From Pseudomonadota bacterium (GTDB lineage Bacteria; Pseudomonadota; Gammaproteobacteria; Steroidobacterales; Steroidobacteraceae), in contig JAJZDX010000011.1 in assembly GCA_021805865.1 (NCBI GenBank), positions 65,082 through 129,081 on the forward strand: 64,000 nt of DNA. Reading direction: 5' to 3'. A program made the translations under genes and the position numbers. Shown one piece after another: positions 1 through 64,000 of this stretch (position 1 is its first letter; every line of letters begins with the position of its first letter). Below the pieces are notes generated by a model that saw only the letters and a list, made by a program, of their open reading frames with translations, was not told the DNA's origin and ran no database searches.

Positions 1-801
1 CAGATGCGCGCCCAGACCATGACAGAGAATTTCCGAGCGGATGTGCTCCTTCGAGAATGGCAGAGTCACCCGACCATAGCCGGTGCCCACTAGATAAGAC
101 TCCCCGAATTCGACCCGAAGCGAAGCTTCAATGCAATCGCGGATCTCCGCCGCCTCGCGCCCCATCCCGCCGTCTGCCGAGAGTACTCGGGCGAGAGCGC
201 GGCGAAATTGCTCATCGAGTCCACCGGCCGGCGGGCGATTCTCCACCTCGATGATCGCCTTGTCGTAGACGTTGAGCAGGACTTCGTACGGAAAGGCGAC
301 TTCCCGTGAGACAGTCTCGGCGTGCCCATAGAACCGGGCCCCTGCGATGTCACGGAAAAAGTCGGACTTTCGCTTAGCGCCCGGTGCGAACAGCTCCGCA
401 GCCTCGCTACGCAATCGCAGAAACGTCTCCGCAAGCGCCTCACGCAACCGCGCTTCCACCGCCGCGAATCGCCCGCCTTTCATTTGCCCGAGGCATGTCG
501 TCTCGAGATCATCGAGACGCTCGATGAACTGCTCAAGGCGGAATGAGCGCTCTAGCTCGACGAGAAAATCGTCCAGCTGTCCTCCGATCAGGCCGGCATC
601 GCCGAGCGCACGGCGAAACAGCGTGAAGCGTCCGTCGACTCTCGCCTCCTGGCCGGCGACCCGAGCCGCGGTTGCGTAATTCGAGCGAGAGTTGGTTATC
701 CCGTGCCCGATCGCATTACCGTTCTCGTCCATGAGCACAGATTTGGTAGTCGTCGATCCAAGGTCGATACCGACGAAGGTTTTCATCTCTCGAGCGCTCA
801 T
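1..801 (-). CDS. bcrA: Benzoyl-CoA reductase ATPase subunit BcrA (partial, 3' end beyond left edge)
   Basis: BadF/BadG/BcrA/BcrD-family ATP-binding subunit of ATP-dependent (class I) benzoyl-CoA reductase, which couples ATP hydrolysis to electron transfer from ferredoxin to the ring-reducing subunits. The N-terminus shows the ASKHA phosphate loop (GIDLGSTTTK). Before the GYGRVTLPF / HIRSEILCHGLGAH segment near residues 247-266 there is a roughly 200-residue insertion. That insertion is typical of the approximately 440-residue BcrA/BadF subunit rather than the shorter BcrD/BadG. The ATG at 801 overlaps the bcrB stop as ATGA; an inner ATG at 786 is the alternative. Only 267 codons are present. 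The order C-B-A matches the Thauera operon, so bcrD probably lies outside the window. Confidence 0.88.
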   Translation of the reverse strand, partial: MSAREMKTFVGIDLGSTTTKSVLMDENGNAIGHGITNSRSNYATAARVAGQEARVDGRFTLFRRALGDAGLIGGQLDDFLVELERSFRLEQFIERLDDLETTCLGQMKGGRFAAVEARLREALAETFLRLRSEAAELFAPGAKRKSDFFRDIAGARFYGHAETVSREVAFPYEVLLNVYDKAIIEVENRPPAGGLDEQFRRALARVLSADGGMGREAAEIRDCIEASLRVEFGESYLVGTGYGRVTLPFSKEHIRSEILCHGLGAHL

Positions 802-2105
802 GCTGCGCTCCTTTCGCCCGCACGCCGTTGTTCGATCATCTGAAAGTAGCTTTCGAGCCGGTTCTTGATGTTAGCGGCGGAAAAATACCGCGGATCGACG
901 AGATCAGACTCGATGAATGCGCCCGGCTTGCCGGTACGCTTCTCGACCTCACGCATCATCAGTAGCTGCCCGGCCGAAAAGCTGTTGCAGCTTTTGATCG
1001 AATTGATCAGCAGTCCATCGGCCCCGTATTCCTCGATGTAGTCACTCAGCATATCGACGCGCATCGGCAGACTACGGTTCGTGTACACGCCCAGGCAATA
1101 CTCCGCGAGGCTCTCGAGCGGCCTCCGCGGGTCATGTCGGAACCCGAGGTCGTACACACCACCCACTTTCGTATAGCTCGACGCCACGACGACCGCGCCT
1201 TCATCGTAGAACATCTTCCAAAATTGGCGAAAATTGGTGTAATTTGGTGGTCCCTCGACGACCAGGCGGTACTTCTCGGCCGCCATGTCGCCCTCAGGCG
1301 TGACCGGACCTGCACCCGCGGCAACCCGGGCGTCGATTTCGGCTCGCAGAAACCGGTAGTACTCGACGGCATCCTCGGTCCCCCGAAATGCGCCAAATAT
1401 CGGTCCTATGTAGTAGATTCCACCGAAATATGCATCGATCGGCGTGGGGCGCCGGCGCGCCGAATTCAGCACGTGAACCAGGTCCTCTTCGGCCTGCGCC
1501 GAACGCCCGAGCCGTTCGCGGAGGCGGTCGATGTCAAACTTGACTCCCGATACCCGCTCGAGCTTCGGTATCACCTCCTCTCGCAGCTGCTTGACCATGT
1601 ATTCGATCATGTTTGGCGTAATCTTCCCGTCGCCCATGTAGGGCGTGTGCAGCATGATCGTCTCGCACTTGTACTGCTCCCGAAGCAGCTCGAACCACTT
1701 CATGAACGTGAAGCAGCCGGTGTAGGAAAGCAACAGCACATCCGGGTTAGGGAACGGCTTGCCGTTCGGAGCGACGTTACCTTTTGCCAACATTCCTATG
1801 TCGGATTTTACGTAGGTGCAGACGTCCTCGGAGTGGCCGATCTTTTCGGCCTCGAGCACGTACTGGCCCGAGGTGCGCCGCAAGCCGTTTTGTATCGCAT
1901 TCACCTCAGGCAGGTTGTTTACAAGATCAAAACACCCGATCAGTTCGTTTATGTTTCCGGGGACGAAAGTGCTGCAGACTTTCTCCCCGGTCTCTGGAGC
2001 GCTGGTCAACCGATCGTAGTGCGCGGCCATCATTTCCTTCTGCTTGCGCATCGACGCATCCTTCTCGACGTCGGCGGTCTTGCTCCTCACGGTCGCGGGG
2101 CTCAT
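798..2105 (-). CDS. bcrB: Benzoyl-CoA reductase subunit BcrB
   Basis: Large HgdB/BcrB-type subunit of benzoyl-CoA reductase (2-hydroxyacyl-CoA dehydratase D superfamily). It helps bind the [4Fe-4S] cluster and benzoyl-CoA where the ring is reduced to cyclohexa-1,5-diene-1-carbonyl-CoA. The 435-residue length matches the family. Visible hallmarks are conserved cysteines in the N-terminal half (EKVCSTFVPGN, LIGCFDL, EDVCTYVKSDIG) and the C-terminal NSIKSCNSFSAGQ segment. The ATG at 2105 sits 2 bases after the bcrC stop; the same frame stays open upstream into bcrC but has no sensible start there. The 3' end overlaps bcrA by 4 bases, so translation is probably coupled. Confidence 0.93.
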   Translation of the reverse strand: MSPATVRSKTADVEKDASMRKQKEMMAAHYDRLTSAPETGEKVCSTFVPGNINELIGCFDLVNNLPEVNAIQNGLRRTSGQYVLEAEKIGHSEDVCTYVKSDIGMLAKGNVAPNGKPFPNPDVLLLSYTGCFTFMKWFELLREQYKCETIMLHTPYMGDGKITPNMIEYMVKQLREEVIPKLERVSGVKFDIDRLRERLGRSAQAEEDLVHVLNSARRRPTPIDAYFGGIYYIGPIFGAFRGTEDAVEYYRFLRAEIDARVAAGAGPVTPEGDMAAEKYRLVVEGPPNYTNFRQFWKMFYDEGAVVVASSYTKVGGVYDLGFRHDPRRPLESLAEYCLGVYTNRSLPMRVDMLSDYIEEYGADGLLINSIKSCNSFSAGQLLMMREVEKRTGKPGAFIESDLVDPRYFSAANIKNRLESYFQMIEQRRAGERSAA

Positions 2106-2107
2106 GT

Positions 2108-3277
2108 TCACTGTCCGCTCCAGAGTTTGATTGAATCGGCAAAGGTGCCCGCTTGCTCGCGGATCGGCTGCATCTGCCCGGAATTCTCTGCGTACTTGAA
2201 CGAGACGTACGGGATTCCCGCTTCGCTCAACGCATGTTGCAACATCGGCCGATCGAGCAGCGCAGGATCGCAAAAGCTTGGCGACGCGAAAATCACTCCC
2301 TCTGCCTTCGAGCGATGTACTGCGCGCACCAGATGCTGCCCCTTTTCCTTCTGACTAGGCTCGTATTTGGCCGCAGTCGATTCCGAGTGGTGAAGAAACG
2401 CAAGCGCAAGATTTTGCAGCGGGTCCCCGTCCGCCGGCACATCGGCCGTCAGCCAGCGGGTCACCAGCAGCAGGTCGTCATCGACCACGTAGCATCCGGC
2501 GAGCTCGAGCGACTTGATTAGATTCAGCGGCGGCTGCTCGCAGAACACGCCGGTCAATACGACCCGGCAGTTGTCGCGTCGCGGTCTCTCCGTCGACTGC
2601 ACCGCCGCAAGGTACTCGCGCAACAGCTCCGAGTGCTGCTCTACCGAAAGCACCAGGCCAGCCCGCATCAACAGGTACACTTCGGCCGCGGGCGCCTGCC
2701 AGGGCTGCGCTATCCGGTAGTCGTACAGCTGTCTCACCAGAGTGCGATTCTCGTTGTACACCGCGATCGAGCGCCGAATTTCCTCGTCGGTGACCGGCGC
2801 GCCGCGCAGCGCGCCGAGCGCATCCCGCAGCTCCGCAAGCTCGCGCGCATAATAGTTGCCGCCGATGTCGTCCCGATAGTTCTGCGGCAGATCAAAGTAG
2901 CGCGAGTAGACGTTCGGGTACATCAGCTTCCACATGCCCGACAGATTGCGAATGACGTCGCATATCGATGGAAACAGCATTCCATCGACAAAGTCGAGTC
3001 GCCCCGACACACCGAGCTCGACTGTCGAGCGGGGGATGCGGCAGATGTAGCTTTGATAATACGCGTCGCCGTGGATGACCTCGAGCTGGTCGCCGCCACC
3101 GACGATCCCGAGCGGCAGCATTCCGGCCGCGTGAATTAATTCGCGCGGGACGTAGATCGGCATGTAGCCGATTACCTTGCGCCCCGGCGCGGCTGCCTTC
3201 CATTCACGCGCCACCGAGAAGTGCAGGTCCTCAAACAGGGTGGCGGCCCGGTCGACGATGGCTGCGAGCTCTGACAT
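2108..3277 (-). CDS. bcrC: Benzoyl-CoA reductase subunit BcrC
   Basis: Second catalytic subunit of class I benzoyl-CoA reductase, same superfamily as BcrB (389 residues from the chosen start). Typical segments are GYMPIYVPRELIHAAGMLPLGIVGGGD near residue 40, YYQSYICRIPRSTVELG, the FCEQPPLNLIK stretch and the C-terminal FASPSFCDPALLDRPML. Cysteines in these segments are candidates for cluster binding in the BcrBC pair. The start at 3277 (MSELAAIV) lies 2 bases past the dch stop with GGGAG 11 bases upstream. An in-frame ATG at 3295 would overlap dch by 16 bases and has a poorer ribosome-binding site. Confidence 0.93.
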   Translation of the reverse strand: MSELAAIVDRAATLFEDLHFSVAREWKAAAPGRKVIGYMPIYVPRELIHAAGMLPLGIVGGGDQLEVIHGDAYYQSYICRIPRSTVELGVSGRLDFVDGMLFPSICDVIRNLSGMWKLMYPNVYSRYFDLPQNYRDDIGGNYYARELAELRDALGALRGAPVTDEEIRRSIAVYNENRTLVRQLYDYRIAQPWQAPAAEVYLLMRAGLVLSVEQHSELLREYLAAVQSTERPRRDNCRVVLTGVFCEQPPLNLIKSLELAGCYVVDDDLLLVTRWLTADVPADGDPLQNLALAFLHHSESTAAKYEPSQKEKGQHLVRAVHRSKAEGVIFASPSFCDPALLDRPMLQHALSEAGIPYVSFKYAENSGQMQPIREQAGTFADSIKLWSGQ

Positions 3278-3279
3278 AG

Positions 3280-4044
3280 TCAACGATGCTCCCATTTCGG
3301 AGGACGCTTCTCGAGAAAGGCCCCGAGCCCCTCAATCGCGTCCCGGGTGGCCATAAGCTCTTCCAGGTAGAGATTCTCGACGCCGGCGAGCTTTTCGCGC
3401 ACTCGCGCGGCGAAATCCGCTCGCGCCGCCCGCAGCGCGTACCGGAGGCTCGCAGCGCTTTTCGGCAGCAGATGTTCCTCGAAGTAGCGGCGCGCGGCGG
3501 CGGCCGGGTCAGGATCTACCGTGTGCGCAAGGCCAAGCCGCGCCGCTTCGAGACCGCTGATGGTGCGCCCGGACAAAAGCAGGTCAGTCGCGGCCGCCAC
3601 TCCGATCAACTCTGGCAGAAGGCACGATGCGGCGGGCGCGAACACGCCGAGTTTGATTTCCGGTTGGCCGAGTTCGGCATCGGGTGCGACGAACAGCAGG
3701 TGCCCGGCGAGCGCCACTTCGAGGCCGGCGCCCAGGCATTTTCCCCGGACCGCGATCAGCAGCGGTACCGGCGCGGCGAGCAGCCGGCCGATAACTCGAT
3801 GCAGCGCGGCGAGCATCGACCGGCATTCCGAGGGCAGATGCTCCGCGACGCTCGCACCAAAGCTGAAGTGGGGACCATCGGCGTCGAGAAGGATGCCGCC
3901 CAGCTCAGCAGCCGCGGGCGCCTCAAGCGCTGCGTCGAGGGCTGCGATCATCTGCGCGTCGATTAGATTCGCCTTAGGACGTGCGAGCCGCAAGTGCAGC
4001 AGCCGTCCATTGGCCTCGAAATTGACCTCAAGGGGCGCGCTCAT
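3280..4044 (-). CDS. dch: Cyclohexa-1,5-diene-1-carbonyl-CoA hydratase (Dch)
   Basis: Crotonase-family protein of 254 residues, the usual Dch length (about 258). Dch adds water to the dienoyl-CoA made by benzoyl-CoA reductase, giving 6-hydroxycyclohex-1-ene-1-carbonyl-CoA. The crotonase oxyanion-hole regions are seen at HFSFGASVAEH (about residue 60) and AVRGKCLGAGLEVALAGH (about residue 100). The substrate is assigned from its position between oah and bcrC, since crotonases cannot be told apart by fold alone. Its ATG overlaps the oah stop by 4 bases. Confidence 0.9.
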   Translation of the reverse strand: MSAPLEVNFEANGRLLHLRLARPKANLIDAQMIAALDAALEAPAAAELGGILLDADGPHFSFGASVAEHLPSECRSMLAALHRVIGRLLAAPVPLLIAVRGKCLGAGLEVALAGHLLFVAPDAELGQPEIKLGVFAPAASCLLPELIGVAAATDLLLSGRTISGLEAARLGLAHTVDPDPAAAARRYFEEHLLPKSAASLRYALRAARADFAARVREKLAGVENLYLEELMATRDAIEGLGAFLEKRPPKWEHR

Positions 4045-5180
4045 GCGGAGCGCGCTCCCGGCTGGATGCTTTCTGTCAGTTCATCTGTCCATGGCGCATT
4101 TGCGGCGAGCGCACGGCGCAGCTGAATGAAGTCCACCTCCCGCCCTGTCTCCTTGGTACCCTCGTTGAATGCGCGGAAACCGGCGCGCGCCTCCGTCATC
4201 ATGTTGAGCGCGAGCCATGCACGGGAGTTCTCCTTGTTCCGGTTCCAGGCCTCCAGCTTCGGCTTGCGGAACTCCTCGAGTGTCTTGGTGGTGCAATCGG
4301 GGAACATGTAAAGCAGCTTGGTGCATAACTCTTCGACTTTGGCGTCAAGCAGCGACAGATCTATGGTTCCTCGCTGCAACAGCTCGCGTCCCGCGGCAAG
4401 ATCGGCGCCGGTCTTGGGCTTGCCGAACGCCGGCCGGCCCCATTCGTCGTGCGTGCGCCGAAGCTCCACCAGGGGGTTCGGGACGAATTTGCCATCGACC
4501 TTGAGCGCGGGAACGGTGTCGGTGATCATGCCTATAGCAAGCGCCTCATGCGCGGAGAACGGCTCACACAACACACCAGCGCTCATCGCGCGCTCCGAGC
4601 CGATGAGCACCGGAAGGAAGTCTGTGCTCCCGCCGATCGGTGCGGAGCCGTGCTTTGGTCCGGCTTGGCCGAAGCGCGCGAGATCTTGGGCAATACTGAA
4701 GTCGCAGGCCATGCCGATTTCCTGGCCTCCGGCGATGCGCATGCCATTGACCCGACAGATGACCGGCTTGTCGCACGCGAGGATCGCGCTCACCATGTCA
4801 TTGAACAGGCGCATGTAAGCGCGATATTCCTGCGGCTTTCCGGCGTAGTATTCGGCGTATTCTTTGGTGTTTCCGCCAGTGCAGAACGCCCGGTCGCCGG
4901 CACCGGTGAAGACCACGGCGACCACATCGCGGGCCACACTCGCGGCGCGAAACGCGAGGATCACGCCCTTGACCATTTGAGTGGTGTAAGAATTGAGCTG
5001 ACCCGGATTGTCGAGGGTGATCCAGGCGTTATAGAGACCGGCAACCGGCTCGCCGTCGGGGTTTCGTGCCGGCCGTTTCTCGTAGCGCACACCGCCGCTG
5101 ACAGCTGCCCGCATCTCTTCGGACACCAGGACGTGGTTCGCTGCCGTAGACGTGGGCGGCGCGGCTTTGTTATTCATCAT
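4041..5180 (-). CDS. oah: 6-oxocyclohex-1-ene-1-carbonyl-CoA hydrolase (Oah)
   Basis: Crotonase-superfamily ring-opening hydrolase, 379 residues as is usual for Oah (about 377), much longer than ordinary enoyl-CoA hydratases. It hydrates and hydrolytically opens the six-membered ring to 3-hydroxypimelyl-CoA. Characteristic segments are [40 protein letters not shown] and [19 protein letters not shown], with a long C-terminal extension. The ATG at 5180 overlaps the had stop as ATGA; a second ATG follows immediately at 5177. The frame continues open upstream only as a shadow of had. Confidence 0.95.
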
Positions 5181-6277
5181 CGCTTCTCCTCGCTGGGCGA
5201 ATGGAAAGGGGACACCGACGGCGTCAATACTGCGCGACGGGTGATCGCGCCCCGGTGGACCGCGTCGAACACCGCGTTGATTTCCGAAAGCGGGTGGCGC
5301 TCGATGAACGGTCCGACCTTGATCTTGCCCTCGAGCACCAGCTGCAGCGCCGGCGGGTACAGCGCCGGTGGGCAGCCCCAATTGCCGAGCGCCCGGGCAT
5401 GCAATGCCATCAGGTTCGACAAGCGGATCTCGACCTTGTCGGTCGTGTAGCCGACGACGGCCAGAGTACCGCCGCGTGTGAGCAAACCGAACGCGGTTTC
5501 CTGGCCGGCGCGCGATCCGGAGCACTCGAAAATCGCCCACTCGGATTTGTCGCGCAGGCTGTTCGATTTGGCGAAACTCTGAATCGCAGATTTGAGTTCA
5601 CGGGCCGCGATATCGCGTGCGTTCAGACGAAGCGCGACCGCTTCATCGGGCAACGCCGCGAGTTTCGCATCGTTGACGTCGACGGCGACCACTGTCGCAC
5701 CAAATGTGCGCGCGATCTGGGCGCAGTATCCGCCAACTCCGCCGACACCGTTGACAATCACAAGGTCGCCCTCGCTGATCCCGGCCTGGACGACGGCTTG
5801 GTACGGAGTCGTCACTGCATCAGCGACGACGGACACGTCGGGGAGTGTGAGCCCTAGCGGCGAGAGACGCGTCTCGTCGACGACGCACAGTCCGCGTGCC
5901 GGCACCACGACGTGGGTCGCAAAGCCGCCGTGCACGTCGTTGCCCGGCATGATCTGGTGCGGGCAAATCGTCGGCTTGCCTCGACGGCAAGAGTCACACT
6001 GGCCGCAGGGGATGACTGCGGAGACGATTACGGCCTTGCCGACCCAATCCTGCGCATCTTCGCCAGCGGACACCACGCGACCACTGATTTCATGTCCGAG
6101 ACACAGCGGGGCCGCGTGATTGGTCCGAACGCCATCGTAGTAGAATCCGAGATCAGTGTGGCAGACGCCGCAGCCGGCTATTTCGACGATGACCTCTGCG
6201 CCGCTTGCGACGGGGTCAAAAGTCGCGGGCGCCAGTGGTTCGCCCGCTTTGTTCATCAGCCAACGTATTGCTTCCAT
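5177..6277 (-). CDS. had: 6-hydroxycyclohex-1-ene-1-carbonyl-CoA dehydrogenase (Had)
   Basis: Zinc-dependent medium-chain alcohol dehydrogenase, 366 residues, oxidising the 6-hydroxy group to the 6-oxo acyl-CoA with NAD+. The catalytic zinc site is seen at CGVCHTDLG and GHE, the structural zinc at [15 protein letters not shown], and the Rossmann motif at [14 protein letters not shown]. It is first in the minus-strand benzoyl-CoA operon. ATG 6277 has a GAGG box 8 bases upstream, better than the in-frame start at 6301. The promoter and a 9-base palindrome lie 47-86 bases upstream. Confidence 0.94.
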
Positions 6278-6323
6278 CGACGCGCCTCTGCCACTGCCCA
6301 AGACCGCGAACCCTTAAATAGGT

Positions 6324-6363
6324 ATTCGAGTACGATAATACTCGAATTAGGATCCGCAGTCAA
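6324..6363 (-). promoter_or_regulatory. Promoter and palindromic operator of the had-oah-dch-bcr operon
   Basis: On the minus strand TTGACT (6363-6358) is followed after 17 bases by TATTAT (6340-6335), a good sigma-70 promoter. The -10 box lies inside an inverted repeat ATTCGAGTA-CGATAA-TACTCGAAT (6324-6347, 9-base arms, 6-base spacer). A protein bound there would block RNA polymerase, so a repressor relieved by an aromatic-CoA inducer is the simplest reading; which protein binds is unknown. Confidence 0.72.
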
Positions 6364-6430
6364 TGCCCCGCTGGCTGCTTTTGGGCCGGGAAAACCGGCG
6401 TGCCGGCGTCCGGGGCGATGGCTTGCCGCG

Positions 6431-6483
6431 TTGACAGGCTCGGGGCCAATGGCTATTATGGTATTGTGGTACTAGAATACCAT
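6431..6483 (+). promoter_or_regulatory. korAB promoter with palindromic operator
   Basis: TTGACA (6431-6436), 17 bases, then TATTAT (6454-6459): a near-consensus sigma-70 promoter for korA. A second inverted repeat, ATGGTATT (6458-6465) and AATACCAT (6476-6483), begins at the -10 box and covers the likely transcription start. It contains a GTA-N6-TAC core at 6461-6472, as in the had operator, though its spacer is less A/T-rich. Confidence 0.7.
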
Positions 6484-6524
6484 TCGGTGAGGGCTCCGAT
6501 CTGGAGCGAAGCAGGAGAGCGACG

Positions 6525-8249
6525 ATGACATCGAGCGCCCAAAGCGTCTCGGTTGCGATGGTCGGCAGCGGCGGCGCTGGAGTACTGACGACCGGCGAGA
6601 TGCTGCTTGAGGCGGCGTGCGCCGGCGGCTGGGACGGTTTATTGACCCGTTTGGTTGGACCGCAGATCCGCGGTGGCGAAGCCGCCTCGCTGCTGCGGCT
6701 CGCACGCGAGCCGGTCGAGTGCATGGCGGATCAATTCGATCTGCTCGTCGGCATCGATTGGGTCAACGCCGATCGATTCAGCGACGAGATTCCGCTTGCG
6801 GACTCGAGCGTGCTGGTCTGTGATTCTGCAGCGGGAGCACCACCGACGATGGCCGCGAAAGCGAGGCGGGTGATCGAGCTGCCTCTGTCAGAATTGATCA
6901 AGGCGCACCCGACTTGGCGAGCAAACATGATCGCCCTGGGTGCCGCCGGTAGCCTCCTCGGGCTCGAGGAGTCGGTACTGCACGGAGTGATCAGCAGGCG
7001 GTTCGCGGAGAAAGGTGGCGCGGTCGCCGCAGCCAACGTTGAAGCTGCGGCGGCGGGCGCACGCGCGGTCGATGCCCGGCGCGGCTGGGTGTGCCTCGCA
7101 CCGGCCGTGCATAAGACCGGCAAGCGCTGGCTGATCACCGGCAACGAGGCCGTGGCGCTTGGCGCAATACTCGGCGGCGTTCGCTTCGCGGCCGCCTATC
7201 CGATCACGCCGGCTTCCGACATTCTGGAGTGGCTTGCCCCCAATCTCACGAAGGTTGGCGGCACCCTGGTGCAGGCTGAGGACGAGCTGGCCTCGGTGAA
7301 CATGATCATCGGCGCCTCTTACGGCGGCGTTGCCTCGCTCACCGCGACCTCCGGACCGGGGCTATCCCTGATGGTGGAGTCACTGGGACTCGCCACCGCC
7401 TCGGAGGTGCCGATCGTGATTGTGAACGTGATGCGCGGCGGCCCATCGACCGGTATCCCCACGAAGTCGGAACAGTCCGACCTGAATATTGCGGTCTACG
7501 GAATGCATGGCGATGCGCCGCACCTCGTGATCGCCCCGCAATCCGTCGCCGACTGTTGGCTGTCCGCCCAATGGGCGACGGGTCTCGCGGAAGCGCTGCA
7601 GACTCCTGCGATCCTGCTGTCAGATCAATTCCTTGGTCAGGCCCAAACGGCGATGGCTCGACCGGCAGAGCGTCCGCCGGTGGGACGACGGATCCTTCCG
7701 GAGGAAGCACCTTCCCCGTATCGGCGCTATGCCCTCGACAGCGGGACGGTATCGCCGATGAGCATTCCCGGCATGCGCGGCTGCACGTATACCGCGGATG
7801 GACTGACGCACAACGAGCGCGGAACTCCCACCAGCGGGGCCCGCGACCACATCGCTCAGCTCGACAAGCGCCGGGACAAGCTCGATGCCCACCCCTATGG
7901 TTCTCTGTGGGCGACGCTTGAAGGCGAAGGCGAGACAGCGGTGTTGACCTGGGGCTCGCTGACCGGAGTGGTTCGCGAGGGGATCGCTCAAGCGCGCGCC
8001 GCAGGCGTATCGGCCCGGCTCATTGCGCCGCGCTTGCTGCTGCCGACACGCCCGGCAGAGATGAGCTCCGCGCTCGCCGGCGTGGAACGCCTGCTGGTGG
8101 TGGAACAGAGCCACGGGACGCAGTTCCTGAAGTATTTGCGCGCGCACTACGACCTGCCTGCCAACGTCTCGGTCCTTCACCGCCCCGGCCCCCTGCCAAT
8201 CCGACCACACGAGGTATGCCGCCGCCTGCTCGAGGGAGAGTCCCTATGA
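6525..8249 (+). CDS. korA: 2-oxoacid:ferredoxin oxidoreductase, fused gamma-alpha subunit (KorA)
   Basis: Gamma and alpha domains of a 2-oxoacid:ferredoxin oxidoreductase in one 574-residue chain: gamma from about 8 to 190 (GSGGAGVLTTGEML, RLVGPQIRGGE), alpha from about 205 on (GNEAVALGAILGGVRFAAAYPITPAS, TSGPGLSLM). In Thauera the KorAB enzyme oxidises 2-oxoglutarate and reduces the ferredoxin that feeds benzoyl-CoA reductase. The same role is inferred here from the divergent position beside the bcr operon. ATG 6525 follows AGGAGAG. The 3' end overlaps korB by 4 bases. Confidence 0.9.
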   Translation: MTSSAQSVSVAMVGSGGAGVLTTGEMLLEAACAGGWDGLLTRLVGPQIRGGEAASLLRLAREPVECMADQFDLLVGIDWVNADRFSDEIPLADSSVLVCDSAAGAPPTMAAKARRVIELPLSELIKAHPTWRANMIALGAAGSLLGLEESVLHGVISRRFAEKGGAVAAANVEAAAAGARAVDARRGWVCLAPAVHKTGKRWLITGNEAVALGAILGGVRFAAAYPITPASDILEWLAPNLTKVGGTLVQAEDELASVNMIIGASYGGVASLTATSGPGLSLMVESLGLATASEVPIVIVNVMRGGPSTGIPTKSEQSDLNIAVYGMHGDAPHLVIAPQSVADCWLSAQWATGLAEALQTPAILLSDQFLGQAQTAMARPAERPPVGRRILPEEAPSPYRRYALDSGTVSPMSIPGMRGCTYTADGLTHNERGTPTSGARDHIAQLDKRRDKLDAHPYGSLWATLEGEGETAVLTWGSLTGVVREGIAQARAAGVSARLIAPRLLLPTRPAEMSSALAGVERLLVVEQSHGTQFLKYLRAHYDLPANVSVLHRPGPLPIRPHEVCRRLLEGESL

Positions 8250-9079
8250 ACGCCGCCCAACCGCTGAAGTGCCGCCCGTCCGACTATAAGTCCGAAGTCA
8301 AGCCGATATGGTGCCCGGGCTGCGGTGATTACCATGTGCTGATGGCGCTCACGCGGGCGATGGCGGCCCTCGGATTGCCGCCCGAGCGCATCGCGGTGGT
8401 CTCGGGCATCGGCTGTTCATCGCGCATACCGGCGTACACGAACTGCTACGGCTTCCACGGCGTCCATGGCCGCGCTCTGGCTGTCGCGTCCGGCTTGAAG
8501 ATTGCGCGCCCGGACATGACCGTGATCGTCGCAACCGGCGACGGCGATGGTTACTCGATCGGCGGCAACCATTTCCTTCATGCCTGCCGCCGTAACGTCG
8601 ATCTCACCTACATTGTGATGGACAATCACATCTACGGCATGACGAAAGGGCAGCCATCACCGACGACGGAGCCGGACTTCGACACGGCGCTTACGCCCGG
8701 TGGCACCGGGCTGCGCCCGTTCAACCCGCTGGTTGTCGCACTCGCATCGGGTGCGAATTTCGTCGCGCGCGCATACTCGGGCAATCCAAACGAGACCGCG
8801 GCACTGATCGTCGACGCTGTCGAGCACCCGGGATTCTCGTTCGTTGAGGTCTTGAGTGCCTGTGTGACCTACCGCCCCGACCAGCGCGCATGGAAGGAAC
8901 GCGTTCACCCGGCGCCTGTCGCGCCGACGGACGACCCGGCGCGGGCCGCGCGCCGACTGATGACCGATGACGGCTTCAATCTCGGCGTGCTCTTCCGCGG
9001 AAATCGACCAGCTTACGCGCCGGCGAAGGCTTCCGAATTGGTTGCGCCGGAGAAGCTGGAGGAGGAGTTCGAGGTATGA
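8246..9079 (+). CDS. korB: 2-oxoacid:ferredoxin oxidoreductase, beta subunit (KorB)
   Basis: Thiamine diphosphate-binding beta subunit (277 residues). WCPGCGDYHVL near residue 22 is the N-terminal motif of this family. ATGDGDGYSIGGNHF followed by VMDNHIYGMTKGQ is the GDG-to-N thiamine-diphosphate motif. There is no attached ferredoxin domain, so electrons leave to a separate ferredoxin. The start at 8246 overlaps the korA stop (ATGA), which argues for coupled equimolar synthesis; an in-frame upstream start at 8216 would lie well inside korA. Confidence 0.92.
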   Translation: MNAAQPLKCRPSDYKSEVKPIWCPGCGDYHVLMALTRAMAALGLPPERIAVVSGIGCSSRIPAYTNCYGFHGVHGRALAVASGLKIARPDMTVIVATGDGDGYSIGGNHFLHACRRNVDLTYIVMDNHIYGMTKGQPSPTTEPDFDTALTPGGTGLRPFNPLVVALASGANFVARAYSGNPNETAALIVDAVEHPGFSFVEVLSACVTYRPDQRAWKERVHPAPVAPTDDPARAARRLMTDDGFNLGVLFRGNRPAYAPAKASELVAPEKLEEEFEV

Positions 9080-9098
9080 GCGGCGCGACACCGCCTCC

Positions 9099-9596
9099 GT
9101 GACATCCGTTGCGGCGCTCTTCAGCGTTGTGTACCAGATCGAAGCGGACGCTGCGGAGCGCTACGCAATGCTTGCCGACCAGCTGTAGACGCACAATGAT
9201 CCGGAACCTGCGCGCCTGTTTCGGGACTTCGCGAAACCCGAGCGCGTCCACTCGGACAAGATTCGGAATCTGGCCGGCGTACTCTGCGTCGATGACAGCG
9301 ACGGATCAATCGGTCCGTGGAACAGCGACACTCCCGAATTCGCGGACTTATCTGCGGCAGGCTACGACATGTCCGCGTACAACGCCGTGCAGATGGCGCT
9401 TGCAGCCGAGGAGAGCGCGCTCGCGTTCCACCCGGAACTCGTGGCTTCCAAGGTCGATGAAGCCGTTCGCGACCTCGCAGCGGGGCCCGCCGATGAGGAA
9501 CGCGAGCACGTCGCGATCTGCCGTCGCCTACTCACCCGCTACCGCCCGGTCCCTGGGAGCCGGCCCGGAGATCCGGATCCTCCCGGCGATCGTTGA
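9099..9596 (+). pseudogene. Rubrerythrin/ferritin-like diiron protein, broken by an in-frame stop
   Basis: One reading frame from about 9099 gives a four-helix ferritin-like protein: YQIEADAAERYAMLADQL, then an amber TAG at 9186-9188, then THNDPEPARLFRDFAK, and later MALAAEESALAFH and DEEREHVAICRRLL. Alternating E..H residues are as expected for a diiron site. The protein continues in the same frame after the stop, so this looks like one gene with a nonsense mutation. An ATG at 9076 overlapping the korB stop is in another frame and runs out after 8 codons, suggesting a second lesion near the start. It was probably once coupled to korAB, perhaps for oxygen or peroxide protection of iron-sulfur enzymes. 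Confidence 0.6.
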
Positions 9597-9887
9597 ACAT
9601 GATGGCACCGGAGCGTGCGGCTGTGTGGGCTTGGCGCTGCGCGGCGGATGGCGGTCCGCGGATGTCCGCTGAGACGTTCGCCCCGCCGTGTTTGCAGGCA
9701 ACGGCCTGCGCGTGATTGATTCAGGTCGGAACAAAAAAGAGCCGTGCTGCCGCGTTCCGCCGTATCCGGTCTCGACTCTCCGACGCTGGGTGGTTTCTAG
9801 CGCGACATCGTGATCGACGGCCGTCTGCCGGATCTGTTCGCAGCAGGCATTGATGCGCGAGGAATTTCGCTGCCGACGGCGCCGGCG

Positions 9888-12644
9888 TCACCGGGTCCGA
9901 CGGGCGGCCCGGCCGGTGACCGGCAATCGCCGCAGCGCCACGCGAACCAGATCCGAACCTGATCCGGTCGCATCGGTCAAATCCAAGGACATCGGCGCCA
10001 CCGTGTTCAGGCTCGGCGCGGCCATGTCTTTCGCGTACGGCGTCGCCCAATGGTCAAACTGACCGACGATCACCAGTACGTCCGGCCGTACGCCCTGGAT
10101 CACGATCGCCGGGCCTGAGGTCGTCCCCGTCGGCGAGGCGACTTCCACCAAGGCTCCGTCTGCGATGCCGAAGCGCTCGGCCGTAACGAAGTTCATCACT
10201 ACGCCGCGATGGCCCCGCACATTCTGAGCGACCTCGTCCATCAGCTGGATCATCGCGTTGCCGCCGGCGTGATATTGCATGCTCTTGGTCGTGATCAGCC
10301 AGAATGGATAGTCTTCTGGCCGGTGTCCGCGGTTGCGTAGATCTTCATCCCAAATCCGCGGAAAGTCGTGCCATGTCGGCAAAAAGCCGTACTCGGTGAG
10401 CTGACGGTCCCACCAGTGCACCCCGCTTTCGTGCAGGCGGTTCGCCAGCTCGCGGCCCGACCGGTTCAGCCGTTCCTGGTAGGGTAATTCGAACCGCAGC
10501 CCGAGCTTCGCGAGCGTCGGGTACAGGTACCAGGCCTTCTGAGGATATGGGCGCGTCAGGAAACCATTGGCCTTGAACCATTCAAGATCGTGAACTTCCT
10601 CACCGCCGGTCAATTCGGCGCTGGCGGCGAGGCACATCGCGTTCCATATCGTATCGACCGAGTGCGCCTCGTTGACCGCAAGAGAAAAGTCCCAGCTCGC
10701 CCCCTTCAGGCGCACGCCGCAGGAGCCGCGATTGATTGCGGCATTGTAGGCCTCGAGAAGCCCTGTACGGCGCGCGAGCTCTGTGGTGATCCAGGTAAAG
10801 TCGCGTGTCTCGCCGCGCGGCGCGACCGCAGGCTGACGCAGTACGAAGCCTTCGTGGCGCCAGAATTGCTCGATGTATTTCGTTCTGCCGATGCGGATGA
10901 GTTGCGTGCTTTCCAGATCGGTCGCCTCCGGCAGCAGAATGTCCGCCATGTGGTTGGTTTCGTCGGGCGTGTACGCGAAACACACCGTGAACGGGAAGGT
11001 CGCCATCGTGTCGGCGATGGAACGGGTGTCCCAGAACGAGATCGCCGGGTTCGTGCGGTACGCGATCCACAGCTCTGGCTTCGTCGGCTTCGGCCATTGT
11101 TCGGCGGCGCTCTTCTGAAACATCCAACTCAGATGTGTCGGACCAAGCGCCTGACTCCAGGCGCCATTGTTCCCTGACAGCGGAACGAGCGTTCGGTGCG
11201 CGTCACGCACGTGTGGGGTCTTTTCCCAGTTCGCCCTATCGGTCGCGTTGAGCGTATGCTGCATGAAGCCGTCGGCGCCGGCTTGCACGCTTCTGTGACG
11301 ATCCTCGTGGAATTTATTGATACGCACGGTGGTGCCGACCGTTCCACCGGGCGCCTCGAGAGCGCCGACGAGCACCGCAAGCACCGTCCGCGCCCACACG
11401 CATTCGTAGGCACCCCAACCGTTGTTTACCGTCTTGCCAAGGATTACGGACACCGGGCGGAATGGCAAGGTTTCTCCGTCGATCTCGATCGTTCGGCCGA
11501 CGCAGGCCTCATCCAGGTATTCGTTCGCGATCCGGCGAATCGTTGCTGCGTTGACTTCACAAATTTCCGCGGCCCATTCCGGCGTGTATTGGCGCACGTG
11601 TGCGAGCAATTTCTGAAAGGCGGTATCGACGTCGATGTCAGCGTGCGTCCAGCGCTCCTCATCGGCTCCGAGTTCGACTCCCCCGGCGACGTGCATCGAA
11701 CCCTCGATGACAGGCTCGGCCTCGGAGTCGTCGAAAGGCACCGCAATCCGTCGGCGGGCGTCGAAAACCAATGGCTTCATGCTTGCCGGGTCCCGCAGAT
11801 AGTAGCCGTGCGGCCCGACGAGATACGGCGAGGATGTCATCCTCGTGAGAAATGGCAGGTCAAGGCGCGATCGCGGCTGTTCGTGCAGCAGCACGTGGAT
11901 CATCGCGAACATGAACGCCGGGTCGGTTTTCGGCCTGATCGGGATCCACTCCGCCGAAGCGGCCCCGGAGATCGACAAGTGAGGCTCGATTTGCACTCGC
12001 CGCGCGCCGCGTGCACGCGCGTCTGCATGCCGAACGGCGGCGCTCACACCGCCGCTTACTTCGTTGTTCGCCCCGAAGGAGACGATGTAGTTGCTGTACG
12101 GTGTATCCGCCGACACCGTGAACGCCCGGTGCCAGAACTCTCCGTACAGGTGCTCCGAATGGACGCATTTCACCCCCTGTCCGGAACCGAAGCTAAAGTC
12201 GACCGGACCGAAGGCGGAGAGGAACGCAGGAAACGTCCCCATGTAGTTTGCCGGCGTGCCGCCATGGCCAAACGTCACCGCGACGCGCGGCATGCCGGCC
12301 TCGTCGGTCAATCCCCGTTGGCGGATATCCGAGAGCTTGGTGGCGACGATATCGAGGGCTTCCTCCCAGGAAATTGCCACAAAGCCTGGATCCTCGTCGC
12401 GGCCCTTGTGTGGATTCGTGCGCCGCATGGGGGTCAGGATCCGCTGCGGATGGTACGTTTTTTGCACGAGACCATATGCTTTAACACAAGGCTTGCCGTC
12501 ACCAGGGTGAATCCCCCGCGCGGCGAAATTCGGGCCGATCTCGGTCGCGACCCCGCCGACTACCTTTACCGTGAGCAGGTCGGGACCGGCCACACAGTTA
12601 TAGCAATACGTGGAGACGAGTTGCTCTGCGGGCATCTGCGTCAT
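9888..12644 (-). CDS. padB: Phenylacetyl-CoA:acceptor oxidoreductase, molybdopterin subunit (PadB)
   Basis: DMSO-reductase-family molybdopterin enzyme of 918 residues. It probably oxidises phenylacetyl-CoA at the alpha carbon to phenylglyoxylate, with PadC and PadD carrying electrons to the quinone pool. The N-terminal FeS segment has C14-x2-C17 and C53, but the third cysteine expected at position 21 is a proline (next to D22). FGSGQGVKCVHSEHLYGEF is the likely molybdenum-site region, and the C-terminal domain (HAGGNAMIQL onward) has the usual dinucleotide-binding fold. No Tat signal is visible. Substrate identity rests on the padC, padD and padE-J genes elsewhere in the window. ATG 12644 has GGAGG 5-6 bases upstream; an ATG at 12686 is too close to the promoter. 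padB is separated from padCD by 30 kb. No gene is seen in 9597-9887. Confidence 0.8.
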   Translation of the reverse strand: MTQMPAEQLVSTYCYNCVAGPDLLTVKVVGGVATEIGPNFAARGIHPGDGKPCVKAYGLVQKTYHPQRILTPMRRTNPHKGRDEDPGFVAISWEEALDIVATKLSDIRQRGLTDEAGMPRVAVTFGHGGTPANYMGTFPAFLSAFGPVDFSFGSGQGVKCVHSEHLYGEFWHRAFTVSADTPYSNYIVSFGANNEVSGGVSAAVRHADARARGARRVQIEPHLSISGAASAEWIPIRPKTDPAFMFAMIHVLLHEQPRSRLDLPFLTRMTSSPYLVGPHGYYLRDPASMKPLVFDARRRIAVPFDDSEAEPVIEGSMHVAGGVELGADEERWTHADIDVDTAFQKLLAHVRQYTPEWAAEICEVNAATIRRIANEYLDEACVGRTIEIDGETLPFRPVSVILGKTVNNGWGAYECVWARTVLAVLVGALEAPGGTVGTTVRINKFHEDRHRSVQAGADGFMQHTLNATDRANWEKTPHVRDAHRTLVPLSGNNGAWSQALGPTHLSWMFQKSAAEQWPKPTKPELWIAYRTNPAISFWDTRSIADTMATFPFTVCFAYTPDETNHMADILLPEATDLESTQLIRIGRTKYIEQFWRHEGFVLRQPAVAPRGETRDFTWITTELARRTGLLEAYNAAINRGSCGVRLKGASWDFSLAVNEAHSVDTIWNAMCLAASAELTGGEEVHDLEWFKANGFLTRPYPQKAWYLYPTLAKLGLRFELPYQERLNRSGRELANRLHESGVHWWDRQLTEYGFLPTWHDFPRIWDEDLRNRGHRPEDYPFWLITTKSMQYHAGGNAMIQLMDEVAQNVRGHRGVVMNFVTAERFGIADGALVEVASPTGTTSGPAIVIQGVRPDVLVIVGQFDHWATPYAKDMAAPSLNTVAPMSLDLTDATGSGSDLVRVALRRLPVTGRAARRTR

Positions 12645-12687
12645 TTGCCCCTCCGAATGCGACTGGGCCTCAAAAAGAAAATGCATT

Positions 12688-12705
12688 CAGGTACAATAAT
12701 ACCTG
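12688..12705 (-). promoter_or_regulatory. padB operator with embedded -10 box
   Basis: Palindrome CAGGTA-CAATAA-TACCTG, 44-61 bases upstream of the padB start. Read toward padB it contains TATTAT (12701-12696), as in the had promoter. No good -35 hexamer is visible 16-18 bases further up (TTCCAA at best), so an activator may be needed. The GTA-N6-TAC core is shared with the other pad and bcr promoters. Confidence 0.6.
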
Positions 12706-13080
12706 TTTTGGTCGGGAATTGGAATGACCACGCCGTGCTTGACAACGGATTTCCGGCAAGCACTGCTTCGGCGTAGACCTCCGGCGAACCAGGGGTCCGT
12801 GGTGAGCGGGAGCACGGTGCTGGCGGGCACCGATCTCACTTGCGCTGCGCCAGGCGCCTGGGAAGGGCTACCGGCGGGGAGTCCACCCGCGCAGGCTCGC
12901 GCCCGACCGCCGCCCCGGCTTGCTCGGCTCGTCGACGGACACGGCCACGCGCCGCATGAGCTGCACCCCCGAGCGGCTGCCGCCGCGATCGTGACGTCGG
13001 CGACACTGGAACTTTGCGAATCTCCAGCATCGCCGGCGCCGCGCCGGCAACCGCTCTTCGGCATGCCCTTCGCTTGCCTG
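12706..13080 (+). other. Gene-free spacer between padB and a TonB receptor gene
   Basis: High-GC sequence with short open frames on both strands but no recognisable domain or ribosome-binding site. Apart from the padB upstream region I see nothing here. Confidence 0.4.
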
Positions 13081-15369
13081 TCAGGACCCAAACTTCCAGT
13101 CGAATGTCAGTCCATATGTGCGAGGCGTACCGTATACCCCGAAGACCTCATTGGCGATGGTATATACGTCGGGTATCCACACCTTGTTGGTGAGATTGCG
13201 CCCCCAGAGCGAAACCTGATACTCATCGGACGGGCTCATCCACGTCAGCCGCGCCCCTAGCAGGCCGAATGCTGGTTGGATGGCATAAGGCTCGAGTTCG
13301 CCTCTCTGCTTGCTGGTATAGGTGTAGTTCGCAGTCGGTTGCAATTCGCCGCCGTCCGGGAGATTGATCTTGTATATCGCTTCCAGGCTTCCTGTGTTGC
13401 GTGGCGCGTGCAGCATGTTGAGGCCGCTCTGGTTGCGCAGATCCACACAGCCGGTCTGCGCGGGATCGGCGAGGCAGGCGGCGTTGCCCGGGCCGGTGAG
13501 CAGAGAGTACACCGATCCGTTGGACAGATAGGCGACGCTGTACTTTGCGTGCATGTAGCCGTAACTGCCCCTTATGGTCAGGTGCGCAGTCGCAAGCCAG
13601 TCAAACTCGACCTCCGCACCCTCCACCCTGGCGCCGCCGGCGTTGAACGTCTCGAACTCCCCTATGTAGTTCGGCGGCGGATTGACGATTCCCGGTCGCG
13701 GTCCGAATGACTGAATCTGCAGGTTCTGATAGCGCGTATCGTACAAGGCGATATTGGTACGCAGCCGGTGCATGAACTCCAGCTTTGCGCCAAATTCCGT
13801 GTTGTACGCAATTTCCGGTCGCAACGGCTTCGTATCCGCAATGCTAGTCGGTTCAGCCGCGAACCCGCCGCTCTGGAAACCCTCCGCCTCCGTCACGTAG
13901 AAATTCATGCCCTGAGCGGGGTGATAATTCAACGATATTTTCGGTGTGAACCGTCCCCAGCCGTGAGAGACCTCGTTGATGAGAGAGTTTGGCAGGATAC
14001 CCAACCCGATCGCACCGCCGTAGCCGCTCGCGTCCTTATTGTCGCCGAAGGAATTGTTACTCATGGCCCTGTGCTCGTACGAATAACGGCCGCCAACCGA
14101 CAGCACCCAGCGGTGCGCGAACCGCCAGTCGACCTGACCAAACGCAGCTTCGCTGAGGATGTGATCTATGCCGCGATAATGCTCATCGAGAGCCGGATTC
14201 GGGTTGAGAGTGGGCAACAGGAAAAGCCGCAGACGGTTGCGATACTCCCGGCTAAACCACAGGCCAACCACGTAGTGGATGCTCTTCTTGGGTTGGGACA
14301 CCAGACGCATCTGCTCGGTGAATTCTCTGTCCTCATCCCAAACAGCGTTTCCGAGCGGCAGAATTGCGCCCAGCGAGTCCATGGACCATGTGTTGTGAGT
14401 GCGCTGCCACGAGGTAATGGAAATGAAGTTGGTCACAGGACTCAGGTGATCGGTAAACCTAGCGCTGACCCCATACGAGAACTGCCGTTGATAGCCGCCA
14501 TACGGGTTTGTGGCACAGGTCGGGTTAGGTGCCGTGCCGCACAGGCTCTGGTAAGTCTGCAATAGCGGCAGCGGAAATGCCGTCATATGCGACATCGGAA
14601 CTCGCGCCATGTCCTCCTCATCAACCTTGCTTGCGTTTGCACTCAACAGCCACTCCGTATGCGCGCTCACGTGCAGCAGCTGCACGCGCACGCCCTTCGA
14701 ATCATCGTTCTTTTCTCTCGTATGGAGCACCACGTTATGTACCCAACCGTTGGACATTCGTGTGGAGACCACGAGTTTTCCCGCCCAACCGTCTCCGAGC
14801 GGTCCGGTAATCAGACCGGAAAAATTGTGCCGACCATAATTTCCTAGAGTGACCTGCGTCCTGACATGCAGCCCGTGCATGCGGGGACGTGTCGTGTGGA
14901 TATTGATGACCCCGCCAATGGCATTCTTGCCGTACAACGTGCCCTGCGGTCCACGCAGAACCTGTATGCTGGAAATATCAAACAACGACTGGTCGATGGT
15001 CGAGACATTGCCAAAATAGACGCCGTCTACGAACACAGCCACCGGCGAGGAGGTGCCGGGACCGTCGTCGTTGGAAGAGACGCCGCGGAGTGAAATGAGG
15101 CTTTGTCCGAGGGCAAACGGCGAAATCGACATTCCAGGCACGTAGTTCGCCAGGGTATTGAGGTTGTGAATCCCCCTGCGCCGCATTTCGCTGCCCGACA
15201 GGGCCGTGACCGCGATCGGTACCCGCTGCAGATTTTGCCGGCGAAGCTGCGCAGTTACCGTGATCTCCTTGAGCATCACCCGTGGAGGGCTGGCGACCGC
15301 CGCCTGCGCGCAGATTGCAGCAAGGATAGCGAGTGATATGGATCGAGCGACAAGAGTCGATGCCTTCAT
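13081..15369 (-). CDS. TonB-dependent outer-membrane receptor
   Basis: Outer-membrane barrel of 762 residues with a signal peptide (about residues 1-26, ending AVASP), a TonB-box-like LKEITVTAQ, a plug domain (about 45-170, with LRGVSSNDDGPG, VFVDGVYFG and VLRGPQGTLYGKNAIGG) and a C-terminal beta barrel ending in aromatic-rich TYGLTFDWKFGS. It imports a ligand across the outer membrane using energy from TonB-ExbBD. Receptors of this subfamily are often placed beside catabolic genes, so an aromatic or similar substrate is possible, but the ligand cannot be read from sequence. It is a single transcription unit with no close partner. Confidence 0.88.
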   Translation of the reverse strand: MKASTLVARSISLAILAAICAQAAVASPPRVMLKEITVTAQLRRQNLQRVPIAVTALSGSEMRRRGIHNLNTLANYVPGMSISPFALGQSLISLRGVSSNDDGPGTSSPVAVFVDGVYFGNVSTIDQSLFDISSIQVLRGPQGTLYGKNAIGGVINIHTTRPRMHGLHVRTQVTLGNYGRHNFSGLITGPLGDGWAGKLVVSTRMSNGWVHNVVLHTREKNDDSKGVRVQLLHVSAHTEWLLSANASKVDEEDMARVPMSHMTAFPLPLLQTYQSLCGTAPNPTCATNPYGGYQRQFSYGVSARFTDHLSPVTNFISITSWQRTHNTWSMDSLGAILPLGNAVWDEDREFTEQMRLVSQPKKSIHYVVGLWFSREYRNRLRLFLLPTLNPNPALDEHYRGIDHILSEAAFGQVDWRFAHRWVLSVGGRYSYEHRAMSNNSFGDNKDASGYGGAIGLGILPNSLINEVSHGWGRFTPKISLNYHPAQGMNFYVTEAEGFQSGGFAAEPTSIADTKPLRPEIAYNTEFGAKLEFMHRLRTNIALYDTRYQNLQIQSFGPRPGIVNPPPNYIGEFETFNAGGARVEGAEVEFDWLATAHLTIRGSYGYMHAKYSVAYLSNGSVYSLLTGPGNAACLADPAQTGCVDLRNQSGLNMLHAPRNTGSLEAIYKINLPDGGELQPTANYTYTSKQRGELEPYAIQPAFGLLGARLTWMSPSDEYQVSLWGRNLTNKVWIPDVYTIANEVFGVYGTPRTYGLTFDWKFGS

Positions 15370-17029
15370 GATATTCCCCCTTTTTCTGCCGTCTTTTGGG
15401 TTGAGTAGAATCCGAGTGACTCAATCTGGCATAAACAACCTCTGAGTTTACCGATCAGATCCAGCCACTTATCCCGCTCGATGAGGCGGACGGGATTGAA
15501 GAATGGGACGCTGGCTTGCTTTAGACGACGCGAGGCGGCGGTTGCAGTCGCCATCTCTCTCTGCGACAAAGTCGGCCGTGCCGCAACCGGCGCCGTCTGC
15601 GCTGGCGGGTTTCCCCCGAGGGGAGCGCCGGCGGGCTTCAGGTCGCTGATCCGGTTCTACTTGAAGCTGACGGCGTACGCAGCGACGGACAGCCGGAGCA
15701 GCCCTCTCCACACCCTGGTCGTCCGAGCTACACGCATTGGTGATGGAAACGAGCGCCCTATCCGCCCGATGGCCCAGCGTGCCAGCAGCGGCCGAAAAAA
15801 CTGCCGCCATCGGCGAGGTGCCGGCATGGACGTACCGACCGGGATCAAGGATCACAACACGTCTCGAGCGCGCTCGAGGGTCGAGGACCGCTCCCGGATA
15901 AACGGTGGAGTCCGTGGTCCTCAGATCGCTTGGTACCGGGCGCCTGAGCTCAGACTGCGACGCCGGGATACTGTCGTCATGCTTGCCACCCCGCTTACCG
16001 CGTCGCAATAGCGCCTGCCAGCGACATCGAGTCGGCGCTGATGAGCACCCCCAACAGACGTGGGAAACGATCCACTCCCATTTGCAACGCCGCGCAGGCG
16101 TGGCCGCTAACACAATCGGCTCGCTGCTTTCGACGAATTGTCGGGTTTCCGCAGTCATTTCCCCTTACCGGAGTCGATCTGTGGCGCGATGAACTTGGGC
16201 ATCTTCGCTGCCGTGCGGCTCTTTCGGCTGACGGTGTCCCGATCGACGCGGTTCGATTCCGTCTTCACATTCCCCGTCGAGTCCGACGAGCCCCCTCCCG
16301 CTTCGCATGTAGTGTACCGTATACAGTACGCAACAATCCAGATCAATTGCGGCGCTCGCCGCTCAGCCGCGCGGCGCCTCACCCGGACATGCGAATCGCT
16401 CCGCTGCCAGGCTTGTCTCGGGAGCCGTGATCGGTTCCGACAGGGCGCCACCATCGCCAGACGACCCCGGATTGCCGCCCCGAGCCGGCCCTCCCACGCC
16501 TCTCGTTCGGCTTTGGGATCTATGCTTTCCTGATGGCCGTCCGTTCGCGCGTCTCCCTCCCGAGCACCGGCGCCCGTTCCCCAGACCACCGTTCCGAGCA
16601 GTAGTCCCCGATGTCCTCGAACCGGACCCGGTCATACCCTGACTTCCCGGGTACCGGGCCTGCCGGCAGATCCTTCGGTCCGACCAATCCCTTAACTGCG
16701 ATCCTGTCGGTCCTCCTCTTCACCTGTCCCCGTGTTGTCCCAGTCGTACGATTCCGCGCATCCGTCAGCACTCCGGCTGAATGGCTCCGTGCCGACCTCG
16801 TTTGCTTCCCCAACCATGATCGCCTTCCCGTACCGCTGGCCGGTCGGTTTGCCCATGAATTGCGGGTTCCACCTGGCGTTCCCCCACGTTACGGCCTGCG
16901 CAGCCGCCTGATCACCATGGGATGCGCTGCCTCGAGCACCCCAGCCACGCGTCCCTCGGCTGTGCGATCGGTTCGATCGCTAGCGACCGGAGGAGCAGTT
17001 CCCGGATTGGGCTCGCGCCCACGGAAGAA
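15370..17029 (-). other. Gene-poor stretch, probably decayed sequence
   Basis: 1.66 kb with no convincing gene. Minus-strand frames at 15469-16158 and 16520-16813 are open but have a random-looking arginine- and serine-rich composition and no domain I recognise. The one clear signal is a palindrome at 16310-16333, described separately. The stretch may be the remains of genes once served by that site. Confidence 0.45.
16310..16333. promoter_or_regulatory. Orphan copy of the hyuA-type palindrome
   Basis: GTACCGTATACAGTAC at 16314-16329, with flanks that make 23 of 24 bases identical to the site upstream of hyuA (27427-27450). It has one mismatch from perfect dyad symmetry. No intact gene starts within several hundred bases on either side, so the target gene has probably decayed. 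Confidence 0.5.
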
Positions 17030-18430
17030 TCAGGTGTGGGCATGGCGCACATCCGAATTTCCCGAACTCAAAACTGCCTCGACGGCAGCCGCGATGGCCA
17101 GCAGTCTGCGATCGCTGCCGGCAGGGCCGTCAAGCTCGATGCCCACCGGCAGTGGTGCGCAGTCGCTGCCCTGGCGCGCGCTGAATCCGGCCGGCAGGCT
17201 AATGCCGGGAATACCCGCGTTGCTGCCGGGATCGGTATTGCGGATGAAGGTTGCGAAAGTCGGCACCTCCGCGCCGTTCAGCGTGACGAACCGGTCGCTG
17301 CGGTCAATCGGCTGAGCAGGCAGCGGCGTGGTCGGAAACAGCACGACTTCGATGTTCAGTGCCGTGAAATACTCCTGGTAGAGCCTCTGCAGTCGCGGTC
17401 GCGCGACGGTCAACGCTTCCCGGTAGACATGCTCCGACACGGCATCGGCGATCACTTGGTCCATGATTTCCCTGACATCGGCGCTGGCGATCTCGCCGTG
17501 CAGCTGCGCCAGCGTCACATTCATGCCGGTGTGGAGCAGATAGGCCTGCAGAGCTCTCTTCGCCTCGTAGAGCACCACGGGAAAACTGACGGCGGCATTG
17601 ACGGCGGCAATATTCCTTATGTCAGCGCTGACCAGCGTGGCACCTGCGTCTTGCAGCGCGGCCACTGCGTGCCTCAGGGCACCCGAGACATCGGGATCCA
17701 GACTTTCCTGGAAGTGCTCCTGCGGCACACCGATTCTGAGGCCGCGCAGATCGACGGCAGCGAGACCGGCCGGGGACATTCCGGCGAGCACCCTGTCGAG
17801 CGCTGCCACGTCGCCGACCGTCCGCCCCATTGGACCTATCACGTCCCTCGTAGGTGAGAGCAGCGCGACGCCGCCCAAGGGATAGCGGCCCACCGTAGGC
17901 CTGAATCCGACTATGCCGCACAGCGCGGCCGGAATGCGCGAGGAGCCACCGGTGTCGGTACCCAGCCCGGCACGCACCAGACCAGCGGCGATCGCGGCCG
18001 CCGTGCCGCCGCTGCTGCCGCCGGCGAAGCGATTCCGATCATGCACATTGCGCACCGGGCCGAAGGTGGGATTATTGCTCGTAATCCCATACGCCAACTC
18101 GTGCATATTCGCCTTGCCGACGATCTCGGCGCCCGCGCCGCGCAGCCGCGACACCGCGGCCGCGTCGCGCTCTGCAACGTATCTGCGCAGAGCCGGTGTC
18201 GCCAGCGTACAGGGCATGCCGGCCACTTCGATGTTGTCCTTGACGGCAATCCGGTACCCGGCGAGCGGCGGGCCACCCGTGCTGTCCCGGACATGCGGCG
18301 GCGCCTCCGCCATGACTGACCGTTCGATACCCGCCTCGAAGCGAGGATCCAGATAAGTAAACGCATTGAACTCACGCCACGCCGGGTGTACCGCACACCC
18401 GCGCGACCCGATTATGGGAGCGTCCCACAT
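17030..18430 (-). CDS. Amidase-signature family amidohydrolase
   Basis: Amidase-signature enzyme of 466 residues. The Ser-cisSer-Lys triad is visible: K64 in YRIAVKDN, S139 in GGSSGGT and the nucleophile S163 in TDTGGSSRIP. Such enzymes hydrolyse carboxamides to acid and ammonia; GatA is a relative, but no gatB or gatC is nearby and the substrate is unknown. A role on amides or products of the nearby hydantoinase-type genes is possible but is only a proximity argument. The ATG at 18430 is preferred over an in-frame TTG at 18460; neither has a strong ribosome-binding site. It is preceded by about 320 bases without a gene. Confidence 0.83.
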   Translation of the reverse strand: MWDAPIIGSRGCAVHPAWREFNAFTYLDPRFEAGIERSVMAEAPPHVRDSTGGPPLAGYRIAVKDNIEVAGMPCTLATPALRRYVAERDAAAVSRLRGAGAEIVGKANMHELAYGITSNNPTFGPVRNVHDRNRFAGGSSGGTAAAIAAGLVRAGLGTDTGGSSRIPAALCGIVGFRPTVGRYPLGGVALLSPTRDVIGPMGRTVGDVAALDRVLAGMSPAGLAAVDLRGLRIGVPQEHFQESLDPDVSGALRHAVAALQDAGATLVSADIRNIAAVNAAVSFPVVLYEAKRALQAYLLHTGMNVTLAQLHGEIASADVREIMDQVIADAVSEHVYREALTVARPRLQRLYQEYFTALNIEVVLFPTTPLPAQPIDRSDRFVTLNGAEVPTFATFIRNTDPGSNAGIPGISLPAGFSARQGSDCAPLPVGIELDGPAGSDRRLLAIAAAVEAVLSSGNSDVRHAHT

Positions 18431-18756
18431 CAGTCGATATTGCGCGACTGCGGCTCGCAATCAATTGCATGAGACAGACAATTGTCAATGCCGGAGAAAA
18501 TTCACGATTTGTGATCGTCGCCTTGAAAACTGGCCCGAGTCCCGGCTGCGCATTCCCGGCTTTGCACCTAGCGCGAGTTTCCTGGCATCCGCGCTTCCTT
18601 TGATCTCCTGAGTTTCGCGAAGAGGCTGAATTCCGGCCTCTTGGGGCCGAGCACCCACCTCGCGGCATGTATAGACAAAACAAATATCCGGTACGGCACC
18701 ACCACAATGGCTTGTAGTGCGGTATTGACGGCGGCTGACGCGGATTTGTAGCCATG

Positions 18757-19890
18757 ATGTATACAAAATCGGTAGCCAGCCCGCAAAGGCACCGGATTGC
18801 CGGACGCACCTACTGGCGGATCATCGAATCGCGCCGTGTGCGAGGCAAACCGCGCCCGTGCCGCTGCTGTACCTCGGCAGCGCTGATGAGCTACTGGACC
18901 GGTGCTAGCTACACAGGGGCAGTTGCGGGTTCGCTCCTTCCAGCCTGGCGATGACGCGGCATTGAAGCCGCGGCGAACCGGCTGGGGGTGATCGAGATCA
19001 TCGATCGGCACGTGCCCGAGAGGGCTCAGGGCTCTCGGTAGGTACGACGCTCCTGCTGGCGGCGCTCAATCGAGCCATCCCGCCGCGCTCCAAGCGCGGC
19101 GGGGCTGCTTGGGCACAGCAGACCTCCTTCGCGCGGCTCTTTCCGCAGGTTCAGCTCGTGCGCCGGAAAACCCGGTTGGCCAAACCCCCGCTCCGGGCCG
19201 CGCACTATGGAGGCCGCGCGGCGGCAAATCCAAGCCATCCTCTCGGGGCAGCACGTCACTCGTGTGCTCAAAGTCGACTACGACCCCGACCAGGACGGCG
19301 CCGATCGACTGCACTATGAGATCGATACCTCAGCGATCGATGAGTTGGCCAACGAGCTTTGCGGCAGGCACTTCCTCATCACCGATCGGAACGAGTGGTC
19401 AGACGAGCAGATCCTGCTCACCTATCGTGGTCAGAGTGAGGTCGAAGAAGCGTTCCGCCAACTGAAGGACGATGGGCACATGGCGGTGCGCCGCAGTATC
19501 ACTGGACCGACCGCAAGATCTGCGTGCTCACCCACTGCTGTCTGCTGGCCCTGCGGCTGGGTCGTCTGGTTGAGTTGCAGGCGCAAGAACTGCATTACAC
19601 CGAAGGCCTCTCGGGGCTCCTAGTATCACGACACCTTGATTTCGAACCGTCAGGGACCGCGCCATGTGGGATCACGAAGCGCCGTTTACTGGCTTGCGCA
19701 GTCGGTCTACGTCTCGATATTTGCGTGTCGTCGTACTAGATCTGCTCGCCACCGTGCGCTTGGCCATGGTGCTCAAGCCCGCCGGAAAGCGTGGCGCCCG
19801 ACCCCGTTGCGAGTGGACGCTGGAGCAGACCGATCCCCAGACTTTGCGACTGTTCCGTCAGCTTGTGCCGGCTCAGCCGCCCTTGTGTAT
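18757..19890 (+). pseudogene. IS1634-family (IS4 superfamily) transposase, degenerate
   Basis: Pieces of one transposase appear in order but in shifting frames: an N-terminal part (RIAGRTYWRIIESRRVRGKPR, about 18795), RLGVIEIIDRHVPER (about 18980), TTLLLAALNRAIPPRSKRG (about 19050), a long C-terminal part with HFLITDRNEWS and LTYRGQSEVEEAFRQLKDD (19207-19480), then in another frame LTHCCLLALRLGRL, and finally AGKRGARPRCEWTLEQTDP (about 19780). The YRGQSxVEEAFRQLK block carries the last catalytic glutamate of the DDE site. Several frameshifts and an internal deletion of the catalytic core make it inactive. No clean terminal inverted repeats or target duplication were found. Confidence 0.75.
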
Positions 19891-20927
19891 ACGTAGCCTT
19901 CCCTCGTACTCCCCAACCCATCAACCACTTCCGCCGCATCGTCGCCTGAATGCCGGGAAACTCGCGCTAGCGGACGCATTTTCGCTCCGTGCAGAGGGCA
20001 TGCCACTTGATGCCGGCCAAGCTGCAATGCTCCACAATCCGCCGAGACCGTGTGACGGATCGCGCGATGATAAAGGGCCGTGGACTCATGCTCCCGGGTC
20101 GCGCTGATCAGGCAGATCCAGCCACAGGATGCTGTCCGAATCGACCCAGGGCAGCCCCATTGCCCCTTCCACTGCGTGAAGTGCCGCGTCGGCTCGTGCC
20201 TACCGCCATCCACAGCGGGTCGTGACTGCGTGATGTGCCTGGGAGCGTTTTGATGTTCAGATTCTTGCTTGAGCGCCTTTTACAGCAGCTCCGCCGCCCG
20301 GCGGCCCCTATGGATCGCGGTGATGGTCGAGACGCCGTACCATCGTGCGCCCTGCCGTTGCGGATCGGCGCGGAGCCCTGCCAAGCAGCCAGCCTGACCG
20401 ATCGAGCGCCCCCGTCATCGATGCTCAGCCATGCTGGCGGAGATGAAGCTCGAACGTAAGCTCTACCGCTGCCCCGTCACGGTTCACCCGGGCGCAGGCG
20501 CCTATGGCACCCTTGCTGCAAGCGCACCGAGCTTCCGCTGCTTCGACTCGCATCGGCGCCTGCCCATCCGCACAGATACAGATCATGATGCACGGGATAT
20601 GGAAGAGTTTGACTTGCAGGAGACGAAATGCACCGCGAAACCGTGCAATTTGTGTGCCCGGATCCGGCAAGACGCGGTGACCACTGAGGACAGGCGTATT
20701 TCAATCCCCGCCAACACGCGAGCGCGGGCTACGCGCCTGCGGGCCGCAATTGACCCGAATGCGGGGCCGTATACAATGTCGCCGATACCACGCCGAGCGA
20801 TCATGTTCCGCCTCGAGGCATAGGAACGACCTTATGCCGAGCGCACGAGTATGCCCGCATCGCGACCGTCCGCGTGCAGCTGGGATAATGACATCGCGCT
20901 CCGTCCGACTCGTACCTTAGGAATGTG
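19891..20927 (+). other. Gene-free stretch upstream of the GntR gene
   Basis: About 1 kb with only short open frames lacking recognisable domains. A single GTATAC at 20769-20774 lies 154 bases upstream of the regulator start, but without extended symmetry. The left part is probably debris around the transposase remnant. Confidence 0.4.
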
Positions 20928-21650
20928 ATGAACAGAAGGTCCCCGATCAAAAAGGAAGCAACCCTGCGCGAGCAGGTATTTCAAATTCTCGTCAACGAAC
21001 TGAAGAGTGCTCGATTCGCACCGGGGGAAAGAATCACCGAGGAGGGACTCGCCAAGAGACTGGGCGTCTCCCGAACCCCTATCCGCGAGGCACTCGGACA
21101 ACTCACCAGACAGGGGATCCTGCGCGCGCGAGTCGGCGGCGGCTACGTCGTGCCCTCGCCATCGATCGAAGAAATACGGCAAATAATCGCGGTTCGAGCC
21201 CTGCTCGAACCGGCGGCGGTACGGATGGCGGCGCAGGAGTACGGTCCCACTGAGTTCGACAGAATCTCCAAAGCGATAGACGCTGAATCCCGGGCGGCGC
21301 CGCGTACGCAACCGGGAATGTTCGCGAAGGCAAACGAAGACTTCAGGCACGCCATTTTCGACGGCATCTCCAATCGGGTATTGAGTTCCGTGATCGCTCA
21401 GTTCGCGGGTCATCTGCATTTCATTCGCGGTGCGACGCTGAGTGACATGGACCTTCGCCGAGAGATCGTGAGCCGACAAGAAAAGATCCGCGACGCCCTG
21501 ACGAACCGGAACGCCGACCTGGCGGAAAGTCTGTGGCGATCCTACCTGCAGCTCACCGAAGACGCCCTCACGAACGCTCTGACCGATATCCGCCGCCACT
21601 CGAGCCTGCGCAAGGAGCACGATGTCACAAAGGCAGTGGACCTCGCCTGA
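20928..21650 (+). CDS. GntR-family transcriptional regulator, FCD (FadR) subfamily
   Basis: 240-residue regulator with an N-terminal winged helix (about residues 12-75: LREQVFQILVNELK, ITEEGLAKRLGVSRTPIREAL, GGGYVV) and a C-terminal all-helical FCD ligand domain (about 85-215) with the usual metal-site arrangement of acidic and histidine residues (ANEDFRHAIFDG). FCD regulators commonly sense organic acids and repress catabolic operons. It is the only local regulator for the 21-41 kb block, and the palindromes upstream of hyuA and the HAD-ECH gene have GntR-like GT..AC cores, so it is the best candidate to bind them (inference). ATG 20928 has TAGGA upstream; a GTG directly before it is the alternative. 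Confidence 0.87.
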   Translation: MNRRSPIKKEATLREQVFQILVNELKSARFAPGERITEEGLAKRLGVSRTPIREALGQLTRQGILRARVGGGYVVPSPSIEEIRQIIAVRALLEPAAVRMAAQEYGPTEFDRISKAIDAESRAAPRTQPGMFAKANEDFRHAIFDGISNRVLSSVIAQFAGHLHFIRGATLSDMDLRREIVSRQEKIRDALTNRNADLAESLWRSYLQLTEDALTNALTDIRRHSSLRKEHDVTKAVDLA

Positions 21651-21960
21651 AGCTTCCAGCCGACCGTCTGCACGCCTCGATCACCGTCCGCCGCGCAATT
21701 CCCGCTTTCTTCGCTCCTCACTTATCGGGCGTCCCCCTCTCTCCCGCCCATCTGCTTGATCCTGAACCGTCTCGGTCCTCAGCGATGCAGGCAAACGCCG
21801 GATCCGGGGTGATTCCGACAGTTACCGGGGACGCGCCCAACGCGCCGTGCATGCTCAGATTCCGGCCGATCCAATGCAAGTTGCGCGGACACCAGTGACA
21901 CCCTGTACACTCGACCGACCGCGCCACTCACGGCAATTAAGCAGATGGAGTGCCTACCCG

Positions 21961-22407
21961 ATGAAAGTGAACAAGATCGACCACATATGCATCGCAGTAC
22001 GCGATCTCGAGGCGGCGAGGAAGATATGGGAGCCGGTGTTGGGAAAATCCGCCCCTGACGACGCCTACCTAGACGAACCGGAGAAGATTCGTGTGGCGCG
22101 CTACTGGCTCGGTGGTATCGGCTTCGAACTCATGGAATCGCTGACTCCTGATGGTGAGGTCGCCAAATTCATCGAGCGACGCGGCGAAGGCGTGATGCTG
22201 ATCAGCATGAATGTTGACAGCACACGAGAGTCGGTATCGGAACTGACTGCGCAGGACTACCCAATCATCGGCGGAATTCGGGCGTTTCGAGACTGTGAAT
22301 TCGCGTTCGTTCATCCGCGAAAGATGAACGGCGTATTGCTGGAAGTCATCGACTACAAGTGGCACGAACTCGAGGGGGCGGGAGAAGACACGCCGTGCAC
22401 GCGCTGA
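21961..22407 (+). CDS. Methylmalonyl-CoA epimerase-like VOC protein
   Basis: Glyoxalase/VOC-fold protein of 148 residues. KIDHICIAVRDLEAARKIWE at the start and a C-terminal FVHPRKMNGVLLEVID carry the metal-binding His and Glu typical of methylmalonyl-CoA epimerase. This enzyme interconverts the 2R and 2S forms so that a B12 mutase can act. The B12 mutase genes at 30.3-32.3 kb make this role plausible for methylmalonyl-CoA or a related 2-substituted malonyl-CoA. The start has only weak ribosome-binding sequence. The 310 bases before it (21651-21960) contain no gene that I can see. The nnrS start overlaps its end. Confidence 0.72.
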   Translation: MKVNKIDHICIAVRDLEAARKIWEPVLGKSAPDDAYLDEPEKIRVARYWLGGIGFELMESLTPDGEVAKFIERRGEGVMLISMNVDSTRESVSELTAQDYPIIGGIRAFRDCEFAFVHPRKMNGVLLEVIDYKWHELEGAGEDTPCTR

Positions 22408-23591
22408 CGCGCGAGGCCACCCCGCCCGTTGCCCCCATCTGGAGCTCGGGCTTCCGGCCTTTCTTTCTCGCCGCGTCGCTCTATGGCCCAGCGCTGATCG
22501 TGCTGTGGTACGGTGCCCGCATCGGACTGTGGCCGGCGCCTCACGCGCACCTGCCCCTGTGGGTGCTGCACGCACATGAGTTACTCTTTGGGTTCGCCGG
22601 CGCCCTCGTGTGCGGAGTCCTGCTGACGGCATTGCCAAGCTGGACCGGCGCCGCGGAAATCGGCGGACTTCGGCTGCGCATCCTGGCGGCGCTATGGCTC
22701 GTTGGCAGAGTATGCGTGTTGTTCCAGGACGAACTGCCCAAGCTGCTGGTCGCCGTTGGTGACTGCTCGCTGCTGCCGGTGCTGTGCATCTTCCTGGCGC
22801 TCAGCGCGCGCGGCTCGAGGAAGCGGCTGTTCGCGTGGACAACGGTTCCGCTGTGTGCGTTCACCGCTGCGAATTTCGTGTACTACGCCGGGGTCATCTC
22901 CGGATCGGCCGGCGAGATCCGCCTGTCGCTCACGCTCGCCGTCGACGCGCTGATGTTTCTGTTCACCTTGTACGGGGGTCTGTTCGTTCCCGCGTTCACT
23001 CGCCGATGGCTCCGGACGCGCGGCATGGAATCCAGGCCCATATCGCCACCCATCGAATATGCTACCGCGGTCGCGATGCTCGCGTTCGCGCTCACGGATC
23101 TGTTCCATGCGCCCCTGCTCTGGGTGACGTTGGCTTCCGTCGTAGCGGCACTGATGCACACCTGGCGCTGGATGCGGTGGCGCGGGTGGCTGACCTTCCG
23201 CGACCCGATCCTTCGGTGCCTGCACATCGCATATCTATGGCTGATCGTGTCGTTCGTGCTACGCGCGTGCGCCGGCGGGCGTGCCGGCTGGCATGATGCC
23301 GCCGTTCATGCGTTCACGATCGGCGCCTACAGCACTTTGAAGATCGGTCTGATGACGCGCGTCGTTCTCAAGCACACCGGTCGCCCCGTTCGGGCGGACC
23401 GGCCCATGCGCATCGCGTTTGCGATGATGCCCATTGCCGCAGTGTTGAGAATCGCATTCGCGGTGCTGCACGGCCCAGAGTGGCTCGCAGGAGCCTCGGC
23501 GTCTCTGTGGGCGGCCGCCTTTCTCATCTACCTGTTCAGGTTCGGGCCGTCCCTGGTTCGCGTGAGCCTGCCGCGGCCGGCTTCCGCATAG
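22395..23591 (+). CDS. nnrS: NnrS-family haem/copper membrane protein
   Basis: Integral membrane protein of 398 residues with about 12 hydrophobic segments, beginning PIWSSGFRPFFLAASLYG, the NnrS signature start, and with histidines in LHAHELLFGFAGA and HAFTIGAYSTLKIGLMTRV. NnrS proteins are induced with denitrification and relieve nitric oxide stress. This supports nitrate or nitrite respiration in the host, but no reductase is in the window. GTG 22395 is preferred (GGGAG about 10 bases upstream), giving a 13-base overlap with the epimerase gene; the frame is open from 22359. Confidence 0.85.
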   Translation: MHALTREATPPVAPIWSSGFRPFFLAASLYGPALIVLWYGARIGLWPAPHAHLPLWVLHAHELLFGFAGALVCGVLLTALPSWTGAAEIGGLRLRILAALWLVGRVCVLFQDELPKLLVAVGDCSLLPVLCIFLALSARGSRKRLFAWTTVPLCAFTAANFVYYAGVISGSAGEIRLSLTLAVDALMFLFTLYGGLFVPAFTRRWLRTRGMESRPISPPIEYATAVAMLAFALTDLFHAPLLWVTLASVVAALMHTWRWMRWRGWLTFRDPILRCLHIAYLWLIVSFVLRACAGGRAGWHDAAVHAFTIGAYSTLKIGLMTRVVLKHTGRPVRADRPMRIAFAMMPIAAVLRIAFAVLHGPEWLAGASASLWAAAFLIYLFRFGPSLVRVSLPRPASA

Positions 23592-23609
23592 CCGGGTCCG
23601 GCGCGTCCC

Positions 23610-25307
23610 TTAGCGAGCTTTGTCTACCCCGCCGGCACGCGCCGCGCCCGCTTCGTGGGCGAACCGGTACTCGAGTGCCGCCCGCTCTGGCGTGACCCGG
23701 CCGCTGGCGACATCCCGCGCCACGGCGGTGTCGTCCCGTTCTGCGGGATCCCCGAAGCCGCCCCCGCCGGCGGTATCGAATTCGACGAGGTCGCCTTTCT
23801 TTAGCCGCGTCAATCCGTAGGGATCCGCCGGCCTCCCATTGACCGTGAATCGCGCCAGACGGCCCGGTCTACCACCGAAAAGACCCTCCGGAGCAAGTTG
23901 AAACCGCCCGGACTGAAGCGCCATGCCGATGTTTCCCGGCGGACCCTTGTCGTCATCCGGTACCCAGATCACCTCCCGCCGGCCTTGCGCACCGCGGAAC
24001 TTGCCGGCACCGCCGGAATCCGCAAGCAGCTCGCGCGAGCGGATGACGAGGGGCGTATCGCTTTCAAAAATCTCGACCGGTGTGTTCGCCGCATTGGCGG
24101 GAAACACGAAGCTTCCCGACCCGTCGCCCGCGGCGCCCGCTCCCATGCCGCCGCCGCGGATCACCGCCGCGTGGAACGGATCACCCGAGGAGCGCGTGCC
24201 GAAGAATACCTGCATGGTCGCCGGCGTCCCGCCACTGCCTGCGATCACGCGGTCGGGCAAAACCGGCGCTAAGGCGCGATAGATGATCTCTGTCATGAAG
24301 TGGCCAATCTGCATTCGCGCCACCACTGGTGCCGGATGGCGGCAATTGACCACCGTGCCCTCCGGAGCGATAAGAGTTATCGGCGCCGCCGTGCCCTCGT
24401 TATTCGGCAGCTCCGGGTCGAATATGCTCTTGATTGCCATGTGTACGTAAGCGTACGTGAAGTTGAATACGACATTTCCGCCCCACTCCACCTGGCGCGT
24501 CGTTCCAGACAGATCGACGACTACGTCGCTTCCCTTGATACTCAATTCACAGCGAATCTCGACCGGCGCCTGTCCCTCCATCTGCTCGATGGTACCGCTT
24601 GCGCGATATGTACCATCGGGAATGCGCGCGATGGCTTCGCGCAAGCTCCGCTCGCTCCGTCGGATGATCTCATCCGCAAGCTCATCGAGATCATCCAGGC
24701 GGTAGTCATTGAGAAGCTGCAATATGTGTTGGGCGCACACGTGATTCGCAGCGATCTGCGAACGGATATCCCCTTGAACTTGTTCCGGCGTGCGCACGTT
24801 CGCGCGAATGATGTTGAAGATATCCTCGTTCGGCTGTTCGCCCCCGTACAACCGCACCAGCGGCAGGAACAGTCCCTCTTCGAAGACGTCGTGGCTGTTG
24901 GACGCAACGCGCCCACCCACGTCGGCATGATGCAGGATGCAGGCGGTGAATGCCATGAGCCTGTCGTGCCGGAACACCGGACTCAGAACGCAGACGTCGT
25001 TCAGGTGACCTGCGAGCGCCCACGGATCGTTGGTGATGAAGACGTCTCCCGGGCGGAAGAAGTCCGCGGGCCGGCTGTTGATCAGCTTCTTGATGCCGAG
25101 CGCCATCGCGCCCGATTGCCCGGGACTCGCCAGCGTGCCCTGTGCGAGCTCGCGGCCCCGGCTGTCCGTGAACATGCACGTATAGTCGTGGGAGTCGCGA
25201 AGTACACTTGAGAACGCCGTTCTAACGACTGCTGCATCTGCCTCATCGACGATCGACACGAGGCGGCGCCACAGGATCTCGAGCGTGACGGGGTCGAAAC
25301 GCTGCAC
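23610..25307 (-). CDS. hyuB: Hydantoinase B / oxoprolinase family protein
   Basis: 565-residue HyuB subunit. DPVTLEILWRRLVSIVDEAD at the start, FTDSRGRELAQGTLASPGQSG and FITNDPWALAGHLNDVCV are family hallmarks, and GGGGFGDPAERD lies near the end. With HyuA it forms an ATP-dependent enzyme of the N-methylhydantoinase, 5-oxoprolinase and acetone/acetophenone carboxylase superfamily. The extra small subunits of acetophenone carboxylase are absent, so a cyclic amide or imide hydrolase is more likely than a carboxylase, though not proven. GTG start at 25307 with GGAG 9 bases upstream, 12 bases after hyuA. Its 3' end converges on nnrS with an 18-base gap. Confidence 0.87.
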   Translation of the reverse strand: MQRFDPVTLEILWRRLVSIVDEADAAVVRTAFSSVLRDSHDYTCMFTDSRGRELAQGTLASPGQSGAMALGIKKLINSRPADFFRPGDVFITNDPWALAGHLNDVCVLSPVFRHDRLMAFTACILHHADVGGRVASNSHDVFEEGLFLPLVRLYGGEQPNEDIFNIIRANVRTPEQVQGDIRSQIAANHVCAQHILQLLNDYRLDDLDELADEIIRRSERSLREAIARIPDGTYRASGTIEQMEGQAPVEIRCELSIKGSDVVVDLSGTTRQVEWGGNVVFNFTYAYVHMAIKSIFDPELPNNEGTAAPITLIAPEGTVVNCRHPAPVVARMQIGHFMTEIIYRALAPVLPDRVIAGSGGTPATMQVFFGTRSSGDPFHAAVIRGGGMGAGAAGDGSGSFVFPANAANTPVEIFESDTPLVIRSRELLADSGGAGKFRGAQGRREVIWVPDDDKGPPGNIGMALQSGRFQLAPEGLFGGRPGRLARFTVNGRPADPYGLTRLKKGDLVEFDTAGGGGFGDPAERDDTAVARDVASGRVTPERAALEYRFAHEAGAARAGGVDKAR

Positions 25308-25319
25308 TTTTTTACACTC

Positions 25320-27395
25320 CTACGAAAGGTCTATCCACAGGAAACCGTAATCATCGACTGTGACCTGTCCTCTCTCGCCAACCACGACCGTCGACTCGCG
25401 CTCTTCTATGATCGCGGGCCCTGACAGCTGTACGCCCGGTGCAAGGAGATATCGGTCATAGACGATGTGCGGGATCATCTCGCCGGCCAGCGGGCAGAAG
25501 GCTGGTCGCTGACCCTTGATCGCCCTGGCGGCGGTGGCCCCGGCGACCGGCGTTGACTTGGGCAACTCCAGCAGCTTTACCGGCAGGCTGGCCCTTACCC
25601 TGAAGCTCACGAACTCTACGTCGCACTCCGGATAGGTCCGGCCGTAAAGCTTCGCGTACACGGCGTCGAAGCGCTCACGCACTTCCCGTGCCGAGACCGC
25701 CGGGAAATCAGCCGGCGGGAGCTGAACGGTCGTTTCGGACCCCTGACCTATGAAACGCATGTCCACGGCGCGCTCGAAGGTGACGGCGTTTGCGGCGCCG
25801 CTTGACTGCAGTGCCGCCGCGGCTGACTCCTCGAGACCGTGAAAAATCTCCTCCAAGACGGCAAAGTCCGTACCATGCAGCGGCGATTTATGGCTCCTGA
25901 CCACATCGAACGCGCGCAGCGCCGTAAAGAATCCGAGTGCCGACCCGACACCGGCATTGGGCGGCACCAGCAGACGCGGCGCTCCAAGCTTGCGCGCGAG
26001 TCCATACATGTGCACGGGCCCCGCGCCGCCGAACCCCGCGATCGTCACGCGCGGTGCATTACCACCACGTTCCGCAATGTGAGTCTTGGCCGCCGCGGCC
26101 ATGGTCTCGTTGATGAGGTCATGAATCCCCCACGCGGCCTGCAGCAGCGAGATTCCGAGGGGCTCGGCGATCTGCTCCTGGATGCCCTTACGCGCTGCGG
26201 CGGCATCGAGCTTCATGGCGCCGCCGAGGAAATATTCCGCATCGAGGTAACCGAGAAGCAGGTCGGCGTCGGTTACAGTTGGCGCCGTTCCGCCCCGGCC
26301 GTAGCAGATTGGCCCCGGCTCGGCGCCCGCGCTCTGCGGTCCAACCTGCAACGTCCCGACGCGGCTGCGCCGCGCGATGGACCCGCCGCCCGCACCGATC
26401 TCCATCAGGTCGACGACCGGAACCTGTAGCGTCAGCCCGCTGCCTTTCTGAAAGCGCTGCACGCGGCCCACTTCGAACGTCGGCACAACTTCGGCGGCAC
26501 CGTTCTGAATGAGACAAGATTTCGCCGTCGTACCGCCCATGTCGAAGCAGAACATGTCGGGAAGACTGAACAGCCTGCTGAAGTACTGACCGGCGATCAC
26601 CGCCGCGCATGGGCCCGATTCGATGATGCGCACCGGGTAGGCAGCGGCGATGTCCGCGGAGGTGACTCCGCCCGAGGACAGCATGATGAACAGCCGTCCG
26701 CGAAATCCGCGGGCCGCGAGGCGCTGTCTCAGCGAACTCAGATACTTTTCGGTCAGCGGCTTGACGTATGCATTGGCGACGGTGGTGCTTGTCCGCTCGT
26801 ATTCCCGGATCTGGGGCAAGACCTCGTAGGAAATCGAGACCGACACGCCCGGCAACGCCTCGGCGATCAGGCGCTTGATCTCGAACTCGTGTTGCGGATT
26901 CTCAAATGAATTGAGCAGGCAGACCGCAATTGACTCGACCCCATCGGCCTTCAGGCGCGCCAGCGAGGTACCCACACTGCCCGGCTCGAGCGCCTGCAGA
27001 ACGCTGCCGTCGGCACGGACACGTTCGCGAACCTCGAGCCGTCGTTCGCGAGGAACGAGCGGCTCGGGCATCGGAGCGTGTGGATCGTAGGCGGCGTAGC
27101 GAAGCTCGCGACCGAGTTCCAGGACATCGCGGAACCCGCTGGTCGTCAGCAGGCCGGTCCGCGCGCCCTTACGCTCGATGATCGCATTTATGACGAGCGT
27201 CGTACCATGGATGACTTCCTCGAGGTTCGCTATCGTTCCCGGGCGCACGCGCTCGAGAGCGGCGAGGCCATCGAGAATCGCCTCGGTTGGGTCTGCTGGT
27301 GTGGTGAGGCACTTATGCGAGTAAGTCTCACCCGTGCTCTCGTTCAGCAGCACGAAGTCTGTGAATGTACCGCCGACGTCTATTCCTACACGCAT
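25320..27395 (-). CDS. hyuA: Hydantoinase A / oxoprolinase family protein
   Basis: 691-residue HyuA subunit with an ASKHA ATPase fold: N-terminal MRVGIDVGGTFTDFVLL phosphate loop, EVIHGTTLVINAIIERKGA, the central CFDMGGTTAKSCLI and GAGGGSIARRSRVGTLQVGP, and a C-terminal domain ending VTVDDYGFLWIDLS. It activates substrate amide or ketone groups by phosphorylation in this superfamily. First gene of hyuAB, with a perfect 16-base palindrome 36-51 bases upstream. The substrate is unknown; the nearby amidase could act on a ring-opened product (speculative). Confidence 0.88.
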   Translation of the reverse strand: MRVGIDVGGTFTDFVLLNESTGETYSHKCLTTPADPTEAILDGLAALERVRPGTIANLEEVIHGTTLVINAIIERKGARTGLLTTSGFRDVLELGRELRYAAYDPHAPMPEPLVPRERRLEVRERVRADGSVLQALEPGSVGTSLARLKADGVESIAVCLLNSFENPQHEFEIKRLIAEALPGVSVSISYEVLPQIREYERTSTTVANAYVKPLTEKYLSSLRQRLAARGFRGRLFIMLSSGGVTSADIAAAYPVRIIESGPCAAVIAGQYFSRLFSLPDMFCFDMGGTTAKSCLIQNGAAEVVPTFEVGRVQRFQKGSGLTLQVPVVDLMEIGAGGGSIARRSRVGTLQVGPQSAGAEPGPICYGRGGTAPTVTDADLLLGYLDAEYFLGGAMKLDAAAARKGIQEQIAEPLGISLLQAAWGIHDLINETMAAAAKTHIAERGGNAPRVTIAGFGGAGPVHMYGLARKLGAPRLLVPPNAGVGSALGFFTALRAFDVVRSHKSPLHGTDFAVLEEIFHGLEESAAAALQSSGAANAVTFERAVDMRFIGQGSETTVQLPPADFPAVSAREVRERFDAVYAKLYGRTYPECDVEFVSFRVRASLPVKLLELPKSTPVAGATAARAIKGQRPAFCPLAGEMIPHIVYDRYLLAPGVQLSGPAIIEERESTVVVGERGQVTVDDYGFLWIDLS

Positions 27396-27426
27396 GGGTC
27401 GCCCTCATTGACACCATTCGAATCTA

Positions 27427-27450
27427 TAGTGTACTGTATACAGTACGCAA
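27427..27450. promoter_or_regulatory. Perfect palindrome between hyuA and the mutase/Mo-hydroxylase operon
   Basis: GTACTGTATACAGTAC at 27431-27446 is a perfect 16-base dyad in the divergent spacer (27396-27610). It lies 36-51 bases before hyuA and about 165 bases before the acyl-CoA ligase start. Toward the right a TTGACA at 27408-27413 is followed at 16 bases by TGTACT, so the dyad overlaps that possible -10 as well. The GT-N2-AC core suggests a GntR-type operator. Confidence 0.65.
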
Positions 27451-27610
27451 TTTACCACCGCGGGTTGCGGCCGCTTTGAGACAGGTTCCGGCCGGATGTT
27501 TCGCACTCAGCCTTTTTGGCTCTCCGTCACCGACGGCGTGCGCTCGGCGCTGCTGCTCCCGCCCGCCGGCCCTGCCACACTAGACTAAGCAGGGCAATGG
27601 CGGGACCCTA

Positions 27611-29146
27611 ATGATGGACCTGTCGCACTGGATCGAGCGGAACGCCCGATTTATGCCGGATCGCACCGCGATCCGCTTCGAGGGCGAAGACCTCAGCTAT
27701 GCGCAGCTCGCACAGGAAATCGATTTGACCGCCCGGTATCTTGCGGACCTCGGCGTGGGGGAGGGCTCGGTCGTTGCCTACCTCGGCCTTAACAGCCCGT
27801 TGCTGCTGAAGCTCTTCTTCGCCTGTGCCCAACTTGGCAGCCTCCTGGCCCCGATCAGCTGGCGCCTGGCCGCACAGGAGCTTTGCCGTGTCCTCGACAA
27901 TTGTTCTCCTCAGGCGCTGGTGACCGAGCCGCCCTTCCTCGCAACACTTCGCACGATGGCCCCGACGCAAACGACGGCCTGCATCGTCACCGGCGGCGAG
28001 CCGCCGGCCGGGTGGCTCGTCTGGAACCCGCCGGAACGGGCTCGAGGCGCGCTGCCTTCCGAACTGCGGGTGGGGCGACCGGATGCACCGATAATCCTCT
28101 GTTACACGTCGGGAACGACCGGAATACCGAAGGGCGTCGTGCTCACGCAGGATGCGGTTGAATGTAACGCCGCCAACAGCGCGCACATGCACGATCTGAC
28201 AAGCCACGATCGCGTACTGACGACACTGCCGATGTTTCACGTCGGTGGGCTGAACATCCAGACGCTGCCCGCACTGCGGGCCGGCGCCTCCGTGATCATG
28301 CATCCACGCTTCAGCGCCGAGCATGCGCTGACCGCGATTGAGAGGGAACGCATCACGCTCACCGTGCTCGTCCCGGCGCAGCTTGCCGCGATTCTCGATC
28401 TGCCGAACTGCAGCCCGTCAAAACTGCTTTCTTTACGCATGATAACGAGCGGATCAACCATCGTCTCCGAGCAGTTCGCCAAACGCATCAACTCGCTGGG
28501 AATTCCGCTGGCACAAGTGTACGGCTCGACCGAGACCGCCCCGATCGCCGCCTACCAGCGTCGGGAGGATGCGACGTTGCGCCCCGGCTCTGCCGGCGCG
28601 CCCGCGCTGCACTGCGAGATCCGCATAGTCGATGAAAATCATTGCGACCTTCCCGTCGGCGTCGATGGCGAGATCCTGGTCAGAGGGCGCAACGTCATGA
28701 GTGGCTACTGGAACCAGCCCGCGCAAACCGCTGCCGCCTTCTGCGATGGCTGGTTCTGCTCCGGAGACATCGGACACCTGGATTCAGACGGATTCCTGTA
28801 CGTCGTTTCACGAAAGAAAGACATGATCATCACCGGCGGGGAGAACGTTTATCCTGAGGAAGTCGAAACCCTGCTGCTCGACTGCCCGTCGGTCCTGGAG
28901 GTCTGCGTCGTCGGCAAACCGGACGAGAAGCTCGGTGAGATGGTCGTTGCCGCGGTAGTGCTCCGCGACGGCGCCGACCTGAGCATCGACGCCGTGAAGC
29001 TGCTGCTCGAGAACCGGTTGGCGCGCTACAAGCACCCCCGGGAATTGCATTTTCTCCGGCACATGCCACGCAATGCGCTCGGCAAGTTGCACCGCGCCGA
29101 TGTGCGTGCTGCGATTTTGAACGCCACCGCCGCCGAGGGTGCGTGA
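27611..29146 (+). CDS. AMP-forming acyl-CoA synthetase (substrate unknown)
   Basis: Class I adenylate-forming ligase of 511 residues. Phosphate loop YTSGTTGIPKGVVLT near residue 160, YGSTETAPIAAYQ near 305, hinge GWFCSGDIGHLDSDG and C-terminal catalytic lysine in MPRNALGKLHR. It makes the acyl-CoA that enters the operon. FadD-like rather than benzoate-ligase-like, so the acid may be aliphatic or alicyclic (weak inference). First of nine plus-strand genes; its stop overlaps the next start. A second ATG follows directly at 27614. Confidence 0.86.
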   Translation: MMDLSHWIERNARFMPDRTAIRFEGEDLSYAQLAQEIDLTARYLADLGVGEGSVVAYLGLNSPLLLKLFFACAQLGSLLAPISWRLAAQELCRVLDNCSPQALVTEPPFLATLRTMAPTQTTACIVTGGEPPAGWLVWNPPERARGALPSELRVGRPDAPIILCYTSGTTGIPKGVVLTQDAVECNAANSAHMHDLTSHDRVLTTLPMFHVGGLNIQTLPALRAGASVIMHPRFSAEHALTAIERERITLTVLVPAQLAAILDLPNCSPSKLLSLRMITSGSTIVSEQFAKRINSLGIPLAQVYGSTETAPIAAYQRREDATLRPGSAGAPALHCEIRIVDENHCDLPVGVDGEILVRGRNVMSGYWNQPAQTAAAFCDGWFCSGDIGHLDSDGFLYVVSRKKDMIITGGENVYPEEVETLLLDCPSVLEVCVVGKPDEKLGEMVVAAVVLRDGADLSIDAVKLLLENRLARYKHPRELHFLRHMPRNALGKLHRADVRAAILNATAAEGA

Positions 29147-30279
29147 TGGATCTCATCCTCAGCGACGAGCAGCGCCAGGTTCGCGACATGTTCGCTCGCT
29201 TGTGCGATGAAACGATCGCCCCGCAGGCCGCGGACCTCGACTCGGCAGGCACTTTTCCGACGGACCTGTTCGCGCTGCTCGCGGACGTGGGATTGTTCGG
29301 AATGCGCTATCCGGAAGCGGATGGCGGCGCCGGCATGCGCCTGACCGAATTCTGCCTGGCTCTCCAGGAAGTCGCCCGCGGCTCGCTGTCGCTCGCCGGC
29401 GCTGCCGCGATGCAGTCCCTGATGGGCACGAAATTCCTTCAGCTCCTCGGCACCGAGGACATCAAGGCGCGCCTGTTCCGCCCAGCGTTGCAAGGCAGGA
29501 AAATCGGCGCAATCTGCATGACCGAACCCAATGCAGGCAGCGACCTCGGCGCAATCGCCACGCGCGCCGAGCGCACCGCCGGCGGCTACCTCCTCACGGG
29601 TCAGAAGACGTGGGTCACTTCGGCAACGGTCGCAGATTTCTTCACCGTATTCGCCCGCGCCGGGGCCGAGTCGAAGCTGACGATCTTCCTCGTCGAGCGC
29701 GATTCCGTCGGTTTGACGATTGGCCGGAACATCCAAAAGATGGGCGTGTGGGCGCTTCCGACCGCGGAATTGAGCCTCGATCAGTGCTTCGTCCCCGACT
29801 CGCACCGGCTGTCGCGAGCCGAAGGCGACGGCGAAGAGCACCTGCGCAAGACGTTGGCGGAAATCCGCGTCATCACCGGCGCGATGGCCGTTGGCGTCGC
29901 CCGTGCCGCCCTTGAAGCCTCGATTCGCTACGCGTCCGAACGCAGGCAGTTCGGCAAGCCGATCGGCGCGTACCAGGCGATCCAGCTTAAGCTGGCGGAC
30001 ATGGCGACGGGACTGGCCGCCGCCGAACTGCTCGTGTATGAGGCGGCGCGCCGCTACGACGCGGACTTGCCACATCACCGCGAAGCGGCCATGGCCAAGC
30101 TGCTCGCGAGCGAAACAGCCGCGACCGTATGCGATCTGGCAGCCCGTATCTATGCCTCCTATGGCTATGCGATGGAATATCCGATACAACGCTACTTGCG
30201 CGACGTGCGGTTCACCTTGATTGGCGGCGGTACCAGCGAGATACTTAGGCTGGTCATCGCACGGGAGCTCACGCGATGA
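29146..30279 (+). CDS. Acyl-CoA dehydrogenase
   Basis: FAD-dependent acyl-CoA dehydrogenase of 377 residues. N-terminal helical domain (LSDEQRQVRDMFARLCDE), flavin region ICMTEPNAGSDLGAIATRAE, GYLLTGQKTWVTSA, and C-terminal ERRQFGKPIGAYQAIQLKLADM and IQRYLRDVRF. It introduces a double bond alpha-beta to the CoA ester, with electrons passing to ETF. No conserved glutamate at the isovaleryl-type position could be assigned by eye. The stop of the ligase and this ATG share one base (TGATG); a GTG 3 bases earlier is also possible. Confidence 0.88.
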   Translation: MDLILSDEQRQVRDMFARLCDETIAPQAADLDSAGTFPTDLFALLADVGLFGMRYPEADGGAGMRLTEFCLALQEVARGSLSLAGAAAMQSLMGTKFLQLLGTEDIKARLFRPALQGRKIGAICMTEPNAGSDLGAIATRAERTAGGYLLTGQKTWVTSATVADFFTVFARAGAESKLTIFLVERDSVGLTIGRNIQKMGVWALPTAELSLDQCFVPDSHRLSRAEGDGEEHLRKTLAEIRVITGAMAVGVARAALEASIRYASERRQFGKPIGAYQAIQLKLADMATGLAAAELLVYEAARRYDADLPHHREAAMAKLLASETAATVCDLAARIYASYGYAMEYPIQRYLRDVRFTLIGGGTSEILRLVIARELTR

Positions 30280-30674
30280 ATCAAAAGCGGCCGATCCGTA
30301 TCGTCCTAGGCAAACCCGGTCTCGACGGACACGACCATGGCGCCAAAGTCGTGGCGCGTGCACTGATGGATGCCGGTTTCGAGGTCATTTACACGGGGTT
30401 GCGTCAGACGCCGACGTCGATCGCAAAAATCGCTCGCGACAACGACGCTGACGTCGTTGCGCTGTCCAGCATGGCGGGTTCACACCTGGAATTTTGCCGC
30501 AAGCTGAAACCCATGCTGGAGCAATCCGGCCTCGGCAATCGATTGTGGATCATTGGGGGCAACCTTCCCAGAACGGATCATGCGAACCTGCGCGCGCTCG
30601 GATTCAAGGGCGTGTTTCCATCGAGTTCACGGCTGGCCGATATAGTGGCGTTCGTCGAGGCAAATGTCCCATGA
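30276..30674 (+). CDS. Cobalamin-binding small subunit of an acyl-CoA mutase
   Basis: 132-residue free-standing B12-binding domain. D17-x-H19-x-x-G22 in GLDGHDHGAKV is the base-off His-on cobalamin motif, followed by SSMAGSH and IIGGNLP. It pairs with the large subunit encoded next, as in 2-hydroxyisobutyryl-CoA, isobutyryl-CoA and archaeal methylmalonyl-CoA mutases. It comes before the large subunit, overlapping both neighbours by 4 bases, so all three are translationally coupled. No MeaB/IcmF-type G-protein chaperone is seen in the window. Confidence 0.9.
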   Translation: MNQKRPIRIVLGKPGLDGHDHGAKVVARALMDAGFEVIYTGLRQTPTSIAKIARDNDADVVALSSMAGSHLEFCRKLKPMLEQSGLGNRLWIIGGNLPRTDHANLRALGFKGVFPSSSRLADIVAFVEANVP

Positions 30675-32278
30675 GCGATTCAAGCAGGCCCAAGCCGGTC
30701 GTAAATGAATCGGGAATCGAGGTCCAGGCGCTCTATGGCCCGGCCGATGTCGAGCGAACCGGCGGCTATTCGCTGGTCGGACAGCCGGGCGAATATCCGT
30801 TCACCCGCGGCATCCACCCGCTGATGTACCGCAAGCAACCGTGGACGATGCGCCAATATACGGGATTTGGCAACGCTGCGGACACAAACAGGCGCTTCCG
30901 CTATCTGATTGAAAATGGTCAGACCGGCCTCAACGTCGCGTTCGATCTGCCGACTCAGTGCGGCCTTGACTCCGACGACTCCGCGGCCGAAGGGGAAGTC
31001 GGACGGGTAGGAATGGCCGTCGACACGTTGCACGACTTCGAGGTTGCCTTCGCCGGGATCGATCTTGATAAGATCACGGTTTCCCTGACCATCAACGGAG
31101 CCGCGCCGCAACTCATCGCCATGTACCTGGCGATGGCCGAGGGGCTGGGTTACGACATCAAAAAGCTGCGCGGCACCGCGCAGAACGACATTCTGAAGGA
31201 ATTCATCGGCCGGGGAACATGGATATATCCGGTCAAACCCTCAATTCGCCTGGTCGGCGACACGATCGAATACTGTGCGCATCATGCACCCAAGTACAGC
31301 CCGGTATCAGTCTGTGGATATCACATTCGCGAATCGGGCGCTGACCCCGCTCAGGAAATGGCTTACGCATTCTGCATCGCCCGCGCCTACGCCGACGAGG
31401 TCGTCAGACGCGGACTGTCGATCGACGAGTTCGCCGGACGTCTGTCGTTTAACTTCAACATCTTCGGCAATATTTTCGAGCAGGTCGCCAAGTTCCGCGC
31501 CGGCCGCGGCCTGTGGGCCAGCATCATGCGTGACGAATATCACGCCACCAAACCCGGATCCATGTGGATGCGGATGATAGCGGGCGGCGGCGGCGGCGGC
31601 CTGACGCTCGAGCAGCCCGAAGTGAACATCGTCCGTGGCGCCTACTACGCTCTTATCAGCGCGCTATCGGGGGCGCAGACCATGGCGCTGTGTTGTTATG
31701 ACGAGGCGTACACGATACCGTCGGAATATGCACAGCGAATCTCCCTGCGGACAATGCAGCTGCTGGTCGAAGAGATGGGACTGACCGAAACCGTCGACCC
31801 GCTCGCAGGCTCTTGGTACGTCGAGACCCTGACCAACCAGATGCGGGACCGCATCGGTGCGATCATTGCCGAAACCGACGCCAACGGCGGAATCGTCCAG
31901 CAGATCGCCTCCGGGGAGATTCAGGCGCGCATATCCGCCCAGGCCTACAGGATGGTCCGGGCCAAGGAGTCGGGTGAGTTCCGAAAGATCGGTGTCAACT
32001 GCTACCGCCAGGAAGGTGAGCAGTACGCGGAAGTCGAACTGCATCCCTACCGCGAGGCCGACGCGCAGGCGCAGCTCGCGAATCTGAACGCGGTGCGGGC
32101 GCGGCGCGACGCACCGCGCGTGACTCGCACACTGGCCGCGCTGAAGACCGCGGCAGTGCGCGGCGAGAACGTGATGCCCGCGATGCTGGACGCCGTGAAG
32201 GCCTATGCCACCGTCGGCGAGATCACCCGAGAGCTCGCGCAGGCGTTCGGGCGATACCAAGAGCCGGTGAGGTTCTGA
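30671..32278 (+). CDS. Adenosylcobalamin-dependent acyl-CoA mutase, large subunit (methylmalonyl-CoA mutase family)
   Basis: Catalytic TIM-barrel subunit of 535 residues, without its own B12 domain. It shows RGIHPLMYRKQPWTMRQYTG, GLNVAFDLPTQCGLDSD, GTAQNDILKEFIGRGTWIYP, CGYHIRESGA and VDPLAGSWYVE. Y63 and R181 align with the tyrosine and arginine that hold the carboxyl group in methylmalonyl-CoA mutase, rather than the isobutyryl- or hydroxyisobutyryl-CoA variants. The following loop, however, is a six-glycine run (AGGGGGGLTLEQPE) unlike the classical enzyme, so the substrate may be a bulkier 2-substituted malonyl-CoA. Placement inside an operon with an acyl-CoA ligase and a Mo hydroxylase is unusual. 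Confidence 0.86.
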   Translation: MSDSSRPKPVVNESGIEVQALYGPADVERTGGYSLVGQPGEYPFTRGIHPLMYRKQPWTMRQYTGFGNAADTNRRFRYLIENGQTGLNVAFDLPTQCGLDSDDSAAEGEVGRVGMAVDTLHDFEVAFAGIDLDKITVSLTINGAAPQLIAMYLAMAEGLGYDIKKLRGTAQNDILKEFIGRGTWIYPVKPSIRLVGDTIEYCAHHAPKYSPVSVCGYHIRESGADPAQEMAYAFCIARAYADEVVRRGLSIDEFAGRLSFNFNIFGNIFEQVAKFRAGRGLWASIMRDEYHATKPGSMWMRMIAGGGGGGLTLEQPEVNIVRGAYYALISALSGAQTMALCCYDEAYTIPSEYAQRISLRTMQLLVEEMGLTETVDPLAGSWYVETLTNQMRDRIGAIIAETDANGGIVQQIASGEIQARISAQAYRMVRAKESGEFRKIGVNCYRQEGEQYAEVELHPYREADAQAQLANLNAVRARRDAPRVTRTLAALKTAAVRGENVMPAMLDAVKAYATVGEITRELAQAFGRYQEPVRF

Positions 32279-32280
32279 CC

Positions 32281-33147
32281 GTGGCTGAACTCCGCAATTA
32301 CGCCGCACCGCGCTCGCTTGCCGAGGCGCTGCAGGTCCTCGCCTCGGGACCCGCCACCGTTCTCGCCGGCGGCACCGACCTGATGCCCCAGAGCCGATCG
32401 GCAAGGGTGCGCTTCGCCCCGACGCTGCTCAACATCCAGGGCGTAGCCGAACTGCGCGGCGTACGCCGGCGTGACGGAGCCGTGGAGATCGGCGCGCTGA
32501 CCACCATCGCCACGTTGCGTGACGACCCCGCGGTGCGCAACGGCGCGCCCGTGCTCTGGCAGGCTTGTGACCACTTTGCGAGCGACCAGATCCGCAACGC
32601 CGCTACCATCGGCGGCAACATCTGCAACGCTTCGCCCGCCGGCGACACTCTGGTCCCGCTGCTCGTGCTCGACGCATCCGTGGTCCTGGCGAGCGGCGGA
32701 GCGGCAGGGATCCACGAGCGGCGCCTGCCGCTGTCCGAATTCCTCACCGGCCCCGGTCGCACCGCACGCCGACCCGAAGAGCTTCTGGTCGAGGTGCGCA
32801 TACCCGTCCCCGCATCAGGCTGGGTGGATCGATACGTCAAGTTCGGAACTCGCCCGGCACTCGACATTTCCACGATCGCGCTCGCGCTCGGCGGCACTCT
32901 GTTCGACGGGCGGCTCGAGAATGCCCGCCTCGCGCTCGGCGCCGTAGCACCAACGGCCATTCGAGCGCATGACGCCGAGCGGGTGCTGGCGGAAGGGCCG
33001 CTCGATCGAGCCCGCATCGATCGGGTGGTCGATGCTGCGGACGCGGCGATTCACCCGATCAGCGACGTTCGCGCATCCGACTGGTATCGGCGCGAACTGG
33101 TGCACAACCTCCTGCGGAGGATATTGACCGATGTCTGCCCTAATTGA
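32281..33147 (+). CDS. Xanthine dehydrogenase-family FAD subunit
   Basis: Medium subunit (288 residues) of a three-subunit molybdenum hydroxylase. FAD motifs are VLAGGTDLMPQSRS near residue 29 and RNAATIGGNICNASPAGDTLVPL near 105. The approximately 40-residue [4Fe-4S] insertion that marks 4-hydroxybenzoyl-CoA reductase HcrB is absent, which argues for a hydroxylase/dehydrogenase rather than a dehydroxylating reductase. GTG start 2 bases after the mutase stop, with GAGG upstream; overlaps the next gene by 17 bases. Confidence 0.88.
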   Translation: MAELRNYAAPRSLAEALQVLASGPATVLAGGTDLMPQSRSARVRFAPTLLNIQGVAELRGVRRRDGAVEIGALTTIATLRDDPAVRNGAPVLWQACDHFASDQIRNAATIGGNICNASPAGDTLVPLLVLDASVVLASGGAAGIHERRLPLSEFLTGPGRTARRPEELLVEVRIPVPASGWVDRYVKFGTRPALDISTIALALGGTLFDGRLENARLALGAVAPTAIRAHDAERVLAEGPLDRARIDRVVDAADAAIHPISDVRASDWYRRELVHNLLRRILTDVCPN

Positions 33148-33613
33148 AATTGAATTCCGTCTCAACGGCATCAGCCGGCGCGTGACCGTTCCCCTACAAA
33201 TGAGCGCACTGGAAATGCTCCGCGATATGATGGGACAGCATGGCACCAAGTATGGCTGCGGCGAAGGCGAATGCGGCGCCTGCACGATCAGTGTCGACCA
33301 CCGCACCGTCAACTCCTGCCTTAAGTTTGCGGTCGATTGCAACGGCCGTGACATACAGACCATCGAGGGTTTGGCGGCCACCCCGTTCGGCGAAAATCTC
33401 AACCGGGCCATGGTCGAGCATGGCGCTGTCCAATGCGGTTTCTGCACGCCGGGCATCATGATGCAGGCACAACAGGTGCTCACGGACAATCCCGACGCGA
33501 GTCCCGCACAGATCCAGCGCGGCCTCGAGGGCAATCTTTGCCGCTGCACCGGCTACCGGAAGATTCTCGACGCGATCGAAGCAGTGGCTCATCCGTCCCC
33601 AGCCGGCGACTAA
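33131..33613 (+). CDS. Xanthine dehydrogenase-family [2Fe-2S] subunit
   Basis: Small subunit (160 residues) with two [2Fe-2S] clusters: plant-ferredoxin type in GCGEGECGACTISV with a fourth cysteine in VNSCLKF, and the helical-domain cluster in CGFCTPGIMM and NLCRCTGYRKI. It carries electrons from the Mo site to FAD. Strong ribosome-binding site GGAGG ahead of ATG 33131. Confidence 0.94.
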   Translation: MSALIEIEFRLNGISRRVTVPLQMSALEMLRDMMGQHGTKYGCGEGECGACTISVDHRTVNSCLKFAVDCNGRDIQTIEGLAATPFGENLNRAMVEHGAVQCGFCTPGIMMQAQQVLTDNPDASPAQIQRGLEGNLCRCTGYRKILDAIEAVAHPSPAGD

Positions 33614-33623
33614 GGAGCACGAA

Positions 33624-36017
33624 GTGGCACCGACACCGCGCGAAGAAGCATTTGCTGACTCGCTGATCGGGCGACGCGTTCCGAAGCTCGACGCACCCGA
33701 CAAGGCCAGCGGCCGTACACGCTACCTGCACGACATCAACGTCCCCGGTCAGTTGCACGCCAAGATCCTCCGCTCGACGGAAGTGCATGCCCGCATCGTC
33801 TCGATCGACGTTGAGGCCGCCCGCCGCGTGCCCGGCGTTCATGCCGTGATCACTGCCGCCGACGTGCCGTGGCAACGCCCGATCGGCATCACCAAGGACC
33901 ACATGCCCCTTAAGGCGGACGTCGTTCGCAGCCGCCGCGATGAGATTGCCGCGGTAGCGGCCGATACGGTCGAGGCCGCGGAGGAGGCGCTGCGCCTGAT
34001 TCGAGTCGCCTACGAGCCGCTGCCGATCCTCACGAACAGTGCGCAGGCCCTCGGGCCGGGGGCGCCGCTGCTGCACGGGGAGGACCTACGTGTTCCCGGC
34101 CGCAACGGCGCACTCGAAGTCGTTCACAAGGCGTGCAGCGACAACGTCTCGATGGCTTACGAGTATGGCCACGGGGACGTTACCCAAGGCGAGCGGGAAT
34201 CGGCCGTCGTCGTTGAGGACGTCTTTTGGCTGCACTACGTGACCCATTGCTGCATGGGTGTCTCCGGCGTCATCGCCGAGTTCGATGCTTCCGGCAACCT
34301 GCTGCTGTATTCGAACACGCAGGTGCCGTTTCTGCATAAACGGGAGTTTGCCGAACTGCTGGGGATCGACCCGGGTCGCATTCGCATCATTCAGCCGCCC
34401 ATCGGTGGCGGCTTTGGTTCCAAGCTGGATATTTACCCGTTCGAGCCGATTGCGATCTTTCTTGCGAAAATGACGCGCCGACCGGTGAAACTGCTGTTTA
34501 CGCGCGAGGAGGAGTTCATCGCCTCTCCGACAAGACAACCGGTTCTGCTCAAGCTGCGGTCCGGTTGCGACCGTGAAGGTCGGCTCACCTTTCGCGCCGT
34601 CGACACAATTCACGACAACGGCGCCTATACATCCTGGGGCGCAACCACCCCGTTCGTGATGATGCAGACTATTTCCTCACTGTATCGTGTGCCACACTGC
34701 CATTACCGGACGCGGGCGGTATATACCAATAACCCTTATGCCGGGTCTTTCCGCGGCTACGGCAATCTTCAGGCGACCTTCGCCGTCGAAGCGCACATGG
34801 ACAAGCTCGCCGATGCGCTTGGCATGGACGCGCTCGAATTCCGACTGCTGAACGCACAGGATCCGGGTGAGTCGACGCCTCAAGGGATGCATTTCCGCTC
34901 GTGCGGCTTCAAGGAGTGCCTCGGCACGGCTGCAGAGCGCAGCGACTATGAGGCAAAGCGTCGGGGTAACCTCGAGCACTGGAACGACGGCAATCCGATC
35001 AAGCGCGGCATCGGAATGGCCTCCATGCTTCATGTCGGCGGCGGTGCCAAGATGTATCCGTCGGACGGGTGCGGCACGATCATAAAGCTCGATGACTTTG
35101 CGAAAGTCACGTTGATCACCGGCGCATCCGAAATTGGTCAGGGCTCCGAGACGGTTCTGGCGCTGCTCGTCTGCGAGGAGCTCGGGCTGCCAATCGACTC
35201 CGTGACCGTAGTGAACAACGATACGGCGATCACGCCATGGGATGTCGGCGTACATGCGTCCCGCACGACGTTCATCGGCGGCAACTCGGCGATTGGAGCG
35301 GCGCGCAAGGCGAAGCGCAAGATTCTCGAGACTGCCGCCCCAAAGGCCGGGCGCACGCCGGACGATCTCGACCTGCGCGGCGGACACATCGTCCTCAAGG
35401 CGACCGGTGAGCGCATCCAGGAGATCGGCAGGTTCCTGCGTTCGCTGCACTTCTCGGAGAAGGCGGAGCTCGTGATGACGACATACTATTACGAGCCACC
35501 GAGCGTTCACCTGGATCGAAACTACAAAGGCGACGTTTCGGCCGCTTATGCGTGGGCCACGCAAGTCGCTGAGGTCGAGGTCGATACCGACACGGGAATC
35601 GTTCGGCTGCTGAAGATCACGGCGGCGCACGACGTCGGACGCGTGCTTAACCGCCTCGGTATAGAAGGGCAAATCGAGGGCGGGATCGTGATGGGACAAG
35701 GCTATGCATTGTCCGAAGATCTATTGGTCGAGGACGGTATGATCAGGAATCCGAACTTCCGCGACTACAAGCTGGTCACGGCGCCGGAGATACCGGAGAT
35801 GGATGTCTCGTTCATCGAGACCATGGATGGCGAAGGTCCGCAGGGAGCCAAGGGCGTCGGCGAAGCACCTGCGATCTGCATAGCCGCTGCGGTCGCAAAC
35901 GCCATTTACAACGCGACCGGTACCCGAATCTATGCGCTGCCCTTCACTCCCGAAAAGGTCTACCGCGCGCTGCGGGGCGCGAATATGCCACCGAAGTGGC
36001 CCGAGGACGCCGCTTGA
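33624..36017 (+). CDS. Xanthine dehydrogenase-family molybdopterin subunit
   Basis: Large catalytic subunit (797 residues) binding molybdopterin cytosine dinucleotide. It has [20 protein letters not shown] at the start, [48 protein letters not shown] and, at the end, [14 protein letters not shown], which carries the catalytic glutamate. It hydroxylates a carbon next to a heteroatom or an activated carbon using water. Relatives include 4-hydroxybenzoyl-CoA reductase, furoyl-CoA and nicotinate dehydrogenases; which reaction applies here is open. GTG start with AAGGAG 6-7 bases upstream. An xdhC-type maturation gene nearby at 41 kb is broken. Confidence 0.9.
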
Positions 36018-37210
36018 CCACGCGACCGGTCGTTCTCAGCCTGGAGCAGGCTCTGTCGCTTCCCTCGGCGACGCTGCGTTTCGCGCAACTCGGCTGGCGG
36101 GTGATTCGCATCGAATCAACCCCGTCCGGCGACACCCTGCCCGGCGACCCCAACCGCTATATCGGTGAGCGGGTCGCGGATGACGATCGACGCAGCTATT
36201 TCATTGCGCCGAACGTCGGCAAGGAAGCCATCGCGCTGAACCTGAAGGACGAGCGCGGCAGAGCGATCCTGCGGAAGTTGATCCGGACACTCGACGTCGA
36301 TGTCTTCTGCTGCAACACGCTGCCGTCGCGCTACCGCTCGCTGGGCATCGACTATGCGACACTGAGCGCCGAGCGGCCCGGTCTGATCTGGGCGGCGATC
36401 TCTGCCCTGGGCCCGAGCTGGCCCGACACCCCGGGCTACGATCCGGTCATTCAGGCGATGTGCGGCTACATGGCCCTGACCGGCGAGCACGGTGGACCGC
36501 CCACCCTGATGGGCGTTCCTGTGGTTGATCTGAAGGCCGGAGACGAGCTCTATGCCAATGTGCTGCTTGCTCTGCTGGAACGCGCCACCACCGGCAAGGG
36601 GCAGGAAATCAACGTATCGATGATGCAGGCTGCGGCATCGTGGCTGTTGACCTTCCTGCCGTTGCTGGACTTCGATGCCGCTCCCTCGGATCTGACCCGC
36701 TCGGGGAATGCACATCGGAAGTTCATTCCCACGAACGTCTATCCGGCCCGCGACGGCTTCGTCTACCTCGCCATCGGGTCCGATCTGCAGTGGTGCCGTT
36801 TGACGGCAATACCGGGGTTCGAGTCGGTGGCCAGCCCCGCTCGAGCCACCAACGAGGGCCGGTACCGCGAGCGCGGCGCAATCTATCGCGAACTGGCTGC
36901 GTTGACCGCATCGCGGTCGGCGGACGAACTGCTGGTGAGGTTCCGTGAGGCGACCATTCCCTCTACGAAAATCCTGGAACTTGGAGCCGTGCGCGACCTC
37001 CCGCCGCTACGCGAGCACCTGACGACGACGACTCTTCCCGACGGTCGAACCGTTCGCATGCAGCCGCTGCCGGTCGAGCGTCCGGAGGCGAGCCGCCACC
37101 TTCCATTCCCACCAAAATACGCCGCCGACACCCGCCGTCTTCTCGCTGAAGCCGGTTGCCAGCCGCAGGAGATCGATGCCTGGACGCGGGACGGGATCAT
37201 AGCCGTCTGA
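36014..37210 (+). CDS. CaiB/BaiF CoA-transferase family protein
   Basis: Class III CoA-transferase or racemase of about 398 residues: [58 protein letters not shown] with the aspartate position of the active site further on in [14 protein letters not shown]. It may move CoA between substrate and product acids or epimerise an alpha-methyl group. TTG 36014 overlaps the previous stop as TTGA and has GAGGA at the right distance; an in-frame GTG at 35996 is the alternative. Together with the CoA ligase this gives the pathway two ways to make CoA esters. Confidence 0.82.
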
Positions 37211-37263
37211 GAGGTCTGCGGCTCAGACCATGCTCCGCAAGCAGACGGGTTTGGAGAAGTACA

Positions 37264-38475
37264 ATGCAGTTGCGCGCCTCAATTCCGTATCGAGCTTATT
37301 GGTCGACACCGTTCGCACGGTGGCAAGGCGCCTTCGCGCACCTGCATAGCCTGCGTTTTGCCGCACACGTGGCTCGAGCCGAGCTCGCACGCCGCAACAG
37401 CGATCCGAGCATCATCGATTTCGGCGTCCTCGGCATGACACGCCCCGAGCGCAATTGCTTCTACGGCCTGCCGTGGCTGATGGGCCTCATTGGCGCCGGT
37501 CACGTTGCCGGTCCGACGGTCTCTCAAGCCTGCGCAACCAGCATCCGTGCTCTCTCGGTGGCCTCGCGCGAGGTGTCCACCGGTGAGGCAAAGGTCGCCC
37601 TCGCGATCGCCTGCGACCGCACTTCCAATGGCCCGCATATCTACCACCCGAACCCTGGGGGCATGGGCGGCACGGGCGAAGCCGAGGACTTCATTCTTGA
37701 GAACATGGCGTGCGACCCCCTCGGCGGGCATTCCATGGTGCAAACCGCCGAAAACGTTGCGCGTCGCTTCGGGATCGGTACGGCGCGCCAGCACGAACTC
37801 GTCCTGCGGCGCGAAGCGCAATATCGCGAGGCGCTCGCGGACGACAAGCGCTTCCAGAAAGGATACATGACGATTCCGTTTCCGGTGCCCGATGCGCGCT
37901 TCAGGAAGACGCAGATGACACTTGATGGCGACGAAGGAGTGCGGTTTTCCACGCCCGAGGGGCTCGCGGCGTTGAAGCCGGTCAGTGAGGGCGGAACGGT
38001 GACGTTCGGAGGCCAGACTCATCCGGCGGACGGCAGCGCTGCCATCATGGTCACGAGCCCCGACCGCGCCCGTGAGATCTCCGCCGACCCGGCGGTGTCC
38101 ATCGAGATCCTTGGTTTCGGCCAGTCGCGCGCCGAGCTCGCCTACATGCCGGAGGCGCCGATTGCAGCCGCCGAACGCGCACTGGCGTTCGCTGGCGTCG
38201 GCATCCGCGAACTCGCCGCGATCAACACTCACAACCCGTTCATCCTCAATGATCTCGCCTTTGCGCAGGCAACCGGTGCCGATCCGAACACCATGAACGC
38301 CCGTGGCTGCTCCTTCGTCTACGGCCACCCCAATGCCCCAACCGGCCTTCGCTCGACGATCGAACTCATCGAACAGCTCGTCGAGCGCGGGGGCGGTCTC
38401 GGCCTGTTCACAGGGTGCGCCGCGGGTGATTCTGCGATGGCGATCGTCATCCGTGTAGACGGTCCACGCCGCTGA
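37264..38475 (+). CDS. Thiolase-family protein
   Basis: 403-residue thiolase fold. The nucleophilic cysteine is in VSQACATSIRALSVA (about residue 94), the histidine in CSFVYGHPNAPTG and the second cysteine region in GLFTGCAAGDSAMA. It probably cleaves a 3-oxoacyl-CoA with CoA at the end of the pathway. The N-terminus is longer and the active-site surroundings differ from classical acetyl-CoA acetyltransferases, suggesting a special substrate. ATG 37264 follows GGAG; the frame is open from 37156. Last gene of the operon, converging with the HAD-ECH fusion (gap 9 bases). Confidence 0.85.
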   Translation: MQLRASIPYRAYWSTPFARWQGAFAHLHSLRFAAHVARAELARRNSDPSIIDFGVLGMTRPERNCFYGLPWLMGLIGAGHVAGPTVSQACATSIRALSVASREVSTGEAKVALAIACDRTSNGPHIYHPNPGGMGGTGEAEDFILENMACDPLGGHSMVQTAENVARRFGIGTARQHELVLRREAQYREALADDKRFQKGYMTIPFPVPDARFRKTQMTLDGDEGVRFSTPEGLAALKPVSEGGTVTFGGQTHPADGSAAIMVTSPDRAREISADPAVSIEILGFGQSRAELAYMPEAPIAAAERALAFAGVGIRELAAINTHNPFILNDLAFAQATGADPNTMNARGCSFVYGHPNAPTGLRSTIELIEQLVERGGGLGLFTGCAAGDSAMAIVIRVDGPRR

Positions 38476-38484
38476 GCGCGTCTC

Positions 38485-40506
38485 TCAACCGGTGCTGGCG
38501 AAATCCGGTGTCCGCCGCTCACTGAAGGCGGCGATTCCCTCGCGCGCAGCGGCGGTACACGCGCTCGCTCCGAATGCGGCGTAGCCAACTTCGAGGGCTT
38601 CGGTCCATGACGTCGCCGCGGCCGCCGCCACTATCGCTTCGTCGACGATTGCGCGGACCGCTACGCTGAGCCTCGCGCCGTCAGCGCCGACGGCCGGGAT
38701 TGACGGCGGCGCGCAGATGCGCACGGGGCCGTCGACCGGCTCCGGCAGCCGCCCGACAAGGGCATGCACTCGAGCCGCAGCGCTCGGGATGAGATCAGCC
38801 GAGTCCTCGCAAAGCTCCAGAACGCCATGATGAGCCGCGGTTTCCGCATCGATGCGCTCAGCCTGCTGCAGCATCCGGTGGAAGAGCTCCGCCGCTTGCG
38901 GCCAGCGCCGGTAGGGCACGGCGATGCCGCCGATGCCCGGTACGATGCCGAGTCCGATCTCCGGGAACTGCAACTTCGCCTGCCGGGTTGCGACGATTTC
39001 GTGGCAACGAAACGCGAGCTCGAGTCCGCCGCCCAGGGCGAGGCCGTTCAGCGCGGCCACCACCGGCTTCTCGGCACAATCGATCGCGATCAGCAGCCGC
39101 GAGCACGCGCGCGCATACTGCCGCGAGGCGGTGGCGTCGCCGAGCATCGCCGGGAAGCGGCCGATGTCTGCGCCCGCGCAGAAGGCGCGCGGTCCATAAC
39201 CGGTGAGGACGAAGCCGACGGTAGCCGCGTCGGTCATCCGGACGCGCAGAACCGCCAGGATTTCATCGTTGAGCTCGTCATGCAGGGCGTTCAGGGCTTC
39301 CGGACGGCGAATGGTGATCACGCAGACTCCGTCGACATCATCGATAAGTACGTCGCGCCTGAAATCGACGTAATCGGCGAGTGGCCTCGTGCGCCCGGGC
39401 ATGCCGGACCGTTCCTCGCCCAAACGCGCAAGGACCCGGTCCACTTCCCGTTCGCCGGCGAGTCGCATGAGATCGAGCGGACCTCGCTTCAGGCCGAACG
39501 CAAGGCGGCAACCGAGCTCGAGATCCGCCGGCCGCCCAATGCCGCGGTCGAGAATATCCACCGTTTGAGAATACAGAATGCCGAGCAGGCGATCGCGAAT
39601 TCTGCGGCGCACGCCGTCGGTGATCGCGGACGGCACCGCGCCGCGGGCCGGCACCCTCCAGCGTTCGACGGATGAGAAAATACGTGCAGGCCGGTAGTGC
39701 GCTCCCTCCTCCTCCGCCTGCAGCGTATTCGTCTCGACGATGATCCGATTGCCGTTAGCGAGGTTCAGCACAAAAAACGGTCCGGCGTGCACCAGATCGC
39801 AGGCGACCGCATCGATCTGCGCCGCATCCGCACAATCGAGCAGAGTCGCGGCTTCGTTGCACCAATTGTCAAAAACACGATCCAACATGAAGCAAACGGC
39901 GTCGCCTGTCACGAGCGGCACCTTGCCGGTGGCGGCAAAGAGCCAGCGAAACCAGTCGACCACATGGTCCTCGACCCGTTCCCAATCTATGACCTCGACG
40001 ATTGGATTTTGAAAGGCGGGCGCGAAGAAATGGGTGACAGTCGCCCGCTGCGGGTGCGCGAGATGGCCGAACAGCCTGCTTGCCGGCAGAGAGCTGGTAT
40101 TCGAGGAGATGAACGCCGACGGGGCGATCACCGCCTCGATTTGCGAGAAGATCCGCTGCTTGACCGCGAGATCCTCCGTGGCTGCCTCGATCACCCAATC
40201 GCAACCAGCGAGCGCACCGTAATCCGTCGTCGGTGAAAAGCCGGCGCGAACCGACGCGGCGCGTTCGGCAGATATCTTCTTGCGCTGCACGCCCTTTTCG
40301 ACGTACCCGTACACCCGCTCCTGGGCACGCGCCAGCGCAGCCGGGGCGATGTCGACCAGCAGCAGCTTGAGCCCTGGGATTTCGCTTGCAAGGTAATAGG
40401 CGATGTCCGGCCCGATGGTGCCGGCGCCGATGACTCCGACTGAGCGCGGAAATGACCGCGATGAGCGGATGAGAGCGGGGTTGGCGGGAAGATCTCTCAG
40501 GCGCAA
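38485..40506 (-). CDS. Fused 3-hydroxyacyl-CoA dehydrogenase / enoyl-CoA hydratase
   Basis: Bifunctional protein of about 673 residues. The N-terminal half is a 3-hydroxyacyl-CoA dehydrogenase (SVGVIGAGTIGPDIAYYLA, ISSNTSSLPASRL, THFFAPAFQNPIVEVI). The C-terminal half, from about residue 430, is a crotonase (ITIRRPEALNALHDELNDEI, GYGPRAFCAGADI, AALNGLALGGGLELAFRC). The order is the reverse of FadB. With the acyl-CoA dehydrogenase and thiolase it completes a beta-oxidation cycle. The frame is open to 40788, but the region upstream of about 40600 overlaps an operator. TTG 40506 with GGAG 8 bases upstream is the best start I see, though a rarer codon. Confidence 0.84.
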   Translation of the reverse strand: MRLRDLPANPALIRSSRSFPRSVGVIGAGTIGPDIAYYLASEIPGLKLLLVDIAPAALARAQERVYGYVEKGVQRKKISAERAASVRAGFSPTTDYGALAGCDWVIEAATEDLAVKQRIFSQIEAVIAPSAFISSNTSSLPASRLFGHLAHPQRATVTHFFAPAFQNPIVEVIDWERVEDHVVDWFRWLFAATGKVPLVTGDAVCFMLDRVFDNWCNEAATLLDCADAAQIDAVACDLVHAGPFFVLNLANGNRIIVETNTLQAEEEGAHYRPARIFSSVERWRVPARGAVPSAITDGVRRRIRDRLLGILYSQTVDILDRGIGRPADLELGCRLAFGLKRGPLDLMRLAGEREVDRVLARLGEERSGMPGRTRPLADYVDFRRDVLIDDVDGVCVITIRRPEALNALHDELNDEILAVLRVRMTDAATVGFVLTGYGPRAFCAGADIGRFPAMLGDATASRQYARACSRLLIAIDCAEKPVVAALNGLALGGGLELAFRCHEIVATRQAKLQFPEIGLGIVPGIGGIAVPYRRWPQAAELFHRMLQQAERIDAETAAHHGVLELCEDSADLIPSAAARVHALVGRLPEPVDGPVRICAPPSIPAVGADGARLSVAVRAIVDEAIVAAAAATSWTEALEVGYAAFGASACTAAAREGIAAFSERRTPDFASTG

Positions 40507-40605
40507 GTCGGTCTCCGTGATCCCGTTTTTGAAAATTGCCTTGCGAGGCCGCAGAGATCGCCCCGAGTCGGCGACGCTCCAGGTCTCGCGCGATCTTGAC
40601 AGCAC

Positions 40606-40619
40606 TACTGTGCACAGTA
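40606..40619. promoter_or_regulatory. Palindrome upstream of the HAD-ECH fusion gene
   Basis: TACTGTGCACAGTA, a perfect 14-base dyad about 100 bases upstream of the chosen start. It matches the centre of the hyuA palindrome in 12 of 14 positions. A minus-strand TATACT at 40621-40616 could be the -10 box, so binding would cover the promoter. Confidence 0.58.
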
Positions 40620-40911
40620 TACAGGATTTCCGGAGAGTACCGACTTCTCCTGGGGTTTCGCCTCCATCCCCGGGGGCCATTCCGGGCGCCGATCGGCAAT
40701 CGAAGAGGTCAAGCGTTTGCCCTTGCAACCGATACGCGCCCTCGCCGGCAACCGCCGCGTCGCGATCGCGTTCGGCCAGCCGGGACACGAAGCCGACGAC
40801 GGCGCTCTACGGCTTCCGCAGCCGGCGCAGCCGCTGCACGGCGCCCAATTGACGCGCCTGCGCGGCCACCCCGAGCGGCTCGCGCACCACGATGCCGGCC
40901 TGCTGAATCTC

Positions 40912-42023
40912 ATGCACGCGAGCTGTACGACGCGATCGAGGAAGTCCGATGCCAAGTGCTCGGCGCCCTTCTGCCCCCTGCTCGCCCGTGAGCGCTCCGC
41001 CGGGCGTGCTGTCGCGCTCGCCGTCATGGTGCGCACGGTGGGCTCCACCCACCAGCCCCCGGGCGCGCTGCTGCTCATCTTCGCAGTATGGGGAGTACGC
41101 AGGGCTGCTTTGCGGAGGCTGTCTCGAGGGTGATCTCGCCGAACATGCCCGCGCGGTGATCGACTCCGGCCAGGCCCGGCGAATCACCTACGACCTGCGT
41201 GATCCGAACGACCTGATCTGGGCCTCGGGGCAGGCTGCGAGGGCGCGATGCACATTCTGCTGTTGCGCGTCGGTCTGACCGAGCACTGGCAGCCGCTGGC
41301 GCATTTTGCCGAGGCCTTTGCGGCGCACACGGCGACGGCCGTCGGCAGGGTGACCGACTCCCACAGTACGCGCATCGCGCTCGGCGCGCGGGTCCTGCCC
41401 GGTGATGGCACCACGGACACGCTCACCGCCGCTACGCGCACCGCACTCGAGGCCTCGAGCCGCTCGGGTCACCCCGGCTGGTTCGAACAGTCTGGCCACT
41501 GTCGTCTGTTCCTCCTGCCGCTCGCGTTGCCGCCCCGCGTGCTCCTGCTCGGCGTAGAGCCCGATGCATCCCCCGTCGCCCGCTTGGCGACGCAACCACA
41601 CTGGAAGGTGACCGTGGTCGACCATCATCGGCCCACCCTGACGCAAACTGCACACTTTCCCGCGGCGGAGCGCGTCATTCAGGCCCGCCCCGAGACGCTC
41701 CTCGCTTCCGTGGAGATGTCAGGATTTCAGGCAGCCGTTGTCATGACGCATCAGCTCGAAATGGGGGCGGGAATACCTGCGCGCCCTGCCGCAGACCGCG
41801 CTACCCTATAGCGGTCTGCTCGGCCCGTCAGCGCGCGCGGCGCGGCTGCTCAGTGATCTCGGGGCGGATGCGGTAAACCTGCGCTTACGGCTGCACGCCC
41901 CGGTTGGACCGGACCTGGATGGCCGCGATCGCGTTGTCGATCTTCGCCGAAATCCTGGCGTTCCCGCACGGGCAGATGCACACCGCCGCGCTGCGCGGCT
42001 CAGTCGGCCCACGCGCCACCTGA
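40912..42023 (+). pseudogene. xdhC: XdhC/CoxI-family molybdenum-hydroxylase maturation factor, frameshifted
   Basis: Reading across frames reconstructs an XdhC-like protein: HARELYDAIEEVRCQVLGAL, RTVGSTHQPPGALLLIFA, then in another frame GEYAGLLCGGCLEGDLAEHA and ITYDLRDPNDLIW, then back for MHILLLRVGLTEHWQPL through PPRVLLLGVEPDASPVARLA, then EYLRALPQTALPYSGLLGPS and finally FAEILAFPHGQMHTAALRG in shifted frames. At least four frameshifts (near 41085, 41228, 41770 and 41915) destroy it. XdhC inserts sulfurated Mo cofactor into xanthine-dehydrogenase-type enzymes, so it was probably once partner to the 32-36 kb hydroxylase. I see no gene in 40620-40911. Confidence 0.75.
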
Positions 42024-42084
42024 GTACGCCCCGTCCCGAACTCTGCACGCGCCTGCCCGGCCAAGCGATCGCACCGTTGCAGAC

Positions 42085-42201
42085 ACGCCGCATGCGAAAG
42101 ACATGGCCGCGTGGGCGTTGAACACGGTGGCGCCGAAATCTCTGGACCTGACCGGTGCGACCAGCTCAGGCCCGGATCAGCGTCACGTGATGCTGCGGTG
42201 A
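42085..42201 (+). pseudogene. 3'-end remnant of a second padB-like gene
   Basis: A 39-codon stretch ending in TGA at 42199-42201 reads TPHAKDMAAWALNTVAPKS and continues SLDLTGATSSG. It matches the end of the intact PadB (TPYAKDMAAPSLNTVAPMS and onward) in 27 of 38 residues, with high DNA similarity. Nothing of padB is visible upstream, where xdhC debris ends. It lies tail-to-tail against padD, only 7 bases away. Confidence 0.78.
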
Positions 42202-42208
42202 GTGTCCG

Positions 42209-43084
42209 TCACCAGCCGGGGCGTGAGCCGGGCCCGGTGACGCCGGCGCCACGTACCGGCGTCATGGGCAATGTAAATCCTTGGTTATAGGACAAACGGA
42301 CGACGATCGTATGCTTCCACCACCAGCCCGCCACTACCGCGAGCACGGCAGCAGTCTCGATCGAGAGCGCGCTGCGGGGCCAGGCTGCGTGCGCAAGCGC
42401 CGCGGCAGTTGCGCAAGCGTCGAGCGTGAGGAGTCTCGGCACGCAGCGAGAGAGGTCACGTAACAGATTTTGCGGCGCGCCATCGCGACGCAATCCGGCA
42501 CGATACCAAACCACCGCGGTCATACGCAGCAACAGCAGCCCTGCCAATGACCACCCAACCCAGGATTGCGCAACGGATGCCGGCGCTGAAAGGCAACCGA
42601 CGAGCACGCCGATCCCCGCGCCCTCCGCAAGTCCGCTCTCTATCATCAACGGTACCGTGCGTGGATGCCGCCAGGCGGGAATTGCGCGTCCTGCGTTCAG
42701 AATCCGTGCCTGGGAGTAAAGGTACGCGATCGCGAGCACCGCTGCCGCGATCCGCGACCACGCAAGCCATGGCGAGAATTCCAATACCGCGGCGGCAAGC
42801 AGCCACGGAGCGATCCACGCCTCGCGCGACATCCAGGAAGTGCCCGGCCGACGCAAGACGTTGAGCGCCCGCCATGGACGGCCGATTTCGAACCACACGC
42901 AAAGCAGGCCGCAGAGCACCAGGACAGCGCCGATCGGCCCGAGGATCGGCATCGCCTCCGGCGCTGTGGCGGCATAAATCAGCACTCCTGACCCAGCGCC
43001 GCCGAAGATGAAGTTACCCGCCGCGCGCCAGTCCCAATACGTCTGCCGCCAAGGCGCAACCCGACTGGAATTCGGAACGTACAT
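42209..43084 (-). CDS. padD: Phenylacetyl-CoA:acceptor oxidoreductase, membrane subunit (PadD), NrfD/DmsC-like
   Basis: Integral membrane protein of 291 residues with about eight hydrophobic helices, e.g. NFIFGGAGSGVLIYAATAP and GPIGAVLVLCGLLCVWFE. It belongs to the NrfD/PsrC/DmsC type that anchors molybdenum oxidoreductases and passes electrons to quinone. It starts 3 bases after padC. The assignment as PadD rests on the pairing with PadC and on the pad genes in the window. The C-terminus is glycine- and proline-rich. Confidence 0.78.
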   Translation of the reverse strand: MYVPNSSRVAPWRQTYWDWRAAGNFIFGGAGSGVLIYAATAPEAMPILGPIGAVLVLCGLLCVWFEIGRPWRALNVLRRPGTSWMSREAWIAPWLLAAAVLEFSPWLAWSRIAAAVLAIAYLYSQARILNAGRAIPAWRHPRTVPLMIESGLAEGAGIGVLVGCLSAPASVAQSWVGWSLAGLLLLRMTAVVWYRAGLRRDGAPQNLLRDLSRCVPRLLTLDACATAAALAHAAWPRSALSIETAAVLAVVAGWWWKHTIVVRLSYNQGFTLPMTPVRGAGVTGPGSRPGW

Positions 43085-43087
43085 TGC

Positions 43088-43738
43088 TCAATTGTCCGTC
43101 GCAGTGAGGTAATAAATGCCCGGATCGGTGCCGAGCTCCTCGTGCATGCGGAAGTGACGGTTCTCGCGCAGCAATTTCGAGACGTTGCTCTCGGGGTCAT
43201 CCCGGTCACCGAAGTGCAAAGCGCTGCAGATGCATGAATTCACGCACGCGGGCGTCACTTCCGGATCGATCCCAGGCACTTGTCCGGTCTCGCGGGCGCG
43301 ATCGATCCGATCGCTGCAGAACGTGCACTTCGTCGATACGCCAAGGCGGGCGGGGTCGAACTTAATTGCCTCGGCGTCCGTCGGATCCGAACCGTACGCG
43401 AAATGCGCACGCTGCACCTTGAACCGTTGCTGGTACGGGCATGCGATCGCGCAATACGCGCACCCGATACATGCGTCGTAGTTGATGCCGACTCGTCCAT
43501 CGTCGTGCTTGTACGTCGCCCCCGTCGGACACACTTCCAGGCACGGCGGCGATCCGCAGTGCATGCAACTCACGGGAACGAAGCTGCGCCGCACGTTCGG
43601 GAAGACGCCTGTCTCGATGTCGAGCACCCTGCGCCATTGCACGCCGGGCGGCGTGCCGTTCGCCTGCTTGCAGGCAGCCGTGCAAGTCTGACAGCCCGTG
43701 CAGCGGCGCAGATCGACCACCATGACGTAACGAGTCAT
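43088..43738 (-). CDS. padC: Phenylacetyl-CoA:acceptor oxidoreductase, four-cluster FeS subunit (PadC)
   Basis: 216-residue ferredoxin-like subunit of the DmsB/NrfC type with four [4Fe-4S] cysteine groups: CTGCQTCTAACK, CMHCGSPPCLEVCP, CIGCAYCAIACPY and CTFCSDRI with CVNSC. It relays electrons from the molybdenum subunit to the membrane subunit. ATG 43738 (MTRYVMVVDLRRC) matches the family N-terminus; the frame is open upstream to 43789 over the end of the thioesterase gene. No catalytic molybdenum subunit gene is adjacent, so PadB from 9.9-12.6 kb is the probable partner. Confidence 0.82.
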   Translation of the reverse strand: MTRYVMVVDLRRCTGCQTCTAACKQANGTPPGVQWRRVLDIETGVFPNVRRSFVPVSCMHCGSPPCLEVCPTGATYKHDDGRVGINYDACIGCAYCAIACPYQQRFKVQRAHFAYGSDPTDAEAIKFDPARLGVSTKCTFCSDRIDRARETGQVPGIDPEVTPACVNSCICSALHFGDRDDPESNVSKLLRENRHFRMHEELGTDPGIYYLTATDN

Positions 43739-43754
43739 CGCTTGGCGCTGTCCC

Positions 43755-44162
43755 TCAGGCGACCTTGACTGCGGCGGCCTTCGCGGCAACCCGTGAGCGC
43801 AGCTTCTCGACGTCGACTATTGCGCGTGAATGCTCGCCCACGGAAATCGACTCCACGCCATCGCTTGCCGACAGCGAGAATTTCACGATACGACGATCGA
43901 CTTCCTTCACCTCGGCACGGATCTCCACGGTCATGCCAAGGAGAGTGGCGCCGGTATGCGTGATGCAGATGCCGGTGCCGACGGAATCTTCGCCGGCATC
44001 GCAGTGCTCGAGCAGCAGTTCGCGGCATGTGATCTCGAAGTCGCGCACGAGCTCCGGCGTGGCGTAGACGCGCAATGCCTCACCGAGGAAGTCGATCGTT
44101 TGCGCTCGACCCACTGTCAGTGTACGTACCTTGGAGATCCCAGGAATCAGCGTGCTTTTCAT
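43755..44162 (-). CDS. Hotdog-fold acyl-CoA thioesterase (fluoroacetyl-CoA thioesterase FlK-like)
   Basis: 135-residue single-domain hotdog protein. ATPELVRDFEITCRELLLEH and VGTGICITHTGATLLGM carry Thr, Glu and His at spacings like the catalytic residues of FlK-type thioesterases. First gene of the unit with padC and padD. A role in releasing CoA from phenylacetyl-CoA or a dead-end acyl-CoA is plausible: the PadBCD reaction yields free phenylglyoxylate, so a CoA ester must be hydrolysed at some stage. Good ribosome-binding site GAGGG 9 bases before ATG 44162. Confidence 0.75.
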   Translation of the reverse strand: MKSTLIPGISKVRTLTVGRAQTIDFLGEALRVYATPELVRDFEITCRELLLEHCDAGEDSVGTGICITHTGATLLGMTVEIRAEVKEVDRRIVKFSLSASDGVESISVGEHSRAIVDVEKLRSRVAAKAAAVKVA

Positions 44163-44220
44163 TTGTTACCCTCTGGCAGGTTAGGCAAGCGCCCCAAAGA
44201 CCGGCTATCCAAGCCTATTT

Positions 44221-44234
44221 GGTATAATAGTACC
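44221..44234 (-). promoter_or_regulatory. Operator and -10 region of the thioesterase-padC-padD unit
   Basis: GGTA-TAATAG-TACC, 59-72 bases upstream of the thioesterase start. Read toward the genes it contains TATTAT (44229-44224), as at had and padB. No strong -35 box. The GTA-N6-TAC core is shared with the other anaerobic aromatic promoters. Confidence 0.58.
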
Positions 44235-44340
44235 CATTTACCATGATTATTGCCAGCGGAGATACCGAAGTGGCGCTGTAAGACGGCCAGCACACTGAAC
44301 CGTAAGCGTTGCCATTTGGGGCTCAATGGGGTGCATAAAG

Positions 44341-44355
44341 GCCTCGCTTCGAGGC
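44341..44355 (-). terminator. Possible weak terminator hairpin after the MBL-fold gene
   Basis: GCCTCG-CTT-CGAGGC, followed on the minus strand by CTTTATG rather than a true T-run, 74 bases beyond the MBL gene stop. A short stem with few U residues, so only a tentative terminator. Nothing else is seen between it and the operator at 44221. Confidence 0.3.
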
Positions 44356-44428
44356 GTACGCTCACTGTGTGAGTGCGAGAATCGGGGCGATTCGAGGTCT
44401 CCCAGACTTCCGCTCCGGTCCCCGGGCC

Positions 44429-45463
44429 TCAGGACCTTACGGCGCGGTACCAAGCGACTCCGCCGGCGAGCTCACGGACCACCTGGCCGCGGTGCACCAA
44501 GCAGCTGAGGTGAGCGAGGCTCTCGCCGGTGGCAAAGGTAAGGAGGTCGAGGCCGACACGCCGGCGGAACATCACTTCAAATACGTCCACCGCACGCCTA
44601 GGCTCGCGCACCGCCTCGAGCAGCCTGCCGAGCACGTGCTCATGCCACGCGTCGAGCTGTGCGAGACGCGCATGCAGGCCGCGGAAAGGCTCGTTGTGCG
44701 AGGGTAAGACGAGAACTTCGTCGGGAACCTGATCTCTGATCGAGGCGATCGAGGCAAGCCAGTCGGCCAACGGATCGGCCTCCGGCTCTGTCGGGAAGAG
44801 GGACACGTTGGAGGTGATCCGCGGCAGCACCTGGTCGCCCGAGATCATCAGACCGAGCTCCGGGCAATGCAGGCAGAGGTGCTCGGGAGAATGCCCAGAC
44901 CCGATCACCGCGCGCCAGCGCCGCCCGCCGATCTCGATCGCATCGCCGGCGCTCACCCGGTGAAAACTGTCTGGCAGCGCATACACTCGCTTGCCGAAGA
45001 TACCGAAGCGCGTTTTGTAGTCCTCGATCGCCTCCTCGTCCCAGCCCGCCGCCCGATAAAAGCGCACGGCATCCGCGGGGGCCTCCCGGCATGTGTCGGC
45101 GACCAACATGCAGCAGGTCACGTACTCCAGGCGCGTGATCCACAACGGGCAGTCGAAGCGGCGGGTCAGCCAGCCGGCCATGCCGATGTGATCCGGGTGC
45201 ATGTGCGTGCAGATCACGCGACCGACCGGCCGGCCGCCGAGCACCTCCGAGAAAGCGCTCTGCCAAGCCGCCGTGGTCTCTGCCGTCAGCATACCGGTGT
45301 CGATCACGGTCCAGCTGTCTCCGTCGGCGAGCGCCCACACGTTGATGTGATCGAGCGCCATCGGCAGAGGCATCCTGATCCATAACACGCCCGGAGCGAC
45401 TTCGATGGCCTGCCCCGCGGCCGGCGGGGATTCGGGCAGGTAGACCAGGGGGTCTGAGTTCAC
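44429..45463 (-). CDS. MBL-fold metallohydrolase
   Basis: Metallo-beta-lactamase fold protein of about 344 residues. The zinc motif is THMHPDHIGMAGWL (H-x-H-x-D-H), with further ligands in GSGHSPEHLCLHC and ISGDQVLP and a C-terminal PSHNEPFRG histidine, plus a C-terminal helical extension as in LACTB2 or glyoxalase-II-like acyl-CoA or thioester hydrolases. A thioesterase role beside the pad genes is possible. GTG 45463 with GGAG 6 bases upstream is preferred; ATG 45520 is an alternative. It is divergent from the AraC gene. Confidence 0.75.
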   Translation of the reverse strand: MNSDPLVYLPESPPAAGQAIEVAPGVLWIRMPLPMALDHINVWALADGDSWTVIDTGMLTAETTAAWQSAFSEVLGGRPVGRVICTHMHPDHIGMAGWLTRRFDCPLWITRLEYVTCCMLVADTCREAPADAVRFYRAAGWDEEAIEDYKTRFGIFGKRVYALPDSFHRVSAGDAIEIGGRRWRAVIGSGHSPEHLCLHCPELGLMISGDQVLPRITSNVSLFPTEPEADPLADWLASIASIRDQVPDEVLVLPSHNEPFRGLHARLAQLDAWHEHVLGRLLEAVREPRRAVDVFEVMFRRRVGLDLLTFATGESLAHLSCLVHRGQVVRELAGGVAWYRAVRS

Positions 45464-45757
45464 GGGCGCTCCGGACGGCCTTCGCCGCCAAGCCAATGGT
45501 ATTTGGCAGGATACCCGCATGAGGCATGGACGCGCCATCAGCCGCCCGCTCATGCCCGGTGACTTGCGCCCTGCGCCGGGCGACGCCGCCCATATCGTCG
45601 CTGGCATCGAGCCTCCCTTCACTGGAATGACGCGTGCCGGAGCATAAGGGCGCCCGCGTTGCGGCGAAGCTGTCGTGCCCGCAAGGCGTTTTAGTCCCAT
45701 TCCAAACCGGCTTCGAGATGCGGAGTCAGCTCGGTTCACCGTTCCCTGGACATCGAA

Positions 45758-45786
45758 TTGACAAAAACTCGATGCCGCGCTTAGAG
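45758..45786 (+). promoter_or_regulatory. Probable promoter of the FeaR-like regulator
   Basis: TTGACA at 45758-45763, 17 bases, then TTAGAG at 45781-45786. A perfect -35 with a poor -10. It falls inside the open frame upstream of the regulator, which argues that the true start codon is further downstream. Confidence 0.45.
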
Positions 45787-45842
45787 TCGTTCAACGAACG
45801 GCCGAAAACAAAAAGGTTCCAAGGGGGGCGATCGATTCCACC

Positions 45843-46893
45843 TGTGCAGCCGGACAGGACGGAGCTGGCACGGTTGGCGAGTGCGCAGATTGTGACTTTG
45901 CTACATCTCAATACCGACTGCCTGCGGCCGCAAGAGCGGCTCCCGTCCTGGGGAACCATGTTGCACCGGGTTTGCGGCGGCTTCGAGGTCGAAGCGGACG
46001 ACCCGCGGGATTTCACCGGTGAGATCTTTTTGGAGCGCTTCGGAGGCATCGACTGCGCGAGTATCGCCGGCAACCAGGCACGGATCATGCGCGACCGCCT
46101 CACCGCAGACTCAGAGGGCAGCGGACTTCTGTTTTACGTGGTGCAGGTCGAGGGCGCGAGCCGCATGCGCCAAGGAGAGGGCGAGGCGCTGCTGAACGCG
46201 GGCGATGCCACACTGATCGACGGCGCGCGCGGCTCGGAGTTCCTGTACGACCGCTATTCGCGCCAACTATCGCTGCACCTGCCGGCACGGGTCGTTGCGG
46301 CTTACGGCCGGGGGCGGCACCCGAGAACCGCGGTCACGATCACGGGACGCGGGTACGCGGGTGCGCTGCATGCCCTGCTCGTCAGGTCTTTGTCGGAAGC
46401 GGGCACGTTCTCTCCCGAAGAGGGCGTGCTCGTTCGTGCGCAGCTGCTTGAAGGCATCCTGCACCTCATCCTGGCGGAGGAAGCGGCGTCAGCGCCGGCG
46501 AGCTCGCTGCGCCAGGATGCGTGGACCCGCGTACGCGGCGTGCTGGAGCGACATCTGTCCGAGGCGAACCTCGATTGCGCAGCCGCGGCTCGCTACACCT
46601 GCGTGTCGGTGCGACAACTGCAGCGGCTGTTCCAGGGCCAGGGGCTGACCTTCGGCGTCTGGCTCAGGCGTGAGCGTTTGGAGCGCTGCTATTTCGACCT
46701 GCGCCAGGCGTCCGGAACACGCCCCACCGTGACAGAAGTGGCGTTCCGCTGGGGTTTCAACGACCCCGCATATTTCAGCCGGGCATTTTCCGCCCAGTTC
46801 GGCTTCAGCCCGCGCGAGGCGCGCCTTTGGCCATCCCCGATTGGCAGCACGGGTCAAGTATCTGGCGCACCTGTCCAAGCGCCAGTTTCCTGA
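45843..46893 (+). CDS. AraC-family transcriptional regulator, FeaR-like
   Basis: About 349 residues with an N-terminal AraC_binding_2-type cupin (RLPSWGTMLHRVCGGFEVE onward) and a C-terminal double helix-turn-helix (CAAAARYTCVSVRQLQRLFQ and VTEVAFRWGFNDPAYFSRAF). E. coli FeaR, of the same type, activates phenylacetaldehyde dehydrogenase and amine oxidase genes. Here a TonB receptor and an aldehyde dehydrogenase follow, so this may activate them. The frame is open from 45634, with an ATG at 45772; GTG 45843 fits the domain start and the upstream promoter best, so the start is uncertain. Confidence 0.78.
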
Positions 46894-47273
46894 CGCGAGA
46901 AACTTTGCGCATGGAGTACGATCACCCGGCATGACCGGGCACAAGCTGAAGCGCGATCCTGCGAACAGCGATCGCTTTGAGGCAATCAGGCGCAGGAGCG
47001 GCGCAGTTTCGGATCAGGGTCGGCCATGAGTGAAGTCTCCCTCGTCCGCGCCGAATTCAACTTCGGCTGCCTCGTTGCGGGAAATGAGCGATGGTCGCGA
47101 GCGTCATTTGCCCGGTTCCGTAATTTGAGACAGGGGCAGTCATGCGGCGGGTTGCGGTTTGTCAGCGACCTCCACCCTGGCCTGATGCATTGCGTCGACA
47201 CTTCCCGCTTTCCCCGCAGCGCCGTACGAGAGGGACAGTTTCTTATCACAACATTATCTGGGGAGCGATGTTC

Positions 47274-49763
47274 ATGATGCGCAGAAATAAACTGGCCTTG
47301 GCAGTGGCGGCAGCCATGGGGATCGCCGGCGCCAGCGCCGCGTGTGCCGCGCAACCGGGCGCCGCACCGCCGGCAGAACTCGGCGAGATCGTCGTCACGG
47401 CGACGCGGGAGCGGACCACGGTTCAATCGACCCCGATCAGCATCACGGCGGTCACGGCTGCGCAGATCGCCTCTCGTGGGCTGGTGAACGTCGATAGTCT
47501 GGTGCGCGCAGTGCCCGGCATCGCGGTGCGCGACACCGGCGGGCCCGGGGAGGAGGAGTACGAGATCCGCGGCCTGAACTCCCAGGGCGGCAACTCCTCG
47601 ATGGTGGGTATGTACTTCGGGGAAATACCGCTTTCGACGGCGATGGGCTCGCAGTTCGGCAAGAACCTCATGAACCTCGGTCTGTACGACGTCAGACGGG
47701 TGGAGGTGCTGCGCGGGCCGCAGGGGACGCTGTACGGGTCGAGCTCCATGGGCGGAACCATCCGCGTGCTTCCGGCCCGCCCGCAGCTCAATACCTTCGC
47801 GGCGAGCACGCAGGAGGTGATCTCGGACACCGTCTCCGGCGGCGGCCTGAACCACCAGGAAAACGGCATGGTGAACATTCCGTTGGGCCATACCGCGGCG
47901 GTGCGCGTCGTGGGCTCCTTCACGAACGACAGCGGCTGGGTGCAGCGCCGGGTGATCCAGGACGGGGCGGTTGCTGTGGATTCCGGCGCCTTTCCCGCCC
48001 TGACCCGTCCGAGCAATTTCTACAGCGCGCCGCTGCAGGAGGACCTGAAGGGCGTGAACACGGCGCTGATCGACTCGATCCGTGTCGAGCTTCTGTGGAA
48101 GCCGCTGAAGCATCTCACGATCGAGCCGATTGCGATGTACCAGCTGGTTCAACAAGGCGGCCTTCCCGCGGTCGATATGAACGGCCTGCCGACGCACCCC
48201 ACGGTGCCGAGGGTTCTGGCGCACTATGAGATCTACGACTCACCGGAGCCGCAGACCGACAGTCTGAGCTTCGGCAGCCTGGACGTGGTGTATCAGTTCC
48301 CCACGTTCTCGGTGACCTCGGCGACGGGGTTCTGGCACCGCAATTTCGTCAACCTGCAGGATTGCACGGAGATGGTCGCCGGGGCGATCGGCATTCCGGT
48401 GTACGACGCGGCCGCGGGCGGGATCGGGCAGTGTGAGAGCAACAGGGGCGCGAGCAACGCGGAGCAGGACTATTCCCGGCAGATCTCCGATGAGTTTCGT
48501 CTGACCTCCACCGCCCCGGGACCGGTGCAATGGGTTGCCGGCTATTTCTACCAGGACCTGTACTCCGAGGACAACATCTCCTCGATCGCTCCGCAAGCCA
48601 ATCCGAATATTCTGGGCGGTCCGAACCTCTTCGTCGGCAGCCTGCCGGAGGTGATGATCCAGAATGCGGTATACGGGCACGTGAACTGGCGGCTCTCGCC
48701 GCATTTTTCGGTGGCGGCCGGCTTCCGGCACTACCACTACAGCCTGAGAGAGACCTCCACCGAGTACGGCGCGTTCAGCGTGTTGGGGATAGAGGGAAAT
48801 AACGTTCCGTACAATTCCGGCACCTCGATCGCCGCCAGCGGCACTGTTCCGAGCATCACCCTGACGTACAACATCGACCCGGATCACATGGTGTACGTGA
48901 GGATCGACAAGGGCTTTCGCCTCGGCGGAGCGAGCGGCGACACCGGGCCGATTCCGGTGGTGGCGGCCAGCAACACCAATCCGCTGTTTGCGGCCCAGGT
49001 CGCCAACGAGTGCGGACTGCAGGCCAAGGTGCTGCCCACGACGACCTGCAATCCAAACATACTGCTGCAGGGACCGACGACCTACGGCTCGGACTCGTTG
49101 TGGAGCTATGAGCTCGGGGAGAAGTCCTCGTTCCTGCACCACCGTCTGATCGTCAATTTCGACGGCTATCTGGAGGACTGGTACCACCCGCAGGTGCCGA
49201 CCAACATTGCCGGATTCGGATTCACGGTCAACGGCGGCGATGCGCGCATCAAAGGCCTCGAGGGGCAGATCGATGCATTGCTGCCCGAGGGCTTTGAGCT
49301 GTCGCTCAACGGCAGCTACATCGATGCGAAGTTCATCGACAGCAGCGCGATCGCCGGATACCCGGCCGGCACGAGCATCCCCGATACGCCGAAGGTCTCC
49401 GGCTCGGCGGTGCTGGGATGGAAGCACTATCTGGACAATGACCTGTCCCTGTTCGGCTCGTTCGAGGAGGACTACACCGGCAGCAGGACCGATCTGCCCT
49501 TCGGCGTGACCGCCACGCTGCTCACCATGAATCAGCTCCTGGTGCATCTGCCGGCCTACAGCCTCGCCAATGTCCGTTTCGGGATCCGGGGAGAGCGCCA
49601 TGGCGGCGGACACTGGTCGGCGGCGCTGTTCGTGAACAACCTCACGAACAACATCGTGCTTCTGGATCCGAATCCGCAACTGTCCCTGCAGGACGCGGCC
49701 TACTCGCGCTATGTGGTCAACCAGCCGCTCACCGCAGGAATCGATGTCAGCTACGCGTTCTAG
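47274..49763 (+). CDS. TonB-dependent outer-membrane receptor
   Basis: 829-residue receptor: signal peptide (about residues 1-25, ending ACAAQ), TonB-box-like GEIVVTATRE, plug (LVNVDSLVRAVPGIAVRDTG, VRRVEVLRGPQGTLYGSSSMGG) and a long barrel ending AGIDVSYAF with the C-terminal phenylalanine needed for outer-membrane insertion. ATG 47274 is 8 bases from GGGGAG; a closer ATG at 47268 is too near the ribosome-binding site and the frame opens at 47142. Sits between a FeaR-like regulator and aldehyde dehydrogenase plus padJ, so uptake of an aryl-acetate-type compound is a reasonable guess. The 380 bases before it hold no gene. Confidence 0.88.
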   Translation: MMRRNKLALAVAAAMGIAGASAACAAQPGAAPPAELGEIVVTATRERTTVQSTPISITAVTAAQIASRGLVNVDSLVRAVPGIAVRDTGGPGEEEYEIRGLNSQGGNSSMVGMYFGEIPLSTAMGSQFGKNLMNLGLYDVRRVEVLRGPQGTLYGSSSMGGTIRVLPARPQLNTFAASTQEVISDTVSGGGLNHQENGMVNIPLGHTAAVRVVGSFTNDSGWVQRRVIQDGAVAVDSGAFPALTRPSNFYSAPLQEDLKGVNTALIDSIRVELLWKPLKHLTIEPIAMYQLVQQGGLPAVDMNGLPTHPTVPRVLAHYEIYDSPEPQTDSLSFGSLDVVYQFPTFSVTSATGFWHRNFVNLQDCTEMVAGAIGIPVYDAAAGGIGQCESNRGASNAEQDYSRQISDEFRLTSTAPGPVQWVAGYFYQDLYSEDNISSIAPQANPNILGGPNLFVGSLPEVMIQNAVYGHVNWRLSPHFSVAAGFRHYHYSLRETSTEYGAFSVLGIEGNNVPYNSGTSIAASGTVPSITLTYNIDPDHMVYVRIDKGFRLGGASGDTGPIPVVAASNTNPLFAAQVANECGLQAKVLPTTTCNPNILLQGPTTYGSDSLWSYELGEKSSFLHHRLIVNFDGYLEDWYHPQVPTNIAGFGFTVNGGDARIKGLEGQIDALLPEGFELSLNGSYIDAKFIDSSAIAGYPAGTSIPDTPKVSGSAVLGWKHYLDNDLSLFGSFEEDYTGSRTDLPFGVTATLLTMNQLLVHLPAYSLANVRFGIRGERHGGGHWSAALFVNNLTNNIVLLDPNPQLSLQDAAYSRYVVNQPLTAGIDVSYAF

Positions 49764-49899
49764 TGACGCGCGCCAATGGCTCGGCCGGCGCCATCTCGGT
49801 CTGCCGGGCTGCGAAGCCGCGGCGGATCCGGGGCTGGCGCCATCAGCCAGCCCTGGGCGTCGCAACGGGCGTTCGTCGTGAGATGCGCGGAGATCTTCC

Positions 49900-51396
49900 A
49901 TGAATGAAAGGCAGCCCGATTGGCACGCACTGTCGCGGACCGTGTCGTTACCGACACGGACGTTCATTGACGGGCAACTTTCCTCCGCCGCCGATGGCCG
50001 CACCTTTGCAGTGATCGACCCATCCCGGGGCAAGCCGCTCGTCGAGCTGCCGGCGCTTTGTCAGAGCGATGTCGATCGGGCGGTACGGACCGCGCGCGGG
50101 GCGTTCGAAAGCGGCCTGTGGTCCGCCATGGCGCCCCGCGCTCGCAAAAAAGTCCTGCAGAGGCTGGCGGAGCTGATCGAGGCCCGGCGCGAGGAGCTGG
50201 CGCTGCTTGACTCGATGACGATGGGCATGCCGGTCAGCATCTCCAGCGGCTACTGCGTTCAATGGGCCATCAACGCCTTCGAATGGTATGGCGAGGCCAT
50301 CGACAAGCTCTACGACGAGGTCGCGCCAACCGACCAGTCCGTGTTGGCACTGATCACCCGCGAGCCGGTGGGCGTCGTCGGTGCGGTACTGCCGTGGAAC
50401 TGGCCGATGGGTCTGCTCGGCTGGAAGGTTGCTCCGGCGCTGGCGGCGGGAAATTCGGTGGTGCTCAAGCCCGACGAGCAGACTTCGCTTTCGGCCTTGC
50501 GCGTGGCGGAGCTGGCGATCGCAGCGGGGATTCCCCCGGGTGTGTTCAATGTCATCACCGGCGGTCCCCACGTGGGCGAGATGCTTGGCCGTCATTCCGA
50601 CGTCGATGTCCTGGCCTTCACCGGCTCGAGCGAAGTAGGCAGGAAGTTCCTGCGGTACTCCGCGGAATCGAACATGAAGCCGGTCTGGATGGAGTGCGGC
50701 GGCAAAGGTCCTGACATCATCTTCGCTGACGCGCCCGATCCGGAGGCTGCGGCGAAAGCCGCTGCGTTCGCGATCTTCCTCAACACCGGCCAGGTGTGCG
50801 CGGCCGGATCCCGTCTGATCGTCGAGGAAAGCATACGTGAGCGCGTGTTGAACACCGTCTGTGCGGTCGGCGTGCAGCTCGCCCCGGGCGACCCGCTGCT
50901 GCCGCAGACCATGCTCGGACCCATCGCCAAGAGCCCGCAGCTCGAGAAAGTGCTCGGCTACATCCAGCTCGGCAAGACCGAGGGCGCCAGGCTCCTCACG
51001 GGCGGAGAGCGAACCCTTCGGGATACGGGCGGCTACTACGTCGAGCCTACCGTGTTCGACAAAGTCCGCAACGACATGCGCATCGCCCAGGAGGAGATAT
51101 TCGGGCCAGTGCTCTCGGCCATCAGCTTCGCAAGCGAACAGGAGGCGTTGCAGATCGCGAATGCGAGCAGTTACGGGCTATCGGGCGGCGTATGGACACG
51201 GGACGTGACCCGCGCGCATACCCTGGCGCGCAGACTGCGGCTAGGAAGCGTGGCGGTCAATGCGTACGCGGATGATGCGCATGATATCACCGTGCCGTTC
51301 GGCGGCCGAAAACTGTCGGGGTTCGGTCGGGACAAATCGCTGCACGCGCTCGACAAATACGTCCAGCTCAAGACCACCTGGGTCAAGCTGCATTGA
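49900..51396 (+). CDS. NAD-dependent aldehyde dehydrogenase, probable phenylacetaldehyde dehydrogenase
   Basis: 498-residue ALDH-superfamily enzyme. PWNWPMGLLGWKVAPALAAG, FTGSSEVGRKF, general base Glu265 in WMECGGKGPD, nucleophile Cys300 in NTGQVCAAG and EEIFGPVLS near residue 400 are all present. Closest in type to FeaB/PuuC enzymes. Given a FeaR-like regulator upstream and phenylacetate-CoA ligase downstream, phenylacetaldehyde to phenylacetate is the likeliest reaction, which would link phenylalanine or phenylethylamine breakdown to the pad pathway. The specific substrate is inferred. Confidence 0.82.
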   Translation: MNERQPDWHALSRTVSLPTRTFIDGQLSSAADGRTFAVIDPSRGKPLVELPALCQSDVDRAVRTARGAFESGLWSAMAPRARKKVLQRLAELIEARREELALLDSMTMGMPVSISSGYCVQWAINAFEWYGEAIDKLYDEVAPTDQSVLALITREPVGVVGAVLPWNWPMGLLGWKVAPALAAGNSVVLKPDEQTSLSALRVAELAIAAGIPPGVFNVITGGPHVGEMLGRHSDVDVLAFTGSSEVGRKFLRYSAESNMKPVWMECGGKGPDIIFADAPDPEAAAKAAAFAIFLNTGQVCAAGSRLIVEESIRERVLNTVCAVGVQLAPGDPLLPQTMLGPIAKSPQLEKVLGYIQLGKTEGARLLTGGERTLRDTGGYYVEPTVFDKVRNDMRIAQEEIFGPVLSAISFASEQEALQIANASSYGLSGGVWTRDVTRAHTLARRLRLGSVAVNAYADDAHDITVPFGGRKLSGFGRDKSLHALDKYVQLKTTWVKLH

Positions 51397-51462
51397 GAGA
51401 CGTCTCTCCCTGCGCCAGGGTGCACGTGCACGCGCTTCGATTGAATGCTTCTGCGTAAATTG

Positions 51463-51474
51463 GTACGATAATGC
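51463..51474 (+). promoter_or_regulatory. Possible GTA-N6-TAC-like element ahead of padJ
   Basis: GTACGATAATGC differs in one base from the core of the had operator (GTACGATAATAC). It lies in a 562-base spacer (51397-51958) between the aldehyde dehydrogenase and padJ, 485 bases before padJ. Otherwise I see no gene in this spacer: the open frames on both strands lack domains. Confidence 0.35.
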
Positions 51475-51958
51475 GGGTTTAGATCGAATTTTGAGTCTGG
51501 AACCATGGCGCGATGGACACTCTCCCGTCCCTGATTTTCCATGGGCGTGCTCCCAGCCGATCCGTGAGGGACAATCGGCAGACTGGTCGGTGATCCGTGG
51601 GATATTGCCGGGCTCCGAAGGAACGAAGTACGGTTGCAAGGTGGGGGGGTAGGAACGAATGCGGCGCGCTCCTCGACGATGAGGCGCGGCATGCCTGCCC
51701 CGCCTTGGCAGCCCGCTGCGGCGGCCGCCCTGTCGAGACCACGCAAGGCATCGACGGGAGCAGCCGACTTTCGCGACTGCCGCTCGAGATACAGCCCCCC
51801 CAACAGATCGGTGAGCTGGTACAAATGCAGGTGAAGACGATGCGAATTACGCCGACCTCGGCGCCTTGTCGACGCCGCGCAGCCGCTGCGCCGGCGGTTC
51901 GCCTCGCGCGCCCTCTGTGGCGCAAATGGCCCGGAAAACAGTTTGAGGGGAGAATCGC

Positions 51959-53293
51959 ATGGCCGGGAGCCCTAGCCGAATGAGCCCTGAGCGCTCACCG
52001 ACTGCGAACGCGTTCGAGGCCATCGAGGTCGCCTCGCGCGACGAGATCGCCAGTGTGCAGCGGCAGCGTCTGCAGTGGAGCCTGCGCCACGCCTATGAGC
52101 ACGTGCCGCATTATCGCAAGGCGTTTGACGAGCACGGCGTGACTCCGGAGGACTTTCGCGAACTCGCGGATCTCGCCAGATTTCCGTTCACCACCAAGAA
52201 GGACCTGCGCGACAATTATCCGTTCGGCATGTTCGCGGTCCCGCGCACCGAGATCGCCCGTATTCATGCATCCTCGGGCACGACGGGCAGGCCGACAGTC
52301 GTCGGTTATACCAGGAATGATATCCAGACTTGGGCCACCGTCGTGGCCCGCTCGATCTGGGGCGCCGGCGGACGCCCCGGCATGACGGTGCACGTCGCCT
52401 ACGGCTATGGCCTGTTCACCGGCGGCCTGGGAGCCCATTACGGCGCCGAGCGGCTCGGCTGCACGGTGGTGCCCGTGTCGGGCGGCATGACTGAGCGGCA
52501 AATCCAGGTCATCAACGACTTCAAGCCCGACATCATCATGGTGACGCCGAGCTACATGTTGGCGCTGATCGATCAATTCCGGGCTGCCGGGCTCGATCCG
52601 CGCGCCAGCTCCCTGAAGATCGGCATCTTCGGCGCCGAACCCTGGACCAACGCCATGCGTCATGAGATCGAGCAGGCGGCGCAGATGCAGGCGTTGGACA
52701 TTTACGGGCTCTCGGAGGTCATCGGTCCGGGCGTTGCCTGCGAGTGTCTCGAGACCAAGGACGGTCTGCACATCTGGGAAGACCACTTCTATCCGGAAAT
52801 CATCAATCCCGAGACCGGCGTGCCGGTTGCGGACGGCGAACTCGGCGAGCTGGTGTTCACCTCGCTCACCAAGGAAGCCATGCCGGTGATCCGTTACCGG
52901 ACCCGGGACCTCACCCGACTCCTTCCCGGCACCGCGCGCAGCATGCGGCGCATGGAAAAGGTCACCGGCCGGTCCGATGACATGATGATCGCACGCGGCG
53001 TCAATGTTTTTCCGACGCAGATCGAGGAGCAGATTCTGCGTTGCGACGGTCTTTCCGTTCACTACGAGATCGAGCTGACGCGCGAAGGCCGCATGGACGA
53101 GCTGCGCATCCGGGTGGAGGCCAAGCCGGAGCAGGCCGATGAGGCAACCCGGGTGGCGCAAGCCGACCTGCTCGCCCGCCACATCAAGGATATGATCGGC
53201 GTTACGGTCGCGGTGACCGTCACGACGCCGGGGACGATTGTGCGCTCCGCCGGCAAGGCCGCGCGCGTGGTCGACCACCGCAAGCGCTTCTGA
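51959..53293 (+). CDS. padJ: Phenylacetate-CoA ligase (PadJ/PaaK family)
   Basis: AMP-forming phenylacetate-CoA ligase of 444 residues, the usual length. It activates phenylacetate with ATP and CoA. Motifs: IHASSGTTGRPTVVGYT phosphate loop near residue 103, YGYGLFTGGLGAHYG, FGAEPW, DIYGLSEVIGPGVA, and GRSDDMMIARGVNVFPTQIE in the C-terminal lid. The anaerobic role is inferred from padE immediately downstream. ATG 51959 follows GAGGGGAG. Confidence 0.93.
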   Translation: MAGSPSRMSPERSPTANAFEAIEVASRDEIASVQRQRLQWSLRHAYEHVPHYRKAFDEHGVTPEDFRELADLARFPFTTKKDLRDNYPFGMFAVPRTEIARIHASSGTTGRPTVVGYTRNDIQTWATVVARSIWGAGGRPGMTVHVAYGYGLFTGGLGAHYGAERLGCTVVPVSGGMTERQIQVINDFKPDIIMVTPSYMLALIDQFRAAGLDPRASSLKIGIFGAEPWTNAMRHEIEQAAQMQALDIYGLSEVIGPGVACECLETKDGLHIWEDHFYPEIINPETGVPVADGELGELVFTSLTKEAMPVIRYRTRDLTRLLPGTARSMRRMEKVTGRSDDMMIARGVNVFPTQIEEQILRCDGLSVHYEIELTREGRMDELRIRVEAKPEQADEATRVAQADLLARHIKDMIGVTVAVTVTTPGTIVRSAGKAARVVDHRKRF

Positions 53294-53488
53294 TCAGGAG
53301 CCTGCTGGGGATTGGCAAATGCCTGCCCGCAGCCCTTTCCTCGAGCGTGCGGCCTCACCCAGATTGCGCAGAAAGCGTGGTGGGGCCTGCTGTGCCACCC
53401 CGGCCCGGCGCCGCAACGAGCCGGACTGCATCGGAGTTACGCTGTCTCGCTCGGGCTTCCGTAGTTTGAAGGGGCCGAGTTCGCAATT

Positions 53489-53514
53489 CAGGTAATATAG
53501 TACTACAATGCCTG
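53489..53514 (+). promoter_or_regulatory. padE promoter-region operator
   Basis: GTA-ATATAG-TAC at 53492-53503, within a wider CAGG...CCTG pair (53489-53492 and 53511-53514), about 83 bases before padE. The preceding eight bases TTCAGGTA are the same as at the padB operator. A -10-like TAATAT or TATAGT overlaps it; no good -35. The rest of the 303-base gap after padJ contains nothing I recognise. Confidence 0.55.
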
Positions 53515-53596
53515 TAATGAATCAGAGAAACGAGGCGCGGTGCTTGCCGGGGCGTTCTGCGCGCCGCGCCGAAAGGTGACTCCACGGGCGGCAACG

Positions 53597-54169
53597 ATGT
53601 ATGAAATGAGACTCCATGGCCGTGGCGGACAGGGAACGGTGCTGGCCGCCACGATCCTGGCTGCCGCGATCGTCGCTGAAGAGAAGTTCGCGGTCGCCAT
53701 ACCGTCCTTTGGTTTCGAGCGTCGCGGCGCGCCGGTGGCGGCCTACGTGCGCATGGACACGCGCGAGATCCGGCGAATGACGAATATCTACCGTCCCGAC
53801 TGCATCTGCTGCATCGACCCGACGGTGTCCGGATCCATCGACATCTTCGACGGCATCCGCCCCGGCAGCACGCTGGTGCAGGCAACGGGCAAAACGATAG
53901 ATGAGCTCAGGCGACCGCAGACCGTGACCACCGTCGGGTTATGCGATGCCGTCCCGATCGCGCTGGCGCTATTTGGGCGCGCAATCACGAACACGATCAT
54001 GCTGGGTGCATTTGCGCGCACCACGGGACTCGTGGCGCTCGGCTCCCTCGAACGGGCGCTCGAGGAATCGGAGTTCCGCGACGCGGGGCTCGAGCAGAAC
54101 ATGCGGGCACTGCGGCGCGGCTACGAAGAGACCGTCGTGCACGATTTCTCGAGCGAGGCCGCCGCGTGA
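53597..54169 (+). CDS. padE: Phenylglyoxylate dehydrogenase, gamma subunit (PadE)
   Basis: 190-residue gamma domain of a 2-oxoacid oxidoreductase: MYEMRLHGRGGQGTVLAATI at the N-terminus and SFGFERRGAPVAAYVRMD are family marks. Part of the five-subunit phenylglyoxylate:NAD+ oxidoreductase, which converts phenylglyoxylate and CoA to benzoyl-CoA, CO2 and NADH. The start at 53597 is set by the conserved N-terminus, as the frame is open from 53540 and the ribosome-binding site is weak. Overlaps padF by 4 bases. Confidence 0.9.
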   Translation: MYEMRLHGRGGQGTVLAATILAAAIVAEEKFAVAIPSFGFERRGAPVAAYVRMDTREIRRMTNIYRPDCICCIDPTVSGSIDIFDGIRPGSTLVQATGKTIDELRRPQTVTTVGLCDAVPIALALFGRAITNTIMLGAFARTTGLVALGSLERALEESEFRDAGLEQNMRALRRGYEETVVHDFSSEAAA

Positions 54170-54456
54170 ACCGCCAGTCGCGGCCGTTCTTCGACCAGCA
54201 GCAGATCCCGAACGATCTGTGCCCGATCGCAACGCGGCCGAGCCCGATGCTGCCAGGGGACTGGCGGAGCCTGCGGCCGGTCGTCGATCGCGCGAAGTGC
54301 GTCAAGTGCGCGATCTGCTGGCTCTACTGTCCGGTGCAGTGCGTAGTCGAGAGGCCGGCCTGGTTCGACATCGACCTCGCGACCTGCAAGGGTTGCGGCA
54401 TCTGCGCCCAGGAGTGCCCGCACCGCGCAATCACCATGGTCGAGGAGGGAGGCTGA
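54166..54456 (+). CDS. padF: Phenylglyoxylate dehydrogenase, ferredoxin-like delta subunit (PadF)
   Basis: 96-residue two-cluster ferredoxin subunit: CVKCAICWLYCP and CKGCGICAQECP. It receives electrons from the thiamine site. GTG 54166 overlaps the padE stop (GTGA); its end shares one base with padG. The N-terminal 40 residues match the extension typical of pyruvate:ferredoxin oxidoreductase delta subunits. Confidence 0.92.
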   Translation: MNRQSRPFFDQQQIPNDLCPIATRPSPMLPGDWRSLRPVVDRAKCVKCAICWLYCPVQCVVERPAWFDIDLATCKGCGICAQECPHRAITMVEEGG

Positions 54457-55673
54457 TGTCCGCTGCGGCGCCGGAGCGGGGATTCCTGGTCTGCGATGGC
54501 AACGAGGCGGCGGCGCTCGCGGTCGCGCTGGCGCGCGTCGACATGGTGGCCGTCTATCCGATCACGCCGCAGTCGTCGCTGGTGGAGTATCTGGCGAAGT
54601 TCGTCGCCGACGGCCGGCTGCAGGCCGAACTCGTGGACGCCGAGGGCGAGCACAGCGTGCTGTCGGTCCTGCAGGGCGCCGCGCTCGCCGGAGCGCGAAC
54701 CTTCACCGCGACCTCCGGTCCGGGGCTGGCCTTCATGTTTGAGCCGTACCTGCGCACTCCCGGCATGCGGCTGCCCATCGTGATGTCGATCGTCACACGC
54801 GACACGTTGACACCTCAGAGCGTATGGGGCGGCCATCAGGATGCGATGTCAGTGCGCGAGACCGGCTGGGTGCAGATGTACTGCGAGACCGTACAGGAAG
54901 TGCTCGACACCGTGATCATGGCCTATCGTGTCGCTGAGCGGCACGATGTCATGTTGCCGGTCAACGTCTGCCACGACGGCAACTACCTCTCTTACGGAAC
55001 CGCTCGCGTCGAGCTGCCTGACCAGGACGTGGTCGACACGTTCCTCGGGGCGCCCGACGTGAACTGGCACGCGGCGCTCGACCCAGAGCGACCGATGGCC
55101 GTCGACCCACTGACCGGCGGCGCCGGCGGCGCCGGCCCGGCACTGTTCGTGCGTTATCGCCGCGGCCAGTGTGCCGGCATGCGCCATGCGCTCGATGCAA
55201 TCCGTGAAGCTCACGAGGAGTGGGGACGTCTCACCGGCCGATACCACGCGCCGCTGATCGAGCGCTACCGGATGGACGATGCGGAATATTCGATTGTTAC
55301 GCTCGGCTCGATGACCGGCGCCGCCAAGGATGCTGTCGACGGGGCGCGCGAGCGGGGCCGGCGCGTCGGTCTCGTCAAAGTCAAGACCTTCCGACCATTT
55401 CCGGCCGTGGCGGTCGCCGAGGCTCTGCGGGGGCACGGCGCCTTCGGCGTCGTTGACCGCTCGGTCGATTTCGCCTGGAGCTGTGGGCCGCTGTACCGCG
55501 AGGTATTGACCGCCCTGCACGGGATCACGCCGGCGGCGCCGTCGCAATCCTTCATCGGCGGCCTGTCAGGCGCCGATCTGACCGTCGAGCAGTTCGAGTC
55601 CGTCATCGAGACGGTCCGACACCTGCGGGATCCTGGCCCGAGGGACACCGTATGGCTGAATGCTCAAGAGTGA
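54456..55673 (+). CDS. padG: Phenylglyoxylate dehydrogenase, alpha subunit (PadG)
   Basis: 405-residue alpha subunit of the pyruvate:ferredoxin oxidoreductase family: CDGNEAAALAVALARVDMVA, YPITPQSSLVEYLA, EGEHSVLSVLQGAALAGART and TATSGPGLAFM. These form the pyrimidine side of the thiamine site and the substrate pocket. The ATG at 54456 follows GAGGAGGGAGGC at close distance. The frame is also open upstream across padE and padF, but only as a shadow. Confidence 0.93.
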   Translation: MSAAAPERGFLVCDGNEAAALAVALARVDMVAVYPITPQSSLVEYLAKFVADGRLQAELVDAEGEHSVLSVLQGAALAGARTFTATSGPGLAFMFEPYLRTPGMRLPIVMSIVTRDTLTPQSVWGGHQDAMSVRETGWVQMYCETVQEVLDTVIMAYRVAERHDVMLPVNVCHDGNYLSYGTARVELPDQDVVDTFLGAPDVNWHAALDPERPMAVDPLTGGAGGAGPALFVRYRRGQCAGMRHALDAIREAHEEWGRLTGRYHAPLIERYRMDDAEYSIVTLGSMTGAAKDAVDGARERGRRVGLVKVKTFRPFPAVAVAEALRGHGAFGVVDRSVDFAWSCGPLYREVLTALHGITPAAPSQSFIGGLSGADLTVEQFESVIETVRHLRDPGPRDTVWLNAQE

Positions 55674-55686
55674 GATCACCCAGATC

Positions 55687-56949
55687 ATGGTGATGGAACG
55701 AACCGACTACCTGATCGCGGGCGCGAGTCATGCCGCGCTCGCAGCCATGCATGCGATCCGCCTCGTGGACGCCGACGGTTCGCTCACCGTTGTCGGCCGG
55801 GATCGGAAGTTGCCCTACTCTCCGACGGCGCTGCCATACGTCGTGTCCGGGCGCTCGGACTCTAATCTCGTATTCCTGCGTGATGATGCATACTTCGCAC
55901 TCGCGCGGACCTCCTACCGCTGCGGGCACGCCCTGGTACGAGTCGAGCCGGCCAACCGAATTGCTGAGCTCGATGACGGCAGCCGGCTGCAGTTCGGCAA
56001 GCTGCTGCTCGCGACCGGGGCGCGACCAGTGATACCGTCGATCCCGGGCTTTGAGGCGGTGCCCTACCACGTGCTGCGCACGCTTGATGATGCGCTGCGG
56101 CTGCGCGCCGAGCTGCCGCGAACCCGTCACGCGATCGTGCTGGGCGCCGGCCTCATCGGCATGCACGCGGCCGAGAACCTTTCCAAGAGCGGCGCTCGCG
56201 TGACGATCATCGAGCTGCAGGGGCAGGTTCTCCCGGGATATTTCGATGCCGAGGCCGCCGCGATCATCGCCGGGGCATTCGAGCGTGACGGGCATGTGAC
56301 GATTCATACTGACACGCGGGTCATCGCGGCCGAGGCGGGACCGCAGGGCGTCGTGCTCCGGCTGCAGGGCGGCCCGCCCGTGACGGGCGATCTGCTGCTG
56401 GTCGGTGCCGGCGTCGCGCCGGTGGTCGACTTTCTCTCCGGATCCGGGATCCGCTGCGATCGCGGCATCCTGGTCGACGCATCGATGCGAACCAGCGTCG
56501 AAGGCATCTGGGCGGCTGGTGACGTGGCCCAGGCGGCGAGTTTCTACGACGCGCGCCCGGTGCTCAACGGCATCCTGCCGAATGCGGTAGAGCAGGGACG
56601 CATCGCCGGCATGGACATGGCCGGCGATCGGACCCTTCAGGGCTACCGGGGGGCCGTGCCGCTCAACACCTACAGCTACTTCGGACGCCACGCGGTATCG
56701 GTTGGCAGCGCCACCGCGCCACCCGGCGCCGAGATCATCGTGCGCAGCGACGCCGATGCCGAGCGCTACCTCAAGATCATTCTCGACGAAGGCCGGCTGC
56801 ACGGCATTTTTGCGATCAATACGCCACTCGATGCCGGCGTCATGTGGCAGCTGGTCCGGCGCCGCACCGACCTCACCCCCCTGCGCGACCGGTTTCTGGC
56901 GCAGCCCCGCGAGGCCGGTCGGGCGCTGATGTCGCGCCTCTGGCGCTGA
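55687..56949 (+). CDS. padH: Phenylglyoxylate dehydrogenase, FAD/NAD-binding subunit (PadH)
   Basis: Pyridine-nucleotide-disulfide oxidoreductase-type flavoprotein of about 420 residues. The FAD site is DYLIAGASHAALAAM near residue 10, the NAD site AIVLGAGLIGMHAAENL near 155, and VEGIWAAGDVAQA near 278 is the second FAD motif. This subunit passes electrons from the ferredoxin subunits to NAD+, which makes the enzyme NAD-linked rather than ferredoxin-linked. The start is uncertain among ATGs at 55660, 55687 and 55693; 55687 avoids overlap with padG and has GTGAG about 12 bases ahead. Confidence 0.88.
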   Translation: MVMERTDYLIAGASHAALAAMHAIRLVDADGSLTVVGRDRKLPYSPTALPYVVSGRSDSNLVFLRDDAYFALARTSYRCGHALVRVEPANRIAELDDGSRLQFGKLLLATGARPVIPSIPGFEAVPYHVLRTLDDALRLRAELPRTRHAIVLGAGLIGMHAAENLSKSGARVTIIELQGQVLPGYFDAEAAAIIAGAFERDGHVTIHTDTRVIAAEAGPQGVVLRLQGGPPVTGDLLLVGAGVAPVVDFLSGSGIRCDRGILVDASMRTSVEGIWAAGDVAQAASFYDARPVLNGILPNAVEQGRIAGMDMAGDRTLQGYRGAVPLNTYSYFGRHAVSVGSATAPPGAEIIVRSDADAERYLKIILDEGRLHGIFAINTPLDAGVMWQLVRRRTDLTPLRDRFLAQPREAGRALMSRLWR

Positions 56950-56959
56950 GGAGCGAGCA

Positions 56960-58282
56960 GTGGCTGCCTACAACACGATTGCCTTCCATGCCGACCGGTG
57001 CGACGGCTGCGGGGACTGCATGACCGCTTGCGCGCGGGCCAAGACCGCGTCGGACTCGCCGCGGCGCGCTCGTCTGCAGGTACTGGCGGACGGCGCCGGC
57101 AGCTTCGGGCTTGCGATGTGCCGGCAGTGCGCGGACCCCGAATGCGTACCGAACTGCCCGGCGGCCGCGCTGCGAAAGAACACCGAGACCGGGATAATCG
57201 AATGGGATCAGGCGAAATGCGTCAATTGCCTGCTGTGCACCGTGGGATGCAGCTATGCCGGCATCGTTCTCGATGAAGTGGCCGGCCACGTCGTCAAGTG
57301 TGACCAGTGCGGTGGCGATCCGGCCTGCGTTCGTACCTGCGGGAACGGCGCGCTCGAGTACCTGAGCACGGCGCGCATCTACAACGAGGTCGGCGCCCTC
57401 GAAGACCTGTTCGTGCCCGGGCTGGCGGGCTGCCAGGGATGCAATACGGAGTTGCTGATGCGGCACACGCTGCGTCGCGTCGGTCCGGACACCGTGCTCG
57501 CGGCACCGCCCGGTTGCGTCCCGGGAATGGGCGCGGTCGGCTACAACGGCATGACCGGCACCAAGGTGCCGGTATTTCATCCGCTCTTGACCAACACGGC
57601 GGCGATGCTCGCCGGGGTCAAGCGCGTCTACAAGCGCAAGGGCCGGGAGGTAACTGCGCTGGCGCTGGCCGGCGATGGCGGCGCTGCGGACGTGGGCTTC
57701 CAGTCGCTGTCCGGCGCCGCCGAACGCGGCGAGGAGATGCTCTTCCTGGTCATCGATAACGAGGGCTACATGAACACGGGCATGCAGCGCTCGAGCTGCA
57801 CGCCGTACGGGGCGTGGACCACCACGACACCCGTTGGACGCGAATCACTCGGAAAGAGCCAGGACGCCAAAAACCTGCCATTGCTCATGGTCGGGCACCG
57901 GTGCGCGTACGTCGCGACGGCATCGACGGCGTTCATGACGGACTTTTACGCCAAGCTCGACAACGCCCTGCAAGCCTCCAAACGCGGCTTCGCCTACCTG
58001 CACGTATATTCGCCGTGCACCACTGGTTGGCGCTTCCCCCCCCGGAAGAACATCGAGGTTGCGCGCAAGGCCGTCGAGAGCAACTTCGTTGTGCTCTGGG
58101 AGTACACGCCGGAAGCGGGCCTTAAGCTGACGCACCCGGTGGACGATCCGGCCCCGGTCAAGGAGTACCTCGAGGCGCTGGGCAAGTACCGGCACCTGAC
58201 GTCCGAGCAGATCGCGCACATCGAGCACCACATCGTCGCAAATGTAGCCGCGGTCAAGCAGCAAGCCTCCGCGCAACCGTAG
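56960..58282 (+). CDS. padI: Phenylglyoxylate dehydrogenase, beta subunit with fused ferredoxin domain (PadI)
   Basis: 440-residue protein. Residues 1-150 are a multi-cluster ferredoxin domain (CDGCGDCMTACAR, CRQCADPECVPNCP, CVNCLLCTVGCS, CDQCGGDPACVRTC). Residues about 160-420 are the thiamine-diphosphate beta subunit (CQGCNTELLM, APPGCVPGMG, LAGDGGAADVGF and VIDNEGYMNTG). This fusion is the hallmark of PadI. GTG start at 56960 with GAGGAG 7 bases before. It ends the pad operon; the following gene converges on it. Confidence 0.93.
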   Translation: MAAYNTIAFHADRCDGCGDCMTACARAKTASDSPRRARLQVLADGAGSFGLAMCRQCADPECVPNCPAAALRKNTETGIIEWDQAKCVNCLLCTVGCSYAGIVLDEVAGHVVKCDQCGGDPACVRTCGNGALEYLSTARIYNEVGALEDLFVPGLAGCQGCNTELLMRHTLRRVGPDTVLAAPPGCVPGMGAVGYNGMTGTKVPVFHPLLTNTAAMLAGVKRVYKRKGREVTALALAGDGGAADVGFQSLSGAAERGEEMLFLVIDNEGYMNTGMQRSSCTPYGAWTTTTPVGRESLGKSQDAKNLPLLMVGHRCAYVATASTAFMTDFYAKLDNALQASKRGFAYLHVYSPCTTGWRFPPRKNIEVARKAVESNFVVLWEYTPEAGLKLTHPVDDPAPVKEYLEALGKYRHLTSEQIAHIEHHIVANVAAVKQQASAQP

Positions 58283-58306
58283 CGGCGCGGCGAGAGCTGG
58301 CGGCCG

Positions 58307-58317
58307 CCCCCCCCCCC
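58307..58317. repeat. 11-base poly-C tract between converging genes
   Basis: A run of 11 C residues in the 51-base gap between padI and the permease gene. It is outside both coding regions. It may be a slippage-prone tract or a sequencing length error. Confidence 0.6.
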
Positions 58318-58333
58318 GCGGGCTCGTAGTCGG

Positions 58334-59785
58334 TCAGTTCGAGGCCTCGGACAGACCGAAACCGAGCCCACGATAGCGGCCGGGATCGGTGCGACGCAGG
58401 TGCCAGGCGCGCAGCGCGCCGAGACAGGCGGCAACCGGCACGCTGGCCGGCAGCAGGATGCTCAATACCCCGGTCGATCCGGTCAGCACGTCGAAGTGCA
58501 GGATCGCCAACACCAACACGATCAGCAGCGCCGTAGCGGCCGCGAGCGGCGCGATCCGGGTGCGCAGCAGCGGCCCGCCGCGGCGGGCAAAGAATCCGGG
58601 CACCGCCAGGGACGCGAGCGCCATGAGTGCAATCACGCCCAGCGTACCGACATTGGTGAGCCAGGAAAACAGGGTCAGCACTGGATTCGCGCCCGTGAGG
58701 GCGAACAGTGTCACCAGGATTGCGGCTATCACGGTCTGCGTGACCGAGCCGACGTGTGGGCTGGCATGGCGGGAATGGGTACGGCCGAGCCGGGCCGGCA
58801 GCAGCCCCTCGCGGCCAAGGGCGTAGAAGTATCGGGACGCCGCGTTGTGAAAGGCCAGAAGCCCGGCAAACACGCTGGTGACGAACAGCACGCTCATGAG
58901 CGCCGAGAGCCATCGGCCTACGTAGCGATCGGCCATGTCGAACAGGAATCGGGTCGGATCGGGAAGTGACCGCAGATGCGCAACCAGATGATCCGCGCCC
59001 GCCCCGACCACCAGACACCAGAGCGAGAAGGTGTAGAAGCCCCCGATGAGCAGCACCGAGAGATAGGTGGCCCGAGGGATGGTGCGCTCGGGGTCCTTCG
59101 CCTCCTCCCCGTATATCGTGGTCGCTTCGAAGCCCATGAAGCCCGCAAAGCAGAACAGGATCGCGATCGCGGGCGATCCGCTGAGCGCGACGGCCGGCGT
59201 GAAGGAGACCAGCGTTACGCCGTGCGCGCCGCCATCACGGAGGATCGCCGCGTCCAGGATCAGCACCGCGAGATATTCGCAGACGACCAGGACCGAGAGA
59301 ATCTTTGCCGACAGATCGACCTGCCGGTATCCCAGGACGGCGACGAATGCCACAGCCAACAGAGCGTAGAGATACCAGGGCAGGTCGATACCCGCGTAGT
59401 GCAGCAACAGCGCCCGCGCCGCGGCGCCGAACATCCCGTAGATACCCACCTGCATGGCGTTGTAAGCCACCACCGCCACGAGGCCGGCGGCGCCACCGGC
59501 GACACCGCCCAGGCCACGCGCGGCGAAAGCGTAGAACCCACCCGCCGTAACCACGTGGCGGGCCATCGCGGTATAGCCCACCGCAAACACGAGCAGAATG
59601 GCCACGCAGGTCAGCAGCATCGCCGGCATGCCCGCGCCGTCGCCGAGCATCATCCCGACCGGGAATCCCCCGGCAATGGCCACCATGGGTCCGGCCGCCG
59701 AGACGACAAAAAATGTAACGGCGCCAACGCCCACTGCGCCAGCGCGCAGGCGATGGCTGGTGCCGGAGTTTTGCTCGACTGGCAT
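58334..59785 (-). CDS. APC-superfamily amino acid/organocation permease
   Basis: 483-residue inner-membrane transporter with about 12 hydrophobic helices. GAVTFFVVSAAGPMVAIAGG is the first helix with the helix-breaking glycine-rich loop, and FCFAGFMGFEATTIYGEEAKDPERTIPRA carries the family consensus motif. It probably imports an amino acid or amine; phenylalanine or phenylethylamine would fit the pad context but is not shown. A separate minus-strand unit with 115 bases before the next gene. Confidence 0.83.
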   Translation of the reverse strand: MPVEQNSGTSHRLRAGAVGVGAVTFFVVSAAGPMVAIAGGFPVGMMLGDGAGMPAMLLTCVAILLVFAVGYTAMARHVVTAGGFYAFAARGLGGVAGGAAGLVAVVAYNAMQVGIYGMFGAAARALLLHYAGIDLPWYLYALLAVAFVAVLGYRQVDLSAKILSVLVVCEYLAVLILDAAILRDGGAHGVTLVSFTPAVALSGSPAIAILFCFAGFMGFEATTIYGEEAKDPERTIPRATYLSVLLIGGFYTFSLWCLVVGAGADHLVAHLRSLPDPTRFLFDMADRYVGRWLSALMSVLFVTSVFAGLLAFHNAASRYFYALGREGLLPARLGRTHSRHASPHVGSVTQTVIAAILVTLFALTGANPVLTLFSWLTNVGTLGVIALMALASLAVPGFFARRGGPLLRTRIAPLAAATALLIVLVLAILHFDVLTGSTGVLSILLPASVPVAACLGALRAWHLRRTDPGRYRGLGFGLSEASN

Positions 59786-59900
59786 GAACCCTACGAAAAC
59801 AGTGCAGACGCTTGAGGATGGCGAATCCGGTGGAATTGATTTTGCAGATTACGCCAAAAATTTAATCGATGACGTCATGAATTTCTGCTGTTCGCGAGAA

Positions 59901-60959
59901 TCAAGAGCGGGCAGGAGATTTGCGCCGATAAGTCCGCGGGGGCGAGCCGGTCCAGACTTTGAAGGCGCGGCTCAGCACGGCAGTACCGGCGTACCCCAGG
60001 CTGTGCGCGATGGCCGTGACTTGCCGCCTGGGGTCGGCCAGCATGGCCTCGGCACGACTGCGCCTACACTCCCGAATGAGGATCCGCAGAGAGGTCCCCT
60101 CGCTCTCCAGCCGCCGCTGCAGCGTGCGCGCGGACAAGCCCAGCGCCGAAGCGACGCCCGGCGCAGTGACGGACTGGTAGCCCAATCGATTGCGAATCAC
60201 GCGCGTGACGCGCTCGCTCAGCCGCTCCGGCGCATGAGCCGGGCGCTCCAGCGTCTGCAGCAGATGCTCGACGTGAGGCGCCAGCCCGTGATAGGCGCCT
60301 ACGGTAGGCACCTCGAGGTCGTTGCGGTCGACCAGGATCCTGTTGGACGTGCAGCCGAACTCCACCGGACAACGGAACGCGCGCTGATAGAGTCGCCGCG
60401 CCGCCGAGGTCTCCAGGCCTTCCGGGGCCGCGTGCTCGAACTGGATGCCGAGCGGCGCCCACTGCCGACTGAGCGTTCCACGGAACAGACGGCACACCAG
60501 GGCAAGGGTGAACTCCGTGTCCTGGCGCCTGGGCCGAATGGTGTCATCGGAGATCTGATAGATGCACTCCCACACATCGCCATTGGATATGACTTCGGTG
60601 GTCGTTCCGCTCTGCCAGGTGCTCGAATAGCGCGCCCAGGCGCACATCGCCTTCGCGAGCGTGCCCGCCGCCAAAATGACGATGCCGAGCGGACCGAATT
60701 GCTCGATCTCGACTTCCTGGCCCAGTCGCAACCCGAAGAACGGGTCACGCGACAATGCCGCTGCGGCTTCGAACACGGCCACATACCGGCGAAGATCCAG
60801 CTCGCAGTAGGGATCGGCAAGCTGGCCGGGCTCGATGTGTGCCGCGAGCAACGGATCGATGGGAAGACTGCGGCTCGCCAGCCCGTCAACGATCAGGGAG
60901 AGCACGCTCGCCCGGATCGTCGGGCATCCTGCCGCCGCGGCCGCTCTGGGATAGGACAT
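59901..60959 (-). CDS. AraC-family regulator with arabinose-binding-like (OruR/ArgR type) N-terminal domain
   Basis: 352 residues. N-terminal PF12625-type domain (ASVLSLIVDGLASRSLPID, FFGLRLGQEVEIEQFGPLG) and C-terminal AraC helix-turn-helix pair (VASALGLSARTLQRRLESEG and VTAIAHSLGYAGTAVLSRAF). Regulators of this type control amino acid and amine catabolism in pseudomonads. It is upstream of and co-oriented with the permease gene, which it may control. ATG 60959 has GGGAA ahead and is preferred over ATG 60977. Confidence 0.82.
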   Translation of the reverse strand: MSYPRAAAAAGCPTIRASVLSLIVDGLASRSLPIDPLLAAHIEPGQLADPYCELDLRRYVAVFEAAAALSRDPFFGLRLGQEVEIEQFGPLGIVILAAGTLAKAMCAWARYSSTWQSGTTTEVISNGDVWECIYQISDDTIRPRRQDTEFTLALVCRLFRGTLSRQWAPLGIQFEHAAPEGLETSAARRLYQRAFRCPVEFGCTSNRILVDRNDLEVPTVGAYHGLAPHVEHLLQTLERPAHAPERLSERVTRVIRNRLGYQSVTAPGVASALGLSARTLQRRLESEGTSLRILIRECRRSRAEAMLADPRRQVTAIAHSLGYAGTAVLSRAFKVWTGSPPRTYRRKSPARS

Positions 60960-61465
60960 GAAGATTCCCGTATGCAATCAATGGCATAAATTATCAAATA
61001 TCTGGCGCACTTAGCAATATCGGCGGATCATCGCCGATCGAAGATGGATCGGGACGCCCGCCAACCTGGCAGCGGGGCGCATTCAGCCTGCTTTTTGGTA
61101 CCCGCCTCGCCCGCGACCGCCGAAACCGGCCGCCCCCGCAAACTCCATGCACCGCCCCACCTCTGCAACGCACTCGAGGACCGTGGTCATCTCAACGGCA
61201 TCCAACTGCCGCGACGGCCGGTCGAGCTGCTCTCCGCCGCATCGTATGGTGTCACATGGGATTGTTACTTGCCAACGCACGGGAGCGGGAGGAGGATCGG
61301 GACTTCGATTCATTCTCCGCGTGCCTTTCCGAACATGTCGAGGACCACCGGGTTAATCACGCAGCGCGCCGCCAGGTCCGGCCATCTCGCCACGTTGTCG
61401 CGCGGCCGGAACGCCCGCCCGCGCGGCTTTTCCACCCCGGTCCGACACGGATAATCGACTGGATC
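60960..61465 (+). other. Spacer between the AraC regulator and moaA
   Basis: About 500 bases with an A/T-rich segment at 60970-61020, probably the divergent promoter region. The open frames on either strand have no recognisable domain. No operator of the GTA-N6-TAC type was seen. Confidence 0.4.
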
Positions 61466-62515
61466 ATGGGCAGCAACGTACATCCTGTTGGCAGCCATCT
61501 CCATCCGGTCGATCGGCTCGGACGCCCCTTGCGCGATCTGCGCATCTCGGTGATGGATCGATGCAACTTTCGTTGCCTGTACTGCATGCCGAAAGATGCG
61601 TATCACGACGGATACCGATTCCTGGAAACACCGCAACGCCTGTCGTTTCAGGAGATCGTGCGCCTGTCCCGGCTGTTTGCGGGCCTCGGCGTGCGCAAGC
61701 TCCGCCTGACGGGAGGCGAACCGCTGCTTCGGACCAATCTCGGCGACCTGATCGGCGATCTATCCTCGATCAACGGCATCGAGGACATCGCCCTGACGAC
61801 CAACGGCGTGCTGCTGCACCAGCACGCGGCCGACCTGTATGCGAACGGCCTCAGGCGCGTGACCGTCAGCCTCGATGCGATCGATCAAGAGGTATTCGAG
61901 CGCATGAGCGGTGGCTTTGCTGCGCTTGATGAGGTCCTCGAGGGCATCGAGGCGGCGATAGCGGCCGGCCTCGCACCGGTAAAAATCAACACGGTCGTCA
62001 TCCGCGGCGTGAACGATCACACGGTGCTCGATCTGGTCGAGCGATTTCGCGGGCGGCCGGTGATCGTGCGATTTGTCGAATTCATGGACGTCGGCAATCG
62101 CAACGCCTGGCGGCCGGAGATGGTCGTGCCGTCCCGCGAACTCGTTGCCCGCGTGAACGCACGCTGGCCGATCCGGCCGCTGTCCGAGAATTATCGTGGC
62201 GAGGTCGCAAGACGCTGGGCGTTCGCGGACGGAGCCGGAGAGATCGGCTTCATTTCATCGGTCTCGCAGCCGTTCTGCAGCGGCTGCAACCGCGCGCGGC
62301 TCTCCTCGGAAGGCAGGCTCTACACCTGCTTGTTCGCCACCGAGGGCCTGGACCTGCGCGCCGCGCTTCGCGCCGGCGTCAATGATGCCGAGCTGCTGCG
62401 CATCATTCGCGCCGCCTGGAATGGCCGTACCGACCGCTACAGCGAGCTGCGAGGGCGGCTGGTGCGCGCGGAGCCGGAACAGCGCAAGATCGAGATGTAC
62501 TACATCGGCGGTTGA
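61466..62515 (+). CDS. moaA: GTP 3',8-cyclase MoaA (molybdenum cofactor biosynthesis)
   Basis: Radical SAM enzyme of 349 residues that starts molybdopterin synthesis from GTP. The SAM cluster is CNFRCLYCMP (C-x3-C-x2-C) near residue 32, followed by KLRLTGGEPLLR. The second cluster is CSGCNRARLSSEGRLYTC near 270. The C-terminus ends in YYIGG as expected for the GG-tail that MoaA needs. ATG 61466 is chosen by the family N-terminus; the frame is open from 61256. It serves the Mo enzymes encoded here (padB and the 32-36 kb hydroxylase). Confidence 0.95.
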   Translation: MGSNVHPVGSHLHPVDRLGRPLRDLRISVMDRCNFRCLYCMPKDAYHDGYRFLETPQRLSFQEIVRLSRLFAGLGVRKLRLTGGEPLLRTNLGDLIGDLSSINGIEDIALTTNGVLLHQHAADLYANGLRRVTVSLDAIDQEVFERMSGGFAALDEVLEGIEAAIAAGLAPVKINTVVIRGVNDHTVLDLVERFRGRPVIVRFVEFMDVGNRNAWRPEMVVPSRELVARVNARWPIRPLSENYRGEVARRWAFADGAGEIGFISSVSQPFCSGCNRARLSSEGRLYTCLFATEGLDLRAALRAGVNDAELLRIIRAAWNGRTDRYSELRGRLVRAEPEQRKIEMYYIGG

Positions 62516-62879
62516 GCCCCGCCCCGGCAGACGCCCGGCGATGCCAACGGCCAGCGGATCTTGCCCGGGTCCGCGGTGCGCGTTCCTGGGCCGCGGTCCC
62601 GTCACTGCGATTTTCCCCCCGGCCCCAGCGTCGCAGCCGACAGGGATCGCTCATGGGCGCCGCAAGCGCAGTGATCAGAGCCATGCACACCAGCAGAGCA
62701 GTTATTCTTCTAGCCGAAAGTTCCTTGCCGGCCCCGGGGTGGTCTGTAGTCAGCAGAGGCTGGTTTTTCCAGCATTTGATGCGTGAGAAGGAGAGGTTTT
62801 TGGGGTCTGCTCATAGTCCCTAAATAGTCGCATTGTGGTCGGGAGTCGTGCTAGTTTTCGCCGCATATCGCATAGAGGT
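62516..62879 (+). other. Gene-free spacer after moaA
   Basis: About 360 bases with one short open frame (62512-62823) overlapping the moaA stop and with no recognisable domain. Probably contains the left boundary of the transposase remnant that follows, but no inverted repeat was found. Confidence 0.35.
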
Positions 62880-63326
62880 GGCGCGGTTCATGTCGTCACC
62901 ACACGGCGTCGCTACAAGGGCCGTGTGTATGCGACACATCTGCTGCGCAGGAGCTATCGCGAGGACGGGAAGGTCAAGAACGAGACCGTCGGGAACCTCT
63001 CGCACCTGCCCGAGCCCCTGATCGAGGTGATTCGCCGCGCGCTGCACGGGGAGAGTTTTGTACCCGTGGGCGAGCGGCTGCAGATCGTGCGCTCCGAGCC
63101 CCACGGCCACGTGCAGGCGGTGCGCACGGCGATGCAGCGGCTGGGCTTTGAGTCCCTGATTGCCTCACACTCGAGTCCCGAGCGCGATCGAGTGTGCGCG
63201 ATGGTGGCATCCCGGGTGCTCTCGCCGCACACGAAGCTGGCGACCGCGCGCTGGTGGCAGAGCGTGACGCTGGCGGAGGAGTCCGGTGTGCAAGCGGCCA
63301 ATGAGGATGATCAGGCTAGCGGTTGA
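62880..63326 (+). pseudogene. IS1634-family transposase, N-terminal fragment
   Basis: Open frame giving RRRYKGRVYATHLLRRSYRE, KNETVGNLSHLPEPLIEVIR, HGHVQAVRTAMQRLGFESLI and RVLSPHTKLATARWW. This is the N-terminal region of an IS1634-type transposase. It stops after about 150 residues (EDDQASG), before any of the DDE catalytic residues, so it is a truncated copy. It is a different subtype from the remnant at 18.8-19.9 kb. It ends 6 bases from the convergent ligase gene. Confidence 0.72.
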
Positions 63327-63332
63327 TCACGA

Positions 63333-64000
63333 TCAGCCCGGAGCCGATCCGGCGCGCAAGGAACCCCAGATAACCTGCGCATTCGGGCAATAGTCCTGGA
63401 AAGTCGAGGCGATGACGTCGAGATCAAGATCGGCTGCGCAGCGGTCCTGGCACTGACAACCGGCGCATCTGCGTTGCATGTCGCGCAGCAGGAGCGGCGC
63501 ATTGTCCTCAATCCCGACAGGATCGAGCTTCAGGGCGCGCAGCAGCCGGCCCAGCAGGTTCCTCTCGAGCCAGTCGCGCAAGCGAAACCGCTGCGCCTTG
63601 CCGGTCGCGGTGCGCGGAACGGCGTCGACAAATACGATCCGCCGCGGACATTTGAACCGGGAGAGGGTCGCAAGCAGATTCTCCTGCACCGCCTTGTGCA
63701 CTGCATCCTCGTCCCCGCCGGGTGCCACCAGGAACAGGGTCAGCCGGACCAGTCCGTCCCCGTCAGACGCGCCGACCACGATGGCATCGGAAACGCCCGG
63801 GACCGACCGGGCGCACTCCTCTATTTCGGTCGGGCTCACCCACTGGCCGGAGATTTTCAACAGATCGTCGCTGCGTCCCTGATGATGCCACCAGCCGTCC
63901 CGGTCGACAGTGAATACATCGCCGGTGCGGTACCAGCCGTCCCTGAAGGCGAGTCGGGTCTTTTCCGGCTGCTGCCAGTAGCCGCGGCACAGCGAACCGG
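63333..64000 (-). CDS. Benzoate-CoA-ligase-like AMP-forming ligase with Cys-rich C-terminal tail (partial, 5' end beyond right edge)
   Basis: C-terminal 222 codons of an adenylate-forming ligase: GYWQQPEKTRLAFRDGWYRT, GDVFTVDRDGWWHHQGRSDD, LLKISGQWVSPTEIEECARS, and the catalytic lysine in PRTATGKAQRFRL. The arrangement resembles benzoate- and aryl-CoA ligases. After the ligase fold there are about 65 extra residues with a cysteine cluster, MQRRCAGCQCQDRCAAD then YCPNAQVIW, like a small DUF6455-type domain usually found as a stand-alone protein. The start lies outside the window, so substrate type cannot be fixed. Confidence 0.75.
   Translation of the reverse strand, partial: GSLCRGYWQQPEKTRLAFRDGWYRTGDVFTVDRDGWWHHQGRSDDLLKISGQWVSPTEIEECARSVPGVSDAIVVGASDGDGLVRLTLFLVAPGGDEDAVHKAVQENLLATLSRFKCPRRIVFVDAVPRTATGKAQRFRLRDWLERNLLGRLLRALKLDPVGIEDNAPLLLRDMQRRCAGCQCQDRCAADLDLDVIASTFQDYCPNAQVIWGSLRAGSAPG

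Follow-up and report, generated by a model that had tools for sequence, protein, structure and literature searches.

The window analysed here, a stretch of 64,000 nucleotides from a member of the Steroidobacteraceae, very probably carries, judging from its gene content, an iaa cluster for the oxygen-independent degradation of indole-3-acetate. The cluster looks like a version of a known pathway and its mixture of enzymes is already explained by the published iaa scheme. This anaerobic route from indole-3-acetate to 2-aminobenzoyl-CoA has been described in Aromatoleum aromaticum and A. evansii (PMC8360864), and a passage of PMC9613470 names A. evansii strain KB740 as an indoleacetate degrader together with the end product. 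All eleven enzyme genes are likewise present in the KB740 locus (L050), found by scanning a genome collection, where they form a single run on one strand, and nine of the eleven window enzymes are 51-75% identical to their L050 counterparts. Both clusters have the ligase, the IaaF-type dehydrogenase, the two mutase subunits, the three Mo-hydroxylase subunits, CaiB and the thiolase, with the order acad-mutS-mutL-coxM-coxS-coxL-caiB in common. Among the letters fixed in the Fig. 1 legend of PMC8360864 (IaaB, IaaF, IaaGH, IaaL and the binding protein IaaM), those of the enzymes map onto matching genes, in order. The arrangement differs from that of Aromatoleum in the thiolase, which follows CaiB in the window instead of leading the cluster, in the hydantoinase-type pair (HyuA and HyuB adjacent to each other, a putative lactamase), which is divergent and of another clade, and in the presence nearby of a VOC gene, nnrS and a convergent HAD-ECH fusion.

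An earlier note on this DNA had described nine plus-strand genes and the convergent fusion, all of which were found in place with the domain content claimed (Table 1). The tight packing was also confirmed, adjacent genes either overlapping or lying 2, 10 or 53 bp apart. The start codon of the CaiB gene (36014-37210) is our choice. In the longest frame of the fusion the first domain does not start until residue 117, and position 40506, given in the note, may therefore be nearer to the true start.

Table 1 Features of the probable iaa region and its surroundings (positions within the window)
Feature	Position	Strand	Evidence
Acyl-CoA ligase, IaaB-type indoleacetate-CoA ligase	27611..29146	+	AMP-binding domains; 51% identity to L050 ligase
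Acyl-CoA dehydrogenase, IaaF-type (2-aminobenzyl)malonyl-CoA dehydrogenase (decarboxylating)	29143..30279	+	72% to L050; GGG at 361-363
B12-binding mutase small subunit, IaaG type	30276..30674	+	B12-binding domain (PF02310); DxHxxG motif; 68% to L050
Mutase large subunit, IaaH type, putative phenylsuccinyl-/benzylmalonyl-CoA mutase	30671..32278	+	PF01642, 612 bits; 75% to L050
Mo-hydroxylase FAD subunit (IaaI by order)	32281..33147	+	PF00941/PF03450; 57% to L050
Mo-hydroxylase 2Fe-2S subunit (IaaJ by order)	33131..33613	+	PF01799/PF00111; 65% to L050
Mo-hydroxylase MoCo subunit (IaaK by order)	33624..36017	+	MoCoBD_1/2; 74% to L050
CaiB/BaiF CoA-transferase, IaaL-type phenylsuccinyl-CoA transferase	36014..37210	+	PF02515; 64% to L050
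Thiolase (IaaA by order in L050)	37264..38475	+	Thiolase_N/C; 64% to L050
3-hydroxyacyl-CoA dehydrogenase / enoyl-CoA hydratase fusion, convergent	38485..40788, longest frame	-	3HCDH_N + ECH_1
Hydantoinase A-type subunit (type 2 HyuA)	25320..27395	-	PF01968
Hydantoinase B-type subunit (type 2 HyuB)	23610..25307	-	PF02538
VOC protein, methylmalonyl-CoA-epimerase-like	21847..22407, longest frame	+	TIGR03081, 69 bits
NnrS-family protein	22359..23591, longest frame, overlaps VOC gene	+	PF05940, 280 bits
GntR/FCD regulator, possible cluster regulator	20925..21650	+	PF00392 + PF07729
Amidase, indoleacetamide-hydrolase-like	17030..18460	-	NF005688, 518 bits
Benzoyl-CoA reductase subunits A (truncated at the window end), B and C, followed by dch, oah and had	1..6301	-

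In the proposed pathway the ligase would produce indoleacetyl-CoA (step 1) and the three-subunit Mo enzyme, acting with water on the indole ring, 2-oxoindoleacetyl-CoA (step 2). The divergent hydantoinase pair would then open the 2-oxoindole lactam with ATP to give (2-aminophenyl)succinyl-CoA (step 3), the CaiB enzyme would shift the CoA to the other carboxyl (step 4), and the two-subunit B12 mutase would shift the CO-SCoA group, yielding (2-aminobenzyl)malonyl-CoA (step 5). Oxidative decarboxylation by the GGG-motif dehydrogenase would lead to 2-aminocinnamoyl-CoA (step 6), beta-oxidation by the HAD-ECH fusion and the thiolase to 2-aminobenzoyl-CoA and acetyl-CoA (step 7), and the ring would be reduced perhaps via the benzoyl-CoA-reductase genes at window positions 1-6301 (step 8). 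We infer the roles of the Mo enzyme in step 2, the fusion in step 7 and the ring reductase in step 8. IaaB and IaaL are said to have been characterised in a 2016 paper. Steps 1, 4, 5 and 6 are named in PMC8360864, and step 6 was shown for the IaaF of A. aromaticum with benzylmalonyl-CoA as proxy (PMC8360864); the step 2 intermediate and the step 3 lactamase come from a passing remark in another paper.

Near the C-terminus of the window dehydrogenase (residues 361-363) GGG replaces YEG, the signature of the IaaF subclass of acyl-CoA dehydrogenases (PMC8360864), and the motif was present in all 82 aligned rows that have a dehydrogenase. We surveyed a wider set of 80 iaa loci (87 for some comparisons), mostly from metagenome bins and extending at most 10 kb past the mutase, with record titles from Beta-, Gamma- and Alphaproteobacteria plus one from Deltaproteobacteria. 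The dehydrogenase adjoins the mutase in 79 of the 80, and the Mo large subunit is present in 62 of the 63 loci where mutase and CaiB were both seen. In a single locus, L106, the Mo subunits had no match although mutase, dehydrogenase and CaiB are all there, which counts against the iaa reading, as does the failure to find NirS in the genome. The MoCo subunit of the window scored best in NCBIfam against the alpha subunit of 4-hydroxybenzoyl-CoA reductase (TIGR03194, 573 bits, cut-off 995) and gave 563 bits with NF043082 (cut-off 780), so that it falls below the equivalog cut-offs for xanthine dehydrogenase and 4-hydroxybenzoyl-CoA reductase alike. The HAD-ECH fusion had a match of at least 400 residues in 17 of the 80 loci and none within the L050 stretch compared.

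The mutase belongs to the B12-dependent acyl-CoA mutases (PF01642, plus a PF02310 subunit with DxHxxG) and has, as the earlier note reported, Tyr63, Arg181 and a run of six glycines, which occupy residues 305-310. The Tyr and Arg could suggest an ordinary methylmalonyl-CoA mutase of propionate metabolism that lies in the operon by chance. That enzyme agrees with the window mutase at all four substrate-site positions aligned, which hold Tyr, Gln, Arg and His. Retention of the Tyr and Arg fits a substrate with a free carboxylate, and Tyr63, Gln171, Arg181 and His218 were retained in 83 of 83 iaa-type mutase rows. However, the HCQTSG loop of methylmalonyl-CoA mutase, found in 14 of 14 rows of that type (39-43% identity), is replaced by glycines in the window. 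A glycine-rich loop is common to the 83 iaa-type rows and is thus a feature of the family. The small subunit is a separate protein, unlike in methylmalonyl-CoA mutase, and the equivalog NF006944 gave 496 bits against a cut-off of 876, although this model describes a one-chain enzyme and puts a lone large subunit at a disadvantage. The closest solved structure in a PDB sequence search was instead 2-hydroxyisobutyryl-CoA mutase (HcmA/HcmB, large subunit PDB 4r3u; 472 bits), which differs in having Ile and Gln at the positions of Tyr63 and Arg181 and HCQTAAA in place of the glycine run. Like the window mutase, 2-hydroxyisobutyryl-CoA mutase has a separate small B12 subunit. The score, the PDB relative and the replaced loop led us to reject a plain methylmalonyl-CoA mutase. 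The adjacency of the dehydrogenase in nearly all loci of the survey also speaks against this explanation, to which we give a negligible probability.

The earlier note had read the operon as a candidate undescribed pathway acting on a branched or alicyclic acid, in which the mutase would clear a quaternary or alpha-branch block. Its outline, with an acid activated by CoA, hydroxylated with water, rearranged by a B12 enzyme and beta-oxidised, and no need for oxygen, holds and suits the gene set; the substrate it suggested found no support. Indole-3-acetate is the substrate to which homologues of the operon have already been linked (PMC8360864; L050), and the published mutase step connects a phenylsuccinyl-CoA with a benzylmalonyl-CoA, which IaaF then oxidatively decarboxylates (PMC8360864), instead of removing a branch. 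The gene-by-gene match to the published cluster and to L050 led us to reject the branched-acid route, the IaaF motif and the kept Tyr and Arg, which favour a free-carboxylate substrate, point the same way, and hardly any likelihood is left to it. The supposed new pathway is thereby struck off and the cluster gains a testable substrate. Anaerobic steroid degradation, considered at first, was dropped in favour of the published iaa pathway. A less distant alternative is an iaa-derived cluster for a related indole or lactam acid (e.g. a substituted indoleacetate), in which the differing HyuAB would reflect a change of substrate, or lactam opening at the level of the free acid. In its favour, HyuAB is of another clade, the best-scoring model for HyuA was that of caprolactamase subunit alpha (530 bits, below the cut-off of 1000), and the type 2 HyuAB accompanies the iaa cluster in 8 of the 80 loci. 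Nevertheless the dehydrogenase motif, the mutase residues and the Mo subunits are near those of Aromatoleum, and no second, Aromatoleum-type HyuAB was seen in these 8 loci; we regard this alternative as improbable.

The divergent hydantoinase pair directly upstream of the ligase, absent from the earlier note, gives the strongest hint of what the substrate is. Compared with L050, the window HyuA is 36-37% and HyuB 28% identical, and the HyuA proteins of the window and Aromatoleum fall in separate clades. Much closer type 2 relatives, 70-99% identical for HyuA and 69-98% for HyuB, occur in the same 8 loci. Since the pair is not orthologous to that of Aromatoleum (28-36%), its assignment to step 3 rests on position. 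We treat it as a probable variant, with the reaction and not orthology defining the lactam-opening step. The best match to L050 HyuA in this genome is a gene on another contig, C18 (441 bits vs 418 for the window HyuA, both 37%), which branches beside the Aromatoleum clade. Its neighbours are a HyuB, a CaiB-type gene, short-chain dehydrogenases, a TetR-type regulator and a transporter, and no iaa genes were found in these surroundings. This pair could conceivably perform step 3, which we do not favour; its presence leaves the choice of lactamase between two pairs.

The epimerase-like VOC gene (21847-22407) was likewise missing from the earlier note. Its protein is related to methylmalonyl-CoA epimerase and, with a TIGR03081 score below the cut-off of 115, is not an equivalog. 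A single-pass search found the gene in 8 loci, a minority of the clusters (L107 and L109 among them are overlapping stretches of a single contig), and in L045, L055, L061 and L086 it lies between the ligase and the dehydrogenase; an iterative profile search drifted onto long overlapping frames (131 matches) and was discarded. Because IaaF is enantiospecific, and because benzylmalonyl-CoA has proved to be a substrate of a methylmalonyl-CoA epimerase (PMC8360864), a dedicated epimerase is plausible, and the VOC protein is a candidate (2-aminobenzyl)malonyl-CoA epimerase. The nnrS gene was found in 10 of the 80 loci by both iterative and single-pass searches, and the window copy is the only one found in the genome. 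From its neighbourhood one may speculate that this membrane protein acts as electron acceptor for IaaF, or feeds that acceptor. An alternative version of the pathway, in which a non-orthologous HyuAB has taken the place of the lactam-opening enzyme, a (2-aminobenzyl)malonyl-CoA epimerase has been added and NnrS plays that role, seems unlikely as a whole; the other HyuAB clade is the part for which the sequences give support. The differing HyuAB and the epimerase-like gene are modest variants with predicted roles. HyuAB, VOC and NnrS are candidates for gaps in the published work, which concern how the right enantiomer is supplied and how IaaF is re-oxidised. The survey also yields two sequence signatures by which anaerobic auxin degradation could be recognised, GGG in the dehydrogenase, known from the literature, and the glycine loop of the mutase.

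An FeS/anchor pair at 42209-43789, also considered as IaaF electron acceptor, had no match in 87 loci, mostly ending before that distance. No match to the window mutase was obtained at 1e-150 in a plasmid collection, giving no support to a plasmid origin. Three elements of the context count for the iaa reading: the indoleacetamide-hydrolase-like amidase, the benzoyl-CoA-reductase cluster and MoaA. The amidase, 14 bits short of the cut-off of 532, might supply indoleacetate, its link to the cluster being putative; it had no match in the 87 loci, most of which end before its distance in the window. The benzoyl-CoA-reductase cluster is likely to serve downstream ring reduction, with TIGR02260, TIGR02263, TIGR03189, TIGR03200 and TIGR03201 above their cut-offs and TIGR02259 partial (376 of 578 bits) where the window end cuts it. 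The GntR/FCD regulator is 32% identical to the regulator heading the L050 cluster.

The cluster is that of a known pathway, the anaerobic degradation of indole-3-acetate (iaa). All nine of the plus-strand genes described in the earlier note exist, as does the convergent fusion, and they had been rightly seen, but the pathway that it put forward as a candidate undescribed one is already known, as indicated by a gene-by-gene comparison with the locus of Aromatoleum evansii KB740 (L050). The stretch 27611-38475 is a compact unit in which adjacent genes overlap or lie at most 53 bp apart. The left edge set at 27611 in the earlier note missed the genes upstream, among them a hydantoinase pair (HyuAB).

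According to PMC8360864, the iaa cluster encodes the indoleacetate-CoA ligase IaaB, the CoA-transferase IaaL, the B12 mutase IaaGH, which has two subunits, and IaaF, a benzylmalonyl-CoA dehydrogenase of the decarboxylating acyl-CoA dehydrogenase class encoded in the operon. The locus, iaaABCDEFGHIJKLMPQR, is reported from A. evansii KB740 and A. aromaticum EbN1, with 2-aminobenzoyl-CoA as the pathway product (PMC9613470). Among solved structures, the top match of the window mutase was the large subunit of 2-hydroxyisobutyryl-CoA mutase (472 bits), methylmalonyl-CoA mutase scoring lower (371 bits). Schuhle 2016 is reportedly the work cited for iaa operons predicted elsewhere among organisms.

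Genes in and around the cluster (window positions)
Feature	Position	Strand	Remark
Benzoyl-CoA reductase A (partial), B, C and dch, oah, had enzymes	1-6301		NCBIfam; above cut-offs except truncated A
Amidase	17030-18460		518 bits; indoleacetamide hydrolase cut-off 532
GntR/FCD regulator		+	beyond HyuAB
VOC-family gene (methylmalonyl-CoA-epimerase-like)		+	beyond HyuAB; longest frame overlaps NnrS gene
NnrS-family gene	22359-23591	+	beyond HyuAB; longest frame overlaps VOC gene
Hydantoinase B	23610-25307	-	directly upstream, with hydantoinase A
Hydantoinase A	25320-27395	-	directly upstream of 27611
Phenylacetate-CoA ligase and phenylglyoxylate dehydrogenase subunits	51959-58282		above cut-offs
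MoaA	61256-62515		

A scan of a genome collection with a four-sequence mutase alignment confirmed 408 relatives, of which the best 80 were taken, A. evansii KB740 itself among them. Its genes, all on the same strand, follow the order regulator, thiolase (64% identity to the window's), ligase (51%), HyuA (36%), HyuB (28%), dehydrogenase (72%), small (68%) and large (75%) mutase subunits, FAD (57%), FeS (65%) and MoCo (74%) subunits of the Mo hydroxylase and CaiB (64%), with a downstream ORF weakly similar to ABC-transporter substrate-binding proteins. The letters fixed in the literature (B, F, GH, L, M) match suitable genes; gene order was used here to assign A, C, E, I, J and K. What is new would be only the occurrence in the window's lineage and a variant arrangement that may have a functional meaning; this arrangement was absent from the literature searched, in which none of the queries aimed directly at it. 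The cluster is patchily distributed: of the 296 genomes of the order, 4 had a mutase with at least 70% identity, and in the same search so did 2 of 22 of the genus, the window's own counted.

The main difference from Aromatoleum lies in the hydantoinases. The window-type pair (69-99% identical, in divergent orientation) was found in 8 of these best 80 of 408 loci and the Aromatoleum type in 54; the other 18 had no hydantoinase in view, and none of the 80 showed both. In a midpoint-rooted tree of 58 homologues and the window gene, the window type (support 1.0) and the Aromatoleum type (0.78) split into separate clades. Next to each clade branches a gene from another part of the window's genome, not the same one in the two cases. 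The one beside the Aromatoleum clade, from a second HyuAB pair on contig C18 (L119:3998-7903), is the genome's best match to the A. evansii HyuA (441 bits vs 418 for the window's) and is surrounded by HyuB, a CaiB-type gene, short-chain dehydrogenases, a TetR-type regulator and a transporter.

Also unlike Aromatoleum, 10 of the best 80 of 408 loci have NnrS and 8 of 80 a VOC protein (L107 and L109 being one contig counted twice). NnrS lies immediately 3' of CaiB in L045, L054, L061 and L092 and adjoins VOC, like in the window, in L031 and L032; VOC lies between ligase and dehydrogenase in L045, L055, L061 and L086. Ignoring relatedness and with few loci, Fisher tests against HyuAB type gave p 0.007 for NnrS (3/4 vs 4/45, loci with less than 1.2 kb past CaiB omitted, including the NnrS-bearing L054) and p 0.013 for VOC (3/8 vs 2/54). 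In L090, with window-type HyuAB, both genes are out of view. One NnrS gene was found in the window's genome and one to four in 14 others, six of them picked because their locus had NnrS; by a hand estimate that treats related, non-independent loci as separate, about 1% of loci would have it by chance vs 12% seen. NnrS may have to do with the electron acceptor that IaaF uses, or its presence may just reflect nitric oxide stress.

The dehydrogenase was present in 79 of the 80 loci, L039 starting within the cluster. Both mutase and CaiB were in view in 63 of the best 80 of 408 loci, and 62 of these had the Mo large subunit. The sole exception, the iaa-like cluster of L106 (labelled Deltaproteobacteria), has mutase (71%) and CaiB 2.3 kb apart, and a dehydrogenase, with no Mo-subunit match in the stretch; its first oxidation may involve another enzyme or be encoded elsewhere. 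The large subunit, seen in 73 of 80 loci, falls into a high (62-98% to the window's, 58 loci) and a low group (49-56%, 15 loci, L033 partial). Because it splits in this way while the mutases of the low group are still 72-82% identical to the window's, two exchangeable hydroxylase modules are suggested among iaa clusters. Paramagnetospirillum caucaseum SO-1 has two differing iaa-type clusters (L093 and L110), whose Mo large subunits share 70% and 53% identity with that of the window. Contig JAJFLA010000003.1, from a gammaproteobacterial bin, has mirror-image clusters (L107 and L109), either a true inverted duplication or an assembly artefact.

Mutases with 70% or more identity to that of the window were found in 83 of the 87 loci L024-L110; not every row is independent, as they include stretches present twice (L024/L031, L025/L086, L026/L097) and the overlapping L107/L109. 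All 83 keep Tyr63, Gln171, Arg181 and His218, and in all a glycine-rich stretch follows Met-Ile-Ala, most commonly as MIA[AG]GGGGG and two residues shorter in one. The 14 methylmalonyl-CoA-mutase-type rows of the order search (L010-L023, classed by length and identity) have THCQTSG at this position, so the iaa mutase is marked by its glycine run, which could give space for the aryl group. The second mutase of the window's genome, a 1169-residue frame with Phe and Gln replacing Tyr and Arg, is IcmF-like by size.

Methylmalonyl-CoA mutase holds the free carboxylate of its substrate by Tyr and Arg. By analogy, the window mutase would abstract hydrogen from the carbon adjoining the free carboxylate, so that the retention of both residues would be explained, and the CO-SCoA group would leave the aryl-bearing carbon, where a benzylic radical would remain. 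The published iaa proposal fits the gene anatomy of the window. A GGG motif, reported as a feature of the IaaF subclass (PMC8360864), was present in all 82 rows holding the dehydrogenase, and benzylmalonyl-CoA dehydrogenase is described as lacking the usual catalytic Glu (PMC11659651). For the enantiospecific IaaF, benzylmalonyl-CoA is a demonstrated substrate and oxygen the only acceptor in vitro, the natural one being reported as unknown (PMC8360864).

Two loci, L028 (8545-12489) and L029 (6485-10362), carry another two-subunit mutase, 44-45% identical to the window's, with Tyr, Gln, Arg and His kept, a third kind of loop (FGVVCGGSSL) and an adjoining enoyl-CoA hydratase and CaiB transferase; there was no Mo-hydroxylase match within these stretches, and this type is possibly more novel than the window cluster. 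The mutase of L027 (2687-8776; 48%, loop TFSGSCGSTL) lies near an acyl-CoA ligase match and a distant small subunit (35%). At 42209-44162 of the window, genes for a membrane anchor and for an iron-sulphur subunit resembling DsrO/QrcC adjoin a fluoroacetyl-CoA-thioesterase-like gene. No catalytic subunit was seen next to these genes; a DMSO-reductase-type Mo catalytic subunit is encoded 30 kb away, at 9888-12686.
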